A stretch of 64,000 nt of DNA from Chondrosia reniformis (Eukaryota > Porifera > Demospongiae > Chondrillida > Chondrillidae), in the NCBI GenBank assembly GCA_947172415.1, contig OX359191.1:1488001-1552000 (forward strand), written 5' to 3'. Position numbers and translations under genes: made by a program. Shown in pieces: positions 1 through 64,000 of this stretch. The stretch's first letter is position 1; the number at the start of each line of letters is the position of its first letter. The notes beneath the pieces are model-generated. The model searched no databases. It had not been told where the DNA came from and saw nothing but the letters and a program-made list of their open reading frames with translations.

Positions 1-2
1 GA

Positions 3-179
3 TATGTTTCTTTGCGCCATTTCCGAATATTTCTGAGTGTATTCGACAATACGGCTCATACTGCAATGAAGTACAAAGCCGTACTAGACGGACTGGAAAT
101 GACGGATTCGGAAGACGTTAAGCAGTTCCGAAAACACCTTCTAGTAGGTACAAAAAGCGTTCCAAGAAAGGGGTGGTGA
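3..179 (+). CDS. 3' terminal exon of an unidentified gene (partial)
   Basis: An open frame runs from the left edge to a TGA at 177-179 and reads as ordinary protein, ending in SVPRKGW. It contains no stop from base 3 on. An AATAAA polyadenylation signal follows at 236-241, about 60 bases after the stop, which fits the 3' end of a plus-strand gene lying mostly outside the window. No domain is recognisable in the ~58 residues. An in-frame ATG at 66 could start a shorter peptide, but the frame is open upstream of it. The product is unknown. Confidence 0.45.
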   Translation, partial: YVSLRHFRIFLSVFDNTAHTAMKYKAVLDGLEMTDSEDVKQFRKHLLVGTKSVPRKGW

Positions 180-235
180 TTCCGTTGTATAGGCGTGTCC
201 GACAAAATGACTGACGACAATATCTCTCGTTCATA

Positions 236-241
236 AATAAA
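236..241 (+). promoter_or_regulatory. polyadenylation signal AATAAA
   Basis: A canonical AATAAA lies 57 bases after the stop of the partial upstream gene and 172 bases before the ATG of the next gene on the same strand, so it most simply ends the upstream transcript. Confidence 0.4.
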
Positions 242-413
242 ACAAGTAATAAAGTTAACCCAGGGAATATCTACATATGTATCTCTCTGTATAAGTTCTT
301 GTGTATTCCGAATCTACTTTAAAAAGTACCAAATTCATACCGATGACCTTTCTTCGATATGGTAGGTGCTACATAAAGGGATTTTCCCCGATAAACGCCA
401 TTTTTCTGAAATT

Positions 414-1370
414 ATGGTGAATACAGCATCACATTTAGCTCTTTTAAACATTACCGAAGCATCTGAAAAGCTTCAGATGGAGACAAAGAGGATAATTGAG
501 GAGAGAAACGCGCTGGATAAGGAACGGCAACAGTGGGAAGAGAACAAGAAGTTGCTCAGAGAAAAATCAGCATTCGGAAAAAATGTCCTCCTCGATGTTG
601 GCGGTATCCATTACAGGGTTTCTATAATGACTCTGACTCAAGGTGTACCCAAGTCTAGAATGTTATCGTCAATGTTTAGCGGACTCTTTCCACCTGAAAA
701 GACACAAGAAACCTTCTTTATTGATCGCAATGGAAGAATCTTTGAGCACATTTTGGAATATCTACGCGTCGGTTTTCCCTCCTTGTCTAGATTAAGGCTA
801 CTTGGTGAACCTCAAAGAAGTATAACTTTACACGAGATACACGAAGAGGCTAAATTCTTTGACATTCCAGACCTAATAAACGACATTTATATACTAACTG
901 CATGTTTCAAACTTGCAAATTTGAAGGATCTCCTATTACCAGTGACACTCACCGCTAAAGGAGGACTTAGTAACCCGGCGTATTCTGGAGCTACTAAGAT
1001 AGATTATGGGGAAGAGAAGGGTAACAATATTGAAATAAATAACTGCTATGCTTTCGAATTTCGATATCAAAAAGTAAGATCCGCATATGGCCCTGTGATA
1101 ATGGGGATCTGTCTTTGTGAAGGCAGCTACTTTCACTACTGTGACTTGAGTGGGGTTATCTTTAAAAACTGTTATTTTGCTCCCAAGACCGATTTTACTG
1201 GATCTATTATGTGTGGTGTATGTTTTGAGAAATGTGGAGGACTGGTGGAAAACAAGATTTGCTTTTCTAGAAAGCAGCTCTGTGAATCAGGTGTGGATGA
1301 CACCCTTGCAGATGCCTTACGTAAAGCAGACTGCATTCAAGAAGAACTAGTGAAAGTTTCTACTTCATAA
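414..1370 (+). CDS. KCTD-like protein with BTB (T1-type) domain, intronless
   Basis: The protein has 318 residues from the ATG at 414; the frame is open further upstream, but only from a GTG. Residues ~25-50 form a charged coiled coil. Residues ~57-165 are a T1-type BTB/POZ domain, recognised by the strand NVLLDVGGIHYRVS, the segment SRMLSSMFSG and FFIDRNGRIFEHILEYLR, followed by HEIHEEAKFFDIPDLI. KCTD BTB domains usually form pentamers and many recruit cullin-3. The C-terminal ~150 residues are well conserved in style (many Cys and aromatic residues, KNCYFAPKTDFTGS resembling pentapeptide-like KCTD tails), but I cannot assign them. The gene has one exon. An AATAAA lies at about 1635. The single exon could reflect an old retrocopy. 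The family call is firm; orthology to a particular KCTD is not claimed. Confidence 0.85.
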   Translation: MVNTASHLALLNITEASEKLQMETKRIIEERNALDKERQQWEENKKLLREKSAFGKNVLLDVGGIHYRVSIMTLTQGVPKSRMLSSMFSGLFPPEKTQETFFIDRNGRIFEHILEYLRVGFPSLSRLRLLGEPQRSITLHEIHEEAKFFDIPDLINDIYILTACFKLANLKDLLLPVTLTAKGGLSNPAYSGATKIDYGEEKGNNIEINNCYAFEFRYQKVRSAYGPVIMGICLCEGSYFHYCDLSGVIFKNCYFAPKTDFTGSIMCGVCFEKCGGLVENKICFSRKQLCESGVDDTLADALRKADCIQEELVKVSTS

Positions 1371-1649
1371 GATAGTTTATGGGAATTTAATATGCAGCCC
1401 TTCCACCTTCATCCTGTCAACATGCAAAGCACTGGGGCACTTTAAAACAAATCTCTCACTTTTCAAGTACTTGTATGTATAAGTTATACAGTAAGTTGTC
1501 ATTGGATATACATACATATTGCCGAATATAACCGAAATCGCTTCGTTGGTGATTTATGAGGTGTTGTTTGCTAATACATTGAATAGGGCGGCCATTTTTT
1601 TTCGGCCATTCCTACTTAGAGAGTTATACAAGTTAAATAAAAACAGAAG

Positions 1650-1840
1650 TTAAAAGTAGTGATAGCAGTACCTACAACAGTGATTGGTACATCTGAAAAC
1701 AAGACAGTAATCATATGGTAAGGCTAACATTGCAGAAGTGCCATACTGAAACTTAACCATACACATCACTTCTATGTTTGGGTGCATGATGGATAGTAGA
1801 AGTAGGGATGATGCACCCAAACATACGAGTAATGCGTCAA
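1650..1840. repeat. dispersed repeat copy (shared with 26690-26840 and 60485-60720)
   Basis: The stretch contains landmarks such as AAGACAGTAATCATATGGTA, AAGGCTA, GCAGAAGTG, ATACTGAAACTTA and CATACACATCA, which recur in the same order near 60.5 kb and, more decayed, near 26.7 kb. Its end holds a short inverted repeat (TATGTTTGGGTGCAT against ATGCACCCAAACATA). No coding potential is seen. It is probably a non-autonomous DNA element. Confidence 0.55.
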
Positions 1841-1846
1841 CATTGT

Positions 1847-1935
1847 GGTTTACGTGCGTCTGATTGGAAGTGCCCGAAATCAGAAATCAGATCCTTGCAC
1901 AAGACTTGTATGAGTTAGATCAGACCTTACTTTCA
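1847..1935 (+). repeat. short dispersed repeat, copy 1
   Basis: This shares TGATTGGAA, GCCCGAAA, ATCAGAT, CTTGC, ACTTG, GAGTTAGA and CCTTACT in order with 4130-4205. It lies between the KCTD-like and Kelch genes. No structure beyond the similarity is visible. Confidence 0.45.
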
Positions 1936-2198
1936 ATGTGTACCGGATCTGAAACTGATGTCAGACATTTTCTTTTTCTATTGCTATGGTAACACAATAT
2001 ACATTCCACCATACTATAGATCCACTAAATTTAAGTTTAGTTATGAATCTCTAATATAACATAGTATTGTTTTTATACAGATAGAACTATAATACATTTG
2101 AACACATCTCTTTACTGAAGACAGTTATTGAATGTGATTGACATGGATACTCAGTGCAAAGCACACATTGAAATTAAACAAAACAGTTAACAAAGTAG
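1936..2198. other. intergenic region, nothing recognised
   Basis: This is AT-rich sequence between the convergent KCTD-like and Kelch genes. It presumably contains the 3' UTR of the minus-strand Kelch gene. No ORF, RNA gene or clear repeat is seen. Confidence 0.4.
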
Positions 2199-3884
2199 TC
2201 AAGTACAGCGTCCATAGATTCTGTTACCTATACTGTTCACATGAGACACAAACTGCCATTTCTTTGTATTGGGGTCAAAGCATATCACATCCCAAGGAAA
2301 CTTGGCATATCTTGCCAAACAACTGGGCTTGGTACTAGACATTAAAATGAAAATGTAGATCCTTCCTTGCACTGCTGCTCCACCTACCCTCAAGAACCTC
2401 TCCACAGGCATCATACTCCAACTGTCATTCTGTGGACTGTACACTTCGAATCTGCCAAAGCCTAGTGCATAGAGCAAGCCATCTAAAACACACACATGAG
2501 GGGCACTGGGATAATTCAAGTTGGCTATGTAGCTCCACTGGTCTGTTATGGAATCGTATACCTCACAACTATTTAATTCCCAAGATAAACCATGGCCGCC
2601 TACAGCATACATCTTTGTCTTGATGGTACCAATGCCCATACCATAACGAGGTTTATTCATAGGAGTCACTAGACACCACTCATTTGTGTCTGGATTATAT
2701 TTCTGAACAGAACTAACCATCCGATCATACTGATTCACACCACCAACAGCATACAATTCCCCATTGATGACTCCAGCACTCATCTGACAGCGTTCTTCCA
2801 GCATATCAGCTTGTCGGCTCCACTTATTAGATATTCGATTATAACAAACTACCTGTCTTGAAACTACCTTATTGCTCTTACCACCAATTATATACACCAA
2901 ACCCCGACAAACACACATACCAAAGTCCTCGATTCTAGACATCAACTGCGTAGCTTTAGAGAGCTTATTGCACTCATTCGAAATTGGATCAAATTCAAAT
3001 AGTGTATGGACATCATCTTCTCCAGACATTATATAAATTGGCTTGGTTTCATATGACGACCTTCTTTGAACATAAAGTGAATCACTTGGATCGATAGCCA
3101 TTTTGGAATGTGTCTGAAAATGGTGAGCCTTTTCTAATATCATCTTACAATCATTGTCTGAACCTAGCCTGTTAGCCACCAATCTGTCACTGAGGACCTC
3201 CCAGGGTATCAGAGGGTATTTGGTGTGCTTCAACATATTCACTGTGTCACCTTTTCGGGTCTCGGGCGAGTGACTGAACCACTTTAGAATGTCCTCTAAT
3301 AGCTTTTCTTCTGACTGAACCTTCAAATACTCAGATTTCAACAAGTCGGCGAGGATTTCCGCAGGAGTATCGACGAATGCACTTGTTTGACAAATGTCTG
3401 AAAAATTTTTAATGCATAATACTTGAGCATCTCTCTTCAATGCACTACAGCCGTGTACGTCAGCAAAGGTAACCATTTGAAGGCAATTACTGACTGATAA
3501 CCCGTACTCAATGATAAATTTATCACAAAGTTGTACAATCTCGTCCATCTGCCACTGAGCTGCTACACTGAGCACTGAAGTGGCATTCTCTTCAGAAAGG
3601 AATATAGTGTATTCGTACATGTACTTCAGGAGGGTCCCAACAGCCACTGGATCCACGCCTCTTAAAGTGATTTCGTTGCGAGTACTTTCCTGTAGTGAGC
3701 TAGTAAACATGGCCCTAAAATAGGCGCTATGGGCGGCTAGAATGAGTTTGTGGACATGAAACTGTTTATTTCCAACGACCAGCGCAACGTCACACAACTC
3801 CCTGTTCATCCGCATCTCCTCGGCGGAGTCCAGAATACGCGTGCGGTGGTTTTTAAAGTCATACTGCTTCTGGTTGTCCGTCAT
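2199..3884 (-). CDS. Kelch-like protein (BTB-BACK-Kelch), intronless
   Basis: The protein has 561 residues starting MTDNQKQYDF (ATG at 3884); upstream codons in frame have no ATG. Residues ~30-135 are a BTB domain (CDVALVVGNKQFHVHKLILA, HSAYFRAMF), ~140-240 a BACK domain (CLQMVTFADVHGC, then LLKSEYLKVQSEEKLLEDIL), and ~285-555 about five or six Kelch blades with the usual GG and spaced Y/W pattern (VYIIGGKSN, ELYAVGGVNQ, KMYAVGGHGL). This is the standard length of the KLHL family, whose members act as substrate adaptors of cullin-3 ubiquitin ligases: BTB/BACK bind cullin-3 and the Kelch propeller binds the target. A possible acceptor (ACACAG) just before the ATG suggests a spliced 5' UTR. Family call certain; substrate unknown. 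Confidence 0.93.
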   Translation of the reverse strand: MTDNQKQYDFKNHRTRILDSAEEMRMNRELCDVALVVGNKQFHVHKLILAAHSAYFRAMFTSSLQESTRNEITLRGVDPVAVGTLLKYMYEYTIFLSEENATSVLSVAAQWQMDEIVQLCDKFIIEYGLSVSNCLQMVTFADVHGCSALKRDAQVLCIKNFSDICQTSAFVDTPAEILADLLKSEYLKVQSEEKLLEDILKWFSHSPETRKGDTVNMLKHTKYPLIPWEVLSDRLVANRLGSDNDCKMILEKAHHFQTHSKMAIDPSDSLYVQRRSSYETKPIYIMSGEDDVHTLFEFDPISNECNKLSKATQLMSRIEDFGMCVCRGLVYIIGGKSNKVVSRQVVCYNRISNKWSRQADMLEERCQMSAGVINGELYAVGGVNQYDRMVSSVQKYNPDTNEWCLVTPMNKPRYGMGIGTIKTKMYAVGGHGLSWELNSCEVYDSITDQWSYIANLNYPSAPHVCVLDGLLYALGFGRFEVYSPQNDSWSMMPVERFLRVGGAAVQGRIYIFILMSSTKPSCLARYAKFPWDVICFDPNTKKWQFVSHVNSIGNRIYGRCT

Positions 3885-4399
3885 CACTGTGTACAAGAGA
3901 AGTTAGATCTGTAAAATAAACTTCAAAACGTAGGTCGTTTTACAACATCACAGGTAAGATGAACTGTTTTATTCCCAACTTTTCTTTCGTGTCTTTGAAA
4001 GATACAGTGTACTGTTCACTGATAACGAAAGTAAGTAAGGTTTCGCAAGACTATGGAGGTGTACATTACGCAATATAAAATGGCCGACTCCAATTTGTCT
4101 GGCGAGCTAGACCTTGCATCCGCTACGCGTTGAAATGATTGGAAAAGCGCCCGAAAATCAGATGCTTGCGTAAAACTTGAATGTGAGTTAGACCAGGCCT
4201 TACTGTGGCGATTAAAAGTCTTTCAATTTAGTACACGCACTGTGCTCGCGAGTAAAAATTATTCGTTCGTGCATAACCACAATATTCCATGCTATGGTAT
4301 ACCAACTATCGAATTACATACCTTAGAGTTCTCTTACGTCGACTTCTTCTTAGAAGAACTTGTTAAAAATCAAAGTATGAGAATTCGTCACGCGATCAC
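3885..4399. other. 5' flank of the Kelch gene with a repeat fragment
   Basis: About 250 bases upstream of the Kelch ATG are moderately AT-rich and presumably hold its promoter; no clear TATA box is seen. At 4130-4205 lies copy 2 of the short repeat found at 1847-1935 (TTGGAAAAGCGCCCGAAAA, CTTGCGTAAAACTTG, GAGTTAGACCAG). The rest shows nothing recognisable. Confidence 0.4.
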
Positions 4400-5240
4400 G
4401 CGATCGTTTCCACGAACGCAATGTGTTAATAATAAGTGTTATAATCGTGCGGTTATGGAAAGACGGTAAATCGATTACCGAGATAGCTTCATTCGTAGAA
4501 GTAGAAGGTTGAAAACCACCCTCAGCAACTGGATATTTCGCTGGGAAGAAGATCAAGGTCTAGAAGACCAGTATCGTACTGGACGACCACCGAAGATATA
4601 AACTAAAGAAATTGATGATTTTTTGGATAAGAAATTACACGAAGATGATGAGTTGAATTAGCACAACTGATTGCGCGAAAATTTGGACTATATAGAAATA
4701 AGTCCTCCTACTGTAAGAAGGTACCTGAGGCGGACAATAAACTGGGTAGTAGTTCGTTGGCCCAATGATTTTTGATAAAAATAAGGCAAAGCGGATTGAG
4801 TTTGCTAGCACCAGGGACTCCCTTGACAACGTAATATGGACAGATGAATCATCCATACAACTATGAAGACACAGCAGGACAATGAGAGTCAAGGTCGGAT
4901 AAGAGGGAACTCTCATACCTGCAGCCTAGCATGCAGTTAAATTTCATGTCAGGCTGGGATTTCTAAGAAAGATGCTACCAGAATATGCGTTTACGACCAA
5001 ATCATGGATGCTAATCTATAATTTAATACTTTGAAATACTTTCTTCTTCCCTTTCTTGATAGTCACTTTCCCTCAGGCAACTACTGTTTTATGCAGGACA
5101 ATGACCCAAAGCACACAAGTAAGAAGACTAAAGAATTTTACCAAGAAGCAGGAATAAATTGGCTAATTATATATTTTCATTTGGACTTCTTAATGGTATC
5201 ATATCATCAACTGTCAACTCACCATAATCCTTATATTTAA
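4400..5240 (+). pseudogene. Tc1/mariner transposase relic
   Basis: In three frames the stretch reads as pieces of a Tc1/mariner transposase in the right order. First comes a helix-turn-helix like LWKDGKSITEIASF, then QYRTGRPPK, then PPTVRRYLRRTINW, then the first catalytic motif VIWTDES (Asp), and finally FMQDNDPKHTS (second Asp) followed by EFYQEAGINW. The region that should carry the third acidic residue (SPDLNPIE) is missing after 5190. Several stops and frame changes show that it is dead. I could not find terminal inverted repeats. It lies just beyond the 3' end of the UBR5-like gene. Confidence 0.8.
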
Positions 5241-5449
5241 TAAACAGTGTAGCTGTATCCTTTGTCATTAATCCTTGATTAAGGTAGCTGAAATTTCTAC
5301 TAAACATTGGATGCAAATCTGTTTCATTTGGCTAGTTTGAATTTAAATCATGATTGATGAACCTAGCCACACAGGCTTATTAGTATATGTTATACAGTAT
5401 GTTGTCAGTGGATGTACGTATTGCATTTTCAACAGGAATAAAATTGAGG

Positions 5450-5455
5450 TGACTT
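5450..5455 (-). promoter_or_regulatory. candidate polyadenylation signal of the UBR5-like gene
   Basis: On the minus strand AATAAA occurs in TTAATAAAGTC about 130 bases after the predicted TAG stop of the UBR5-like gene, a normal distance for a 3' UTR. It supports the gene ending here rather than continuing to HECT exons. Confidence 0.4.
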
Positions 5456-5586
5456 TATTAACAAGCCAAGCCGCAGAAGGAGTCTGCAAACAAAGGATTT
5501 TCAATTCCTCAGAATTATATATATTTATATAGATGAGCTACGAACTGAAACAATACCACAGACTATAGATACAAACTATAGACTAT

Positions 5587-8500
5587 CTATGATAATACCT
5601 TATGTGTGATGAACTGCTGATTGCTGGAATGTGGGTCTTCATAGAGAGTCTGAAAACCTCAATGATTAAAGTACTGCTTGCAACTATGATTTACTTATAA
5701 CACTTTTAACTATGATGGCTACTCTTTATGCTCACCTGGATACCTTCTTCATTAGAACTTTTCTTGTCCTTTCTAACTATCTCTTCCATCAGGTCCACGA
5801 GGTCCTTCAACAGACGAGCAGAAGTTCGAGCCAAGAAACCAGCCCCAAATCGGATGCTTGGAATACTATTAACTGAGAGCGTCCGTGGATCCATATAAGC
5901 ATCAATCTGAGAAACACAATGTGAAATACAGGGTTAGCTTCAATCTTTGTATGTAGTTACCATTCCAGTAGGCTTGACACATTGCCTACTTGAAGTCTGT
6001 ATATCATGTAATTATGATTACTAAACCAATTTGGTTGACCAGAACCAGTCACTCTGTCAACATATAAGGACATAGCAAAATGGAGTGATTTCAAATGATA
6101 TTCTACATACGTATTTGAAAAGACACTTGCTCTTATGTTCTCATGCTTACAATAACGAGCATAGCATAGACAAGTGACAGAACTAAGTATAGGATAGGCT
6201 TTACACCTTTTCGAACATTTATACTTGACCAGTCAGCCCTTATTTCCATGTTCACATCACATCTAATTAAGTTATCCCATCATATTTAATAAGGGGCTTC
6301 ATTGAATGACGCAAGCAATCTCACCACATCTGGATGGTTAGCTGTGATTCTGTTTTGCGACTCTCCCATCATTCTGCCATCCAGTGCCCAAGCATACTGG
6401 TAGACCGTGTCGTCTCCTTGGTGAGCACCCACTTCCACTGGAAACATGTCGTGAATGTGTAATATCTCAGCTTCAGACTCTGAAGACGAGTCTTCATCTA
6501 GTATAGTCAGTGTATCTTCGTACATGGCTGTTCTTCCTCTGGTAGCTGCGTAGCCCTGAAGGTCTACTAAAGGGTTAGGTTTAGATGTCTGTTGATCCCC
6601 TTCAGTCCCAAAATCCATCAGAATGTCCATTTGACCATCATCCCCTATACATGTATAACATACGTACGTAGAAATGGTCCATTCTAGATGAGAAATCTTA
6701 GAGACCAATCCAAAGGATGTCTACTAATCAATCTTATATTAGGGGTGCAAGGTCATCTTTTCATACACCAGCATGTGACTATGATGATGATCTGCTGGAC
6801 TTAATCACCTCCTCTCAAATTTCCTCATAATAATCTCTCATCTATTACTTCTATTAAAAATTTTATTGTAATGATATTTTGTACTGTTATTGTCACTTTA
6901 CTTATTATTAAAATAAAAAAACTTATTTTAGGAGTCAAGGAAGATCCAGTTAAAGGCCATCAATATATGTACATGTACATACGTACATACATATGTAGGT
7001 CTATGGTTAAATATGGTTATATAAGAATATAAAATCCACGTATGGTTTAATCGTAAGAGTAAACAGTTTATGTACATGTACAGTCTTAAAAGGCTTTCAG
7101 TTGCGGCTCAAAAATACAAAACTCTGTAGGCTTTCCCTAAGTAAAAAGTCTACTGTGGTTAGTCTATATATTTTGTTTGTACGTATGTTTCCATAGCTTC
7201 ATATGTCAACTACATTTAGAAATAATGGTTTTTAGCTTAGTAATGTTGACATCCTAAAAGAGCACTTACCTGACAGTCCAACCCTTGGCTGAAGTCTGAT
7301 TCCAGTGAGAGGGAGAGTAGCAGTCGACCCCTCTCTATGGTGATAACAGGTGGAGGATCTAATGTGAGGAGTTGGGCCCACTTCTCTCTCACGTCCTTCC
7401 AAAGTCGGAGGATGGAGAGAGTAAGACGTGCTCTGCCTGTAGCTGTTCTTCTGGTATTCGACACAGACGGACGCTGCACTGAGCGGCTTGGCCAGGCCAT
7501 TGGACACAGGAGCCATCAGAGCGGAGCAGGAGGACGTCATGGCTTCGATGGTAAAGGCTGAAAATGACACCAGAATCCTCCTACCAAGATGCAGGTGGCA
7601 GAGCAGGATGACAATGAAACACAACACTGGCTCAGTATAACACAAAGGGCAGCGGCACTACATAGTATGTACTACACATAGTATGTACGACACATAGTAT
7701 GTACTACACATAGTATGTACTACACATAGTATGTACTACACATAGTATGTACTACATATAGTATGTACATTTTGGCGGCCATTTTTAAGAGCCAGTAAAT
7801 ATTGCATTAAGAGAATGAGCAAATTTTAATATATGTACATAATACATGTAGCATACCTACGTATGTACACCGAGTTATGGGTGTGACTAGATATTATGTA
7901 CCATATTTGTCTGTATTGAAGCTAGGCTGGAATAAAGGATTCGAGGCAGGGTCAAAAACAATCGGAAGGAACTATTTTGGAGGTGCAGGCCTTTATTTGG
8001 ACAAATATGGTATGTAACTACGTATATTAAAATGGTGGCAGAACCACATGTTTACATGAACAGTATTATACTAGTAAAGTGAGGGTGTATGCAGTTTATT
8101 AAGGGAGCCTGGGACATTTTAAAGGTAGAATATATAGTATCAGTGGTAACTGTAGAGGGTAAATCACCACAACGATTCAGCTAACCACTTTATGTATTAT
8201 CTTTTGAAAGGATCATGAGTCATTGCACAAGAACCTCAAGGGTTGAAACATCTGAAGAAGACCCTTGGGTTGAAACGTCTGAAGAAGACCCTTGGGGTTG
8301 AAACGTCTGAAGAAGACCCTTGGGTTGAAACGTCTGAAGAAGGCCCTTGGAGTTTAAACGTCTGACAATCAAGAAAGAATACAAAACTGTGTCTTTAGAC
8401 GCTCTTAAAATTGAAAGATGATCCTTTCAAAAGATAAGTTCGACACAGTTAGAAGAAATTTTTGTGTATTTCTACAACTTATTTAAACATCGGTGACTCA

Positions 8501-11500
8501 CTTTAACAGTTGGTAAATTTCATAGGACCTTTCAGAATGTCGTCTACTCCTTCCAGCACTTGACAATGGATCAAAGCTAGACACAGAGCTGACATTGGTG
8601 GACGGAGAGGACTGATTGACAACATTCGGTTTAGAGTGCTCCATAGTCAAGATGCGTAGCAATGCCCTCAATACTACTTCGCCTACAACCAGACCAGCTG
8701 TATTTTCAGTCAGTGGCATTTTTGAACTTGAAGTACTTTTTCTCATTTTAACAACATCTGGATTAGACAGTGAAGTGTTCATATGGTTAAGAATGGTTGT
8801 GAAAAATGCTTGAATTAGACCGTTATATCCCGAGTACAACAGTTTTATTAGAAATTGGTCCAACAGGATCACATGTCCTGCAGTGGGCGTGGCTTCTATA
8901 AAGGAAAGATTAAATGGCAGTCACTCAATTCAATACAAAGGTATTACTAAACAAGATACGTACAATGAAACCTTTCTAATGTGGTCGGCTTAGAGCCAGC
9001 TTAACTTGGAGAGATGGCTTTATTATAGAAAGCCTTAGGTATGCCCCATTATACACAGAATCTTTGGTGGGACTTTAAGAGTCGACTGTAATTCAGAGGT
9101 GACCAACCTATTGAGGTGACTGCTAACACAGGTTTTACTGTAATAATGTAACAAATAAGAGTACGCACTTAATTACAGCTTATGTACCTGCTTGATCTGA
9201 GGATTCCAAGGAAGGAGATTCATCAGACTGACCTGACAGGGAGGAAGGACAGTAGCCTAACACAGTAACTAAGACGCACTGCCAGTTTGAAAATACTGTA
9301 GTTACTAATCCAGCAGTCTTGGGATCATCCTTTAGAATGAAACTGGTGGGAAAAGAAAGCTTAAAATCAGTCGAGGAGTCCACGGATATTGTTGGCAGTT
9401 CTTGGGCATCACCGTCATCCTTGTTGTTGTCCTCATCTGTTGCAGATTGATCTTCATCTTCCAAAACGACGTAGTCTTTGATGCCCTTCTTTGACATGTC
9501 AATCATCTCAACATCTCCATCTGGTGACTTCCGTGTGGTGCTGGCAGACTTTATGTTTTGAGTGAGAGGAGATGGAGGAAGGAGAGTAGTACTACTTTCT
9601 GATGTTGACAAAGGCGAAGAAGATTTTCTGCCTCCTCTCTCAGTTTCTGTTGAATTAAACTGCGTGATGGTAAGTAGACGATAAGTTGGAAAATTATTGC
9701 ATGACATAGAATGGATTAATAACACACTACATATGAAAGCTGTCTTTTACAGAGGAAAAGGATTTAAGAGAAGCATATTTTTAAAGTCTTGCATAGCCAG
9801 ACCACGACCTCACCTCCATATTCATTTGATGACATAACATGGTATGCAAGATATAGTCTGGTAGTCATCATATACCTGGTTTTGTGCATGGTATGACATT
9901 CCATAGGACCATTAAAGTCAAATGATGACAAAATATCAAATGAATAATATAATTTAGGCATGTGAGTAAATGTCATTCATGTGATATTTCATATTGTATG
10001 AGACCTACTGATGTTGGAGTCAGTCCAAAGTGTTGAGCAAAGTGGATAAACTGTCTCCTCTGCATGTCTCTGGATGAGGGCTGACTGGTGTCAGATCGGC
10101 CAGTCTCCACTGAGGCAATAACGGGCTTCTTCGCACCAGATTTATGCATCAGCCCATGAATGATACTTTTGTTGCATATCAGTGAAGATATCAAGGTATC
10201 ATCTCCAGCATCCTTCAGAGCAAGAATCTATGCACATTTCAAAAAGGATGATTTATATATACGTATATACGTACACTAACCAAAAGTTTCTATAGTAACT
10301 TAAATCATGTGTTCTATAGTACGCGTTCAATGTTAAATTAATATACAGTCGAACCTCATTAAGACGAACTTTAAGGGATCGACTATATCAGTTCTTCTTA
10401 ACAGAAGTTCCTCTAAACAGAAATTGTAAAATAGAAAGAACTTGTCCTTGTTCTTCAAGATCATTGATAACGACGACTTCAGGAGCATGTACTTCGCAGC
10501 CTTTGAGCGTCGTTCCTAACATCGCTCAACCTCTTTCCGTATCCATACCTTTTTATGGAGCAATAGAGTCTACTTTGATACAATTCGTCTCGAAAATATC
10601 TTTAAAAAGGTGTAAAGTTGGTATTAAAGACGAGGAATATATTTTATGATGTTTTTACTAACCGAAAATTCAAAATAAATGGTTTGCTTTAAACGTAGAG
10701 TTTGATATTCAGTACATACAGAAACCAACCAGAAGTTACTGAAATGTTCTTATTAGGTGAAAATTCTTATTAACCGTGTATGTCTTAACGAGGTTCGACT
10801 GTACATATATTATATAAATGATTCTAAAATGATAGTCCCTTACATGTATTGTTAAACATAATTGAAGTACTAATCAAGCAACCAGATGGAGAGCTGGTTA
10901 TAACTGCCAATACTCTGCCACTGAGCTACAGTTGCCACAGCAATGCTCCATTTATGACTCCCTCTTACACCAACTACAAACTATGCACTACTACGTACTC
11001 TCTATTTGCACTAATTCATGGAAATATACGTAAATCTTACAGACCATCAGAGACAGCCTATTTCACATGTAATACGCATATACGTACCTCTTTGACTTCC
11101 AACATCTTCTTTAAAAGAACTTTGCTTATTTCCTTAAGAGATGAAACACAAGCTTGACCTTTGACCTTTCTAGTGGCTTCTCCTAATGTCACCTTTTGAT
11201 TGCTTGGTTTCAGCTCCTGGTGTAACAAATTGTAAGCATAGGGTCGGCCATCTTGTTGCTCAGTGCTGCTCTCCTCCACATAGGAATCCACCTCAACCGA
11301 GATAGTCCGTAACATGTGGCTCGAACCCCAGTTACTGGCACGGATCCGATTCACTGACACCTGGTGATTCTGCATTTCCTGCGACGCAGCTCTCAATTGG
11401 TGGACATCATTGAAGTAGACGTTAGCTTTGCAACCGTCAGATTCTGTACCGACGGGAGTAGCTAAACCTCCCAGCATGTGACGTTCACATCTGTGGTTTT

Positions 11501-14500
11501 GAAAATAGAAGGCTCAATCATCATTGGATTAATACTCAACATTGGTACGTATGTACGTATATGATATATAACACACTACATACGTATGCAAAGTAATATG
11601 GTAATTAAAGTGATAAACAAACCACAACTAATATAAATAAACTGAAGGGTTAAAATGTTTTAAATCTCTAAGAACCAATTGCATCTCTAGACGCTCAAAA
11701 ATTAAAAGATGAACCATCTCAAAAAATTGAACCTAGCTTAACTGGTTTTAGTTGCCAGTGCATTCACACAGGGATGCGATTGCTAAACATGCTATATTAA
11801 TGAGCGCTAAAACTAGTGCTTGTTTCTATTAGTCAGCACAAGCAATCTTTTCTGGTCACAAGAACTGAGGCACATCAGATGAACTGCAATACAATATCAA
11901 AACCTTGTACACACCTCCTCCTGACTGAAGGAACTCTTCTCCGAGATGCTCGAGTTGTAGGATGGGCATACTCCTGAAAGAAATTACCATAATCTGAAGG
12001 CTGCCTGTGGCCGTCAGGACCCTTAAACATGTCCAATTTAATTGAGTAAACATCCCCTGAGTCACTGTCAGAATCTGAAGTACCTGAAAAATAAGCAAAT
12101 ATGTACGTATGTACATATGGTAAATGAGGTTCATATATGTACGTGTGGTAAATGATGTTCATATATGTACGTGTGGTAAATGAGGTTCATATATGTACGT
12201 GTGGTAAATGAGGTTCAGAACCAAAAATAAGAAGTCTGAACAGATATGTTCTACACTGCTGTAACTCCAATAGACAAATCACATAATAAATGGATACACA
12301 CAATGTAGTCCAGTACCGTCACTCAGTGACACTAACTGTCCTGTTTGTCTGACTTTTCATCGCCATCGTCACAGACCTCCACCCTGTACACGCTGGGGTA
12401 GTACGACCTAAATATTGTCATCAGCTGCTGGGCAGTGATACCCGGGGGAAGGTCAAACACTCTTAGTATCTTCTGCTCAAGATCATATGAAAGACTTGAT
12501 CGAACAAAACCCTACAAAGAAACACAGTGTTAGACGGAAGATGATTTATGACAAAACTTTGAAGATGTGAAAGATGACTACTACATGCATGTACGTAGTT
12601 ATGAAGAAAAGAAGATCAGACTTAGATCCCAAAATCTGTTTTACCTTCATGTAGCAACTGATATTTAAAGGAGAAAATTAAGACCTTGATTTACAAACAA
12701 TGAATGGCTTACAATACTACTGACACCTCCACACCCCACCCAAGGATGGAGTGGTAATACCTACCTTAAAGAAGAGCTGCAAGGGAGTCAGTCCATCTCC
12801 TGATGTTTGTAAAATAGCCCCTTCCAGCAGGTTGGTGCTGTCGGAGGGTTGGACACTTTGCGAGAGGACATACTCCAGGATGGCAAGGGCGGCTTTGTGG
12901 TTACCAACCTTCAGTGCCCACAGGAATGGGGTACAACCTGAACTGTTCTTTGAACACAACTACACAAGTCAAATCAGGAGATACAATCAGGCTGTAAGGT
13001 CTATTGATTATTATAAAATGAAAATAACTCATAGGTCTACGTAGTTAAACAATTGTGAGGCTGTCACCCACATTCAAATTACTTGGCCACTTTGCTGGGC
13101 TTATACGTACATAGTAACATTCTAACAATTCTGAATGCTTTAGTATCCTCAGAACAATAAGAAAGCTTGTTACTTTAAGCTTCCGAACATTGCCATTTGC
13201 AAACTAGATTATAAACTGTACATTATATATCTGTATCTAGATCTACAAGATGAGCTTAACAACAGAAGGTAAGAATGAAAATAATATAGGGGCTGCTTGT
13301 CATCTGAAATAATATAGGGACTACCTGTCACACTAAAATTAACACTACATAGCGCAATTTGTGTAAACATGTGCAGTAATATACCAACCAAATATTTAAC
13401 AACTGCACTTATAGTTGAAGAAGATGTAGACAAGAGTTTCTTCAGAAAGTCAAACTTTGGTGACACATATTCTTCAGCAGTATCCAGCTCCTTTCTTTTG
13501 ATGTAAAACTCATTCCTTGCTTCCTCAAAGCTCCTTACAACATCACCATCATCTCCTGATCATAAATAACCAAGAAATACAATATCAACTTTGTTAGAGG
13601 CGTGTTACCATTTGGTTTTGTTTTCAAATGGCCACCGGCACCAACGACATATTGTTGTGATTTAATTGCAATTTTATGGTATATAGCACAAAAATAACCA
13701 GATGCACACATTATCACATACGGATAGACAAGTTTATTGGAGCTATCTACAATGAAAATTGAGCTAGATTGAACATTTCGACCCGTAGGTCTTATTGTGA
13801 TTTTCATTGCAGATAGCTCCAATAAACTTATCTATCATCATAAATGCAACTAAAATTACTCCCTATCACTTCATTATCACATACTATACACTACACTTAC
13901 CACTACCATCAGCTACAGACATGTTATCAGAACTGTTGCCAACAGAAGGTCTTTGAGGACTGCTTCCAGATCTTTTGAGCGGAGGAGAGCAACAGACATG
14001 AAGCGTATTGTGGTTGCCATGACCAGTTGCTAGGAGAGGTGACACAATCTCAAAAAGATCACTCCAAGATAGAGGTTCTTCTTGATTCAATGTTTCTTCA
14101 TCGGCAATCTACATAGTAACAGTGATAAAATGTAGAGAAACTTAAAATATAATATTTCAAGTCATGCCTACACAAATATTGCAAAACACGTGATCTCTAG
14201 TAGCTGGTTGCCAATTTTGGAAATTGAGCTTTAGGACCATATCGATAATTATCGTATATCGTTCATACATCACAATAATATCGCCGATATTATGGGTGGC
14301 TAATTATTGTATAGTCCTAGCTCACCCAATGCTCTGTAGTTCCTTTCCTTCGCTTTGGAGCAGTGGATCCTCCAAGCTTCTCTTTCCCCTTTCTCCTCTT
14401 TCTCTGCTTAATAGCAAGCTCTTCTTCAAGAGAATTAAAAATCATAGCAATCTCATTCTGTTTCTCTTCAGTAAGCGCATCATATAAATCACTGGAGTAC

Positions 14501-17500
14501 GGGGCTAAAGGTACAACAGACAAAATAACTAAACTGACACACTGCATGAGATGTAACAAAACAGCTTGAAACATTATGTAGGATGAATCATAGGACTTCA
14601 GCAATATAAATGATAATTCATTGCTGGAAATATACATGTGCCAAGGATTCACAGAAGATCAAAATAAAGAAAAGACAAAGACTCCCAGGATCACTGATGA
14701 AGGGTGGAATTCCCAGAAATGGCTGTCTGACCCAGTGGAGAAGAAGATGAAAGAAGGGAAAAGAAGGAAGAATAGACTCCTGTATCCTCATCCAAAGCTC
14801 TCTTCAGGTTTAGTTCCCCTATAGGCTCTTTTACAGAATATAGGCATATAGCATGTAGGAAAATGTTATCTTAGATTTTTCATGTCAGCTAAGGAGATAC
14901 GTAGATATCTTTGAGATGGTTCATCTTTAGTCTCTTTTGAGCATCTGGAGATGCAGTTGGTTCTTTTAGGATTCTAAAGTTTTGACTCTTTTCAGTGACT
15001 GAGTGAATAACTGAATCCTAAGAGAACCAACTGCAGCTCTAGACACTCAAAAGACTAAAGATGAACCATCTCAAAGATAAGCTTGGTACAGTTAGAAGAA
15101 ATCTCTATCATCTAGATATATGTATCTATACATACAGTACATAATGGACACATGGCTGTATTTCATGGTGAAGGTACTACAGTGCATGTAGAGTGCAAAA
15201 CATATTCAATGAGGTCTCTTATTAGGACTTGGAGGCCTCTTATTAGGACCACGAGGTCTCTTATTAGGACCTCAAGGCCTCTTATTAGGACCAAGAGGCC
15301 TCTTATTAGGACATGTGTAAGCCAACACAATTTCTATTAACAAATTGAAGCTTGCTCCATTTCACATTAAGAACACGCAAGACATAGTAGTACATATACA
15401 TACACAATGGTGTGAAGAATTGCAATCATTTGAAGAGTCTTTAGATAAGCGTTTCACCACAACACTTGGGTTGCGATAGCTAATGTCTATGGAACACACG
15501 CTAACACTCTTAAGTCACACAGCATCTCTGTTCCACTTACTGTGCACACAAAGTAGATAGGAGGTTTTGCAGTCCAGGGCTCTCACGCAGAGGTTGAGCG
15601 AGGACAACACGGGAACATTGTACGACTGGCTGCTGCTGCTGCATGATTTCAGGCTCAGCCCATCATTAAGAAAATGGACGCCGCCCTTAGCATCCCTCAG
15701 CAGGACCACTTTGCTGCTCATAGAGCAATGCAATTCGGACTGTCCTTCCATGTACTCTTTTTCAACTGGTAGAAGAGACTTTGAAGTAGCTGGATAGAAA
15801 GAAGTCCAGTGACATTGCTATAACTAGTAGTACATATCCTCATCTAAAGCTCTCACTAGGCTTAGTTCCCTATAGGCCTTTCCTCTTATATAGGTAGATG
15901 TAGCATGTTGAAAATGGTGCATTGATACTCATATTTTAATTTAATCTTTATCACAATTACTACTTCTGTACACTTTACAATTTAACATTTCTGCTTCAAT
16001 GAGGTAATTTTCCTATGCATCCTATGAAGACTAAATGGGAGTTAAGCCTGGCTATAGGCTATGAAATAATCACTGAGAGATATTATACCCGATCACTGGT
16101 TGTCATTAATAGGACTTGGTCTCCCAATCAAGATCAGACTTTAGTCACTTGGTCAGTCAGGCATAATATCTTCCACTGTCCCAGTGAGCACACTAATACA
16201 GTCAAACCAGCTGTACAAACCTACTGTCAAACCTACCCTGCTTTCGTTTGCTACCCAGCTGAAGAGAAGCTGTGCTGTGATCATTTGAACTGCAGTTCAG
16301 TTCGGAGCAGTAGAACTTCCATAAATCCTTTAGTGTGGTGTCTATTAAGCCACAACCCACTCCATCTGCAGCCTCCATCTCCAGGGAACACTTGGGTATT
16401 TGAGAATTTCCCGTTCCCATAGCAACAAAGGAGGAAGATTGCAGGAGGGAAAGAGATGCTTTGGCAGAAGCAATCAAGAAGCACTTGTCATCTGAAACTC
16501 TTTGAAGAAGGAAAAGTGGTTTCTCCTCATTGAAAGAAGCACAGATCAATTTAAATCCAGTAATGACAGGGACATCCTCCATTACTGTTTCATTCAATCC
16601 AGTGTCAAAAAGACTGTCAGATGATATATCTTGGGTGGCGTCAATGAAGCAGACAGGTTGCTTCTGTACTATGCCTGCTGCATGGTGTCTACACTCCGGT
16701 GGTGGTTTTGCGCTGCCTTTGGACTCCTGAGGTGTACTTGGCTTTGGGGAACCCTCATTGCTATCCACAAGTTCTAGTTGTGAAATTTTAATAATTCTTA
16801 ATCCTGCCTTTGTGCTAGATGGATCCTTGTTTTGGAACAAATCAACTACGGCTTGATTGTTATCAATGCCAATGACTTTACCTAGAATAGGAACTAAGTC
16901 TTCAAGGAGATAGATCTATGGATATAAAGACAGCAAATGAGTAACTACAACCTTAAATACACAAACACTCTCACTCACATACTCACACGCAAACACTCTC
17001 TCTCTCACGCAAACACTCTCTCTCTCTCACGCAAACACCCTCTCTCTCACGCAAACACTCTCTCTCTCTCACGCAAACACCCTCTCTCTCACGCAAACAC
17101 TCTCATACACTCTCTCACACACATACACTCTCTCTCTCTCTCTCACGCAAACACTCTCTCTCTCTCTCACACACAAACACCCTCTCTCTCACGCAAACAT
17201 TCTCTCTCTCACGCAAATACTCTCACACACACACACTCTCAGGCAAACTCTCTCTCTCACACACTCACACACAAACTCTCTCACACACAAACACTCTCTC
17301 TCTAACGCAAATACTCTCACACACACACACACTCAGGCAAACTCTCTCTCTCACACACTCACACACAAACTCTCTCACACACAAACACTCTCTCTCTAAC
17401 GCAAATACTCTCACACACACACACTCTCAGGCAAACTCTCTCTCTCACACACTCACACACAAACTCTCTCACACACAAACACTCTCTCTCTAACGCAAAT

Positions 17501-19633
17501 ACTCTCACACACACACACTCTCAGGCAAACTCTCTCTCTCACACACTCTCACACAAATACTCTCACACACACACTCTCACACAAATACTCTCTCACACAC
17601 ACATTCTCTCACATAGAAAGAGAAGCAGTGAACTTCAGAACAGGAGTTACTAGATGCTCATCAACTTACTGGATTATCACCCCACACACTTGCAATAGGC
17701 ACAACAGGTGAAGGAGCACTGGGGTCACTTAGCACGTTAACCACCATGGAACCACTGTCAATGGAGGCCTGATCCACTTGATGGGTAGTCTTCCCAACCT
17801 ACAACCACATAAGAGGAAGTACATAAATATAAAATCATTTGATCTTTAAATCACGTATATACATACGTACGTATGTATAAGGATATACAGTAAATTCTAG
17901 GTTATCCAAACCTTGCATACCTAGTCTGATGAAATCAGACCCTAAACTTATGCAATACTTGCTCCAGTAGGGTCTGATTGCGTAAGTTTAGGGTCTGATT
18001 TCATCAGACTACTGCATACCCAGCAGAGATAATTAAAATAACCCAGTCATATTATTCTTAAGTGTGCATTTTGGAATTTAACTACCAGTCATGTGACCTT
18101 CTCTGAAGGATCCCACTGGCTGGAGGTCACATGATCAGCACTAAATATGGATATGTAGGTTATACGTACATTGTTGTTTTCAAGATGTAAGTTACCTGTG
18201 GTCCATACAAGGGATGGTTCCTGTACACAAGTGTACCACAGCCATATTTGGGACCGTCCTTCAGCTTCACACTACAACCAACTTTAATCTCGCTGCTGCT
18301 ACTGCTACTGTCAGTGTTGACCACATTACCACCATTTTCTTCACCTTGATGTACCAAACCCCTACATGTCCATATTTAGAACACATGTCCATATTTAGAA
18401 CACATGTCCATATTTAGAACACATGTCCATATCTAGAACACATGTCCATATTTAGAGTACATGTCCATATTTAGAGTACATGTCCATATTTAGAGTACGA
18501 AAGAAGAAAATGGTGACTAATTATTTATTTTGCAGAACACTAGCTACTGTAGTAGTAAAGTGAATGGAAACAAAATGATACACACACTAAATATTTTGGT
18601 AAACACATAATTGAATGTACATCTGAAATCTTCCTCCTATTATCGGTTTTATGGCTCCAAGCTGCATGAATATCAAAAGGGGTAATCCCCCTCTTTTCCT
18701 GCCATCATAAAATCATCTTTATTCCAAATGCAATAAAGTACACACATGGCAGTGATCAATACAAACTATAAAGGAATAACTCACCACCAAAATGACTTTC
18801 CTGACTTTGTAGTTGCTATGGTGATGAAATCACTAACAAAAAGTGACTCCACTGCTGATACAGACGGCTTCAAACCTTGCAATACCTGAGCAGAATGGGT
18901 CAGCTCTGAAATCAGAGGAGGAGGTCGGCCACTGGATATCTCTGGAGAAGAAAGCAAACATAATTCACTGGACCATACAGTTAATAAAATGGCTACATCT
19001 ATTTAATGAAAGAAGTCTACTGAAAGATTGGAGTGGTTATGAAGGTTTATGGTTTCCTTGGGGGGGGGGGGGGGGGAGATTGACAATTAGCTTGTGTTCC
19101 CTTAAAGAAAGTTAAATTGTCAATTATTTATAGCCAATAAACATACTAATCCAAGCCCCCTCAAATATGCACATGGTATTGTACTCCTCTTTTGTGGTAT
19201 TTTCTAAAAAGGAAATCTTGAGGTGATTAACTGCTTTTAACTTATTTTGTTTGTATTACTGAATATTTTAGGCGATTATAGAATGTTCAGCTGTAAATAG
19301 TTAACAGTGTTTAGATAATTAATTTCACATTCAATGTGTTATAACATTTCCATAAAAGTGAACATAATCTGACAGAATATTCTGTAAAAAGGATTTTAGG
19401 GTTACCAAAAGGTACGTAAATGAATCTGGGGCAAACATAAAGTTACACCAAATTACAGTCACTTGCAATGAAACACAATAACGAACATGAAACATGTAGT
19501 GCTAATATCAACAACTGCTACATAAGAACAATGGTACTAAAAATTTGTCTCAGATTTAATGAATGTGCTACACATAACTCTACCAAAAGTCAATCATTCT
19601 TTTAATTAATAATTTTGGGAAATATTGCGTGCG

Positions 19634-19691
<58 letters not shown>

Positions 19692-21689
19692 ATGCTTGAG
19701 AGAGCAGTTAATAGATATAGAGAGTCTCAAGAGTTATACAAAGATGCACATACAGAATAGTTAAAAATATGTCTTTATGTATAGGCAAATGGCTTTTTGT
19801 CTCAAACACACATGTGCACGCACACAAACCTCTTAATATGGGATCATAAAACGTGGCTATTTCTCCTGTTTTCAAAACAACAGAAGCCCGAACATTGCTA
19901 GACTTCAATATATAGATGCCACCATTGCCTAAATTTAGACTCTCTGTCAGTGGGTGTGGCCGAGCTTTAGACACGCCTCCCTGGTTAACACACGGCCAGT
20001 GATAAAGAAAACCTCCTTCCTTTGAGACCAGTAGAATCTCTGAGTGCATAACAGCAACAGCATCAAACAGAGGACATTCTCCTTCCACACTCTCAGCAAC
20101 CTTTGGGATCGGAAGGACATAGAGTCACTTTCACTCAACAACAAATTTTATGCCAAAATTAGTATGGCCATAAAGACAGGTTTTTAGAGAAAATGTCTCA
20201 ATTTCATAATTTTTATGAAAAAAGAGACATTATTTACTATATATAGTTAGTAAACTAAATTTACAGTATAAAAGAGACATAAGATTGCCACATACATGTA
20301 CACACATTCCTCGGTATACATACGTATATGCCTCATAAATGACTTGTAACTTGGATGGCAACATTTCAAGAATGGTTCACTACACTATGACACTGTAAGA
20401 GTGAACTGTGCGATACATACCTGAACGGCTGTAAGCCACTCAATGGGACCAAAGTCAAGATAATTATCAAGATCATTTTTCTTAAACTTTGATACTCTGA
20501 AACTCACTAGTGGTAAAGGGAGACACACATAAGTGAAGACACAACTCTCCTTTTCACATGGACTTACTGTCGTTGCGTTTGATTCGCTTTGACCCTTCAC
20601 TGGATAGTGGTTTGGGTTTTGCTGATAAATGCGACCTGCCCTTTTCCTTCCGAACGCTGCCCGGGGGTACATCTCTAATGTGACTACTACTACAGCCACT
20701 GGTTCTACTGTTCTCCTGCTCGGAAACTACATCTACCGAATCACACAAGACCCCTGAATCTAACCTCTCCAACTTGAGCAGTGGAGGTCCATCCACCAGT
20801 GGATCCACGTTTGGTACCAAAAGGTCGTCTATCAGGGGGTCACGGAAGGACAGAATGTTGTCCAGGGCAACGTCATGCAGGTGAGAGCTACTGTTTGAAG
20901 CACATCTTTCTATGAAACTGAAAGGCTGAGCCACATCTGAGCTAAGCGGTCCAAAGAGAGTCCCACTGTCCATTAAACTTGGGAATGGCTGATGGATCAT
21001 GTAATCATAATCTGGGGAAATTTGTTGGTGATCAAAGATTTGTTGCAGTTGTCTGGCGTACCGCTCATCACTGGCAACTTGCAGAGACATTGTCATCGGC
21101 TTTTTGGGCACAGAACGCCTAATTGGCTCTGAAATGGGCTGGTGGCGAGACTTCATAAGAAATCTACAAACCCGTCCATCCTTCATTAACACTACTACAT
21201 AGGCGGAACTAGTGAAAACCGATTTTACGTCTTTAGCAAGAATTTCTGGGAATATCTTTATTAGTCTATCCTTGGATTTCTTGGAATGGCTAAATAGTCT
21301 CTTTTGAGCTCTTCTTTGTATCACACTTGTGTCCTCCGTTGATCCACATTTAATGGCAGCTTCAAAATAGACAAGACCACTTTAAAGTACATGATAAAGA
21401 TTTCTTCTAAATGCGCCACGTTAATCTTTAAGGTGGTTCATCTTTAGCCTTTTGAGTATCTAGGGACCGACTGAAGAAAACCCCCCAGAGTCGAAACGTC
21501 GGACTCGATTCTCAAGAAACAAACTGTCTCTACACGCTCAAAGACTAAAGATGGATTATCTCAGAGACATTTTAAGTGTATGAATACGTCCTATATTTGA
21601 TTTAATAAATGACTAGACTAGTTTAGTATTTCGGAGTGTATTAGACAAATATTTGGCTTACCTATTGTTAAATGCTTGTCATCCTCCAT
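5587..21689 (-). CDS. UBR5-like: UBR5/hyd-like protein lacking UBR box and HECT domain (~25 exons)
   Basis: The start is MEDDKHLTI at 21689. Approximate exons: 21662-21689, 20568-21359, 20421-20506, 19830-20100, 18785-18941, 18621-18690, 18196-18350, 17670-17798, 16237-16915, 15541-15789, 14326-14504, 13901-14108, 13389-13555, 12765-12947, 12337-12511, 11915-12083, 11088-11490, 10005-10227, 9188-9646, 8529-8895, 7393-7557, 7270-7295, 6325-6644, 5736-5906, 5587-5649. Phases agree at most junctions; the one into 18196-18350 is unresolved. From memory of human UBR5, matching blocks include VVVLMKDGRVCR, SEILLVSKEGGFLYHW, SSNVRASVVLKTGEIATF, FWWGITPFD, GKVIGIDNNQAVVDL, VVLLRDAKGGVHFL, an ankyrin-like CTPFLWALKVGNHKAA, and AYMDPRTLS with SARLLKDLVDLM. 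UBR5 is a nuclear N-degron E3. Here no Cys/His-rich UBR box follows the ankyrin-like part; the exon 12337-12511 looks RRM-like instead (ILRVFDLPPG). The predicted product has ~1,960 residues against ~2,800 in human and stops where UBR5 would continue to MLLE and HECT. It may be a paralog or a truncated gene. Confidence 0.7.
7661..7768. repeat. 16-bp tandem repeat (~7 copies)
   Basis: The unit is CATAGTATGTACTACA with a few substitutions. It lies in an intron of the UBR5-like gene. The unit contains the self-complementary GTAC, like many simple repeats here. Confidence 0.85.
8198..8436. repeat. foldback MITE with internal 27-bp tandem repeat
   Basis: Identical 19-bp inverted ends (TATCTTTTGAAAGGATCAT at 8198 and its complement at 8418) enclose about four copies of a 27-bp unit holding CTGAAGAAGACCC and GGGTTGAAACGTC. 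Family members lie at 14901-15083, 21370-21580, 30850-31010, 37780-37935 and 42035-42185. The unit resembles a hammerhead core with permitted variation at position 7. Intronic. Confidence 0.8.
10346..10803. mobile_element. pogo/Tigger-like non-autonomous DNA transposon
   Basis: Inverted ends TACAGTCGAACCTC-TTAAGAC (10346) and GTCTTAACGAGGTTCGACTGTA (to 10803) enclose ~410 bases without a transposase. Ends beginning CAGT-GAACCTC flanked by TA are typical of the pogo/Tigger group of Tc1/mariner elements. It sits in an intron of the UBR5-like gene. Confidence 0.75.
10863..10975 (-). repeat. tRNA-derived SINE, copy 1
   Basis: On the minus strand the A-box TAGCTCAGTGG lies in CTGTAGCTCAGTGGCAGAG, followed after ~35 bases by a degenerate B-box (GGTTGCTTGATTA). 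The upstream stretch GGAGCATTGCTGTGGCAA is shared with a second copy at 39190-39295. No intact cloverleaf is seen, so this is a SINE or tRNA-related relic and not a functional tRNA gene. Confidence 0.6.
11650..11755. repeat. half copy of the foldback MITE family
   Basis: It contains GAACCAATTGCATCTCTAGA, CGCTCAAAAATTAAAAGATG and AACCATCTCAAA, matching the right arm of the copy at 14901-15083. The left arm is missing. Confidence 0.6.
12105..12218. repeat. 30-bp tandem repeat (~4 copies)
   Basis: The unit reads GGTAAATGAGGTTCATATATG followed by TACGTGT. It lies in an intron just upstream (minus strand) of the exon at 11915-12083. Copies are nearly identical. Confidence 0.8.
13728..13865. repeat. 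foldback element with ~30-bp inverted arms
   Basis: AGTTTATTGGAGCTATCTAC at 13730 is inverted at ~13812 (GATAGCTCCAATAAACTT). The centre contains TTTCGACCCGTAGGTC, the GTCGAAA-type motif seen in other repeats here. A fragment of the same family is at 63290-63395 (CTCCAATAAAC, ATGAATGCAATTAAAACTAC). Confidence 0.7.
14640..14870 (+). repeat. hammerhead-core repeat family, copy 1
   Basis: It begins GGATTCACAGAAGATCAA, passes through CTGATGA (14694-14700), a GGG/CCC stem, GAAA (14716-14719) and TGGCTGTC, and ends with CCTCATCCAAAGCTCTC and AGGTTTAGTTCCCCTATAGG. Other copies: 15828-15920 (end only), 22870-23105, 32035-32125 (inverted, end only) and 35690-35950 (inverted, full). Intronic. Confidence 0.75.
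14901..15083. repeat. foldback MITE, near-perfect inverted arms
   Basis: The left arm begins GTAGATATCTTTGAGATGG and continues TTCATCTTTAGTC; the right arm is its complement (GACTAAAGATGAACCATCTC). Arms are about 65 bases with a ~50-base centre. Same family as 8198-8436. Confidence 0.8.
15215..15312. repeat. 20-bp tandem repeat (~5 copies)
   Basis: The unit is GGCCTCTTATTAGGACCAAG with variation in the last bases. It lies in an intron of the UBR5-like gene. Confidence 0.85.
15828..15920 (+). repeat. 3' fragment of the hammerhead-core repeat family
   Basis: It matches the end of the 14640-14870 copy (CCTCATCTAAAGCTCTC, AGGCTTAGTTCCCTATAGG) without the core part. Confidence 0.65.
16965..17615. 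repeat. CT/CA-rich microsatellite and minisatellite, ~650 bp
   Basis: The array is built of ACGCAAACACTCTCTCTCTC and ACACACAAACTCTCTC variants, with a higher-order unit of ~110 bases seen at least three times between 17215 and 17530. It is pure pyrimidine-purine strand asymmetry in an intron; open frames within it are not genes. Confidence 0.9.
17930..18012. repeat. small palindromic MITE
   Basis: TAGTCTGATGAAATCAGACC with CTAAACTTATGCAA is inverted almost perfectly (34-base arms, one mismatch) around ~15-25 bases. Nested inside each arm is a further small palindrome (TCTGATGAAATCAGA). Confidence 0.8.
18365..18500. repeat. 19-bp tandem repeat (~7 copies)
   Basis: The unit is ACATGTCCATATTTAGAAC, later AGTAC. 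It lies immediately upstream (minus strand) of the exon 18196-18350, so its spread could affect splicing there. Confidence 0.85.
19053..19077. repeat. G homopolymer
   Basis: A run of about 18 G on the plus strand, within an intron. It is a likely length-variable site. Confidence 0.9.
19630..19690. repeat. (GT)n microsatellite
   Basis: About 28 GT units, interrupted by two GTAT steps, in an intron. Confidence 0.9.
21370..21580. repeat. foldback MITE family member
   Basis: The arms GGTGGTTCATCTTTAGCC and GACTAAAGATGGATTATCTC are inverted. The centre carries CTGAAGAAAACC and GAGTCGAAACGTCGGAC. It occupies most of the first intron of the UBR5-like gene. Confidence 0.75.
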
Positions 21690-21963
21690 TTTAGTGCTCT
21701 ATGCTTCACGTGCAGTTGTAAAGTCCCTAGAGTACTATGACGTCATTCTACACATTCGAATAGTCATGCATATACATACGTACGTGTGGAATTGGTAAAT
21801 AATTTCGGTACACGCAGATGCAAATTTCTTTTCAACGAGTGCTACATATAATCATTGCTGTGTGCAATTTCGAAAACTGGTGAAACACTACAATAGGTAA
21901 TGAAGTATACAATGTCAGTAATACACACGTGGTTCACTGTGGTACACTTAAAAGGGTGGAGGT

Positions 21964-24795
21964 TCAGATATGGGATACAGAGGTGGAATTTGCCAAGTCA
22001 TCAATATCATCAATATCATCAACATCGTTGGTTTTCGGTTGTACATCATTCGTCTTAACATTCTGCTCTTCTTCAAGTGGATTCTTGTCATGTGGTATGT
22101 TAGTAGAAGGCTCTTCTTTAGACTCCTCACTCTTAGCGTTTATCCGTGAAGCTGCTATGAGCAAAACAAAATAAAATTAAAATAAAATGTCTGTCCCTTA
22201 ATGTATATATATACTTATACGTCACTTAATGTGTATATACATATTAGTTATACCACGGCGCTGAGGTGTATATGGGTTTTATATGTACGAGTCATGAGGG
22301 CGCGAGTACGTATATAACCCATATACACCTCAGCGCCGTGGTATGAGTGATATATACTCCGTCGTTTCTTATCGTTATTTTGGCGGGACTTTCAGGACAG
22401 CTCATCTAGCATCTGGTTGGTTTTGCTTAAACGCTGACGACTTCATAGAATGCTCTTGCCCTGTCTACTCGAACTGTCCTAAATGTAAGGAGAATTGTCC
22501 ACCCTCCACGAAGAAACGTCTTAGTTTACCATATTTGGGCAGGGATATAACAGGATTTAAGAAGCCAATCCTGTTATATCCCGGTTACAAAATTTAAACA
22601 CAGGTGGTTGCCCCAGCAATGGAGTATATGTCTTTTAATGTGTCTATGTATGTCCCTTAATGTGTATATAAATATGATGGAAATTTTTTAACATTTGATT
22701 GAACCCTGAATTGAAGTGTATTAAAAAGAACTAGTCTTTATTCCAGTCTAGCAACTCTTGGAACACTTACCAGCATTGACAGATTCCTGACAGATTTTCA
22801 GATTGCCTAAACATTCTTGTCTAAGTTGGAAGAAAACGGATATGCATAACATAATATCTATACATGCCTATGTATGCAAGGATTTACAAAAGATCAAGAT
22901 CAAGAAAAAGACAAAGATTCCCAGTGTCACTGATGAAGGATGGAATTCCTAAAAACAGCTGTCTGGCCCAGTGGAGCAGAAGAAGAAAGAGAAGCCTCCT
23001 GTATCTTCATCCAAAGCTCTCTCCAGGTTTAGTTTCATATAGACATTTTTACAGAGTAGGCATAAGAAAAATTAATGGTGTATTAGATTTTTATACATAC
23101 TGAGAAATACATCAGCTGAAGTATATTGGAGCTGTATTTAATAACAAATATATCATCACAGTAGATAATAAGCCCACTATATTAGTATGTACATATCCTT
23201 TAAGAAGGTTGGTTACAGAAAATTCCAAATATAACACTTAAAAAGTAATACCTTATTAGACAATTTTATAAAAAGTCATGTATGCATGTACGTACTTCAG
23301 ATTCCAAATAATGGTCTTGTATGTGTGTATAGTACGTAGCTATCACAATTGCTTAGTACTAACTTTTGTGTTTCTGTAACAGCCATTTCAGTTCTATAAT
23401 TCTCTAGCTCCTCATTTAATTTATCAAATTTCTCCTCAACTCCCAGCATTCTCCGCAGCTTTTCAGATAACTCATTGGATTGTTCTGCAGACATACAAAA
23501 TGTATCAAATCTAAGTCCTTTCATCAAATTGTAGCAATATGTAAGAAAATGTAAATTAGCTAAAATGTGATCACTTATCTATTAAAGGACCAATTGAAAG
23601 ATATTACATACACATACATATATATGCAAATTAAAACTTGCCCTAGAATGGCTATTTTACATATGGTATTACAACTTGTATAATACTCACAAACCTTGAC
23701 ATCTCTGGAGTTCATTGCTAGTCATTTCCTAAACAAGTATAAATTAACAGAGTGGAATAGTTGAAGGATTGATTAATGGATGGGTGGGTAGATGGGCGGG
23801 TAGAAGGGCGGGTAGATGGGCGGGTAGTAGGGCGGGTAGAAGGGCGGGTAGAAGGGCGGGTAGATGGGCGGGTAGATGGGCGGGTAGATGGGCGGGTAGA
23901 TGGGCGGGTAGATGGGCGGGTAGAAGGGTAGATGGGCGGGTAGAAGGGCAGGTAGATGGGCGGGTAGAAGGGCGGGTAGAATGGCGGGTAGATGGGCGGG
24001 TAGAAGGGCGGGTAGATGGGCGGGTAGATGGGCGGGTAGAAGGGCGGGTAGATGGGCGGGTAGATGGGCGGGTAGATGGGCGGGTAGAAGGGCGGGTAGA
24101 TGGGCGGGTAGAAGGGCGGGTAGAAGGGCGGGTAGATGGGCGGGTAGAAGGGCGGGTAGAAGGGCGGGTAGATGGGCGGGTAGAAGGGCGGGTAGATGGG
24201 CGGGTAGATGGGCGGGTAGATGGGCGGGTAGAAGGGCGGGTAGAAGGGTGGATGGGCTAGTGGATGGACAGATAGGTCTGTGAGTGTATGGGGCCTAACA
24301 TTGTTGCCATCAAAACCTTATCATTTTTCATGTCATCTACTTCTCTCTGCAGAATACTCTTTTCACCAATGCAAGACTTAAGACTCTCACTTTGACGTTT
24401 AAAGTTGCTTTCCTGAGTTTCTTTCTGCATGATTCCAAAACAATCAAATTGCATTATGTGCAATATTATTAATGCAAAGGAACATTGATCTCCAATGAAG
24501 AAACATATGCAGGATTGCAAACATATGAATGTGTTCCACTGACAATAAAGTGTACACTAAGCGTGTTACTAGCTCCTTAGATACTCTCAAGTACTGTGGA
24601 ACTCACGCCAATCATGCACTTGCTGTGATCGTCTGTTAGACTGTCAATTTCTCTTGTGGTTAATACATGCTCTTCCTTGAGGTTTGCTAACTCCCTCTTA
24701 AGGGAACTGTTGTGGTTGACATAGGAGAGCAGCATACCACACAGAATAACAAACACCAGAATGACTGTTACCCCAAGTATACGAATCTGGTTCAT
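21964..24795 (-). CDS. type II membrane protein with coiled coil, possibly GOLM1/GOLM2-like
   Basis: Six exons: 24607-24795, 24317-24424, 23695-23728, 23364-23484, 22771-22820, 21964-22156, all with GT/AG ends and consistent phase, give ~230 residues. The protein starts MNQIRILG, has one membrane helix at residues ~6-25 (GVTVILVFVILCGMLLSYV), then a long luminal coiled coil with isolated Cys residues (LKRELANLKEEHVLTTREID; FKRQSESLKSCIGEKS; ELSEKLRRMLG), and ends in an acidic tail (DDIDDIDDL). A short cytosolic end, a signal anchor, a coiled coil and an acidic disordered tail are the layout of Golgi proteins GOLM1/GOLM2 (CASC4). Sequence similarity alone is too weak to be sure, so other Golgi or ER coiled-coil proteins remain possible. 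It ends 275 bases before the UBR5-like start, on the same strand. Confidence 0.6.
22254..22343. repeat. long perfect palindrome in intron
   Basis: ACCACGGCGCTGAGGTGTAT with ATGGGTTTATA is inverted at 22311-22343 (TATAACCCATATACACC, TCAGCGCCGTGGTA). Arms are ~33 bases, the centre ~25. The GC-rich arms stand out from the AT-rich surroundings. Confidence 0.8.
22343..22597 (+). other. Cys-rich open frame beside the palindrome, unrecognised
   Basis: A plus-strand open frame of ~84 codons beginning near MSDIYSVVSY contains ECSCPVYSNCPKCKENC and ends shortly after a second hairpin (GGATATAACAGGATT against AATCCTGTTATATCC at 22540-22583). Together with the palindrome at 22254 it may be one inserted element inside an intron of the membrane-protein gene. 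No family is recognised and it may not be coding. Confidence 0.25.
22870..23105 (+). repeat. hammerhead-core repeat family, copy 2 (core decayed)
   Basis: It matches 14640-14870 throughout (GGATTTACAAAAGATCAA, CTGATGAAGGATGGAATTCC, ACAGCTGTCTGGCCCAG). The GAAA of the core is AAAA here, so the ribozyme core is probably dead. Confidence 0.7.
23770..24265 (+). repeat. 12-bp G-rich minisatellite, ~40 copies
   Basis: Units alternate between TAGATGGGCGGG and TAGAAGGGCGGG. Each holds two GGG runs, so the plus strand (template strand of the surrounding minus-strand gene is the plus strand) can form G-quadruplexes throughout. It lies in intron 2 of the membrane-protein gene. The two long plus-strand frames (repeats of GRWA/GRRA and VDGR) are by-products of the 12-base period. 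Confidence 0.95.
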
Positions 24796-25009
24796 GGTCT
24801 AAATAACAAAAGGGATTAAGTGTATTCAGAAACTCTACACATATCACTTGTAACATTTATGCAGAGCACAAATTTAGAAAGAAAAGATAAATTTAAATAT
24901 AAAAATAAAATACTCAGCTACCTACGCAAACCATATACCCCATACTAGATCACAGTACTGTCCTCTCTCCCACAATTAATAGACCTTATCATTTCGGTCA
25001 TTCATTCAT
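24796..25009. other. 5' flank of the membrane-protein gene
   Basis: AT-rich sequence directly upstream of the minus-strand ATG at 24795 presumably contains its promoter. No clear motif is seen. Confidence 0.35.
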
Positions 25010-25215
25010 TTGTAAACACACGCCCACGCAGCCACCTGTATTTCCGCCCACATTTTTTTCTGCCGCCTACCTTTTCCCCCCTCCCCCTTTGTTTGTGTAT
25101 ATAAGTCACCATGCCATGTACTCTTTGTGATCTACCACTGATGAAGGTCCTAGATTGGGCCAAAACGTTTGGTAAACTTGGTGACATTCAACATCTGTCC
25201 CTCGATTTCTTGGCT
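25010..25215 (+). mobile_element. decayed terminal fragment of a Penelope-like element
   Basis: It matches the right arm of the element at 61655-61822: TATATAAGTCACCATGCC, ACCACTGATGAAGGTCC, GGGCCAAAACGTTTGGTA, ACATCTGTCCC and CTTGGCTA in the same order. The GAAA of the hammerhead-like core has decayed. No ORF is attached. Confidence 0.7.
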
Positions 25216-25589
25216 AGTGAAGTTCTCAATCAAAAGATAAATTTGGTTCACTTTCACCAATTGGCCATGAGTAATAACATTTGCACACACTGTCATTGAG
25301 GAAACTTTCATGTGAAGAAATACATTTTCATGTTGAAATATTTTAGTGGTCTGGGCCAACCCATAATTACGTTAATATGAGTTAATAAAAAAATTCATGC
25401 AAGATCTTTTCATTGTTTGAGTCAACCACAAATATAGTGTAAAAATTTCCCAATTATGTTATTATTAGTACATTTACTGGCATACACATAGTAAGAATTG
25501 TGCACAGACTATGGTAAATCACTGGAAATAATTAACCAATCACCAATTAGTGTAACACTAGTGCAACAGTAACAGTTGTGCTGGCTCTT

Positions 25590-25720
25590 TGATGATTTTA
25601 TCATCTCTTTCATGGCTGGGAGGCAATCACTGGTTGATATTATTACTTCTGTCTCCCCAGCCAAGATAACACTTTGGTGGCTTGGAATAATAATTTCCAG
25701 TGATGACTTTGTGTTGATGG
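25590..25720 (-). repeat. old copy of the hammerhead foldback element of 59.2 kb
   Basis: It shares CATGGCTGGGAGGCAATCACTG(GTT), CCCCAGCCAAGAT and TTCCAGTGATGAC with the right arm at 59620-59745, with many substitutions. The minus-strand frame across it (starting MNVSTSGS) overlaps the repeat and is not taken as a gene. Confidence 0.55.
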
Positions 25721-26689
25721 TGTTTTTGTAATCTATTGTGCTCCCTGTAAAGTAGTCATATTGAGCTAAGTGGAGTAACAGTATAATGATGCTACCAGAA
25801 GTAGACACATTCATGATACTACTCCATATTGAAAATTGAAACTACCTTTCTGTGCGTAATGGCTTTAGTTAGAGATTGAATTGTTCATAAATCAATAATG
25901 GTCACTTCAATAACAACCACACAGCATGTCTCATAAAAGGTTACACACCCACCCACACACACACTAGTCTGAAAATGACCAAATGTAAACAGAGAGCTCA
26001 AAAAGTATATCAAAGTAGATTATTCAAACGGAAATGGGAGGCGCAACTTTAGCATGGGAATCGAACATGGGCTGCCGTATAATTTAACCTAAAACTTACC
26101 GCTATCTTATCTTTAGCTAGACGCCAAATACTCATTGTTTACGACAAATGGACACACTACAGAATCTCAAACACAGTCTACACGAATGGGCCGCTCTTCT
26201 AGAACTCTGGGGTCACAAGGAATGCTTCAAAGCATTACTCGAGTAGGTTATCGTTACTATCTACCTACGATCCTGATGTCTCAGCGAGCCTACAGGAATG
26301 CTATTTACTATACTCGAAAAAGTCTGTAAAATTCCTAAAATGCCAATCACTAAGTTTAAATTTCAGTATACATGCCATCGATGTTAAGGTAAAGTATCCT
26401 TACGAATTTGGGTATTTAGATATATTCATTCAACATACTAGATGACTTACACTATTTCAACCAAAAGGGAGACTCACTCTTAGAGATTTTGCTTACGCCA
26501 ACAACACGCTCGCTCTGACCAATCGAGTCGAAGAGTAAACGAAATAAAACGGTGACATTTTAATTAATATTCATTTTCACATTCCGGAGATGATGATGCT
26601 AGATGTACAGCTAGTGCAAGGTATAGGCTCCATACTGATAGTAATATCTAATAGGACCATTATATAATGCATGATCATGAATTTAGAAG
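25721..26689. other. non-coding stretch with an unrecognised open frame
   Basis: No gene with family support is seen. At ~26125-26340 on the plus strand a frame reads KWTHYRISNTVYTNG and later sequence that looks protein-like, but it is broken and unrecognised. It could be the relic of a transposon ORF. Confidence 0.25.
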
Positions 26690-26840
26690 TAAGGATGACA
26701 ATACCTACATCGCATAAGTGAAAAAGCAAAGCAAAATTGAGATTATAATGATAAGACTAGCCATGCAGAAGTGGCATGTATACTGAAATTTAAACTTAGT
26801 GATGCACATTAATCAATTAATATTGCTTCTATATTATAAA
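26690..26840. repeat. dispersed repeat copy (family of 1650-1840)
   Basis: It contains GTAAGGATGACAATACC, GATAAGACTAGCCATGCAG, AAGTGGCATGTATACTGAAA and TGATGCACATT, a decayed version of the copies at 1650 and 60485. Confidence 0.45.
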
Positions 26841-26935
26841 AATGACGTACCATAATTCTATATAATGGCCCACCAGACACATTAGGTAAAGTCCTCACAC
26901 TGAATGGGCAAGTAAAGTGTGCCTTATAGCAATCA

Positions 26936-27355
26936 CTATAAAAGTAACTCATGGCATGCATTCATGTAATAGATAATGTCAGTAGCTAACTTGCTTGATG
27001 AGGTAATAGTTTCTTGTAAGATTGTTAGGTGGAAATGAGTACTCAGCACTACATGCAGCAGTAGATGTTCCTGTGCATATATATGATTCATAGAGGACTC
27101 TGTGAGCTTCATCAGCAGTGAACATTCAATCAGACATTTTGAAAATTTGTGAAATGGGAAGCGAAAGAGTGTTCCATTGTAGTGGTTTGTATATATGATT
27201 GTTGAACCCAAATACTCCCTCAAATGGAGCTGATTGAACAGCATATCTGTTGAACTCCTCCAATGGGAGTCTTACCTTCATTCTTAATGATTGTCTCATG
27301 AGGATCCATTATACCAACACAATCTCCACTGACTATAGTGGGTAGATCTACACAT
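26936..27355 (-). pseudogene. sacsin-like N-terminal repeat fragment
   Basis: Reading right to left, 27355-27282 gives DLPTIVSGDCVGIMDPHET followed by IIKNE, the hallmark strand after the ATPase part of the sacsin internal repeat (FNSVYHITDVP...GD..G..DPH). After a short gap comes APFEGVFG and then YNGTLFRFPFHKFS, matching the sacsin block in which an FAPF-GIFG strand precedes PGTFFRFPLR. The pieces are in different frames with stops beyond, and no upstream ATP-binding part is found, so this is most simply a pseudogene fragment. Sacsins are large chaperone-like proteins with Hsp90-type ATPase repeats. Frame changes by small introns cannot be fully excluded. Confidence 0.6.
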
Positions 27356-27359
27356 GAAA

Positions 27360-28075
27360 ATGTAATTCAATTAAGTCGCTCATGAGAAATGATACCATAC
27401 CTTCAGACAGTACAGTATGTCTTTCTCTACTTCATGATATGATAATGATAATTGCGCAGGGGCAAGAAAGTAGGGTCTAGCATATATATACCTTAATTAG
27501 AAGCAATTGTTAATATTCTGATTAAATTATAATCTTAGTCTTCTACCCCGCCCCTTTAGTGTCCCTGCCCCACCCTCTTAGAGCAGGTCTGGATAAATTA
27601 GAGATACAAATATCAACTCTATATTCACTGGCAGCCAATGTTCAGGGACTCTGTAAAGACTATAACGGAGATTTCTTGCATGGCTCCCAACATGACAGAT
27701 GTTCAAATACCAGATAGGGAGTTTATACAGTTGGAAAGTGTTACATTTCTCACTGCCAGTGAGAACTGCGTACAGTAACTGTGTCATTTATACATTATGT
27801 GGTCCCAGAGACATGAAAATGTATATATTTGCTTCCCCAACTTACAAGTTTTCTAGATAATTATGATGTATACATTCCCTACTTATGGAATGCACACACT
27901 TACAATTATGTATGTATGTATGTAGTGATTGATGTTTATCTGTATAATAATTGGCAATTTTCAAATACAAACATAAAATATAATGTTTCACTGTGTATTT
28001 GTTCACTTTTGACTCGTAGGACAGTTATGGAATGTTCCCATAGGTATTGATTACCTTCGTACTGCAAGAAGTGGA
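27360..28075. other. non-coding stretch, nothing recognised
   Basis: AT-rich sequence. A minus-strand open frame at 27578-27787 shows no family resemblance and could be a further remnant of the sacsin-like unit. No RNA gene is seen. Confidence 0.3.
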
Positions 28076-28372
28076 TTAATGTTGTTTGCAGTCAATGGTA
28101 AAATATACAAGTTCTGTGGTAAAATAATCAAAAATATCCAAGAGTTTACGAGTCCAGTATTTACAGCAAAATGTTCTTTCAATTGATCCATTCATTGCAG
28201 TCCAACAGCTTTCCTGTATATACTTCTTTAGCATCATCTGAAAGATGACCCCAGGGCACACCACGAGGAGGTAGAAGTACTTCATGCCCCAAAAGGCCTC
28301 CGGTTTCTCAACTATGTTTGACACTTCCACTACTTGCGTCGTAAGAGAAGTTGCTCGGGAACGGTCTGGCAT
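28076..28372 (-). CDS. unrecognised 98-residue frame with a hydrophobic segment
   Basis: From an ATG (MPDRSRATSL) the frame runs to TAA with a plausible membrane segment (YFYLLVVCPGVIFQMML) at residues ~32-49. A GT at ~28190 could end an exon. Just upstream (28400-28600) another frame reads FKLRCVHMMILIGGSLWVG, also hydrophobic. Together these might be a small membrane protein gene or a decayed one. I do not recognise it. Another frame of the same DNA reads LLGHEVLLPPRGVPWGHLSD, which also looks protein-like, so the true frame is unclear. Confidence 0.25.
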   Translation of the reverse strand: MPDRSRATSLTTQVVEVSNIVEKPEAFWGMKYFYLLVVCPGVIFQMMLKKYIQESCWTAMNGSIERTFCCKYWTRKLLDIFDYFTTELVYFTIDCKQH

Positions 28373-28712
28373 ACCTGACCGACCTGTGACCAGTTACTAG
28401 TCTTGCCCTTTTTTTATTTTTTATTTATATAAGTCATTACAAGTCTTGCCCTGCCTCACGCTATGGACAGAACAAGCCCGACCCACAAACTCCCACCAAT
28501 GAGAATCATCATGTGCACACAACGCAGCTTGAAAGCACTGTACACAGACTTTAGCTCATTGGGATCGGCCAGGTCGCTTTAGAGTAGGGACCCATCGATA
28601 TCAATGAACTACAAGAAAAGAATTAGAGAATACCTAATTACCAGCATCTACATACGGACATAAATGTTGAGCACATGCGCATGTAAAATTCCAAATGCAA
28701 ATGCAAATGCAA

Positions 28713-28802
28713 ATGCTTCCTAACCAACCTGATGTGGCAGCCTACAATAGCTTCCTGACCGACTACGTAGTGGCACTAGTACTGGACCACGCCAACCTCC
28801 AG
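28713..28802 (+). CDS. candidate first exon of an unknown plus-strand gene
   Basis: An ATG after three copies of AAATGC opens MLPNQPDVAAYNSFLTDYVV and continues ALVLDHANLQ up to CAG|GTACGG, a normal donor. The composition is strongly protein-like against the AT-rich surroundings. No following exon could be identified, so it may be an orphan fragment of a broken or displaced gene. Confidence 0.3.
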
Positions 28803-29747
28803 GTACGGGTCATATAGTGAGAACACACAAGTGCCAATTTAACACACAAGTGAATTAATATATAGGGAGATCTTCTCCGAGCTCTAACCCATAGATAGAG
28901 AGACCACCCCACTATACGAACACCTAATCGATAATTAAATGGCTCTCACTTGTAGAACAAATTTTACACATGTACAAGTCAAGTGGTATCTTCACCTCCA
29001 AATTGAGATTGGGCAGTTTCTGCAAAGTTATTAATGGATTTACATTAAGAAACAAACATTAATTTGTTTTATGTAATGTAATGTGTGTACTTCATGTGTT
29101 TGTCTGTTTACAGGACCTATTTGTGACTAATAATACGTATGTAGGTAGAGAATTATTTCTGTAGATTATTAAATTATCATTGACACTTTTCTGTCCAACC
29201 GTTTCACTGAAAAAGCACATGACAGTGGTTGATGCAATAACAGGTTTTGAAGGATTATTGTCTGAGCATGCACTAATTGAAAAACAACACTTGTGGTTAG
29301 AAGTCTAGAAAAACTTAACATTTATAGTGCCATAAAGCTATGTACGTATATATAAGAATTGCAGTGCTCTATACTGCCGGTGAGATAGGCATATATACAT
29401 AATATACCACAGCACTACACATAGTACATTTTATATATACGTAGTTATCATTTGTTATGTGTATAATATATATTCCTGTTGTCACGGGGGAGCATGTCAT
29501 AACACACAAGTCACTTAAATTATTACTGGCATCCAAATTATTAAAATATCCAAAATATACCTACCTAGTAGCAAGTGAGTGTATATACAGTACAAGTTAC
29601 AATATACTGTCCATATAAATTTAATAAGGGTCCTGGTATGGACCCCTCAATAAACTCTAAAGTACTAGTTATACAAAAATTGTACATATACTGTGTAAAT
29701 AGATTTTGTAAAACTATCTAATTGTGTATTAGTAACTGCTCTAAAGA
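28803..29747. other. non-coding stretch between genes
   Basis: Very AT-rich with scattered TACGTA motifs. It includes the 3' flank of the TRP-type channel gene; no feature is recognisable. Confidence 0.35.
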
Positions 29748-32700
29748 TTATATACTGGTACTGTGCTGAAGAGGAGGGTGTGTAGCTGGAGCTGTTGCTG
29801 CTGTGGGTTTAGGATTTAGCTGCTCGACTATATCCATCAGATTTAAAAGGTTTTTCTTAATTTCTTCCAATTTCACTGAATCAGAGGATCTACATGGAAG
29901 GGTAACAAAATGATAACATTTTATCTGGAATCTTTCAGTGGTTCTTACTCCAAAGATTGATTCTTCAAATTCTTGTATGCTCCTTTTAAGTCTGCCATTC
30001 TTTCTTCATCTATATACGTATGTGATAAAAGATGGCTTAAAGTAATCGCTGACTGACATGCATAAACCTTAACTTACTTAGCAAGTGGTACTTCCTGTAA
30101 GGGAAATCTATATATTTACTGTATCTGTTTAGATGTCTTGCTAATACTTGATAATATTTGGTGTTGACTTTGTCTACCGTGTCTTCATAACTCTTGCTCA
30201 TTTGGGCAATCAGCACATTTAACAAGACAATAATCAGAAAGAAAAGGAAGGTAAGATAGACCACTATTGGAAGCCACCTAAAAATATTACATGAAGAGTC
30301 AAAATATACTCCTTCCATGCAATAACTGTTAATTCTTACGCAAATCCACTGTAAATTCCAGTATCTTCATCATTCATAAAATAGTTATCCAAAAGTCCTC
30401 CTCCCTCCACTAGTGTACGTATCCCAAAGAAAAGAGTGTGCCAAGGGTAGCTATATAACGAAAAATTGTTTGCAGTGTCTTTAGATAGTGCAAGTTGTGG
30501 TCATTGAAGCAACCAAACACTTACAGTGTATCCAGAGGATTTAAGGTTTGATCTGTCCTAATACTTCCATTGTTTTCAATCATTATTCCAGACCTCAGGG
30601 CAAGATAAAATGAGCCCACAAAGACATAAAGGACCAATATGAAGAACACGAGAAACTTAGATATATCATTTTTCAAAATTTCCACCAACGCGTACAGATA
30701 AACTCCAGTAAACCTGTGTTTAAATTAGAGGAGAGAGATAGGTGACTTTGAATGTTTTAACAAGTTCTCAATCTAATAAAAACAACCAATGAGTGATGAG
30801 TTAAACTAACGCTAATCCTGACGCATAAAAACTTCTTCCAAATAAGATCTTTTTAAAAGGATCATCTTTCGACTTTCAGAGCATCTAAAGATGCAGTTTT
30901 GTTGTTTCTTCTTGGTTGTCAGATGTTTCGACCCCGAGGGTCTCTTTCAGAGACACTTTAAAAGTCAAAGATGATCCTTTCAAAAGATAAGTTCAACACG
31001 AAATCATTACTGTATCTTTGTCAATAATTATTTCTCCAATTTACAATATTTAAATACCTACATAATACCCCACGTGAATATAAACCTTGTAATGGTATCC
31101 ATTTGTAGTAACAAGCAGACAATGCAAAATAAATGGAACTGGAAAGATGTGTACATAACTGGTTAATCATGCTTAAGTATTAGTTCTAAAAACAAATAGA
31201 CTTACTTGTAAACTGCAACATATTCAAAAATCAACATTGCATTGAAGAAGTATGTAAGACAGGCAAACACCCATTGCTGTGTTGATGCGTAAACACAGAC
31301 ATAATTGATGGAAACATTTGGTGCAGGAATACTACAGTAGTCAATGCCAGTTGATGCACACCAGGTTGTAGCAGCCCTCAATGGAAGCACAAGCAGAAGT
31401 GGGATTAATACAGCTGGTAGCTGCAGCCAATTGAGATGATCTTTAAAATACCCTTGAGCGCTAAATGTACAACAAGTGACAAAAGAGTACATTTAGTATA
31501 CTGCAGTCTCATTCAATTAAATGTATATACTGAATTACCCTTCTTTTAACTCCCTAAATTCATCGAATATCTTCCAAAGAAAGAAACAAAATGATATGAT
31601 CTCAAAGGCAAGTCTTGCCCAATCCCAGTTGTCAACATAGCAACCCGGATTAGGATGGCCTGGCCTGGCCGGTATAAGTAAAGCCAGGGTCAAAATTGCC
31701 ATTCTAACCATGTAGAAGAAAAACAACTTCCTGCATGTAGTGAAAAAGAAAGGCAATGAATGAGATACATACGTACATGTCCAGAAGGAACAGCCGGTAT
31801 ATACATAAGTACCTATATATATACAAGTTATAAATTATAAAGGCTTCCTTACGAGTGATGGATAAATGCAAAATTCCACTTGTAATCCAGCAATGTTTGA
31901 ACAGCAGGATGAGAAGCAACCATCTACAATGCAAAATATACAAGTTTGGACGCAATGTATGACATGTATATAAAATAGCACATTAATATTGAAGGAAGAC
32001 ATAAGGATTAAATTTTACGACCACATGAAAAATCCAACACCATTTTTCTACATGGTATGCCTACTTTGTAAAAAGACCTTTAGGGAACTAAACCTGGAGA
32101 GAGCTTTGTAGTTAGCATAAATATACATACATATATGTATGACCAATCTAGAAAACCATAATATTATTATGCCAAAAATATAGCTAGCATGCATGCATCA
32201 TATAAAGGTATATGTGATATGCAGTAAACCACATGTATATACATACATGAACAAAAATGACTATAACATGCATGTACAAACATACGTATCTTATACGTGT
32301 ACGTACCTCTTGTGAAGCTAAGGTGTAAAAGGATTTGTTTTCAGTACTTGATTTCTTCTTGAAATTTTCCAATGGCTTCTTACAGGCCAAGAAGAAATAA
32401 TATGGAATCCTAAGCATGGATGCCAGCAGCAAGTAGACTATGTGGCAGCACCCAGATTGGGGATCTTTACAACAACTGGAATTCTCTGAGCTAGTTGGTT
32501 CACTTTTTTCTTTTTCTTTAGGATTGTCAGTATCAAGTGCTTCACAGTTGACCACTCTATCTCCAATTATAAATTTGTCCAGTACAGCTTCAGTGAAGTT
32601 CTTTAATCCATCAGAATTGCATAAAAACAAAAACAAAATACGTAATTATTATAATTGTAATGCTTATAGGTTAGAATTTTGTGAGAATTAAGATTAGTGT

Positions 32701-35700
32701 AAAGAAAAACTATTCCTATAAAAGAGCAGCAGCCATATCAGATTCCATGACATACGTAAGCCACTATTAAAGTGTGTATAATAGCAATTTAAGATGCATG
32801 GGAATGAGTAATCCAATAATCCAATATGTATATACACAACTGGTAAGATGTAGACAAGAAGTACAGGGGTGCAATAACTATATAGCTATAGTATGACCCA
32901 ATAGAAGTTTAGGACCGGAATTTTAAAAACATTTGTTGAGTAGCAAAAGTAGTCTCGCCAAAACTGGACTGGCGAGATCAGCTAATCTTTAAAATCATAA
33001 TTCATGTTCATACACAAATAATTTAGCACTACCTTATTTGTATTTGTAAGACACTCCTGGAGTTGAAAACTTTTTTCACTTGGATCATTTAACAAGCAAA
33101 TACAACTGCATATATACAAAATGTTATCTGGTGACATACATAAGTATGTACACATACTGTATTTAAGCACAGTGGAACACGATTATATATATATATATAA
33201 ACAAACACAGATTTAACAAAATCTTGATTATAATGAGAAAAAAACTGTTTCAAACAATACATAACCTTCGGTTTATATTTTTTGGCAAATTTTGAGAAAC
33301 TGCATTAATTGCAGTGTTAAGTTGTATAAAATGTTTGCATTCTATATGAAAATGGAACATATAGTTTATTTAATGTTCTTGGGCTGCAAAGATTAGTTAA
33401 TGACTTGAAGCTGTAGATGGTACATTTATAAATATGGTGCGGGCCTTGAAAAGGTAAAATTTCACTGTTAATTTTTTGCAATTTGAAGTTGGTTATGTCC
33501 ATGCTCCAATGTATTACATTATATTAGATTACCTTTGTATTGTAACTTGTACTGTATATACATTTTGGTTAATCTTAAGCTAAATTCAAATACTATATTA
33601 TTACATTATATTATGCCTTACTCCAGTCTAGAAATTTTAGCAATTTCATTCTTTGCAGCTGCAAAATCAGGTTGCTTCTTGTTCAAATAAGTCATCAATC
33701 GATCTTTCCTCACTTTAAATTTTTCACTGTCTTTGGAACTGGCATCAGAAAAGATATCCAGAATCTTATACATCTTTTTAATTCCTGAGAGATTTTCTAT
33801 ATTTTGGTTAATAAAATTAAGCAGAAGAAGACAGTAAAAGTTGTCTGAATTAAGAAGTGATCTAATTTGTCTGAATTTTACAGTACATTGTACTGTATAG
33901 GTAGGTTAGGAGGACAGCCTAAGTCTATCAATTGGACCTAAATTGGACAATATAAATGGCACAATAAGTAAATTAGAATTGGTGGCACTTGGTGTAAAAG
34001 GAATATTAATGTGACTGAACATGTAAACTATTATGGTCATTAAGCTACTAGTACGTAGGTTTGGTTGTGTACATGTGGTGATGACATTTACCAGGAGAGC
34101 TGGCGGAGTCTTCCCCATTTCCATTTTCTTTTCTCTCTATTCCTCTCAACGTTTCCATTGAATGGAATGTAGTTTTCCAAACGAGTGTCCAAAAGCTATC
34201 TGATCTGGTGGTAAAGTTCTCAAGGAAGATGTCCAGTGCGGTATGTCCAGCCTCATTGGTTAAGCCTTGGTCAATGCCACCATCAAGTAGCACTTTGGCT
34301 AAGTCAATATTCCGCCTCTCTGCAGAAATGTGAAGTGCTGTCCTTCCCCTTACATCCTGAACATCTCTCAAATCTGGACCTGCATTAGAAGAACATAAAC
34401 AGTGCCCAAATATAAATCCACCACAGGCACTGAATATGCACATACAGATTGATAAATTGGAGGATAAAACAGTTAAAGTGGCATATTAAACTTGCCCCAT
34501 TTGATTTGGTAGTTTATATATACGTACATATACATGTGAGTTGTCACCTATAGCTAACGTTAACTAATGTTTCCATATTATATAGATTTGCAGATTTGCC
34601 ATACAACATAAGTGAATGTAAGTGGACGGCAGCAGGAGTGCACTTGTGCTAGATGGCATGATGAAACATGCCATGGTTAATTGCTTGGGTTGTCAGGTTT
34701 AGGCCCTGGTAAACTATATACCTATATACGTACCTGCTAACTTGAACTTATACTGCCCATGTGACGGTCTATGTCAATGAGATGTTCATTATAATTGAAT
34801 CTTACCCTGAGTCAAATCTTGCCTCTCGCAAGGGGTACATGATTACTGATATGTCTCATAACTAATGGTTCCTGATTTGTGTATATGTACAGCTATGTAA
34901 CACACATGGAGACAGTTACAGATGAAGTGCCAGATTGTGATAGGTCATATAATGTATTTCTGTTCATATCACTTTTAAGGCATAATGGCCCTAGTCATAA
35001 AATCCTTATTGTTAATCAATAGAGTGCATTGTGAAAATGACATACACTTGTCACAAAGGCATTTCACTTTCTCTGCTTTATTCTGATATGCAGCATGATG
35101 TAGAGCCGTCCACTGCCTCTAAAATAACAATTATATAGTAATAAAACAATTGGACATTTGGCAAAAAGGTAATTAAAATGACAACTACGTACGTATATGC
35201 ATAAAAACTAACTTTCGAATCTTTGACTTGTGAATCTGCTCCTCTTTTGATCAGAAATTTTAAAGCCAAGCTGTCTATGTCCTTGAGATGAAGCAAATAT
35301 GTTCCATTCTAGGAAGTGATAAGCATGCATTATAGTGGAATCCACTAAATTTAAACGTTTGGATAAGTGGATTATTGTTCATGAAAGCTGATCATGATAA
35401 GTTGAATTACCTAGCTAATTCAACATGTCAAAAATGTAGGAACTATATACATAATTGCATTATGTTTATTCAAACAGATTTAAGCTGAAGACATAATCTC
35501 AAGTGAAATATTTAAAGTGCTTGGAATCAGGCAAAAAGGAAAGAAGGATCATCATTGAGGATTATCGAAGCAGTACAAATTGTTTTATAAAGAATAAGTG
35601 GTAGTGAATGAACAACACCACAGAAGGTGTTCTAAATAGTGGGCTAAAAAGAATCCTGATCATGTATAGAATCTGATCTTTGGCTGAGATCTGTATATAT

Positions 35701-38700
35701 ACGTATGAAAAATCTAAGATACCAGTTTCCTACATGCTATGCCTATTCTGTAAAAGAGCCTATAGGGGAACTAAACCTGAAGAGAGCTTTGGATGAAGAT
35801 ACAGGAGTCTTTTCTTCCTTCTTTTCCCTTCTTTCATCTTCTTTTCCACTGGGTCAGACAGCCGTTTCTGGGAATTCCACCCTTCATCAGTGATCCTGGG
35901 AGTCTTTGTCTTTTTCTTTATCTTGATCTTCTGTGAATCCTTGTATATCTCAGCATCTCAAAAATTGTATAATGTATAGATACATACCTCATCGCTCCTG
36001 TCTAACTCTTTTGGATCAAGTCCATATTGCAAAAGTAGGTCTGTCTTTGCCATAAAATCTGCATTTGCACTTACATCTGCCAATCTCAAGGTACCATACC
36101 TTTCCTATTAAACATTGAACAGGGCAAGAATAACCAAAGATTTCAAGAAGATACATTGTACGTACAAACCTTGTTAATTTTATCAAAAATAGAACTGGCA
36201 CCTCTGATGAGCAGCAACCTTACATCCTCCAGCTGACCATTAGTAGCAGCAAAATGAAGGACAGTCTCTTTCTGCATGAATATATACGCACAAACACAAG
36301 TGAAAAATTCTGGCCCAACTTAGTATAGATATAGATACTATCTACGTAAATACTTACACTTCCAGCTACAGTATATGATAATTATTTATAACATTATAAA
36401 TGTATTTATTGTATAATAGTAGTCACATTATTAAAAACAGAGAGTATAGAAAAAAAACTAAAAACATAATCACCACTGAATGGATACAAGACAATAAATT
36501 AGTCCCAGTGTTAACCTAATTCTTCTCTTTCACATAATCACATAAGGTCAATCTCTCTCCTCTGGACCACTGTCAAATTAGTTTTATAGAACGCTTTGAG
36601 GTCATCTTCAACACTTCATGTTTGTAATGTAGGTAGTGTATGTAGGTATAAAATATGTGATGCAAAGGTAATGACAGATGGTTGAATTAGGATTTGTGGA
36701 ATACATAGATATTTTAATTATACAAACAAATTTGACAGTTTGTTGCATTGTGTTAAGTAGGGGGTGGATAAGCTGGTTTACAACTAATAGCTATATGTAC
36801 AGATTTAAGGCCATGAATCATTAATTAACCTTTCCATCCACTAATAAAACATCAGCTCCATGATCCAAAAGGATTTCCATTGCAAAACGATTGGTGTGAC
36901 CATTTACATAGCATGTCATTAGGGGAGTCTTGCCCTCCTTGTAATTGCGTTCCTCAATGAATACACCTTTGTGCAGCATTTGTTTAAGCAACCAGACACT
37001 GTCATCTTCCATTGCAACAACCTTTTGCAGTAAGCCTTCTTTTTTATCACAATGGCCTTTCTTTCGAGCTTCTTTTGCTTGGCGGTAACCTCTCTCTTGA
37101 GCTTTAAGTGGATCAGCTCCTCTGTTCAGCAAGTCTGCAGTCATGCATATCACCTTGGCATCCAATAATGAGCAATTACATGGTAGAAAAATTGTAAAAA
37201 TGAAAAAAAACTTACCATATATGGACTGGATATGTCATAAGGGCATTCTACTATTTGAAACAAAATGGCAAGAGCATGGTGCTTGTCCTCAACATCACTC
37301 AGCAGTATATCAACCATCTTTACAACTTCATAAGCTTGTTGAGTAGTAAGTTCACAGGAAATACCCTCAAACTGTTTAAAACCATTAACAGACTCCTGCA
37401 TTTCCGCCTGAGGAATTGATAAACAACCCCTTTACAGTAAACAGAAATCCTTTACTACTCTATCCTTTAACTTTAAATATTTAATATTGGGAAACTACAT
37501 ACGTACGTATATGTTGCTGTTGTAAAAGGTTAATTACAAATTATATATAATACATATTCTGGACAAACGAGTATAAATCCTTACTGTGTCGTCATCATTC
37601 ATCTGAGTTGCCATTGAAAGTTTTTCTAATCTATTTAACCACTCCTCCTTGTTTTTACAGTGTAACAGATCCTTGTATTTTTCAAAAAACTTTGGTTTAT
37701 GGGATCATGTGATGTTGATATATACAAAGAAATAAGTAACAACAGAACATCATGGATATCAATGAAAAGTACACTATATATATCTGTTGGATGGTTCATC
37801 TTCTCTTTGAGGATCTAAAGATGCAGTTTTGGAAATTCTTTTGGCGTACATTTTGGCTCAAGGGTCTTCTTCCGTGTTCAAAAAGTCAAAAGATGAACCA
37901 TCCAAAGATATGTTCACCACAGTTAAGAGGTATCAGTATTCTTTTAAAAGTACCCTATGTACATACATGTGGCTTAGCTAGGCAGTTCCTAAAGGATTCT
38001 GTTGCAAAGGTATACAGTTTACAAAATTATATATATAAACCTTTTTCTGTTGGCTGTGTTGTTTTATTTCTTTTTCCTCCCCTTTCTCACATATTTTGTC
38101 AATAATTTTCATCCATTGATCATCAAATGTCTTGGGTGCACCTGTTAACATGTCATAATAAGGAATCCGACCATCCTACAATTCAAAAAACTTACAAATT
38201 ACACAGTATGGCAAAATTTATAAATAGCTTTCGTAATTACGTATTTTTACTGCATGATCCCAAGTTAAACCATACAATCATACCTTATCAGTCCAGTCTG
38301 TAAAAGGTTTGTGTTGCCAACTTGAGGACAATTTGAGCACTTTTTCTAACAGAGTTGGGCCAATACCCCAGTAAGCTGCCTCATGCAAAGGAGTTCTTCC
38401 AAACTAAATGATTAAAATGGACAACAAAGTAAATTAGATATGAACAGCATCATTAAGTTCATTATCACACCTCATCCTTTTTCAAAATGTCAGCTTTATC
38501 GTCCCAAAGTTTTTCCGCAAAGCAAATTTCCTCACTCTCACTACCTGCCCTCTCTTTGTGGAAATAATAATCTGCGGCAAATGCAAAGTGCAGGGGAGTT
38601 CTTCCATCCTACGTATATAGATGTAACGCATAACAGCAGAGTACATACGTATATAATACATTAGAATGCAAAACGTTCCCATTTTGCTTATATGTACATC

Positions 38701-41700
38701 GCACCGTATCCATTCTCTATACATTTTATTTTCATGGTCATTGTGTGATGGAACAACTGTTTTCTCTTATTCAGTACAACTGTTTAATAGATTCAAAGAA
38801 AAAGGAACTTACCAACTTAATGGGCTCTATGAAAGTGTTACTTATGAAAGTGCCACTGTAGTCCATATTATAGTCCTATATTCTAGCAGCGTAGGGGATG
38901 TCAAGCTTTCGTTATAGCATTTGCATTCATTAATCTCTTCTATACCGTTTTTATACACATAACAATAACTGAACCGTTGAATGGTACGTATGTTACTTAT
39001 GGTTGTGTAAATGTGCTGGTACCGTCTTTTAAAAAAAGTTATTCATTGAATGGCTGTTATACGTAGGTGAAAGGGGAACTTTTTGCATCCTACTGTAGGT
39101 ACAGGATTACACACGTATACGTACATGCACTTATGAATAACTGAAGTAATAATTAAACCACAGGTAATTACAATTATTCTCAAACATCATGAAGAGGGAA
39201 AAACACTAAGAAGTGAATGCTGGCAATCAGTTGGTTAAGACTACCAGTGCTCTACCAATTGCCACAGCAATGCTCCCTTAATGGTTCCACTTCAAACTAA
39301 CTATAATACAAAGAAGTAACTAGTCTTCATTCACTATATAAATAGTGGTGATTCTCTTTATCAGACAAGCTGTATATAATATCAATAAGAAGTTGTATAT
39401 TAAACCTGTTAAGTTCAGACTCACAGAATTGGGTTTGTGGACCTCCAAACCTTCATTCTGGTAACTAGTCATTAAAAACTCAAAGACTTTAGCTTTTCCA
39501 TACATGACAGAGTAGTGAAGTGGAGTATTACCAGCTGCATCACCTTCATTCAAGGATGGGTGCGGCCTCTCCTCAAGAGGATCAGAGAGCAGAGTCTTAA
39601 CTATTTCAACATTACCCTGCAAAACTGCCCAATGCAGAGGGGTTTTGCCATCCTACAAATGGGTAAGCAAATAAGGAAAGTGATTTCAGTCCTAATTCAG
39701 ACAAATAAGCATAAAAGAGCAATTGTTGGGACCATCAGTGTTCTGTCACTGATCATAAGCACTGGAGCATTATAAGCACTGGAGCATTATAAGCACTGGA
39801 GCATTATAAGCACTGGAGCATTATAAGCACTGGAGCATTATAAGAACTGGAGCATTATAAGCACTGGAGCATCATTAAAAAACAGATTTAATGTTTTCAA
39901 TGCATTCTCTTTGAAGGACTGCTTCTAATTGTTTCAAATTTATCTTTCCCACATTTCGTCTAAAGCCGCTCAATTACAGACTTACCATTGAAAGGATAAA
40001 TATAAAACATGCACTTACAACAGTATAACCAGCAGATACAATGTCTACATATGTATATATATATAGACATACATATATAAGGCTTACATTATCTGGTAGG
40101 ACATGATACTCCTTTGGTGTCTGGTCAAGTAGACGTTTGACTGCTTCAAGATTGCAGTAGATCACTGCCTGCTGTAACAATGTTCTGCCATCCTATATAA
40201 TATAAAGCCACTCATAATACGTACATTAAAATAATTGCAATCACAAGTAGAAATAGAAATGCCTACAGTGTATTATACAGTGTAAAAATACACTGTATAA
40301 TCCATGTTTGCATAATAGTGGATTTAGTGAATTAAGTTAGAAGCACAGTGTATATATGTACAGTATAAAAACTTTCTACAAAGATCATATACTTATACGT
40401 ACAGTATATCATACTTATATGCTATGATCAATGTAAAAGGTTTACATAAAAAATCAAGAGAAATTACACATCATTTGCATTGGCTCGTGGATCAGTAGAA
40501 GAATTGATTCTATTCTTTTCAGAAAATGAAGTTCAAATTGTATGGAAAGAGAACTAGTCAAATGTCAGGTAATAGTGACCATACTGTTTGTACGGAAGAG
40601 GTGCACCCTTTTTAGGAAGCTGGATTAGAGGGAGTTAGTTGACAGTGTATTATACAGCTTTCTACATACGTATATATAATTCAACTGTAGTTTAGAAGGA
40701 AATCCATTCCATATATGGTATAATACATGGAAACTATACAATCAGTTACCAACATATATAAAAATCTTACCTTTCTCTGCATTTGAGGAAGCACATTCAT
40801 TTTTTTTGCTTTTTGAAACAGTAAATTAAAAATTTGGTCATCCGGTTTCCATTCTCTTACAGCTAGGAACAAAGGACTTTCTTCTTGCAACTCATCACGC
40901 TTTTGGACATTAGCTTGTTTAAGTAATTTCTCCACCAGATTGGCATCTTTTCTGATGGTCGCCCAATGAAGAGCATACTTACCATCAGCACCAGGTTCTG
41001 CATCGGGATCAGCGACATAGTCCTCTGTGGAACTAGCACCAGCACCTTTCTCCATAAGTTCTGTGGCCATAACTCTTATCTATAAATTATGCATCATATT
41101 TATACGATCTGACAGCATTAAAATGGACACCTGTAAATTATTTATAAATATGATTTTCTATACTTACTGCATTATGGTTATACTTTCCATTGACTACATG
41201 AGCAAGGGCCTTGTTCTTATCCCCATCAAACCTTAAAGTTTCCAGCAGTGTCTCAACGAGCAAGGTAGCTCCAGACTTCTCCACTTGGCTGTCTTGCTTA
41301 CACCAGTGTGGCTTTAATTCACTCTTGATATCTTTAAATTCAGTTTTTATCCCATCCTAAAGAAAGCAAATGAAACAACAAAGTATCAATATATATTAAT
41401 CAAACTTCAAGTAATCAATTCACAAACATCATGAATACAAAAGAAGCGTTACTGGGAAACTAATCCAGCCTGAAATATATACATACGTATGTCCATGAAT
41501 TAAAAGATATAGACCATATAGACTGTGCCTATTTCATACATTTATCTTTTAAGCCTGTAATCTACATATTCCACAGCCTCGTACCAACATGTTGAAATAC
41601 TCTTTCAAGTATCAAGGGGCATTTTATTTTAATAAATTACCATATGAGATTAAAGGAAAGACAGACTTATCCTGATAAGCAAAAGTATTCACTGGAAGAT

Positions 41701-43214
41701 ATTACGCCAAACCAGCCAAGGGACCGAAGTCTAATCTTGGCCGGGGGACCGAAGTCCTATTAAAAATGGCAACCAGTGATCGCCTCCCAGTCATCCAAGA
41801 TGGAAAAAAATTCATCAAAGAACCACAGTAAGATTAGACTTCGGTCCCTTGGCTGGTTTGGAGTAATATCTTCCAGTGAATACTTTTGCTTATCATCCTA
41901 GCCTTTGCACAGCTCAGTGCAATTAACTCCCTTTTTTCACAGACTTATCCTCTTTCAAAGAGTTCTCAGACTGAAAACTTTAGAGTAAAAATAATATTTG
42001 TATTATTTCAATGTAATAGAGTAAGGATTTCTTCTAACTGCGTTAATCTCATCTTTTGAAAGCATTATCTTTTGACTTATAGAGCGTGACTGATCGAAGA
42101 AGATCCTTGGGGTTGAAATGTCTGACAACCAACAAAATTAGATGCTCTAAAAGTTCAGTTGTAAGATGATCCTTGCAAAAGATATCATGCACAGGATCAA
42201 ATATCAGGTTTCATAAGGCTTGAAACCTATTTGAAACTCTTTGAATTGCCAAGTTTCAAAAGGTATGAAAGTATGTATAAAACTCGGAAAGGGGGCTGTT
42301 AAACGTTTTCTGCGAGATATGGCCTTGAAATTGACGGCAATCAAGCAACAACCGGAATCGGTTAACCAGATATCTAGGAACCAGCAGGAAGTTTGAGTTA
42401 TGAGCTGGTGCCCCACGAGTTTTTTAAATTCGAAATACTTGTTTTGGTCATACTTAAATCATCTTGTCTTTCTTATTCATTAAATTGTTAATTTTCGAGG
42501 TCTCATTGAAGGTTCATGCACTTTGAAAATATTTAACTCAAACACCTCAGTGGCCCTTTTTAAGGTGGTTCCTATGTACCCAAATGGAATGTACGGGTTA
42601 ATTAACCAACACAGACACAAACTCTAGTGGTCCTCATGCAAGGGGGGACAGCAGGATATTCCTTACTTCTACCCACTGAGTAAAGTTATATGCTGACGAT
42701 CTATCAGTCATCTCCTCCAAAATCAAAGAACATGCGGTGTCACCATTCAAAGCTCAGGGAACTAGGTAGCAGGAAATTGGTCCATTCCTTCCATCACCAG
42801 TATGGTCTGGTCTAGTTAATGGTAGCACATGAGAGGACTTACCTTTATATGCTGTAAACTCATTAGCTCCTCTAACCATGCCTCTTCACTTTGGCTAGCA
42901 TCAATCATCAAGACAACATCCTCATTTAATCTTTCCCAGTCTTCAAAGGAAGGTTTCATTGCGCTGTCACACGGAGCACCAGCATTCTCTCGGTCCTCCT
43001 TTTTTTTAAACTTGTCTTTTAGCTCTTTAAAAACTTTCCTGGGTCCCCCTAGCCTTCTAGAACTTGGAGGGGGTTGCTGGCTTGCTACTTGAGGTGAAGG
43101 CTGGCTTGCTACTTGAGGTGAAGGATCTTGTTCTCTACTTGGACCCCGGGACACCAGTTCAGTGACAACTTTGATTTCTTGTAACTCGTGTTCACCATTT
43201 GTAGAAACTGCCAT
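29748..43214 (-). CDS. ankyrin-repeat TRP-type cation channel (~27 exons)
   Basis: Approximate exons: 42843-43214 (MAVSTNGEHE), 41168-41356, 40771-41079, 40088-40192, 39425-39652, 38471-38608, 38284-38403, 38041-38175, 37585-37693, 37216-37407, 36830-37140, 36170-36271, 35988-36104, 35213-35308, 35048-35118, 34092-34379, 33622-33784, a 24-base exon near 33033-33060, 32307-32620, 31853-31923, 31540-31734, 31207-31461, 30525-30711, 30341-30452, 30078-30279, 29949-30013, 29748-29891. About 1,500 residues. After a charged N-terminus come ~10-12 ankyrin repeats (DGKTPLHWAVLQGN, GNTPLHYSVMYGK, FGRTPLHEAAYWG, KETVLHFAATNG, RQWTALHHAAYQN, GRTALHISAERRN), then a linker and six membrane helices. The pore loop is in WHTLFFGIRTLVEGGG, S6 is FLIIVLLNVLIAQMSKSYED, and a cytosolic helix and Pro-rich tail follow. 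Ankyrins plus 6TM with a TRP-style S6 fit TRPA/TRPV-type channels, but the subfamily is open. Introns carry many repeats. Confidence 0.82.
30850..31010. repeat. foldback MITE family member
   Basis: AAAAGGATCATCTTTCGAC is inverted as AAAGATGATCCTTTTC/CAAAAGATAAG. The centre has, on the minus strand, GACCCTCGGGGTCGAAACATC. It lies in an intron of the channel gene. Confidence 0.75.
32035..32125 (-). repeat. end fragment of the hammerhead-core repeat family
   Basis: CCTTTAGGGAACTAAACC and GGAGAGAGCTTTG match the inverted 3' end of 14640-14870. Confidence 0.6.
35690..35950 (-). repeat. hammerhead-core repeat family, inverted full copy
   Basis: On the minus strand it reads as 14640-14870. The core at ~35853-35895 has CTGATGA, a GGG/CCC stem II, GAAA and CGGCTGTC; the flanks can pair as GG-A-TCA with TGACC. 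It lies in an intron of the channel gene. Confidence 0.75.
37780..37935. repeat. foldback MITE family member
   Basis: TTGGATGGTTCATCTTCTC is inverted as AAAGATGAACCATCCAA. The centre carries an inverted GAAGAAGACCCTTGAGCC. It lies between channel exons at 38041-38175 and 37585-37693. Confidence 0.75.
39190..39295 (-). repeat. tRNA-derived SINE, copy 2
   Basis: On the minus strand GGGAGCATTGCTGTGGCAAT is followed by TTGGTAGAGCACTGG, close to a tRNA D-arm/A-box, and by CTTAACCAACTGATTGCCAG (anticodon-arm-like). It shares its upstream part with 10863-10975. No complete cloverleaf. Confidence 0.6.
39756..39872. repeat. 17-bp tandem repeat (~7 copies)
   Basis: The unit is ATAAGCACTGGAGCATT. It lies in an intron of the channel gene upstream of the ankyrin exon 39425-39652. 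Confidence 0.9.
41650..41945. repeat. internally deleted copy of the 59.2-kb hammerhead foldback element
   Basis: Left arm (GATAAGCAAAAGTATTCACT, GGGACCGAAGTCTAATC) and right arm (GACTTCGGTCCCTTGGC, AGTGAATACTTTTGCTTATC) are both present. The centre is lost at AAGAACCACAG, exactly where the hammerhead begins in the longer copy. The outer flank GCACTGAGCTGTGCAAAGGC also recurs, inverted, beside it. Confidence 0.8.
42035..42185. repeat. foldback MITE family member
   Basis: ATCTTTTGAAAGCATTATC pairs with AAGATGATCCTTGCAAAAG. The centre has GAAGAAGATCCTTGGGG and TTGAAATGTCTGAC. Confidence 0.7.
42186..42330. repeat. half copy of a second foldback family (GTTTCA-rich)
   Basis: AGGATCAAATATCAGGTTTC, AAACCTATTTGAAACTC and AAAACTCGGAAAGGGG match one arm of the copies at 49078-49305 and 62393-62620. 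Confidence 0.7.
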
Positions 43215-44164
43215 GTCTTCCAGTGTAAACACACAATGAAGACTTGCAAGTGACAGAACTATTGCAATTCACTACACTTATATATACTTGTGGGAAGGTT
43301 CAGGGTGGATGGGTCAGACTTTGTGATTATATGATTACCTCACACATTTTAATGTTTACACAATAGACGAAGAGAATTATAATTATTTGGTCTACTGTAA
43401 ACAAAGCCAATCCATTATTATACTCCATGGATTACAAGTCCAATGTTACAATTTCCCCAATTATTCTCCTAGATAATAGCAGGGCAATACTGAACTTCTT
43501 TTGATTTAAATTTTCAATAAAATTGAAAGTACATACATATTACATCATATATGTACGTATTTTCCCCACCAAAGGTAGTACATACATATATAGCACCAAC
43601 ATACCAGCACCTACCAGTAGGTGACACTTGTGGCAAGACCACCAGGATTTTCAAAGTCTCTATATTTAAAAGTTTGCAATGAATATTCTTTAGTTAGATG
43701 AGGAAGATAACATTGGCTGATACTTGGGGCATGATCAGAGACTGTAATTAAAAGTTTGCAATGAATGTTGTTCAAATTGTAGCTTATATACATAAATGGG
43801 ATGTGGCTAAAGGATAAATTACATTCATAGTTTATATACCCACTTACCAACTAAAGTGAAAACAGTGCGCATAATATTATTATATACGTATGTAGTACTT
43901 TTAGGAATACTGTTAAATGGACAGCATGGCTGACACACTTCTATGGGGCAGTGGAAATGGCGGAAATGGCAGAAAGCACGAACTTCTATGAGTAATTATA
44001 TTCATGTGTGTAAATCTATAGTCTAGTGTTTCCCAATCCCATTCTATATTACATACGTACGTACTTAGACAAAAAAATAAATCATAAGATGCTGTGATAA
44101 AAACACTTGATAACCGTAAATACATGTCTTTTGATGGCAAAGTTGAGTGAAAAATAAAAATCAG
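43215..44164. other. intergenic stretch between two minus-strand genes
   Basis: It includes the promoter region of the channel gene (just above 43214) and the 3' flank of the gene at 44165-46005. At ~43620-43860 a short segment with protein-like frames is not supported by any family. No RNA gene seen. Confidence 0.35.
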
Positions 44165-46005
44165 TCAAAGTGGCCTTTTGTTTTTCCTCACTGAGGTGTA
44201 TTCACCATCAACAAGTGGTGTTTCTGGGGCTAATACGGCATCAGATGGATCTAGTAGATACGGTTATAGATACGTATGTAAATGTATGACAATCATTATT
44301 TTTCAAACATAAATCTGTTTGTTGCATGTACTTATAGTAGGTTGAGGTTAAATCCATTTAGTAGTATATAAAATATTAAACTGACCTAGAGTTATCTGCA
44401 GTGATGAAAAGGATTTGCTCAAATCAAAGTTTCCATTCAGATTACTACTATCGGACTTGTAGTCTATAACATTTAACTGGTTACTAGCTGAATCATCCGA
44501 CAAGAGACCATCAACTGGTCGCTCATTGCCCACATAAACACTGTCAGTTGAACACTCTTTGATCACTGTACCTCTAGCAGCAGCATTGGGGGGTACAGGT
44601 ATAATTCGGTCAGTAATGGGGCCACTTTTGGATGGGTCTAGAGGAGAGGATGTCAGCGCTGGCTGGAAGGTATGGTTCAGAGTGATATGGTGGCGGATGC
44701 TTTCATTTTTGTGTGACACAACTTCCGTCTGAGAGAATAATGTAATATCACAAAATAAGGATTTAGGCTTCTTAAATAAATCTTCAGAAGGCATACGTTC
44801 AACAGTAACTTCATTTGATACTTCACATAAGATATTCTTAGTTTTTCTAGATTTATCATGAGAAATTGTTTGGTGATGTTGGCTTTGCGTACATAATGTG
44901 CTGGCCTGTAAATTTGGAGGTGCAACAGTGGAGTTTTCCTTTTCAGAATTGCCTTCCTTGGTGAGACCTCGAACATACACACATTCTTTACTACAACTTT
45001 GCATGAGAGCAGTTTCTGCTTGTTTGGAGTCAAATCCTTTAGATTGTACCTTTTTCAATTGAGGAATAGTGGTGCTAGGAATGGTAGAATTATTTCTTTT
45101 TAGCTTTAAAGGCTTTAGACTTCTCTTATTGACACCACAAGAAGGTACAGGTGGTCCATTGGTCCCAACATGAGTGCAGTTTGGCTGAACCTGCAGGGTA
45201 GTGGCACTCTTCGGATTCCTATTCCTTCTTTGCCTCTTTTTTCCCCAAGTGACATTATCGTGATCACAGAGGCAGTCTTCCTTTTCCCACTGAGGAGAAA
45301 CCTGCAAGGAATTAAGTAACTAATCACATTGTAAAGTACTACTCTATGTGCATGTACAGTACTTTATAGATCGGTTGTCCAGACCGGACATTGCAATCAG
45401 TAAGTCGCGACTACCATTTGAACAAACATTCCCACTAGAATGATGTCACCATGCATGTGGTGATAACCATTGGTCACCGCTTAAAAATTAGTGAACAGTT
45501 GCAAACACTGCAATTACTAAATGAGACAGGTGGCCATATTTTTCTTACCTAGTGAATATATTTTTTACGGACCTAATAGAAATAGATACAGTTTTGAGCG
45601 TACGTATCTATTTGCCTATATAATTACAAGCACCATTACGGTTACTATAGAGATATGTCAGATAGGGTTGTTCTAAAAGAGGGATAGTCCCGAGTAGGCG
45701 AGGAGAACTGAGTCTAGATTTAGCGCCATTCTAAAGGTTTTATAAAGCTCGCAGAAGCGAACCAGTTTCTTTAGTAAGGTAAAATCCTGAAATTATGTTC
45801 ATAAAGCATTTAAAGACAACAAATCTAGCATTAGAAGCACGCGACTTACCCATTTCCTTGTTTTATCATGATCAGCAACAGAAATTACTGTTGAAGTAAT
45901 TAATGAACCACTTTCACTATCCTCGTTTACATCACGATTCTTTTGGCTTCTTTTCTTTCTTATACGAAACCGGCTCTCTTTTGGAGTACTTAAGAATTGC
46001 AACAT
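44165..46005 (-). CDS. disordered basic protein of unknown function, three exons
   Basis: Exons 45850-46005, 44386-45301 and 44165-44250 join in frame (phases 0 and 1) to give 385 residues from the ATG at 46005. The N-terminus is basic (SRFRIRKKRSQKNR). Exon 2 starts VSPQWEKEDCLCDHD, then KKRQRRNRN, and continues as long Ser/Thr/Pro/Lys-rich sequence with no predicted fold; the end is EYTSVRKNKRPL. Basic patches suggest a nuclear protein. The motif PSEDLFKKPKSLF faintly recalls the KEDLFKT stretch of sororin, but this is too short to use. I do not recognise a family. Splice sites, phase and the open 916-base middle exon make the gene itself solid. Confidence 0.75.
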
Positions 46006-46550
46006 TCCATGTATGCACCGCGTCTAGGTTACCAGGAGGTCACGTGACTATAAATAGTTTACGGTTCTCTTGCAACCGACACACGTAACACCGTATAGCT
46101 ATTATGTACATAGAAGAGGCCGTTCGGCTCGTATCTCGAGATTGACTTTATATAGACAGAAAGTTTACTATAACGATAATAGGTAGGATCCACTAACTCT
46201 CCCTCCAGCATTCTAATTTGTGGAGTTTACGAGACCTTTACAATAAACAGTAATAGTACACACCACGATCCTTAACTATAAACTGGTAATCTTGAAGTAA
46301 CTGGTCAATTAAGACACTTCTAGCCACAGATTAACTAGCATATAGGCTATGTTGTCGCAATTATTAGCTACATGATCTCTTATCAGTCAGCTTCATAATC
46401 TATGTGGAATATATTCAGCTACTGTTGTGGCTGAAAGGTCAAATTCATCTTAAAACATTCATTAAGATATAACCTGTAGAGTCAATTTTTTTACCGATCG
46501 ATATAGTAATACCAAGTTCATTCACATGTACCATGTAGATTATAATGTCA
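46006..46550. other. 5' flank of the unknown-protein gene
   Basis: No coding sequence or repeat recognised. It presumably contains the promoter just above 46005. Confidence 0.35.
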
Positions 46551-47640
46551 TGATCAGGTCAGTTCATCAAGTTTGGAATCAGATCCTGGCCTCACAGGTG
46601 GCGAGTACCAGGGATTCTGGGGTATTGGGAAATCTCCGTATCCTGGATCCCCTAATGCACATGATGGATGATCGCAACAGGCTAAAGTTTAGTTGACATC
46701 TTAGCCATCTCATCATGACAGAGTATGGTTGATTTCGCTTCTCTGCGAACATTGATCCTAGCCTTTGATAGAAGATGTTTGCCGCTTTACCTAATCCTCC
46801 TGATGTGCTGAAAATCAGAGGGGTGAATGATCCATTCTAGATCTCAAGAATCCGCTGTTTATATGCTTTATTCTTTTTATGTACGTTTCTGATGTAGCAA
46901 GAACTAACCAAGCCGGGTGTTATGGTAAGAGGGTGCGTTTGGATTAAAGACCATTATGTCAAAAAATACACTTTGATGACGTGTACCCCAGAATCCTTAG
47001 ACTTGAATATCTGATCTTGCATTATCCTCTGCATTGGTAGTGACATACCACTGTTCCATTCCTTCAATTGGCTGTAGCTGTGGCTCGATGCATACATCTA
47101 TACATAACTCCTGATATATAGTACGCTGGTTGTGATGTCACGCAGTTCATTGTGTTTTATGGTTGGATAACCAACCATATCTCAAGCATATAGTGTCTCT
47201 GAAGGCACTTCTATGGAGGGCAAAACCTTTCTTCTCCAGTGGTATTGCTGTTAACCAAATGGAGGACCTTTTTTGTTTTTTGCAAATTCAACGTGGCGTT
47301 TGAGTTTGCTATTCATTCTGAGATTGGCAGCCAAGTCTTCATACCTGCTTCTTCTCTGCCTCCTTAGGTCAGCCTTGGTCTCTCTAATCACACCTCATAT
47401 CATCAATTCATCTGGAATGTCCTGCTTCATTTTAAGGATGAGGTTGACCAATGGTGATGTGATATCCCGTGAACTGATCGTCGGATGTGTCCATTGGGTT
47501 GGGATTAGACCCATACCCCCAAACGGCAGGGGAGAGCAAGCAAACTGCGCTCCCCATCCGTGAGATTAGATCGTCCAGTGATTGTAAGAGCTGCTTCAAG
47601 AGGAACACACAACTCGGAGATGTTTGGAACAGAGTCAAAT
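46551..47640 (-). mobile_element. retrotransposon ORF fossil (C-terminal part)
   Basis: Read on the minus strand, broken frames contain KKGFALHRSAFRDTICLRYG, KNKAYKQRILEI, FTPLIFSTSGGLGKAANIFY, NQPYSVMMRWLRCQLNFSLL and IMCIRGSR, in the order found at the C-terminus of a retroelement ORF I have seen often in sponge and cnidarian sequence. I cannot fix its family; a non-LTR type is my first guess. It has several breaks and no visible ends, so it is an old, dead, partial copy. Confidence 0.6.
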
Positions 47641-48090
47641 ATAACCATTAATTGTGTGTAAGTTAATTACAGAATGGTCTTTAACCAATGTAGCCATATA
47701 CATTATTATAATTATTATTACATGTGTACATCATCTGCTCTTGATTGCAGTGGACGCAGGTGTACATCTTCCAAAGTTCCAAATTACAAGTTTAATTTAG
47801 CTTTTTATAATATAGGCCTTTTACTCTAGAATAGATTGAAAATGGGTTATTATTCGTTGAATGTAGTGAAACTTTATACTTCCCCCTTAAGGTATATATA
47901 TACATCAAATATCTGCTGTATGTGGTTGTGCATGAACTGCATTCTCACTCCCTTAAAAAGCCACTGCATGAACATGTATGCGCAAGTTCTTTGCAATGAT
48001 GGCTATATATGGCTGTGGCTATATACACTGTAACTATGTATATATAGGGGCAGTGCAGGTTATATATATATCTTTTAGAAATTGTGATTT
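47641..48090. other. non-coding stretch, nothing recognised
   Basis: AT-rich with TATATA and TACGTA motifs; it marks the left border of the receptor array. Confidence 0.35.
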
Positions 48091-48094
48091 GTGT

Positions 48095-48330
48095 ACCTTC
48101 CAAACAATCTAGAAGATATTTGCCAAAAATGACACTCCCATGGCCATGAAGTGATGTGATAGTATTTATCGGGAAAATAATTAATCATTTCCTACAAACT
48201 AAAGTGGAATTTATGTCATACAGAACATATATACCGATATATATACATACGTACAACATGGTTCAATGAATGCCACTGTTGTGATCATCATTACTGATAC
48301 ATGCATGGCTATAGATGTTTGATGAGTATA
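48095..48330 (-). pseudogene. fossil of Frizzled-like receptor exon 5
   Basis: ACCTTCCAAACAATCTAGAA and GATATTTGCCAAAAATGACA match the 3' end of exon 5 of the receptor genes (IWKV end), followed by decayed sequence including GTTGTGATCATCATTACTGA. An equivalent fossil sits at 53665-53880, one duplication unit away. Confidence 0.65.
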
Positions 48331-48592
48331 TAGGACCCATGCACATGAATGATCATGTACATTCTCACCCGGGTGTTATGCATATATATGCTGATATCAA
48401 TTGCAACCTTTTAGCTGGCTCTCTAAATACGTATAAGCTTTATTAAATTATATATTAATGCATACACGCTGACATATACGTACAAACATATATATATTAG
48501 AGATTACATGATAGGTTATGTTTTTCAAGCTAAGCCTCTTAGGATCAAATTATAGCATGCATGGTTCAATTCACTACATTAATGTTGAATTT

Positions 48593-51500
48593 TCAACTTC
48601 TTCTAAAGTTGAAGCATTTTGTGTTTTCTTCTGGCAAAGCAGACTCTGATGTCATGTGTACAGGCTGTGATTTCATAAAGCATTTGTAAAGTCTTTGCAA
48701 GTCTGAGATTTTTATGCCAAACCCAAGGTTTGCCAGTGGAATCAATCCAATCAAGAAGAAGGATGCAATGTTCAGAGCTACAGAGGTCTTGTTAACTATT
48801 GACTCAATATCTGGACATTCCTTATCATTACCCTCCAAATAGCATCTGGAAAATGATAGAATTTTGTTGATATAGCTATTTAGACCTCCTGAGGACTCAC
48901 TAAATCTCACTAACAAAAATACACCAGCAAAGACATAGAAAGTTGATAATGTTAATATCTTTGCTTCAGGTGTGAAGGAACGGTTCTTTTTAAATGATTG
49001 ACTCTATGAATATATAGATCATTAAAATAGATTATTTTGGCTTATTCATTTATTGATAGACTATATACATATGTACACAGGATCAAATTACAGGTTTCAT
49101 ATGGTGTGAAATCTATTTGAAACTTCTTGAACAGCCAGGTTTCAAAGGGTGCTCAAGAATGTGCTAACAGATTAATTTCTCAGGTTTCAAGTTTTAACAG
49201 CCCCCTTTCCGAGTTTTATACATACTTACATACCTTTTGAAACCTAGCAGTTCATAGAGTTTCAAATAGGTTTCATGCCTTCTGAAACCTGATATTTGAT
49301 CCTGTGATAGCATTATTTTATAGACATGCATGCCTATACTGTATAATATGTATATACCTTCCAAGCAATCCAAAAGATATTTGCTAAAAATGACACTCCA
49401 AGTGGTACAATGATGTTTATTGGTAGAATGATTGAGTAAAACACTACATCAAGATCATTTGCTACACAAACTAATGGTGGAAGCCGTGTCAGAACATATT
49501 TGTATTTTGCAAGGACAACAATTGGCCCAATACTGCATATCAGTGCTGTAATCACCATTACTGATACATGGATAAGGTTTAGATGTTTAGTGAGTCTTCT
49601 TGACCAAATTGGAAAGAAGAGTGTAATCCAAATGTGTATAATATGAAGGAGCCACAGGATGAAGGCAAATGTGACAGTAAACTGGAAAGTTACACCTGTA
49701 CATATTGAAATGAATTATGTAAATACACAAAATTAAGTGTAATATGTATGTACTTTCAAGCTCTAAGTAGATACGTAGTACTATATATATATATTTGAAG
49801 CATATAAAGTGTGTACTTATTGTGTGTATATATAATATATATATTGAAATGTTTATATGTGTTGCACATATTACTGCATGGCATATTATATAGCCATAGC
49901 AAATTAAATGACATACCAGATATCATGCAATAAGCTGTTGGCTCAGCTAGAATTGTTTGTAGAAAATCTGAATGACTACAATATAGACCATTGTCTGGAT
50001 ACACTTTTCCAATGAGAACTACAATAGCTAAAAGGTATAAACTGTGTTTGACATGCACGTGCATGATTTAAAATAATATATAGGTGGACCATGATCTGCT
50101 ATGAGCACAAAGACCTATTGCTAATTCATATAGGATGGGAGGCAATCACTGCATGGTTGCCATTTATATATAAAATTAATTTAATCAATATAGATTGGCC
50201 TCCAAAATTATTAATATTTGTTTTATCTAAGTACATATATGCAAACATTAATAATTTTTTCTTACCTAGAGCTGAAAGGATTATATTTATGTACAAAATA
50301 ATAATCATTGGGTATCTCAATCTAAGAACAAGAAAAAGAGAATACAAATAAAATATTGTGGGTAATGCATGAATATAGAGATACAGCAATGATTTAATAA
50401 TCTCAGAGATATCAAGAATTTATTAGAAATGGTACTTACAATGTTTCCCTTCTCTTATACACTAAGATCAGGTAGGCACTTGCTGTCAAAAAGCAGGTTA
50501 CAATTGTGAGGTAAATGAAAAATGCTTCAGTTATTTGCCCTGATTCTGTGTTTATCCGAAAAGTGGAACAACTTGGCAAACAAAAACAATCCACTTGAGT
50601 AAACAATGCAGCACATTGAAGAGTTCCTACTGATTCATTAGTCTTAACATATTGGCCTTCTTTACTCAAGGCTGGTCTGCATGGAAGATTGTTACAGTCA
50701 TGTAGGAGACTAGAGTATTCAGGTAGGAGAGATAGCAATGTCCATTCCACTTTACATGTGTCGGTTTGAACATTGAAGCACTCTTCTCTGGTTGGTAATA
50801 CTATGTTGGAGACTCCTGTATTTATACAGGGTGGAAAGAAATACTGACAGAGAAATGGTAATCCATCTTCCTTGCACTCACTAGACACAATGGGACTATT
50901 CAACAACTGTGTAATTAAAGAATCTATTTCTGAAATGGAACAGCTTTCTTTACCAAGAATGGTACAATTTGGTTGCACTTTAATCTCATCATATGAGAGG
51001 TCTTCGAATTCAACAATGTCAGTCAACACATCTGTGCAGGGACCACTATTTCCATAAGTTACACAGTCTGGAAGCTTATAACCCTGTAGAATCACGAGTG
51101 AAAATTGTTAATACATGAGTGAAACATAATACCACAATGCATGCTTACAGCATTATATTGGATGTATACATATTATAGTAGCTATCTTGCATATGACCCT
51201 TAATTATATATATACGTACATATAGAATTGTTAATTAAAAGAGGAATAGGATAATTGAGGTTGCTTAAATAGACTAATTGCTATCTGTGAGATATAATAG
51301 AGTCTATAGTGACTGTACATGCATATGTTAATTCACTTCGTTCTAGTGTTCTGGATATAAGTTTATAGGTTTCTGTATACATTTAACATCTGCTTCATCC
51401 TATTGTATACTTATGCAAAAATGAAATCAGTATATAGACTTCCCAAACAATTGCATGAGTTTAAGTTGCACTACACAATCAAAAGGTGGTCCATGTACGT

Positions 51501-51855
51501 ATATATTTTACTTTAATTATAATTTCAATATTAAGGAAAGGATTATAGGAGTTAACATTGTGTAATTTATACGTACAAATGTAATACGTCTTCATGCGTA
51601 TACCTTTGTCACATTTGCCAAAAATTCAGAAGTTGTATTCAATTCACATACTTCATTGGAGGAAATACTTTTTGGTAAACAAATCCCTTTGAGACTTTGA
51701 AAGAAATTAGTAAGATCATTAATATATTGGATACTACCACCTTCTCTTGAACGATAATAGAAAATCACTGGCAAGAGAAAGAGTACCCAAACTGTCAACA
51801 CAGCTATTATATGGATTAGTATTCCAATGACTTGAGGTCCCTTCATCATGATCAT
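48593..51855 (-). CDS. Frizzled-like CRD seven-membrane receptor, copy 1
   Basis: Six exons, 51604-51855, 50440-51083, 50266-50321, 49917-50027, 49358-49695 and 48593-49003, total exactly 604 codons. The start MIMMK is chosen because copy 2 shares it and diverges upstream. Residues ~8-31 are hydrophobic (signal anchor). Exon 2 is a Frizzled-type cysteine-rich domain: ECKEDGLPFLCQYFFPPC, LPTREECFNV, DTCKVEWTLL, LHDCNNLPC. Then come seven membrane helices: FFIYLTIVTCFLTASAYLIL, YPMIIILYINIILSAL, TFQFTVTFAFILWLLHIIHI, VMVITALICSIGPIVVLA, FYSIILPINIIVPLGVSFLA, ILTLSTFYVFAGVFLLV and IASFFLIGLIPLANLGFGI, and a ~35-residue tail. Class F receptors bind Wnt or sterol through the CRD and signal through Dishevelled or Smoothened routes. 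The Dishevelled-binding KTxxxW motif after helix 7 is not present (KISDLQRLY), so canonical Wnt signalling is doubtful. Confidence 0.8.
49078..49305. repeat. foldback element, GTTTCA-rich family
   Basis: AGGATCAAATTACAGGTTTC at one end pairs with GAAACCTGATATTTGATCCT at the other. The arms are ~90 bases. It lies in the last intron of receptor copy 1 and is absent at that place in copy 2. Related copies: 42186-42330, 62393-62620. Confidence 0.8.
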
Positions 51856-52329
51856 ATACTTATATTCTCTGTCTATATAGCTAGCTGACTGATCATGATA
51901 TATATATGTATGTAGACTGCAAATAGTGTTTACAGAGTATCGTGCAGATTGGCAATTATCGTGTTTGTTATAACATTTCCTCATTTTTTGTTTCCTTATA
52001 TGAACATCCCACAAATAGCTTATAGGATCGAGTGACACTCTTGCAGAACCAAAATATTATTCTGTTTTCATTGACAAAAATGAGAGGTTAATTTAATTTG
52101 TTATAATGTTGAAGCCATTTTGACTAATGTTTGTTTTGCAAAAACATGCTGCTTTCTTCCTATATAGAGACACAGCGGTATATACGTTAACTTATGCATG
52201 CATGAGCGGTATATATGTACGTATATACATGCATGAATATTATTACAATGTCATACACGGGCTCAAAAGTGAGCCACTTATAGGTTAAATTATAACTGTT
52301 TCACTATACATCAAAGTTGAATTTTCAAA
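51856..52329. other. upstream region of receptor copy 1
   Basis: About 330 bases above the ATG are shared with the regions above copy 2 (57410-57800) and above the fossil first exon (53080-53440), including GGCAATTATCGTGTTTGTTA and ACATTTCCTCATTTTTTG. This is the likely promoter block of the family. An extended open frame upstream of the ATG lacks support because it is not kept in copy 2. Confidence 0.5.
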
Positions 52330-53080
52330 ATTTTCCGAAGTACGTTGAAGCATCATTTGGCAAAGCAGATTGGAGCAATTGTGAAAGTACATCTGAGATT
52401 TTTTTGCCAAACCCATGCAAGGTTTGTCAGTGCATTGAATCAATCCAACCAAGAAGAAGGATGTAATGTTCAGAGAAACAAATGTTTCTTGTTAACTATA
52501 TATATTGACTCTACATTTGGACATTCCTTATCATTGCCCTCAAAATAGCCAGTCCAATCAGGAAGAAGGATATTAGCTATGATAAAAGAGAGACAGTTTA
52601 GTTATCTCTTTCCCACTCAAATATCAAGAAGTAATTTTGTGTTTGACAATTACTGAAGTTCATCTCTTCCAAACTGCCTCACTATGATGTACATATATAC
52701 ATGTACTATTTTACTTTAGTATCCTACATTCATACTTAGTGATCGACAATAGTAACATGAGACAGATATACGTATTATCTGGTGGGTCTGATAATGTAAT
52801 ATATATAACTGTAGTTACCAAAGTAATTTTACAAAAACAGATTGACGTTTTTTAATGTATGGTGAGATATAATAGGGTGTTTGACTGTGAACATGCACGT
52901 GCATGATATAATAAGTGGACCATGATCTGCTATAGCTATATAGTGAGCACGTCTCTTGAACAATAATAGAAAATCACTGGCAAAGAAAAGAGTCCCCACA
53001 CTGTCAACACAGCTATTATATGGATTAGTATTCCAATGACTTGAGGTCCCTTCATCATGATCATATATATACTTATATTC
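52330..53080 (-). pseudogene. chimeric receptor fossil (last exon, intron piece, first exon)
   Basis: 52330-52570 is a decayed last exon (AAACCCATGCAAGGTTTGTC, AATCCAACCAAGAAGAAGGA). 52875-52945 matches intron sequence beside exon 4 (GACTGTGAACATGCACGTGC). 52950-53075 is a first exon (KGPQVIGILIHIIAVLTVWG). The exons between are missing, so an internal deletion has fused the ends of one receptor gene. Confidence 0.75.
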
Positions 53081-53664
53081 TCTGTCTTAATAGCTAGCTG
53101 ACTGATATGTATATACATATAGAGCTTGAGGCTGCAAATAGTGTTTATAGAGTATGCATGCAGAATTGGCAATTATCGTGTTTGTTATAACATTTCCTCA
53201 TTTTTTGTTTCCTTATATGAAATAGCTTATAGGAGTGACACTCTTGCGGAGCCAAAATATTATTCTGTTCCCATCGACATTTATGAGAGGTTAATTTAAT
53301 GTTGAAGCCATAAATTTGACTAATGCTATAATGTTTGTTTTGCAAATGCATGCTACTTTCTTCCTATATAATACACAGTGGTATAAATGTGGTATGTACA
53401 CATACATGAATATCATTATAATGTTTGACATACACGGGCGCGCAAAGATGAGCCTCTTACGTAGGCTAAATTAAAGCTGTTTCACTATACATCGATTAAT
53501 GTTGAAATTTTCCAAAGTTGAAGCAGTTATGTACTTTTCTTAATAAGAGAATCATTTGGCAATACAGATTTTGTAAGTTTTTGAATGATGGCTATATATA
53601 TGATGGCTGTAGCTATACACTGTAGCTAGAGGGGGTAGAATTATCTTTTAGTAATTGTGATTTG

Positions 53665-53880
53665 TGTACCTTCCAAGCAATCTAGAAGATATTTGCCAAA
53701 AATGACATACCCATAGCCATGAAATGATGTGATAGTATTTATCGGACAAATGATTGATCATTGCCCACAAACTAAAGTGGAATTTATGAATTGCAAAGAT
53801 ATGTACAACAATTGCATGGTTCAATGAATATACCACTGTTGTGATCATCATTACTGATACATGGCTATATATAGAGTGCA
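53665..53880 (-). pseudogene. fossil of receptor exon 5, second duplication unit
   Basis: This matches 48095-48330 (ACCTTCCAAGCAATCTAGAA, GATATTTGCCAAAAATGACA, GTTGTGATCATCATTACTGA) at an offset of ~5.57 kb. Confidence 0.65.
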
Positions 53881-54130
53881 TAGGACACAATACAAACATC
53901 CTGAATGCTTCACCTGAGTGTTATGTGTATGCATGAAATCAATTGCAACCTTTAAGTTCCTAGCTGGCTCTCTCTCAAGGAATATATGTAGATGTACATA
54001 AATTTAATGTGCTGTGGTTTAAGCTTTATTAATGCATGCATGCTGACATATACGTACAAACAGATAATAGAGTTTACATGATAGGTTATGGTTTTCAAGC
54101 TGAGGATCAACTTATAGCATGCATGGTTCA

Positions 54131-57100
54131 CTACATCGATGTTGAATTTTCAACTCCTTTCAAAGTTGAAGCGTTCTGTGTTTTCTTCTTAAACGAATTA
54201 TTTGGCAAAGCAGATTTTGATGTCATGTGTACAGGCTGTGATTTCATAAAGCATTTGTAAAGTCTTTGCAAGTCTGAGATTTTTATGCCAAACCCAAGGT
54301 TTGCCAGTGGAATTAATCCAATCAAGAAGAAGGATGTAATGTTCAGAGCAACAGAGGTCTTGTTAACTATTGACTCAATATCTGGACATTCCTTATCATT
54401 ACCCTCAAAATAGCATCTGGAAAATGATAGAATTTTGTTGATATAGTTATTTCGACCTCCTGAGGACTCACTAAATCTCACTAACAAAAATACGCCAGCA
54501 AGGATATAGAAAATTGATAATGTTAATATCTTTGCCTCAGGTGTGAAGGAACGGTTCTTTTTAAATGATTGACTCTATGAAAAAGTAAATCATTAAAATA
54601 GATTATTTTGGCTTATTCATTTATAGATATAGACCTATATACATATGTGCTTGCTTATATATATGACATTATTTTATATGTATAGACATGCATGCCTATA
54701 CTGTCTAATATATGTATATACCTTCCAAGCAATCCAAAAGATATTTGCTAAAAATGACACTCCAAGTGGTACAATGATGTTTATTGGTAGAATGATTGAA
54801 TAAAACACTACATCAAGATCATTTGCTACACAAACTAATGGTGGAAGCCGTGTCAGAACATATTTGTATTTTGCAAGGACAACAATTGGCCCAATACTGC
54901 ATATCAGTGCTGTAATCACCATTACTGATACATGGATAAGGTTTAGATGTTTAGTGAGTCTTCTTGACCAAATTGGAAAAAAGAGTGTAATCCAAATGTG
55001 TATAATATGAAGGAGCCACAGGATGAAGGCAAATGTGACAGTAAACTGGAAAGTTACACCTGTACATATTGAAATGAATTATGTAAATACATAAAATTAA
55101 GTGTAATATGTATATACTTTCAAGCTCTAAGTAGATACGTAGTACTATATATAATTAAAACATGTAAAGTGTGCATTTACTATGTGTATTTATATGTTTT
55201 TATGTGTAACAGTTGTATAGTACTGCATGGCATATATGTATATATATAGACGTACCAAATTAAATGACATACCAGATATTATGCAATAAGCTGTTGGCTC
55301 AGCTAGAATTGTTTGTAGAAAATCTGAATGACTACAATATAGACCATTGTCTGGATACACCTTTCCAATGAGAACTACAATAGCTAAAAGGTATAAACTG
55401 TGTTTGACTGTGAACATGCACTTGCATGATATATATAATAAGTGGACCATGATCTGCTATAGCTAGTGAGCGTATATATCTTGATTAGGGGATTAAATTA
55501 ATTTTACAAATGACAACCATGCAGTGATTGCCTCCCATCCTATATGAATTCGGTCTTTGTGCTTTGCTGGTCAGAATAATGGCCTCTAATATTATTAATA
55601 TTTAAGTATACACAAACAGTAATAATTTTTTCTTACCTAGAGCTGAAAGGATTATATTTATGTGCAAAATAATAATTATTGGGTATCTCAATCTAAGAAC
55701 AAGAAAAAGAGAATACTAATAAAATATTGTGGGTAATGCATTAATTTAGAGATGCAACTTGATTTATCTCAGAAATATCATCAAGAATTTATTAGAAATG
55801 GTGTATATAGAATTAACGTTCATATACTTACAATGTTTTCCTTCTCTTATACACTAAGATCAGGTAGGCACTTGCTGTCAAAAAGAAGGTTACAATTGCG
55901 AGGTAAATAAAAAAATCTTCAGCTATTTGCCCTGATTCTGTGTTTACCCGAAATGTGGAACAACTTGGCAAACAAAAACAATCCACTTGAGTAAACAATG
56001 AAGCACATCGGACCATTTCTACTGATTCATTAGTCTGAATATACTGGCCTTTGTTAGACTGTGATACTTTTGGGAGACAATTGCAATCAGGAAGAGAACT
56101 AGAGTAATCAGGAAGATTTGATAGAATTGTCCATTCCACTTTACATGTTTTAGTTTCTATCTTTATGCAATCTTGCTTGGATGGCAGCACTATGTTGGAT
56201 GTATCATTTACACAGGGTGGAAAGAAATACTGACAGAGAAATGGTAGTCCATCTTCCTTGCATTCACTAGACACAATAGGACTATCCAACAACTGTGAAA
56301 TTAAAGAATCTATTTCTGAAATGGAACAGCTTTCTTTACCAAGAATGGTACAATTTGGTTGCACTTTAATCTCATCATCATATGAGAGGTCTTCGAATTC
56401 AACAATGTCAGTCAACACATCTGTGCAGGGACCACTGTTTCCATAAGTTACACAGTCTGGAAGCTTATAATCCTGTAGAATCATGAGTGAAAATTGTTAA
56501 TATACACATTTAATTTAGTGAAACATATAATACCACCATGCATGCTTACAGCATTATATTGGACGTATACGTATAGTAGCTATATATTAACTTGCATATA
56601 TATATGACCCTTATATATAGAATTGTTAAGGACAAGAAGTATCTTCAATCTCATCATATGAGAAGTCTTCAACAATGTTATTCAACACACTAATGCAGGG
56701 ATCATTATTTCCATATTGTATACATTGTGGAGTTAAACACTATACACCAATATAACAGGTGAGGCATTTATACGTATATATACAGGCTGGACCCCATGAA
56801 ATTATACAAATTGCTATATATACTATGTACCATATGTACCATGAAAAACTCAAAGTACACGTTAAAGAATTTTATAGCTGTTTTGTAAAAGGTTCTTTGA
56901 GAGTCAATTATCTAGGTGGTTAATTATATATATCTGAATGTACCACAATGGAAAATATGCATGGTATATATGATCTTAAACTTGTATCAGATTACATATG
57001 CACTGTTAACAGGATGACCATTTCAGAACAACTTCCAATATATATTATGTCTGTGCATTGAAATATAAGGCTACATGTATATTTTCAATGCACAAACAAT

Positions 57101-57406
57101 AATACTAGCTCTTATAGAAATAACTTGTGTTATATACGTACGCATATGTACCTCTGATTCATTTACTGAAACTTTTGTTATGTTCAAATCTCCTTGACAA
57201 GATTCATTGAAGGATATATTTTTTGGTAAACAAATCCCTCTGAGACTTTCAAAGAAATCGGTAAGATCATTAATATATTGGATACTACCACCTTCCTTTG
57301 AACGATAATAGAAAATCACTGGCAAAGAAAAGAGTCCCCAAACTGTCAACAGAACTATTATATGGATTAGTATCCCAATGACTTGAGGTACCTTCATCAT
57401 GATCAT
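54131..57406 (-). CDS. Frizzled-like CRD seven-membrane receptor, copy 2
   Basis: Exons 57152-57406, 55832-56472, 55637-55692, 55273-55383, 54722-55059 and 54131-54574 give exactly 615 codons. The layout equals copy 1: N-terminal anchor, Frizzled-type CRD, seven helices. The tail is longer and ends VENSTSM. Exons 5 and 6 are almost identical to copy 1 (RLPPLVCVANDLDVVFYSII, INIIVPLGVSFLANIFWIAW). In contrast the second half of the CRD differs clearly (PSKQDCIKIETKTCKVEWTI, LSNLPDYSSSLPDCNCLP), whereas copies 1 and 3 agree there. All Cys positions of the core CRD are kept, except that the CNNLPC motif of copies 1 and 3 is CNCLPK here. Function as for copy 1; ligand unknown. Confidence 0.8.
56640..56735 (-). 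pseudogene. fossil of the start of receptor exon 2 inside intron 1 of copy 2
   Basis: TCAATCTCATCATATGAGAA, TCAACAATGTTATTCAACAC and GCAGGGATCATTATTTCCAT match the 5' part of exon 2 (KVQPN upstream block) with many changes. It is a partial internal duplication. Confidence 0.65.
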
Positions 57407-57839
57407 ACGTACGTATACTTATATTCTCTGTCTTAATAGCTAGCTGACTGATATATATACGTATAATATGTAGACTGCAAATAGTATTTATAGAGTATAG
57501 TGCAGATTGGCAATTATCGTGTTTGTTACAACATTTCCTCATTTTTGTTTCCTTATATGAACATCTCACAAATAGTTTATAGGAGTGACACTCTTGCAGA
57601 GCCAAATATTATTGTGTTTTCGTTGACATTTATTAGAGATTAATTTAATTTGTTATAATGTTGAAGCCATAAAATCTGACTAATGTGTGTTTTGCAAATA
57701 CATGCTACTTTCTTCCTATATACAGACACAGCAGTATATACATACATGTATGAATATTATTATAATGTCATACACTGGCTCAAAGGTGAGCCTCTTATAG
57801 GTTAAATTAAAATTGTTTCACTATACATGTACATCGAAG

Positions 57840-58320
57840 TTGAATTTTCAATTTTTTCTAAAATTGAAGCAGTTATGTACTCTTCTTAAGAGAATCATTT
57901 GGCAAAGCAGATTGGAGCAAGTTTTTGAGAGTCTGAGATTTTTATGCCAAACCCATGCAAGGTTTGTCAGTGCATTGAATCAATCCAACCAAGAAGAAGG
58001 ATGTAATGTGCAGAGAAACAAATGTTTCTTGTTAACTCTATTGACTCTACATTTGGACATTCCTTATCATTGCCCTCAAAATAGCCAGTCCAATCAGGAA
58101 GAAGGATAATAGCTATGATAAAAGAGAGACAGTTCAGCTATCTCTTCCTACTCGAATATCAAGAAGTAATTTTGTGTTTGACAATTACTGAAGTTCATCT
58201 CTTCCAAACTGCCTCACTATGATGTACATATATACATGTACTATTTTACTTTAGTATCCTACATTCATACTTAGTGATCGACAATAGTAACATGAGACAG
58301 ATATACGTATTATCTGGTGG
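57840..58320 (-). pseudogene. receptor last-exon fossil with conserved downstream block
   Basis: 57880-58100 equals the decayed last exon at 52345-52570. The following ~230 bases (CTCTTCCAAACTGCCTCACT, GATCGACAATAGTAACATGA, ATTATCTGGTGGGTCTGATA) are nearly identical to 52570-52800. Being this similar while non-coding, the two blocks date the unit duplication as recent. Confidence 0.75.
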
Positions 58321-58699
58321 GTCTGATAAGGTAATATAACTTTAGTTACCAAAGTAATTTTACAAAAACAAATTGATGTTTTTTTAATGTATAATGTGAT
58401 ATAATAGGGTATACATAAACATATACGTATTATTTGTCATAAAATTTAAAAAAACTCATTGGATATATTTTATAAATCTCTGTGACAACTGTCACCAAAT
58501 TATAGTTTCATAATATGTATAATATATATCAGCTTATTTGGTAGAGTTATACATTAAAATATAGTATTATATGCAAACTTATAAACTTCCAATCTACATT
58601 ATAATAATGGTATACATATACGTTTATATGAAAAGTGCTGAAATATTTAAACATTGCATGTCCAAAGATGAGCATTAACCCTTTGAGAATTATTGACTT
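58321..58699. other. non-coding spacer
   Basis: Very AT-rich 3' flank of receptor copy 3; nothing recognised. Confidence 0.35.
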
Positions 58700-61600
58700 T
58701 TAATTTTCAACTTTATTGGAGGTTGACATTGTTTGTGATCTCTTAAAGGAATCAGATGAAAACACAAGCTTCAATGTTCCAGGCTGAGATTTTGTAAACC
58801 ATTTGTAAACTCTTTGAAAGTCTGAGCCTTTTAGACCAAACCCAAGGTTTGTCAGTGGAATAAGCCCAAGCAAAAAGAAGGATGTAATATTCAGAGCAAC
58901 AGAGGTCTTGTTAACTATTGACTCAATATCTGGACAATCCTTATTTCTGCCATCAAAATAGCATCTTGAAAATGATAGTATATTGTTGACGTACTCATTA
59001 TGACTTCCAGTGGACTCACTAAATCTCACTAAAACGATGACACCAGCAATGACATAGAAAGTGGACAGGATTAATATTTTTATTTCAGGAGTGTAGGAGC
59101 GATTCTTGCTAAGTGACTGTCCCTATAAATTATAGAGAGTACAAGTGAGCATAATAATATTATAGAACATATATATATAAAACTGAACATGAAAAAAGGG
59201 AGTTAATTGCACTGAGCTGTGCAAAGGCTAGGATGATAAGCAAAAGTATTCACTGGAAGATATTACGCCAAACCAGCCAAGGGACCGAAGTCTAATCTTG
59301 GCTGGGGGACCGAAGTCCTATTAAAAATGGCAACCAGTGATCGCCTCCCAGTCATCCAAGATGGAAAAAAATTCATCAAAGAACCACAGACAGCTGTTTC
59401 GCCCTCATTTGGGCTCATCAGTGTGGTACACTTCAATGATGGTGAGTTGGATGACCGTCTTCACTTATTAATCAGCCACAAGTGAAACACTTGTGGTTTC
59501 ATAATAAACAAAGATGGAGGGCTGCAGTCTAAGCGAGACCGAGTGCTCACAATGAACCACACTGATGAGCCCAAATGAGGGCGAAACAGCTGTCTGTGGT
59601 TCTTTGATGAATTTTTTTCCATCTTGGATGACTGGGAGGCGATCACTGGTTGCCATTTTTAATAGGACTTCGGTCCCCCAGCCAAGATCAGACTTCGGTC
59701 CCTTGGCTGGTTTGGCGTAATATCTTCCAGTGAATACTTTTGCTTATCAAAACTGAACATATTTAATGTAATACGAATATATAGCCATACATTATACAAA
59801 CACAAAATGGCAATTAATGCATCACAATTAGTTGCCTTGCTTAACAGCTCAGCAATACATAAACAGTATATATATAGAGAGAGATATAACAATGCTTGCT
59901 TTAGTATAAATGTACATAAGAGATTTAATGTAATAATAGAAGGACAAAATGGCAGCTTTATTCAATGTATCATAATTTATACATTTAGTAATTATTATAT
60001 AGAAATGTAAAGAGAGATTACTTGGATATGATGTTATGATTTACATATATATATGTACCTTCCAAATAAGCCAGAGAATATTTGTCAAAAATGACACTCC
60101 AAGTGGTGTGATAATATTTATCGGAAATACGATTGAATAAAACACTAAATCAAGATCATTAGCTGCACAGGCTGTAGGTGGAAGCCGTGTCAGAACATAT
60201 TTGTATTTTGCAAGGACAACAATTGGTCCAATACTAAATATCAGTGCTGTAATCACCATTACTGATACATGGATAAGGTTTAGATGTTTAGTGAGTCTTC
60301 TTGACCAAATTGGAAAGAAGAGTGTAATCCAAATGTGTATAATATGAAGGAGCCACAGGATGAAGGCAAACGTGATAGTAAACTGGAAAGTGATACCTGG
60401 TGAAAAAATATACGTATGTATATAATAATAACATAGCACACATGCATGTAATACATATATATAGATATTATACATTCAAAAATGAAGTTGGACGTAGGGA
60501 TGGTGCATATGGTGACCCTGCAACAGTGACTGATACATCTGGAAAATTAACGAAAAAGACAGTGTTCATATGATAAGGCTAATTAATCATGTAGAATTGG
60601 TATACTGAAGCTTAGTCATACACATCGTTATCATTTCTATGTCTGGGCGCATCAGGACCTTGTTTCGATATGTTTTCCCAATATGTCAATCACTTATGCA
60701 GGCACTGCCATCCCTACAACTTTTAGTTAGTACACTTGTTTGTAAAGTTTTATTAGCGATATTTTAACACATAATATTATATTGAAGATCTCTGTGTGGC
60801 TAGGTGTATTCATGCTTCAGAATCTGGAACTGCACTAGCCAAGGGATTGGGACAGATGTCGCTTGTCAATGATTACCAAACGTTTCGACCCAATCTCGGG
60901 TCTTCATCAGTGGTAGTGAGATTACAGGGCATGGTGACTTATATATCGGTAGGGGGAGGGGCAGGTGAGATGGCTGTGGGCGGGAAAATAATGGGTGGGA
61001 AGCTGGGAGTGTGGGTGGTCACGTGAGGTATATTTTATGCAGTAAGATAAAACAAACAGTGCAGTAAGTAAGGAATAAATAGTGAAAGTGTGTGACTGGA
61101 TGGGTCAAGGGGTGGGTGGGGCTTGACTAGTCTGAGGATCGAGGCTGGCAGACGAGGAGGTCATAAACCGGGGGGAGGTTGCCTTCATCTCTATTCATTG
61201 TGTTCAATTCAGATCGGATATGCCACGATTCCAGCAGGCATCTCTGTTGATATTGCTGCTGAACATCCATCACTGTGGCACCCTCCCAGTCAATGTCGTG
61301 CGACTCCTGTGCAGCATGCTCTGCCACTGCCGACTGTGCCAGGTGTCCACTCACTAGAGCCCGTTTGTGTTCCTTCAGCCGTTGGGCCAGTGTTCTGCCA
61401 GTCTGGCCTACATACACTCTGGGGCAACCGTTGCAGGGGATCCTGTAGATCACCCCTGCCTTCTGCTGGAGAGGGACCCGGTCCTTCAAATTGACCAGTG
61501 CCTGTCTCAGAGTCCGGTGTGGTCTGAAGCAGGCACGGATCTTCAGCGGGGAGAGGATGCGCCGAATGGATTCTGACAGATGCTTAACGTAAGGGATGAC

Positions 61601-64000
61601 CACCACGGCTTTGGGAGTGTCCAGTTCAAGAGGGGGAGTGGAGTGGGGTGTCGCCCACAGCCATCTCACCTGCCCCTCCCCCTACCGATATATAAGTCAC
61701 CATGCCCTGTAATCTCACTACCACTGATGAAGACCCGAGATTGGGTCGAAACGTTTGGTAATCATTGACAAGCGACATCTGTCCCAATCCCTTGGCTATA
61801 TAGTGCAGTTCCAGATTCTGAAGCACATAATATTATAATACACATGTACACATAATGACATACCAGATATTGTGCAATAAGCTGTTGGCTCAGCTAGAAT
61901 TGTTTGTAGAAAATCTGAATGACTACAATAAAGAGCATTTTCTGGATATACCCTTCCAATAAGAACTACAATAGCTTTAAAGATAAATTAAAGCATTATG
62001 TACGTACATACGTATATTGATATATCTGTGAGACTATTATACAAGGTGAACGTAAGGGCCTAACAAAAATGTCCTATAACGTTTAACTATGAGGGTTTAG
62101 GAGTCTAAGAACTGTCTATAGCTTTTATTAGATATATAGTCCCTATAAGCTGGTGCTGTCAAGGAAATGCTAATTGATTTTAACTAATATACCTATATAC
62201 TAGCTTTTAACTACCATTCTTCAATTCATCAATTATTACATAACAAAGCAAATTAAGCAGTGTTGTTACTTTCGTACATTATCTCTTATGCTGTGTGTGT
62301 ACATGTACGTATAAACCTATATTTACGCTATATACTACAAGATTTTACATACATACATACAATTCTATATAATAATAATATATCATGCACAGGATCAAAT
62401 GTCAGGTTTCATAAGGCATGAAACCTATTTGAAACTCTTTGAACAGCCAGGTTTCAAAAGGTATGAAAGTATGTATAAAACTCAGAAAGGGGACTGTTAA
62501 AATTTGAAACCCATGAAATAATCTACTTATATATTTGAGCACCCTTTGAAACCTGGCTGTTCAAGAAGTTTTAAATAGGTTTCATGCCATATGAAACCTG
62601 AAATTTGATCCTGTGATGAGAGCTGAATATCTCTTACCTAGAACAGAAAGGAGTATATCAATATATAAAATAAGTATTGCTGGATACTTCAATCTATGCA
62701 AAATACGTATATATAAAGTAAGTATAAGAATTTCAGCCATGCAAGTCATGATATACATATAGGCTTCTGAAAATGAACAGAATATACATAATTACTATTT
62801 GGTAAGGCTTCTAATGACATCTAATTATCCATATATGTATCACTCACATAGAACTTCAACTTATACTAGCATACAGGTTAATACTGAAAATGAAAGAATC
62901 ACTAAAAATGATCAAAACAAGATGTATAGATAAAAATGCTATTGAAGCATATAGGAATGGTTAAATTGTTATTAGATATAATCACTATCCATATGTAGTT
63001 TTAGCATTATCTGCAAGTGCACTTCCATGAAACACACATATTCATAGTAAGTATATGGGCAGTTAATGGGACTATATAGATGGTTCATACTCTGTTGAGT
63101 AGCTTATATACATAGCTAGGGGCCCATCAGTATATATATGGTCACATTATTATATAAATTCTTGTTTCAATTATTTTGAGATTTACATCCTGCAAACTGC
63201 CATAAATTATTGTGTATTTTCAATGTTGTACATGTGCTCTTTGTTATTGTTATGGATTAATATATATTCTATTTGAAGCAGCGAAAATTACAAATGCAAG
63301 TTTCAACCCATTTCAAATTCAATTTCATTGCTGATAACTCCAATAAACAGATTTTCAGACTCAATGAATGCAATTAAAACTACTCACTCACCCTCTTTTT
63401 TACTTACTTATGGGAGTTTTTATTAAGATTGTATGTTTAACTTAATAATATTACTTACAATGTCTTCCTTCTTTTATACACCAATGCAAAGAAGACACTT
63501 GTTGTCAAAAAGCATATGACAATGGCAAAGTAAATGAAAAGATGTTCAGCTATAAGCCCTGAATCGGTGTTTACCCGGAATGTGGAACAACTTGGCAAAC
63601 AAAAGCAATCCACTTGAGTAAACAATGCAGCACATTGAAGAGTTCCTACTGATTCATTAGTCTTAACATATTGGCCTTCTTTACTCAAGGCTGGTCTGCA
63701 TGGAAGATTGTTACAGTCAGGTAGGAGACTGGAGTATTGAGGTAGGAGAGATAGCAATGTCCATTCCACTTTACATGTGTCGGTTTGAACATTGAAGCAC
63801 TCTTCTCTGGTTGGTAATACTATGTTGGATGTTCCTGTATTTATACAGGGTGGAAAGAAATACTGACAGAGAAATGGTAATCCATCTTCCTTGCACTCAC
63901 TAGACACAAAGGGACTATTCAACAACTGTGTAATTAAAGAATCTATTTCTGAAATGGAACAGCTTTCTTTACCAAGAATGGTACAATTTGGTTGCACTTT
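58700..64000 (-). CDS. Frizzled-like CRD seven-membrane receptor, copy 3 (5' end outside window)
   Basis: Exons seen: 63459->64000 (CRD, cut by the window edge), 62638-62693, 61864-61974, 60059-60396 and 58700-59122, with the same phases as copies 1 and 2. The CRD half visible is almost the same as copy 1 (LPTREECFNVQTDTCKVEWT, ALSKEGQYVKTNESVGTLQC). The membrane exons are the most divergent of the three (RLPPTACAANDLDLVFYSIV; FFLLGLIPLTNLGFGLKGSD), and the tail ends SNKVEN. Its introns are long because they hold a hammerhead foldback element (59195-59750), a Penelope-like remnant (60812-61822), a dispersed repeat (60485-60720) and a GTTTCA foldback (62393-62620). The reading frame is intact in all visible exons, so the gene looks alive. 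Confidence 0.8.
59381..59428 (-). ncRNA. hammerhead ribozyme, type I (left arm)
   Basis: Minus strand: 5' stem I GTACCACA, CTGATGA, stem II GCCC/GGGC with a six-base loop, GAAA, CAGCTGTC, 3' stem I TGTGGTTC. Stem I has one mismatch out of eight. All core bases are kept. Confidence 0.75.
59554..59602 (+). ncRNA. hammerhead ribozyme, type I (right arm)
   Basis: Stem I is GAACCACA (59554-59561) with TGTGGTTC (59595-59602), eight perfect pairs. CTGATGA is at 59562-59568, stem II GCCC/GGGC (59569-59582, loop AAATGA), GAAA at 59583-59586, and then CAGCTGTC with the GUC cleavage triplet at 59592-59594. Stem III alone is only two pairs, but ACAGCTGT is self-complementary, so two molecules could share an eight-pair stem III. 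Short stem III, often dimeric, is the known form of hammerheads in Penelope-like elements. Confidence 0.85.
60485..60720. repeat. dispersed repeat copy (family of 1650-1840)
   Basis: AAGACAGTGTTCATATGATA, AGGCTAATTAATCATGTAGA, ATACTGAAGCTTAGTCATAC and TTCTATGTCTGGGCGCATCA follow the order of the copy at 1650. It lies in an intron of receptor copy 3. Confidence 0.6.
61127..61669 (-). CDS. GIY-YIG endonuclease C-terminus of the Penelope-like element
   Basis: An uninterrupted 180-residue frame opens inside the right arm. It has the linker typical of the end of the reverse transcriptase (VVVIPYVKHLSESIRRILSP, CFRPHRTLRQALV, KDRVPLQQKAG), then the GIY-YIG domain: VIYRIPCNGC, PRVYVGQTGRTLAQRLKEHK, SAVAEHAAQESHDIDW and CLLESWHI with the conserved Glu, and ends LLVCQPRSSD. 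The motif R-x3-L-x-EH and the CNGCP zinc-knuckle-like pair are diagnostic for animal Penelope-like elements. The frame is open end to end, so the insertion is young, but it lacks its catalytic partner. Confidence 0.88.
   Translation of the reverse strand: MRWLWATPHSTPPLELDTPKAVVVIPYVKHLSESIRRILSPLKIRACFRPHRTLRQALVNLKDRVPLQQKAGVIYRIPCNGCPRVYVGQTGRTLAQRLKEHKRALVSGHLAQSAVAEHAAQESHDIDWEGATVMDVQQQYQQRCLLESWHIRSELNTMNRDEGNLPPVYDLLVCQPRSSD
61719..61760 (+). ncRNA. hammerhead-like core in the Penelope-like arm
   Basis: TACCA (61719-61723), CTGATGA (61724-61730), an extra A, stem II GACCC/GGGTC, GAAA (61748-61751), CGTT, TGGTA (61756-61760). Stem I pairs TACCA with TGGTA; ACGT next to the GAAA is self-complementary, so stem III could form only between two molecules. 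The same motif lies inverted at 60874-60915. The extra A before stem II departs from the strict consensus. Confidence 0.55.
62393..62620. repeat. foldback element, GTTTCA-rich family
   Basis: AGGATCAAATGTCAGGTTTC at one end and ATGAAACCTGAAATTTGATC at the other are inverted; arms ~90 bases. It matches 49078-49305. It lies between exons 3 and 4 of receptor copy 3. Confidence 0.8.
63290..63395. repeat. fragment of the foldback family of 13728-13865
   Basis: TTTCATTGCTGATAACTCC, AATAAACAGAT and ATGAATGCAATTAAAACTAC match the right half of the 13.7-kb copy. It lies in intron 2 of receptor copy 3. Confidence 0.55.

Follow-up and report, generated by a model that had tools for sequence, protein, structure and literature searches.

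A probable truncated Penelope-like element with inverted pseudo-LTR-like arms and opposed hammerhead motifs in an intron of a Frizzled-like gene of Chondrosia reniformis

The host gene and its intron

The window, a stretch of 64,000 nucleotides of contig OX359191.1 from the sponge Chondrosia reniformis, carries on its minus strand a tandem array of three Frizzled-like receptor genes (48400-64000), with dS values between them of 0.14-0.39. The insertion described here lies in an intron of one of these genes.

59123-60058, minus strand: GT-AG intron of 936 nt in a Frizzled-like gene, with its flanking exon blocks aligned to two paralogs

The flanking exon blocks display 82-90% DNA identity to two Frizzled-like paralogs in the window and contain no stops, and one exon of a paralog scores 33.8 bits against the Pfam Fz domain (cut-off 32.1); the intron placement given in the original prediction is supported by this alignment and by the GT-AG boundaries. 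The receptor gene had in addition been called live, which the absence of stops and the pairwise dN/dS of the host exons against the two paralogs (0.37 and 0.40) only suggest: judged by sequence comparison these ratios point to constrained exons, and they do not prove expression of this copy. The equivalent introns of both paralogs lack detectable similarity to the 59123-60058 intron outside the exons, and are too diverged for an empty site to be demonstrated.

Architecture of the insertion

The element is delimited by two exact copies of the 12-mer AAAACTGAACAT, which occurs in the whole window only at 59179 and 59749. Because these duplicates sit directly outside it, the element is assigned to 59191-59748, its ends being fixed only to within 1-2 bases wherever element and target have a letter in common.

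59179-59190, no strand: left target-site duplication (TSD), AAAACTGAACAT
59191-59748: whole element, 558 nt, GC 45%, span set by the flanking 12-bp TSDs
59191-59233, minus strand: one-sided tail of 43 nt with a 6-bp stem-loop, the 3' end of the element in the minus-strand sense read
59234-59430, minus strand: sense pseudo-LTR-like arm, inverted repeat of 197 nt, 99%
59383-59427, minus strand: type I hammerhead on the host-gene strand, Rfam RF00163, 34.6 bits (gathering score 34), predicted cut 59389/59388
59431-59552, no strand: interior between the arms, 122 nt, with a 9-bp palindromic hairpin CCACAAGTG-AAA-CACTTGTGG near its centre
59553-59748, plus strand: inverted pseudo-LTR-like arm without tail, the 5' end in the sense read, its outer end (59748/59749) adjoining the TSD
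59556-59600, plus strand: type I hammerhead, mirror copy, Rfam RF00163, 34.6 bits (gathering score 34), predicted cut 59594/59595
59749-59760, no strand: right TSD, the second of the two exact 12-mer occurrences

An element had been placed at 59195-59750; its existence stands, its bounds are corrected to those listed, and the one-sided tail had been overlooked. As detected, the inverted repeat pairs 59234-59430 with 59553-59749 (197 nt each, 99% complementary, 2 mismatches). The 43-nt tail has no partner at the right side of the element and recurs letter for letter at 41896-41938, in a separate insertion; such a tail in separate insertions, together with their TSDs, makes an assembly artefact unlikely. 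The longest ATG frame overlapping 59191-59748 encodes 62 aa, in keeping with the earlier description of a short element without ORF, and the sense of this ORF-less element was assigned from the tail and from the ORF strand of a neighbouring insertion (60770-61837). Read on the minus strand, the element comprises, in order, the predicted hammerhead cut, 155 nt, the putative near start site (no tail) and the putative far start site (tail). The predicted fold of the whole element reaches -435.9 kcal/mol.

A 51-aa frame runs from an AUG in the hammerhead core of either arm to a stop before the tail (59418-59263, minus strand; 59565-59720, plus strand). It may be the remnant of an ORF start, by analogy with the Penelope-like element (PLE) of Anolis, because the ORF of the latter also begins at the hammerhead in the account given in PMC11167929.

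The hammerhead motifs

Both motifs score 34.6 bits (E 6.9e-05) against Rfam Hammerhead_1, above the gathering score of 34 by only 0.6 bits, which confirms the opposed hammerhead pair in a foldback that the original prediction had proposed, by the very search over the window that it had suggested as a check. The core is complete and comprises (i) CUGAUGA, (ii) a GCCC/GGGC stem II, (iii) GAAA, (iv) a loop-less ACAG/CUGU stem III, and (v) the GUC triplet. As had been described, the right copy preserves all core bases, an 8-bp stem I, a 4-bp stem II and GUC, and the left copy carries a single mismatch in stem I.

A strict descriptor of our own (5-bp stem I, 4-bp stem II, CTGANGA/GAAA core, and a paired stem III ending in T, then A, C or T, with G-U allowed) matched a single locus in the window, once per strand. 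A chance motif is rejected, since 200 dinucleotide shuffles of the window gave 0 matches. Two independent ribozymes are likewise rejected, the second copy following from the inverted repeat; with arms that are mirror images, the pair amounts to a single observation. Pattern scans of the viral and genome contig sets for hammerhead and arm returned 0 matches in each set. Folded alone, the right 49-mer reaches -19.8 kcal/mol (z -4.06) and the left 48-mer -16.5 kcal/mol (z -2.85), the optimum being in neither case the hammerhead fold.

Further copies of the family

Three other copies of the family are found in the window:

41661-41951, plus strand: deletion copy, with 13-bp TSDs ACAGACTTATCCT at 41661-41673 and 41939-41951 and the element at 41674-41938
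41674-41828, 41830-41895 and 41896-41938, plus strand: inverted arm, short sense arm and tail of the deletion copy, from sequence alignment
16024-16178, minus strand: older copy in which tail and short arm abut the opposite arm (~81% arm identity), without the hammerhead region
25571-25718, plus strand: older copy, one arm, ~72% identical (blastn and alignment)

The copy at 41.7 kb is the same foldback minus 293 central nt, with nearly all of both hammerheads gone. The 16.0-kb copy was found by blastn, and its alignment to tail and arm was equalled by 0 of 500 shuffles; the opposite half of the 25.6-kb copy does not rise above chance, 32 of 500 shuffles doing as well, these shuffles preserving base composition only. 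The copies of the family lack central parts to differing extents.

Long near-perfect inverted arms and direct flanking duplications are also what a foldback or MITE-type DNA transposon with long terminal inverted repeats, having acquired a hammerhead, would display. That origin is very improbable: the inverted repeat stops short of one end, where the 43-nt tail, identical in two insertions, stands on one side only, the TSDs measure 12 and 13 bp in these two insertions, though only one base apart, and the copies lack central parts to varying extents. A DNA transposon with terminal inverted repeats is accordingly rejected, being largely refuted by the unpaired tail together with the unequal TSDs.

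A neighbouring insertion with a GIY-YIG match

A second PLE-type insertion, of another family, displays the same plan as the reported element at a distance of ~1 kb:

60770-61837, minus strand: second insertion
60770-60781 and 61826-61837: TSDs CATAATATTATA, 12 bp
60782-60812: one-sided tail, 31 nt
60813-60982 and 61652-61825: inverted arms, ~170 nt
61127-61681, minus strand: open frame between the arms with a match to GIY-YIG (Pfam PF01541)
near 60910 (minus strand) and 61724 (plus strand): hammerhead-like cores (CTGATGA...GAAACG) with one extra base before stem II

Penelope-like elements have GIY-YIG as their endonuclease domain, as set out in PMC11167929. The PF01541 match of the open frame (E 0.00016, 22.4 bits) lies just under the cut-off of 22.6 and covers half of the profile; NCBIfam models returned nothing near any cut-off on this frame, and a protein-based scan with 157 aa of it gave 0 matches in the viral contig set. 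Across the three insertions with readable ends, which belong to two families, the TSDs measure 12, 12 and 13 bp, and the tails of the two families (43 nt and 31 nt) have in common only the string CCTAGCC. The second insertion apparently occupies the adjacent intron of the host gene; an exon-like block at 61854-61976 is ~17 bases away.

The cores of the second insertion are hammerhead-like only and are not counted as ribozymes, given the extra base before stem II and the lack of a Rfam Hammerhead_1 match in this insertion, where Hammerhead_3 reached 11.5 bits against a cut-off of 48.5.

Other repeats in the window

A third dispersed repeat family, with three copies at 14642-14880, 22877-23092 and 35708-35943, displays a hammerhead-like core (CTGATGA...GUC). 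Its stem III letters vary (AUGG, ACGG or ACAG opposite CUGU) and still pair with G-U allowed, and the 22.9-kb copy misses the G of GAAA. These cores are not counted as ribozymes either, there being no Rfam Hammerhead_1 match in the whole-window scan, nor in the one of the three copies that was also scanned singly.

In addition, a palindromic repeat family occurs at 42190-42303, 49076-49306 and 62388-62615, with arms of ~80-130 nt that are 79-94% complementary between copies; the 49-kb copy is intronic in one Frizzled-like paralog, as is seemingly the 62-kb copy in another. The repeat tracts at 23718-24317 and 16928-17493 are open in several frames, with repetitive translations such as YPPIYPPF and HANTLSLS, and a hairpin at 22255-22339 scores 45 bits to mir-4536, short of the gathering score of 76, the opposite strand matching more weakly.

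Assignment to Penelope-like elements

We interpret 59191-59748 as a truncated, non-autonomous PLE insertion with inverted pseudo-LTRs (pLTRs), each carrying one minimal type I hammerhead, and give this reading a probability of about 0.85. The features in its favor comprise (i) inverted pseudo-LTR arms, (ii) a one-sided tail in both families, and (iii) short TSDs of varying length. The reverse transcriptase (RT)-GIY-YIG ORF of an autonomous PLE is absent from 59191-59748, and because no overlapping ATG frame exceeds 62 aa we class the element among truncated or non-autonomous derivatives. A Pfam scan of 8 of the 37 long frames identified no RT in the window; since neither RT nor endonuclease sequence lies inside 59191-59748, the PLE origin rests on the anatomy and on the neighbour.

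The original prediction had implied a novel foldback, distinct from Penelope elements. This does not hold, the TSDs, tail and inverted pseudo-LTRs fitting PLEs already described and a neighbour carrying a GIY-YIG match. The PLEs Pen2a_Av and Pen2_Av of Adineta vaga comprise inverted pLTRs of ~180-220 bp with a 31-bp tail on one of them, TSDs of 9-10 bp (some insertions being without), truncated members and palindromes at the inverted junction, according to the descriptions in PMC3846280, and thus resemble the reported element in inverted pLTRs, one-sided tail, short TSD, truncation and central palindrome. The same descriptions place an ORF, a partial ORF or captured host sequence between the pLTRs, whereas the interior of the reported element is only 122 nt; furthermore, the word "hammerhead" is absent from that paper (PMC3846280), whereas the reported element has hammerheads.

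In the Poseidon element PAc of Anolis carolinensis, as presented in PMC11167929, reverse transcription begins internally in the RNA, at two neighbouring sites whose spacing corresponds to the tail; cleavage and extension involve both DNA strands, and the hammerhead lies at the pLTR/ORF junction, upstream of the RT start sites. The reported element is alike in having a hammerhead upstream of putative RT start sites that would define the tail; in contrast, PAc is arranged in tandem with a full RT-EN ORF, and the reported copy is inverted and non-coding (PMC11167929). Type I hammerheads of a minimal form without helix III are found within the pseudo-LTRs of PLEs, and dimers may be their active state (Cervera & de la Pena 2014 and Lunse et al. 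2017, as summarised in PMC7761336). The reported motifs resemble them in a stem III without usable loop, for which a dimer is expected; according to the same summary, the minimal PLE hammerheads stand in tandem, so that two can pair within one RNA, whereas those of the reported element are on opposite strands.

Inverted pLTRs and hammerheads are each already known in PLEs, and their combination is for this reason expected. Among the matches listed in a literature search covering titles and abstract openings, with subscription papers mostly outside, no inverted hammerhead pairs in a foldback appeared, which is weak evidence.

The rival that comes closest is a metazoan non-LTR retrozyme, i.e., a small non-coding RNA circle with a type I hammerhead, mobilised by PLE enzymes, a copy of which landed as an inverted dimer. 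Small size, a GC content of 45%, a type I hammerhead and a TSD of more than 4 bp are retrozyme traits as characterised in PMC7229834, the longest ATG frame is only 62 aa, and mobilisation of retrozymes by PLEs/Terminons has been suggested (PMC7761336, in its summary). Metazoan retrozymes share with the reported element short non-coding units, type I hammerheads and, when present, TSDs; as portrayed in the source, they are direct tandem repeats of ~150-450 bp with canonical type I hammerheads and with neither tail nor inverted arms (PMC7229834), whereas the reported element is inverted and tailed. The window holds no direct tandem of the hammerhead unit, the loop-less minimal stem III is of the type described for PLEs in PMC7761336, and a one-sided tail is a PLE trait in the accounts of PMC11167929 and PMC3846280. 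A retrozyme origin is therefore improbable.

Proposed insertion route, dimer formation and quenching

For the truncated PLE insertion, a PLE enzyme acting in trans would cut the target DNA and begin reverse transcription inside the element RNA. The arm that bears the 43-nt tail would derive from the far start site and the tailless arm from the near one; the two cDNAs would then meet head to head, or a fold-back would prime the second. In the parental, presumably tandem, RNA, two sense hammerheads would pair via the self-complementary ACAGCUGU and cut as a dimer. In the inverted copy, on the other hand, the ribozyme would be locked in a hairpin of ~197 bp, and this locking would also account for its tolerance on the coding strand of an intron.

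For two strands of the 49-mer, the predicted optimum coincides exactly with the double hammerhead (-45.1 kcal/mol). The single hammerhead (-14.6 kcal/mol) is not the monomer optimum, and the gain of the dimer over two monomers, each in its own optimum (2 x -19.8 kcal/mol), is only 5.5 kcal/mol. These modelled energies support the original view that the loop-less, self-complementary stem III favours dimers. It had also been stated that a transcript of either strand holds one sense ribozyme and the complement of the other, which is correct; the consequence had been missed, namely that the antisense arm is made first, leaving the sense ribozyme downstream of its own complement, with which it can pair. 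With the minus-strand hammerhead imposed on the fold, the penalty is 67 kcal/mol for the whole element and 56 kcal/mol for a transcript ending just after the hammerhead, both values being equilibrium energies. Because pairing with the antisense arm is predicted to beat the hammerhead by 56-67 kcal/mol, the ribozyme at 59191-59748 is probably quenched in cis. Moreover, the two hammerheads are on opposite strands, and therefore one transcript cannot build the double hammerhead from both.

A domesticated intronic ribozyme pair regulating the splicing or expression of the receptor gene would agree with the GT-AG intron location, with the left hammerhead (59383-59427) lying on the coding strand of the host gene, and with host exons that look constrained (dN/dS 0.37-0.40 against the paralogs). 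It is nevertheless the least credible of the alternatives: the insertion seems recent, its TSDs being intact and its arms 99% identical, folding back of the arms is predicted to suppress the hammerhead, and the corresponding introns of the two paralogs hold no match to the insertion.

Does the ribozyme cut set template ends?

Taking the truncated PLE insertion as the preferred reading, a further and doubtful proposal is that in vivo hammerhead self-cleavage sets the 5' ends of PLE templates and that the ribozyme falls silent once the copy has inserted head to head. PMC7761336 describes the role of PLE hammerheads as unknown. In the 41.7-kb copy, the inverted arm overruns the predicted cut by 1 nt (GAACCACA|G), which is where run-off from an RNA with a ribozyme-made 5' end would leave it. 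Of the five inner junctions in the window, this is the only one to fall within 1 nt of the cut, a post hoc count, and the chance of one such junction is ~2% by a rough post hoc estimate, before allowing for five tries. The other junctions are placed differently: (i) in the reported element, the inverted arm continues 42 nt past the cut; (ii) in the second insertion (60770-61837), it continues ~100 nt past the putative cut; (iii) in the 16.0-kb copy, the junction starts at the 59640-equivalent, 45 nt short of the cut; and (iv) in the 25.6-kb copy, the match starts from 59585, ~10 nt past the cut, in a diverged arm not assignable as sense or inverted. For PAc, PMC11167929 states that hammerhead mutants still insert in vitro, that no RNA reads end at the cut, and that the hammerhead needs added protein to cut in vitro.

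Implications

If this proposal were true, foldback copies would be both a product of ribozyme cleavage and self-quenched, and hence safe in introns. The clean TSDs, constant tails and readable junctions provide a genomic test of whether cDNA 5' junctions pile up at the cut. In addition, quenching in cis is a candidate reason why an intron of the host may tolerate a self-cutting RNA motif, an idea that lends itself to testing in vitro.
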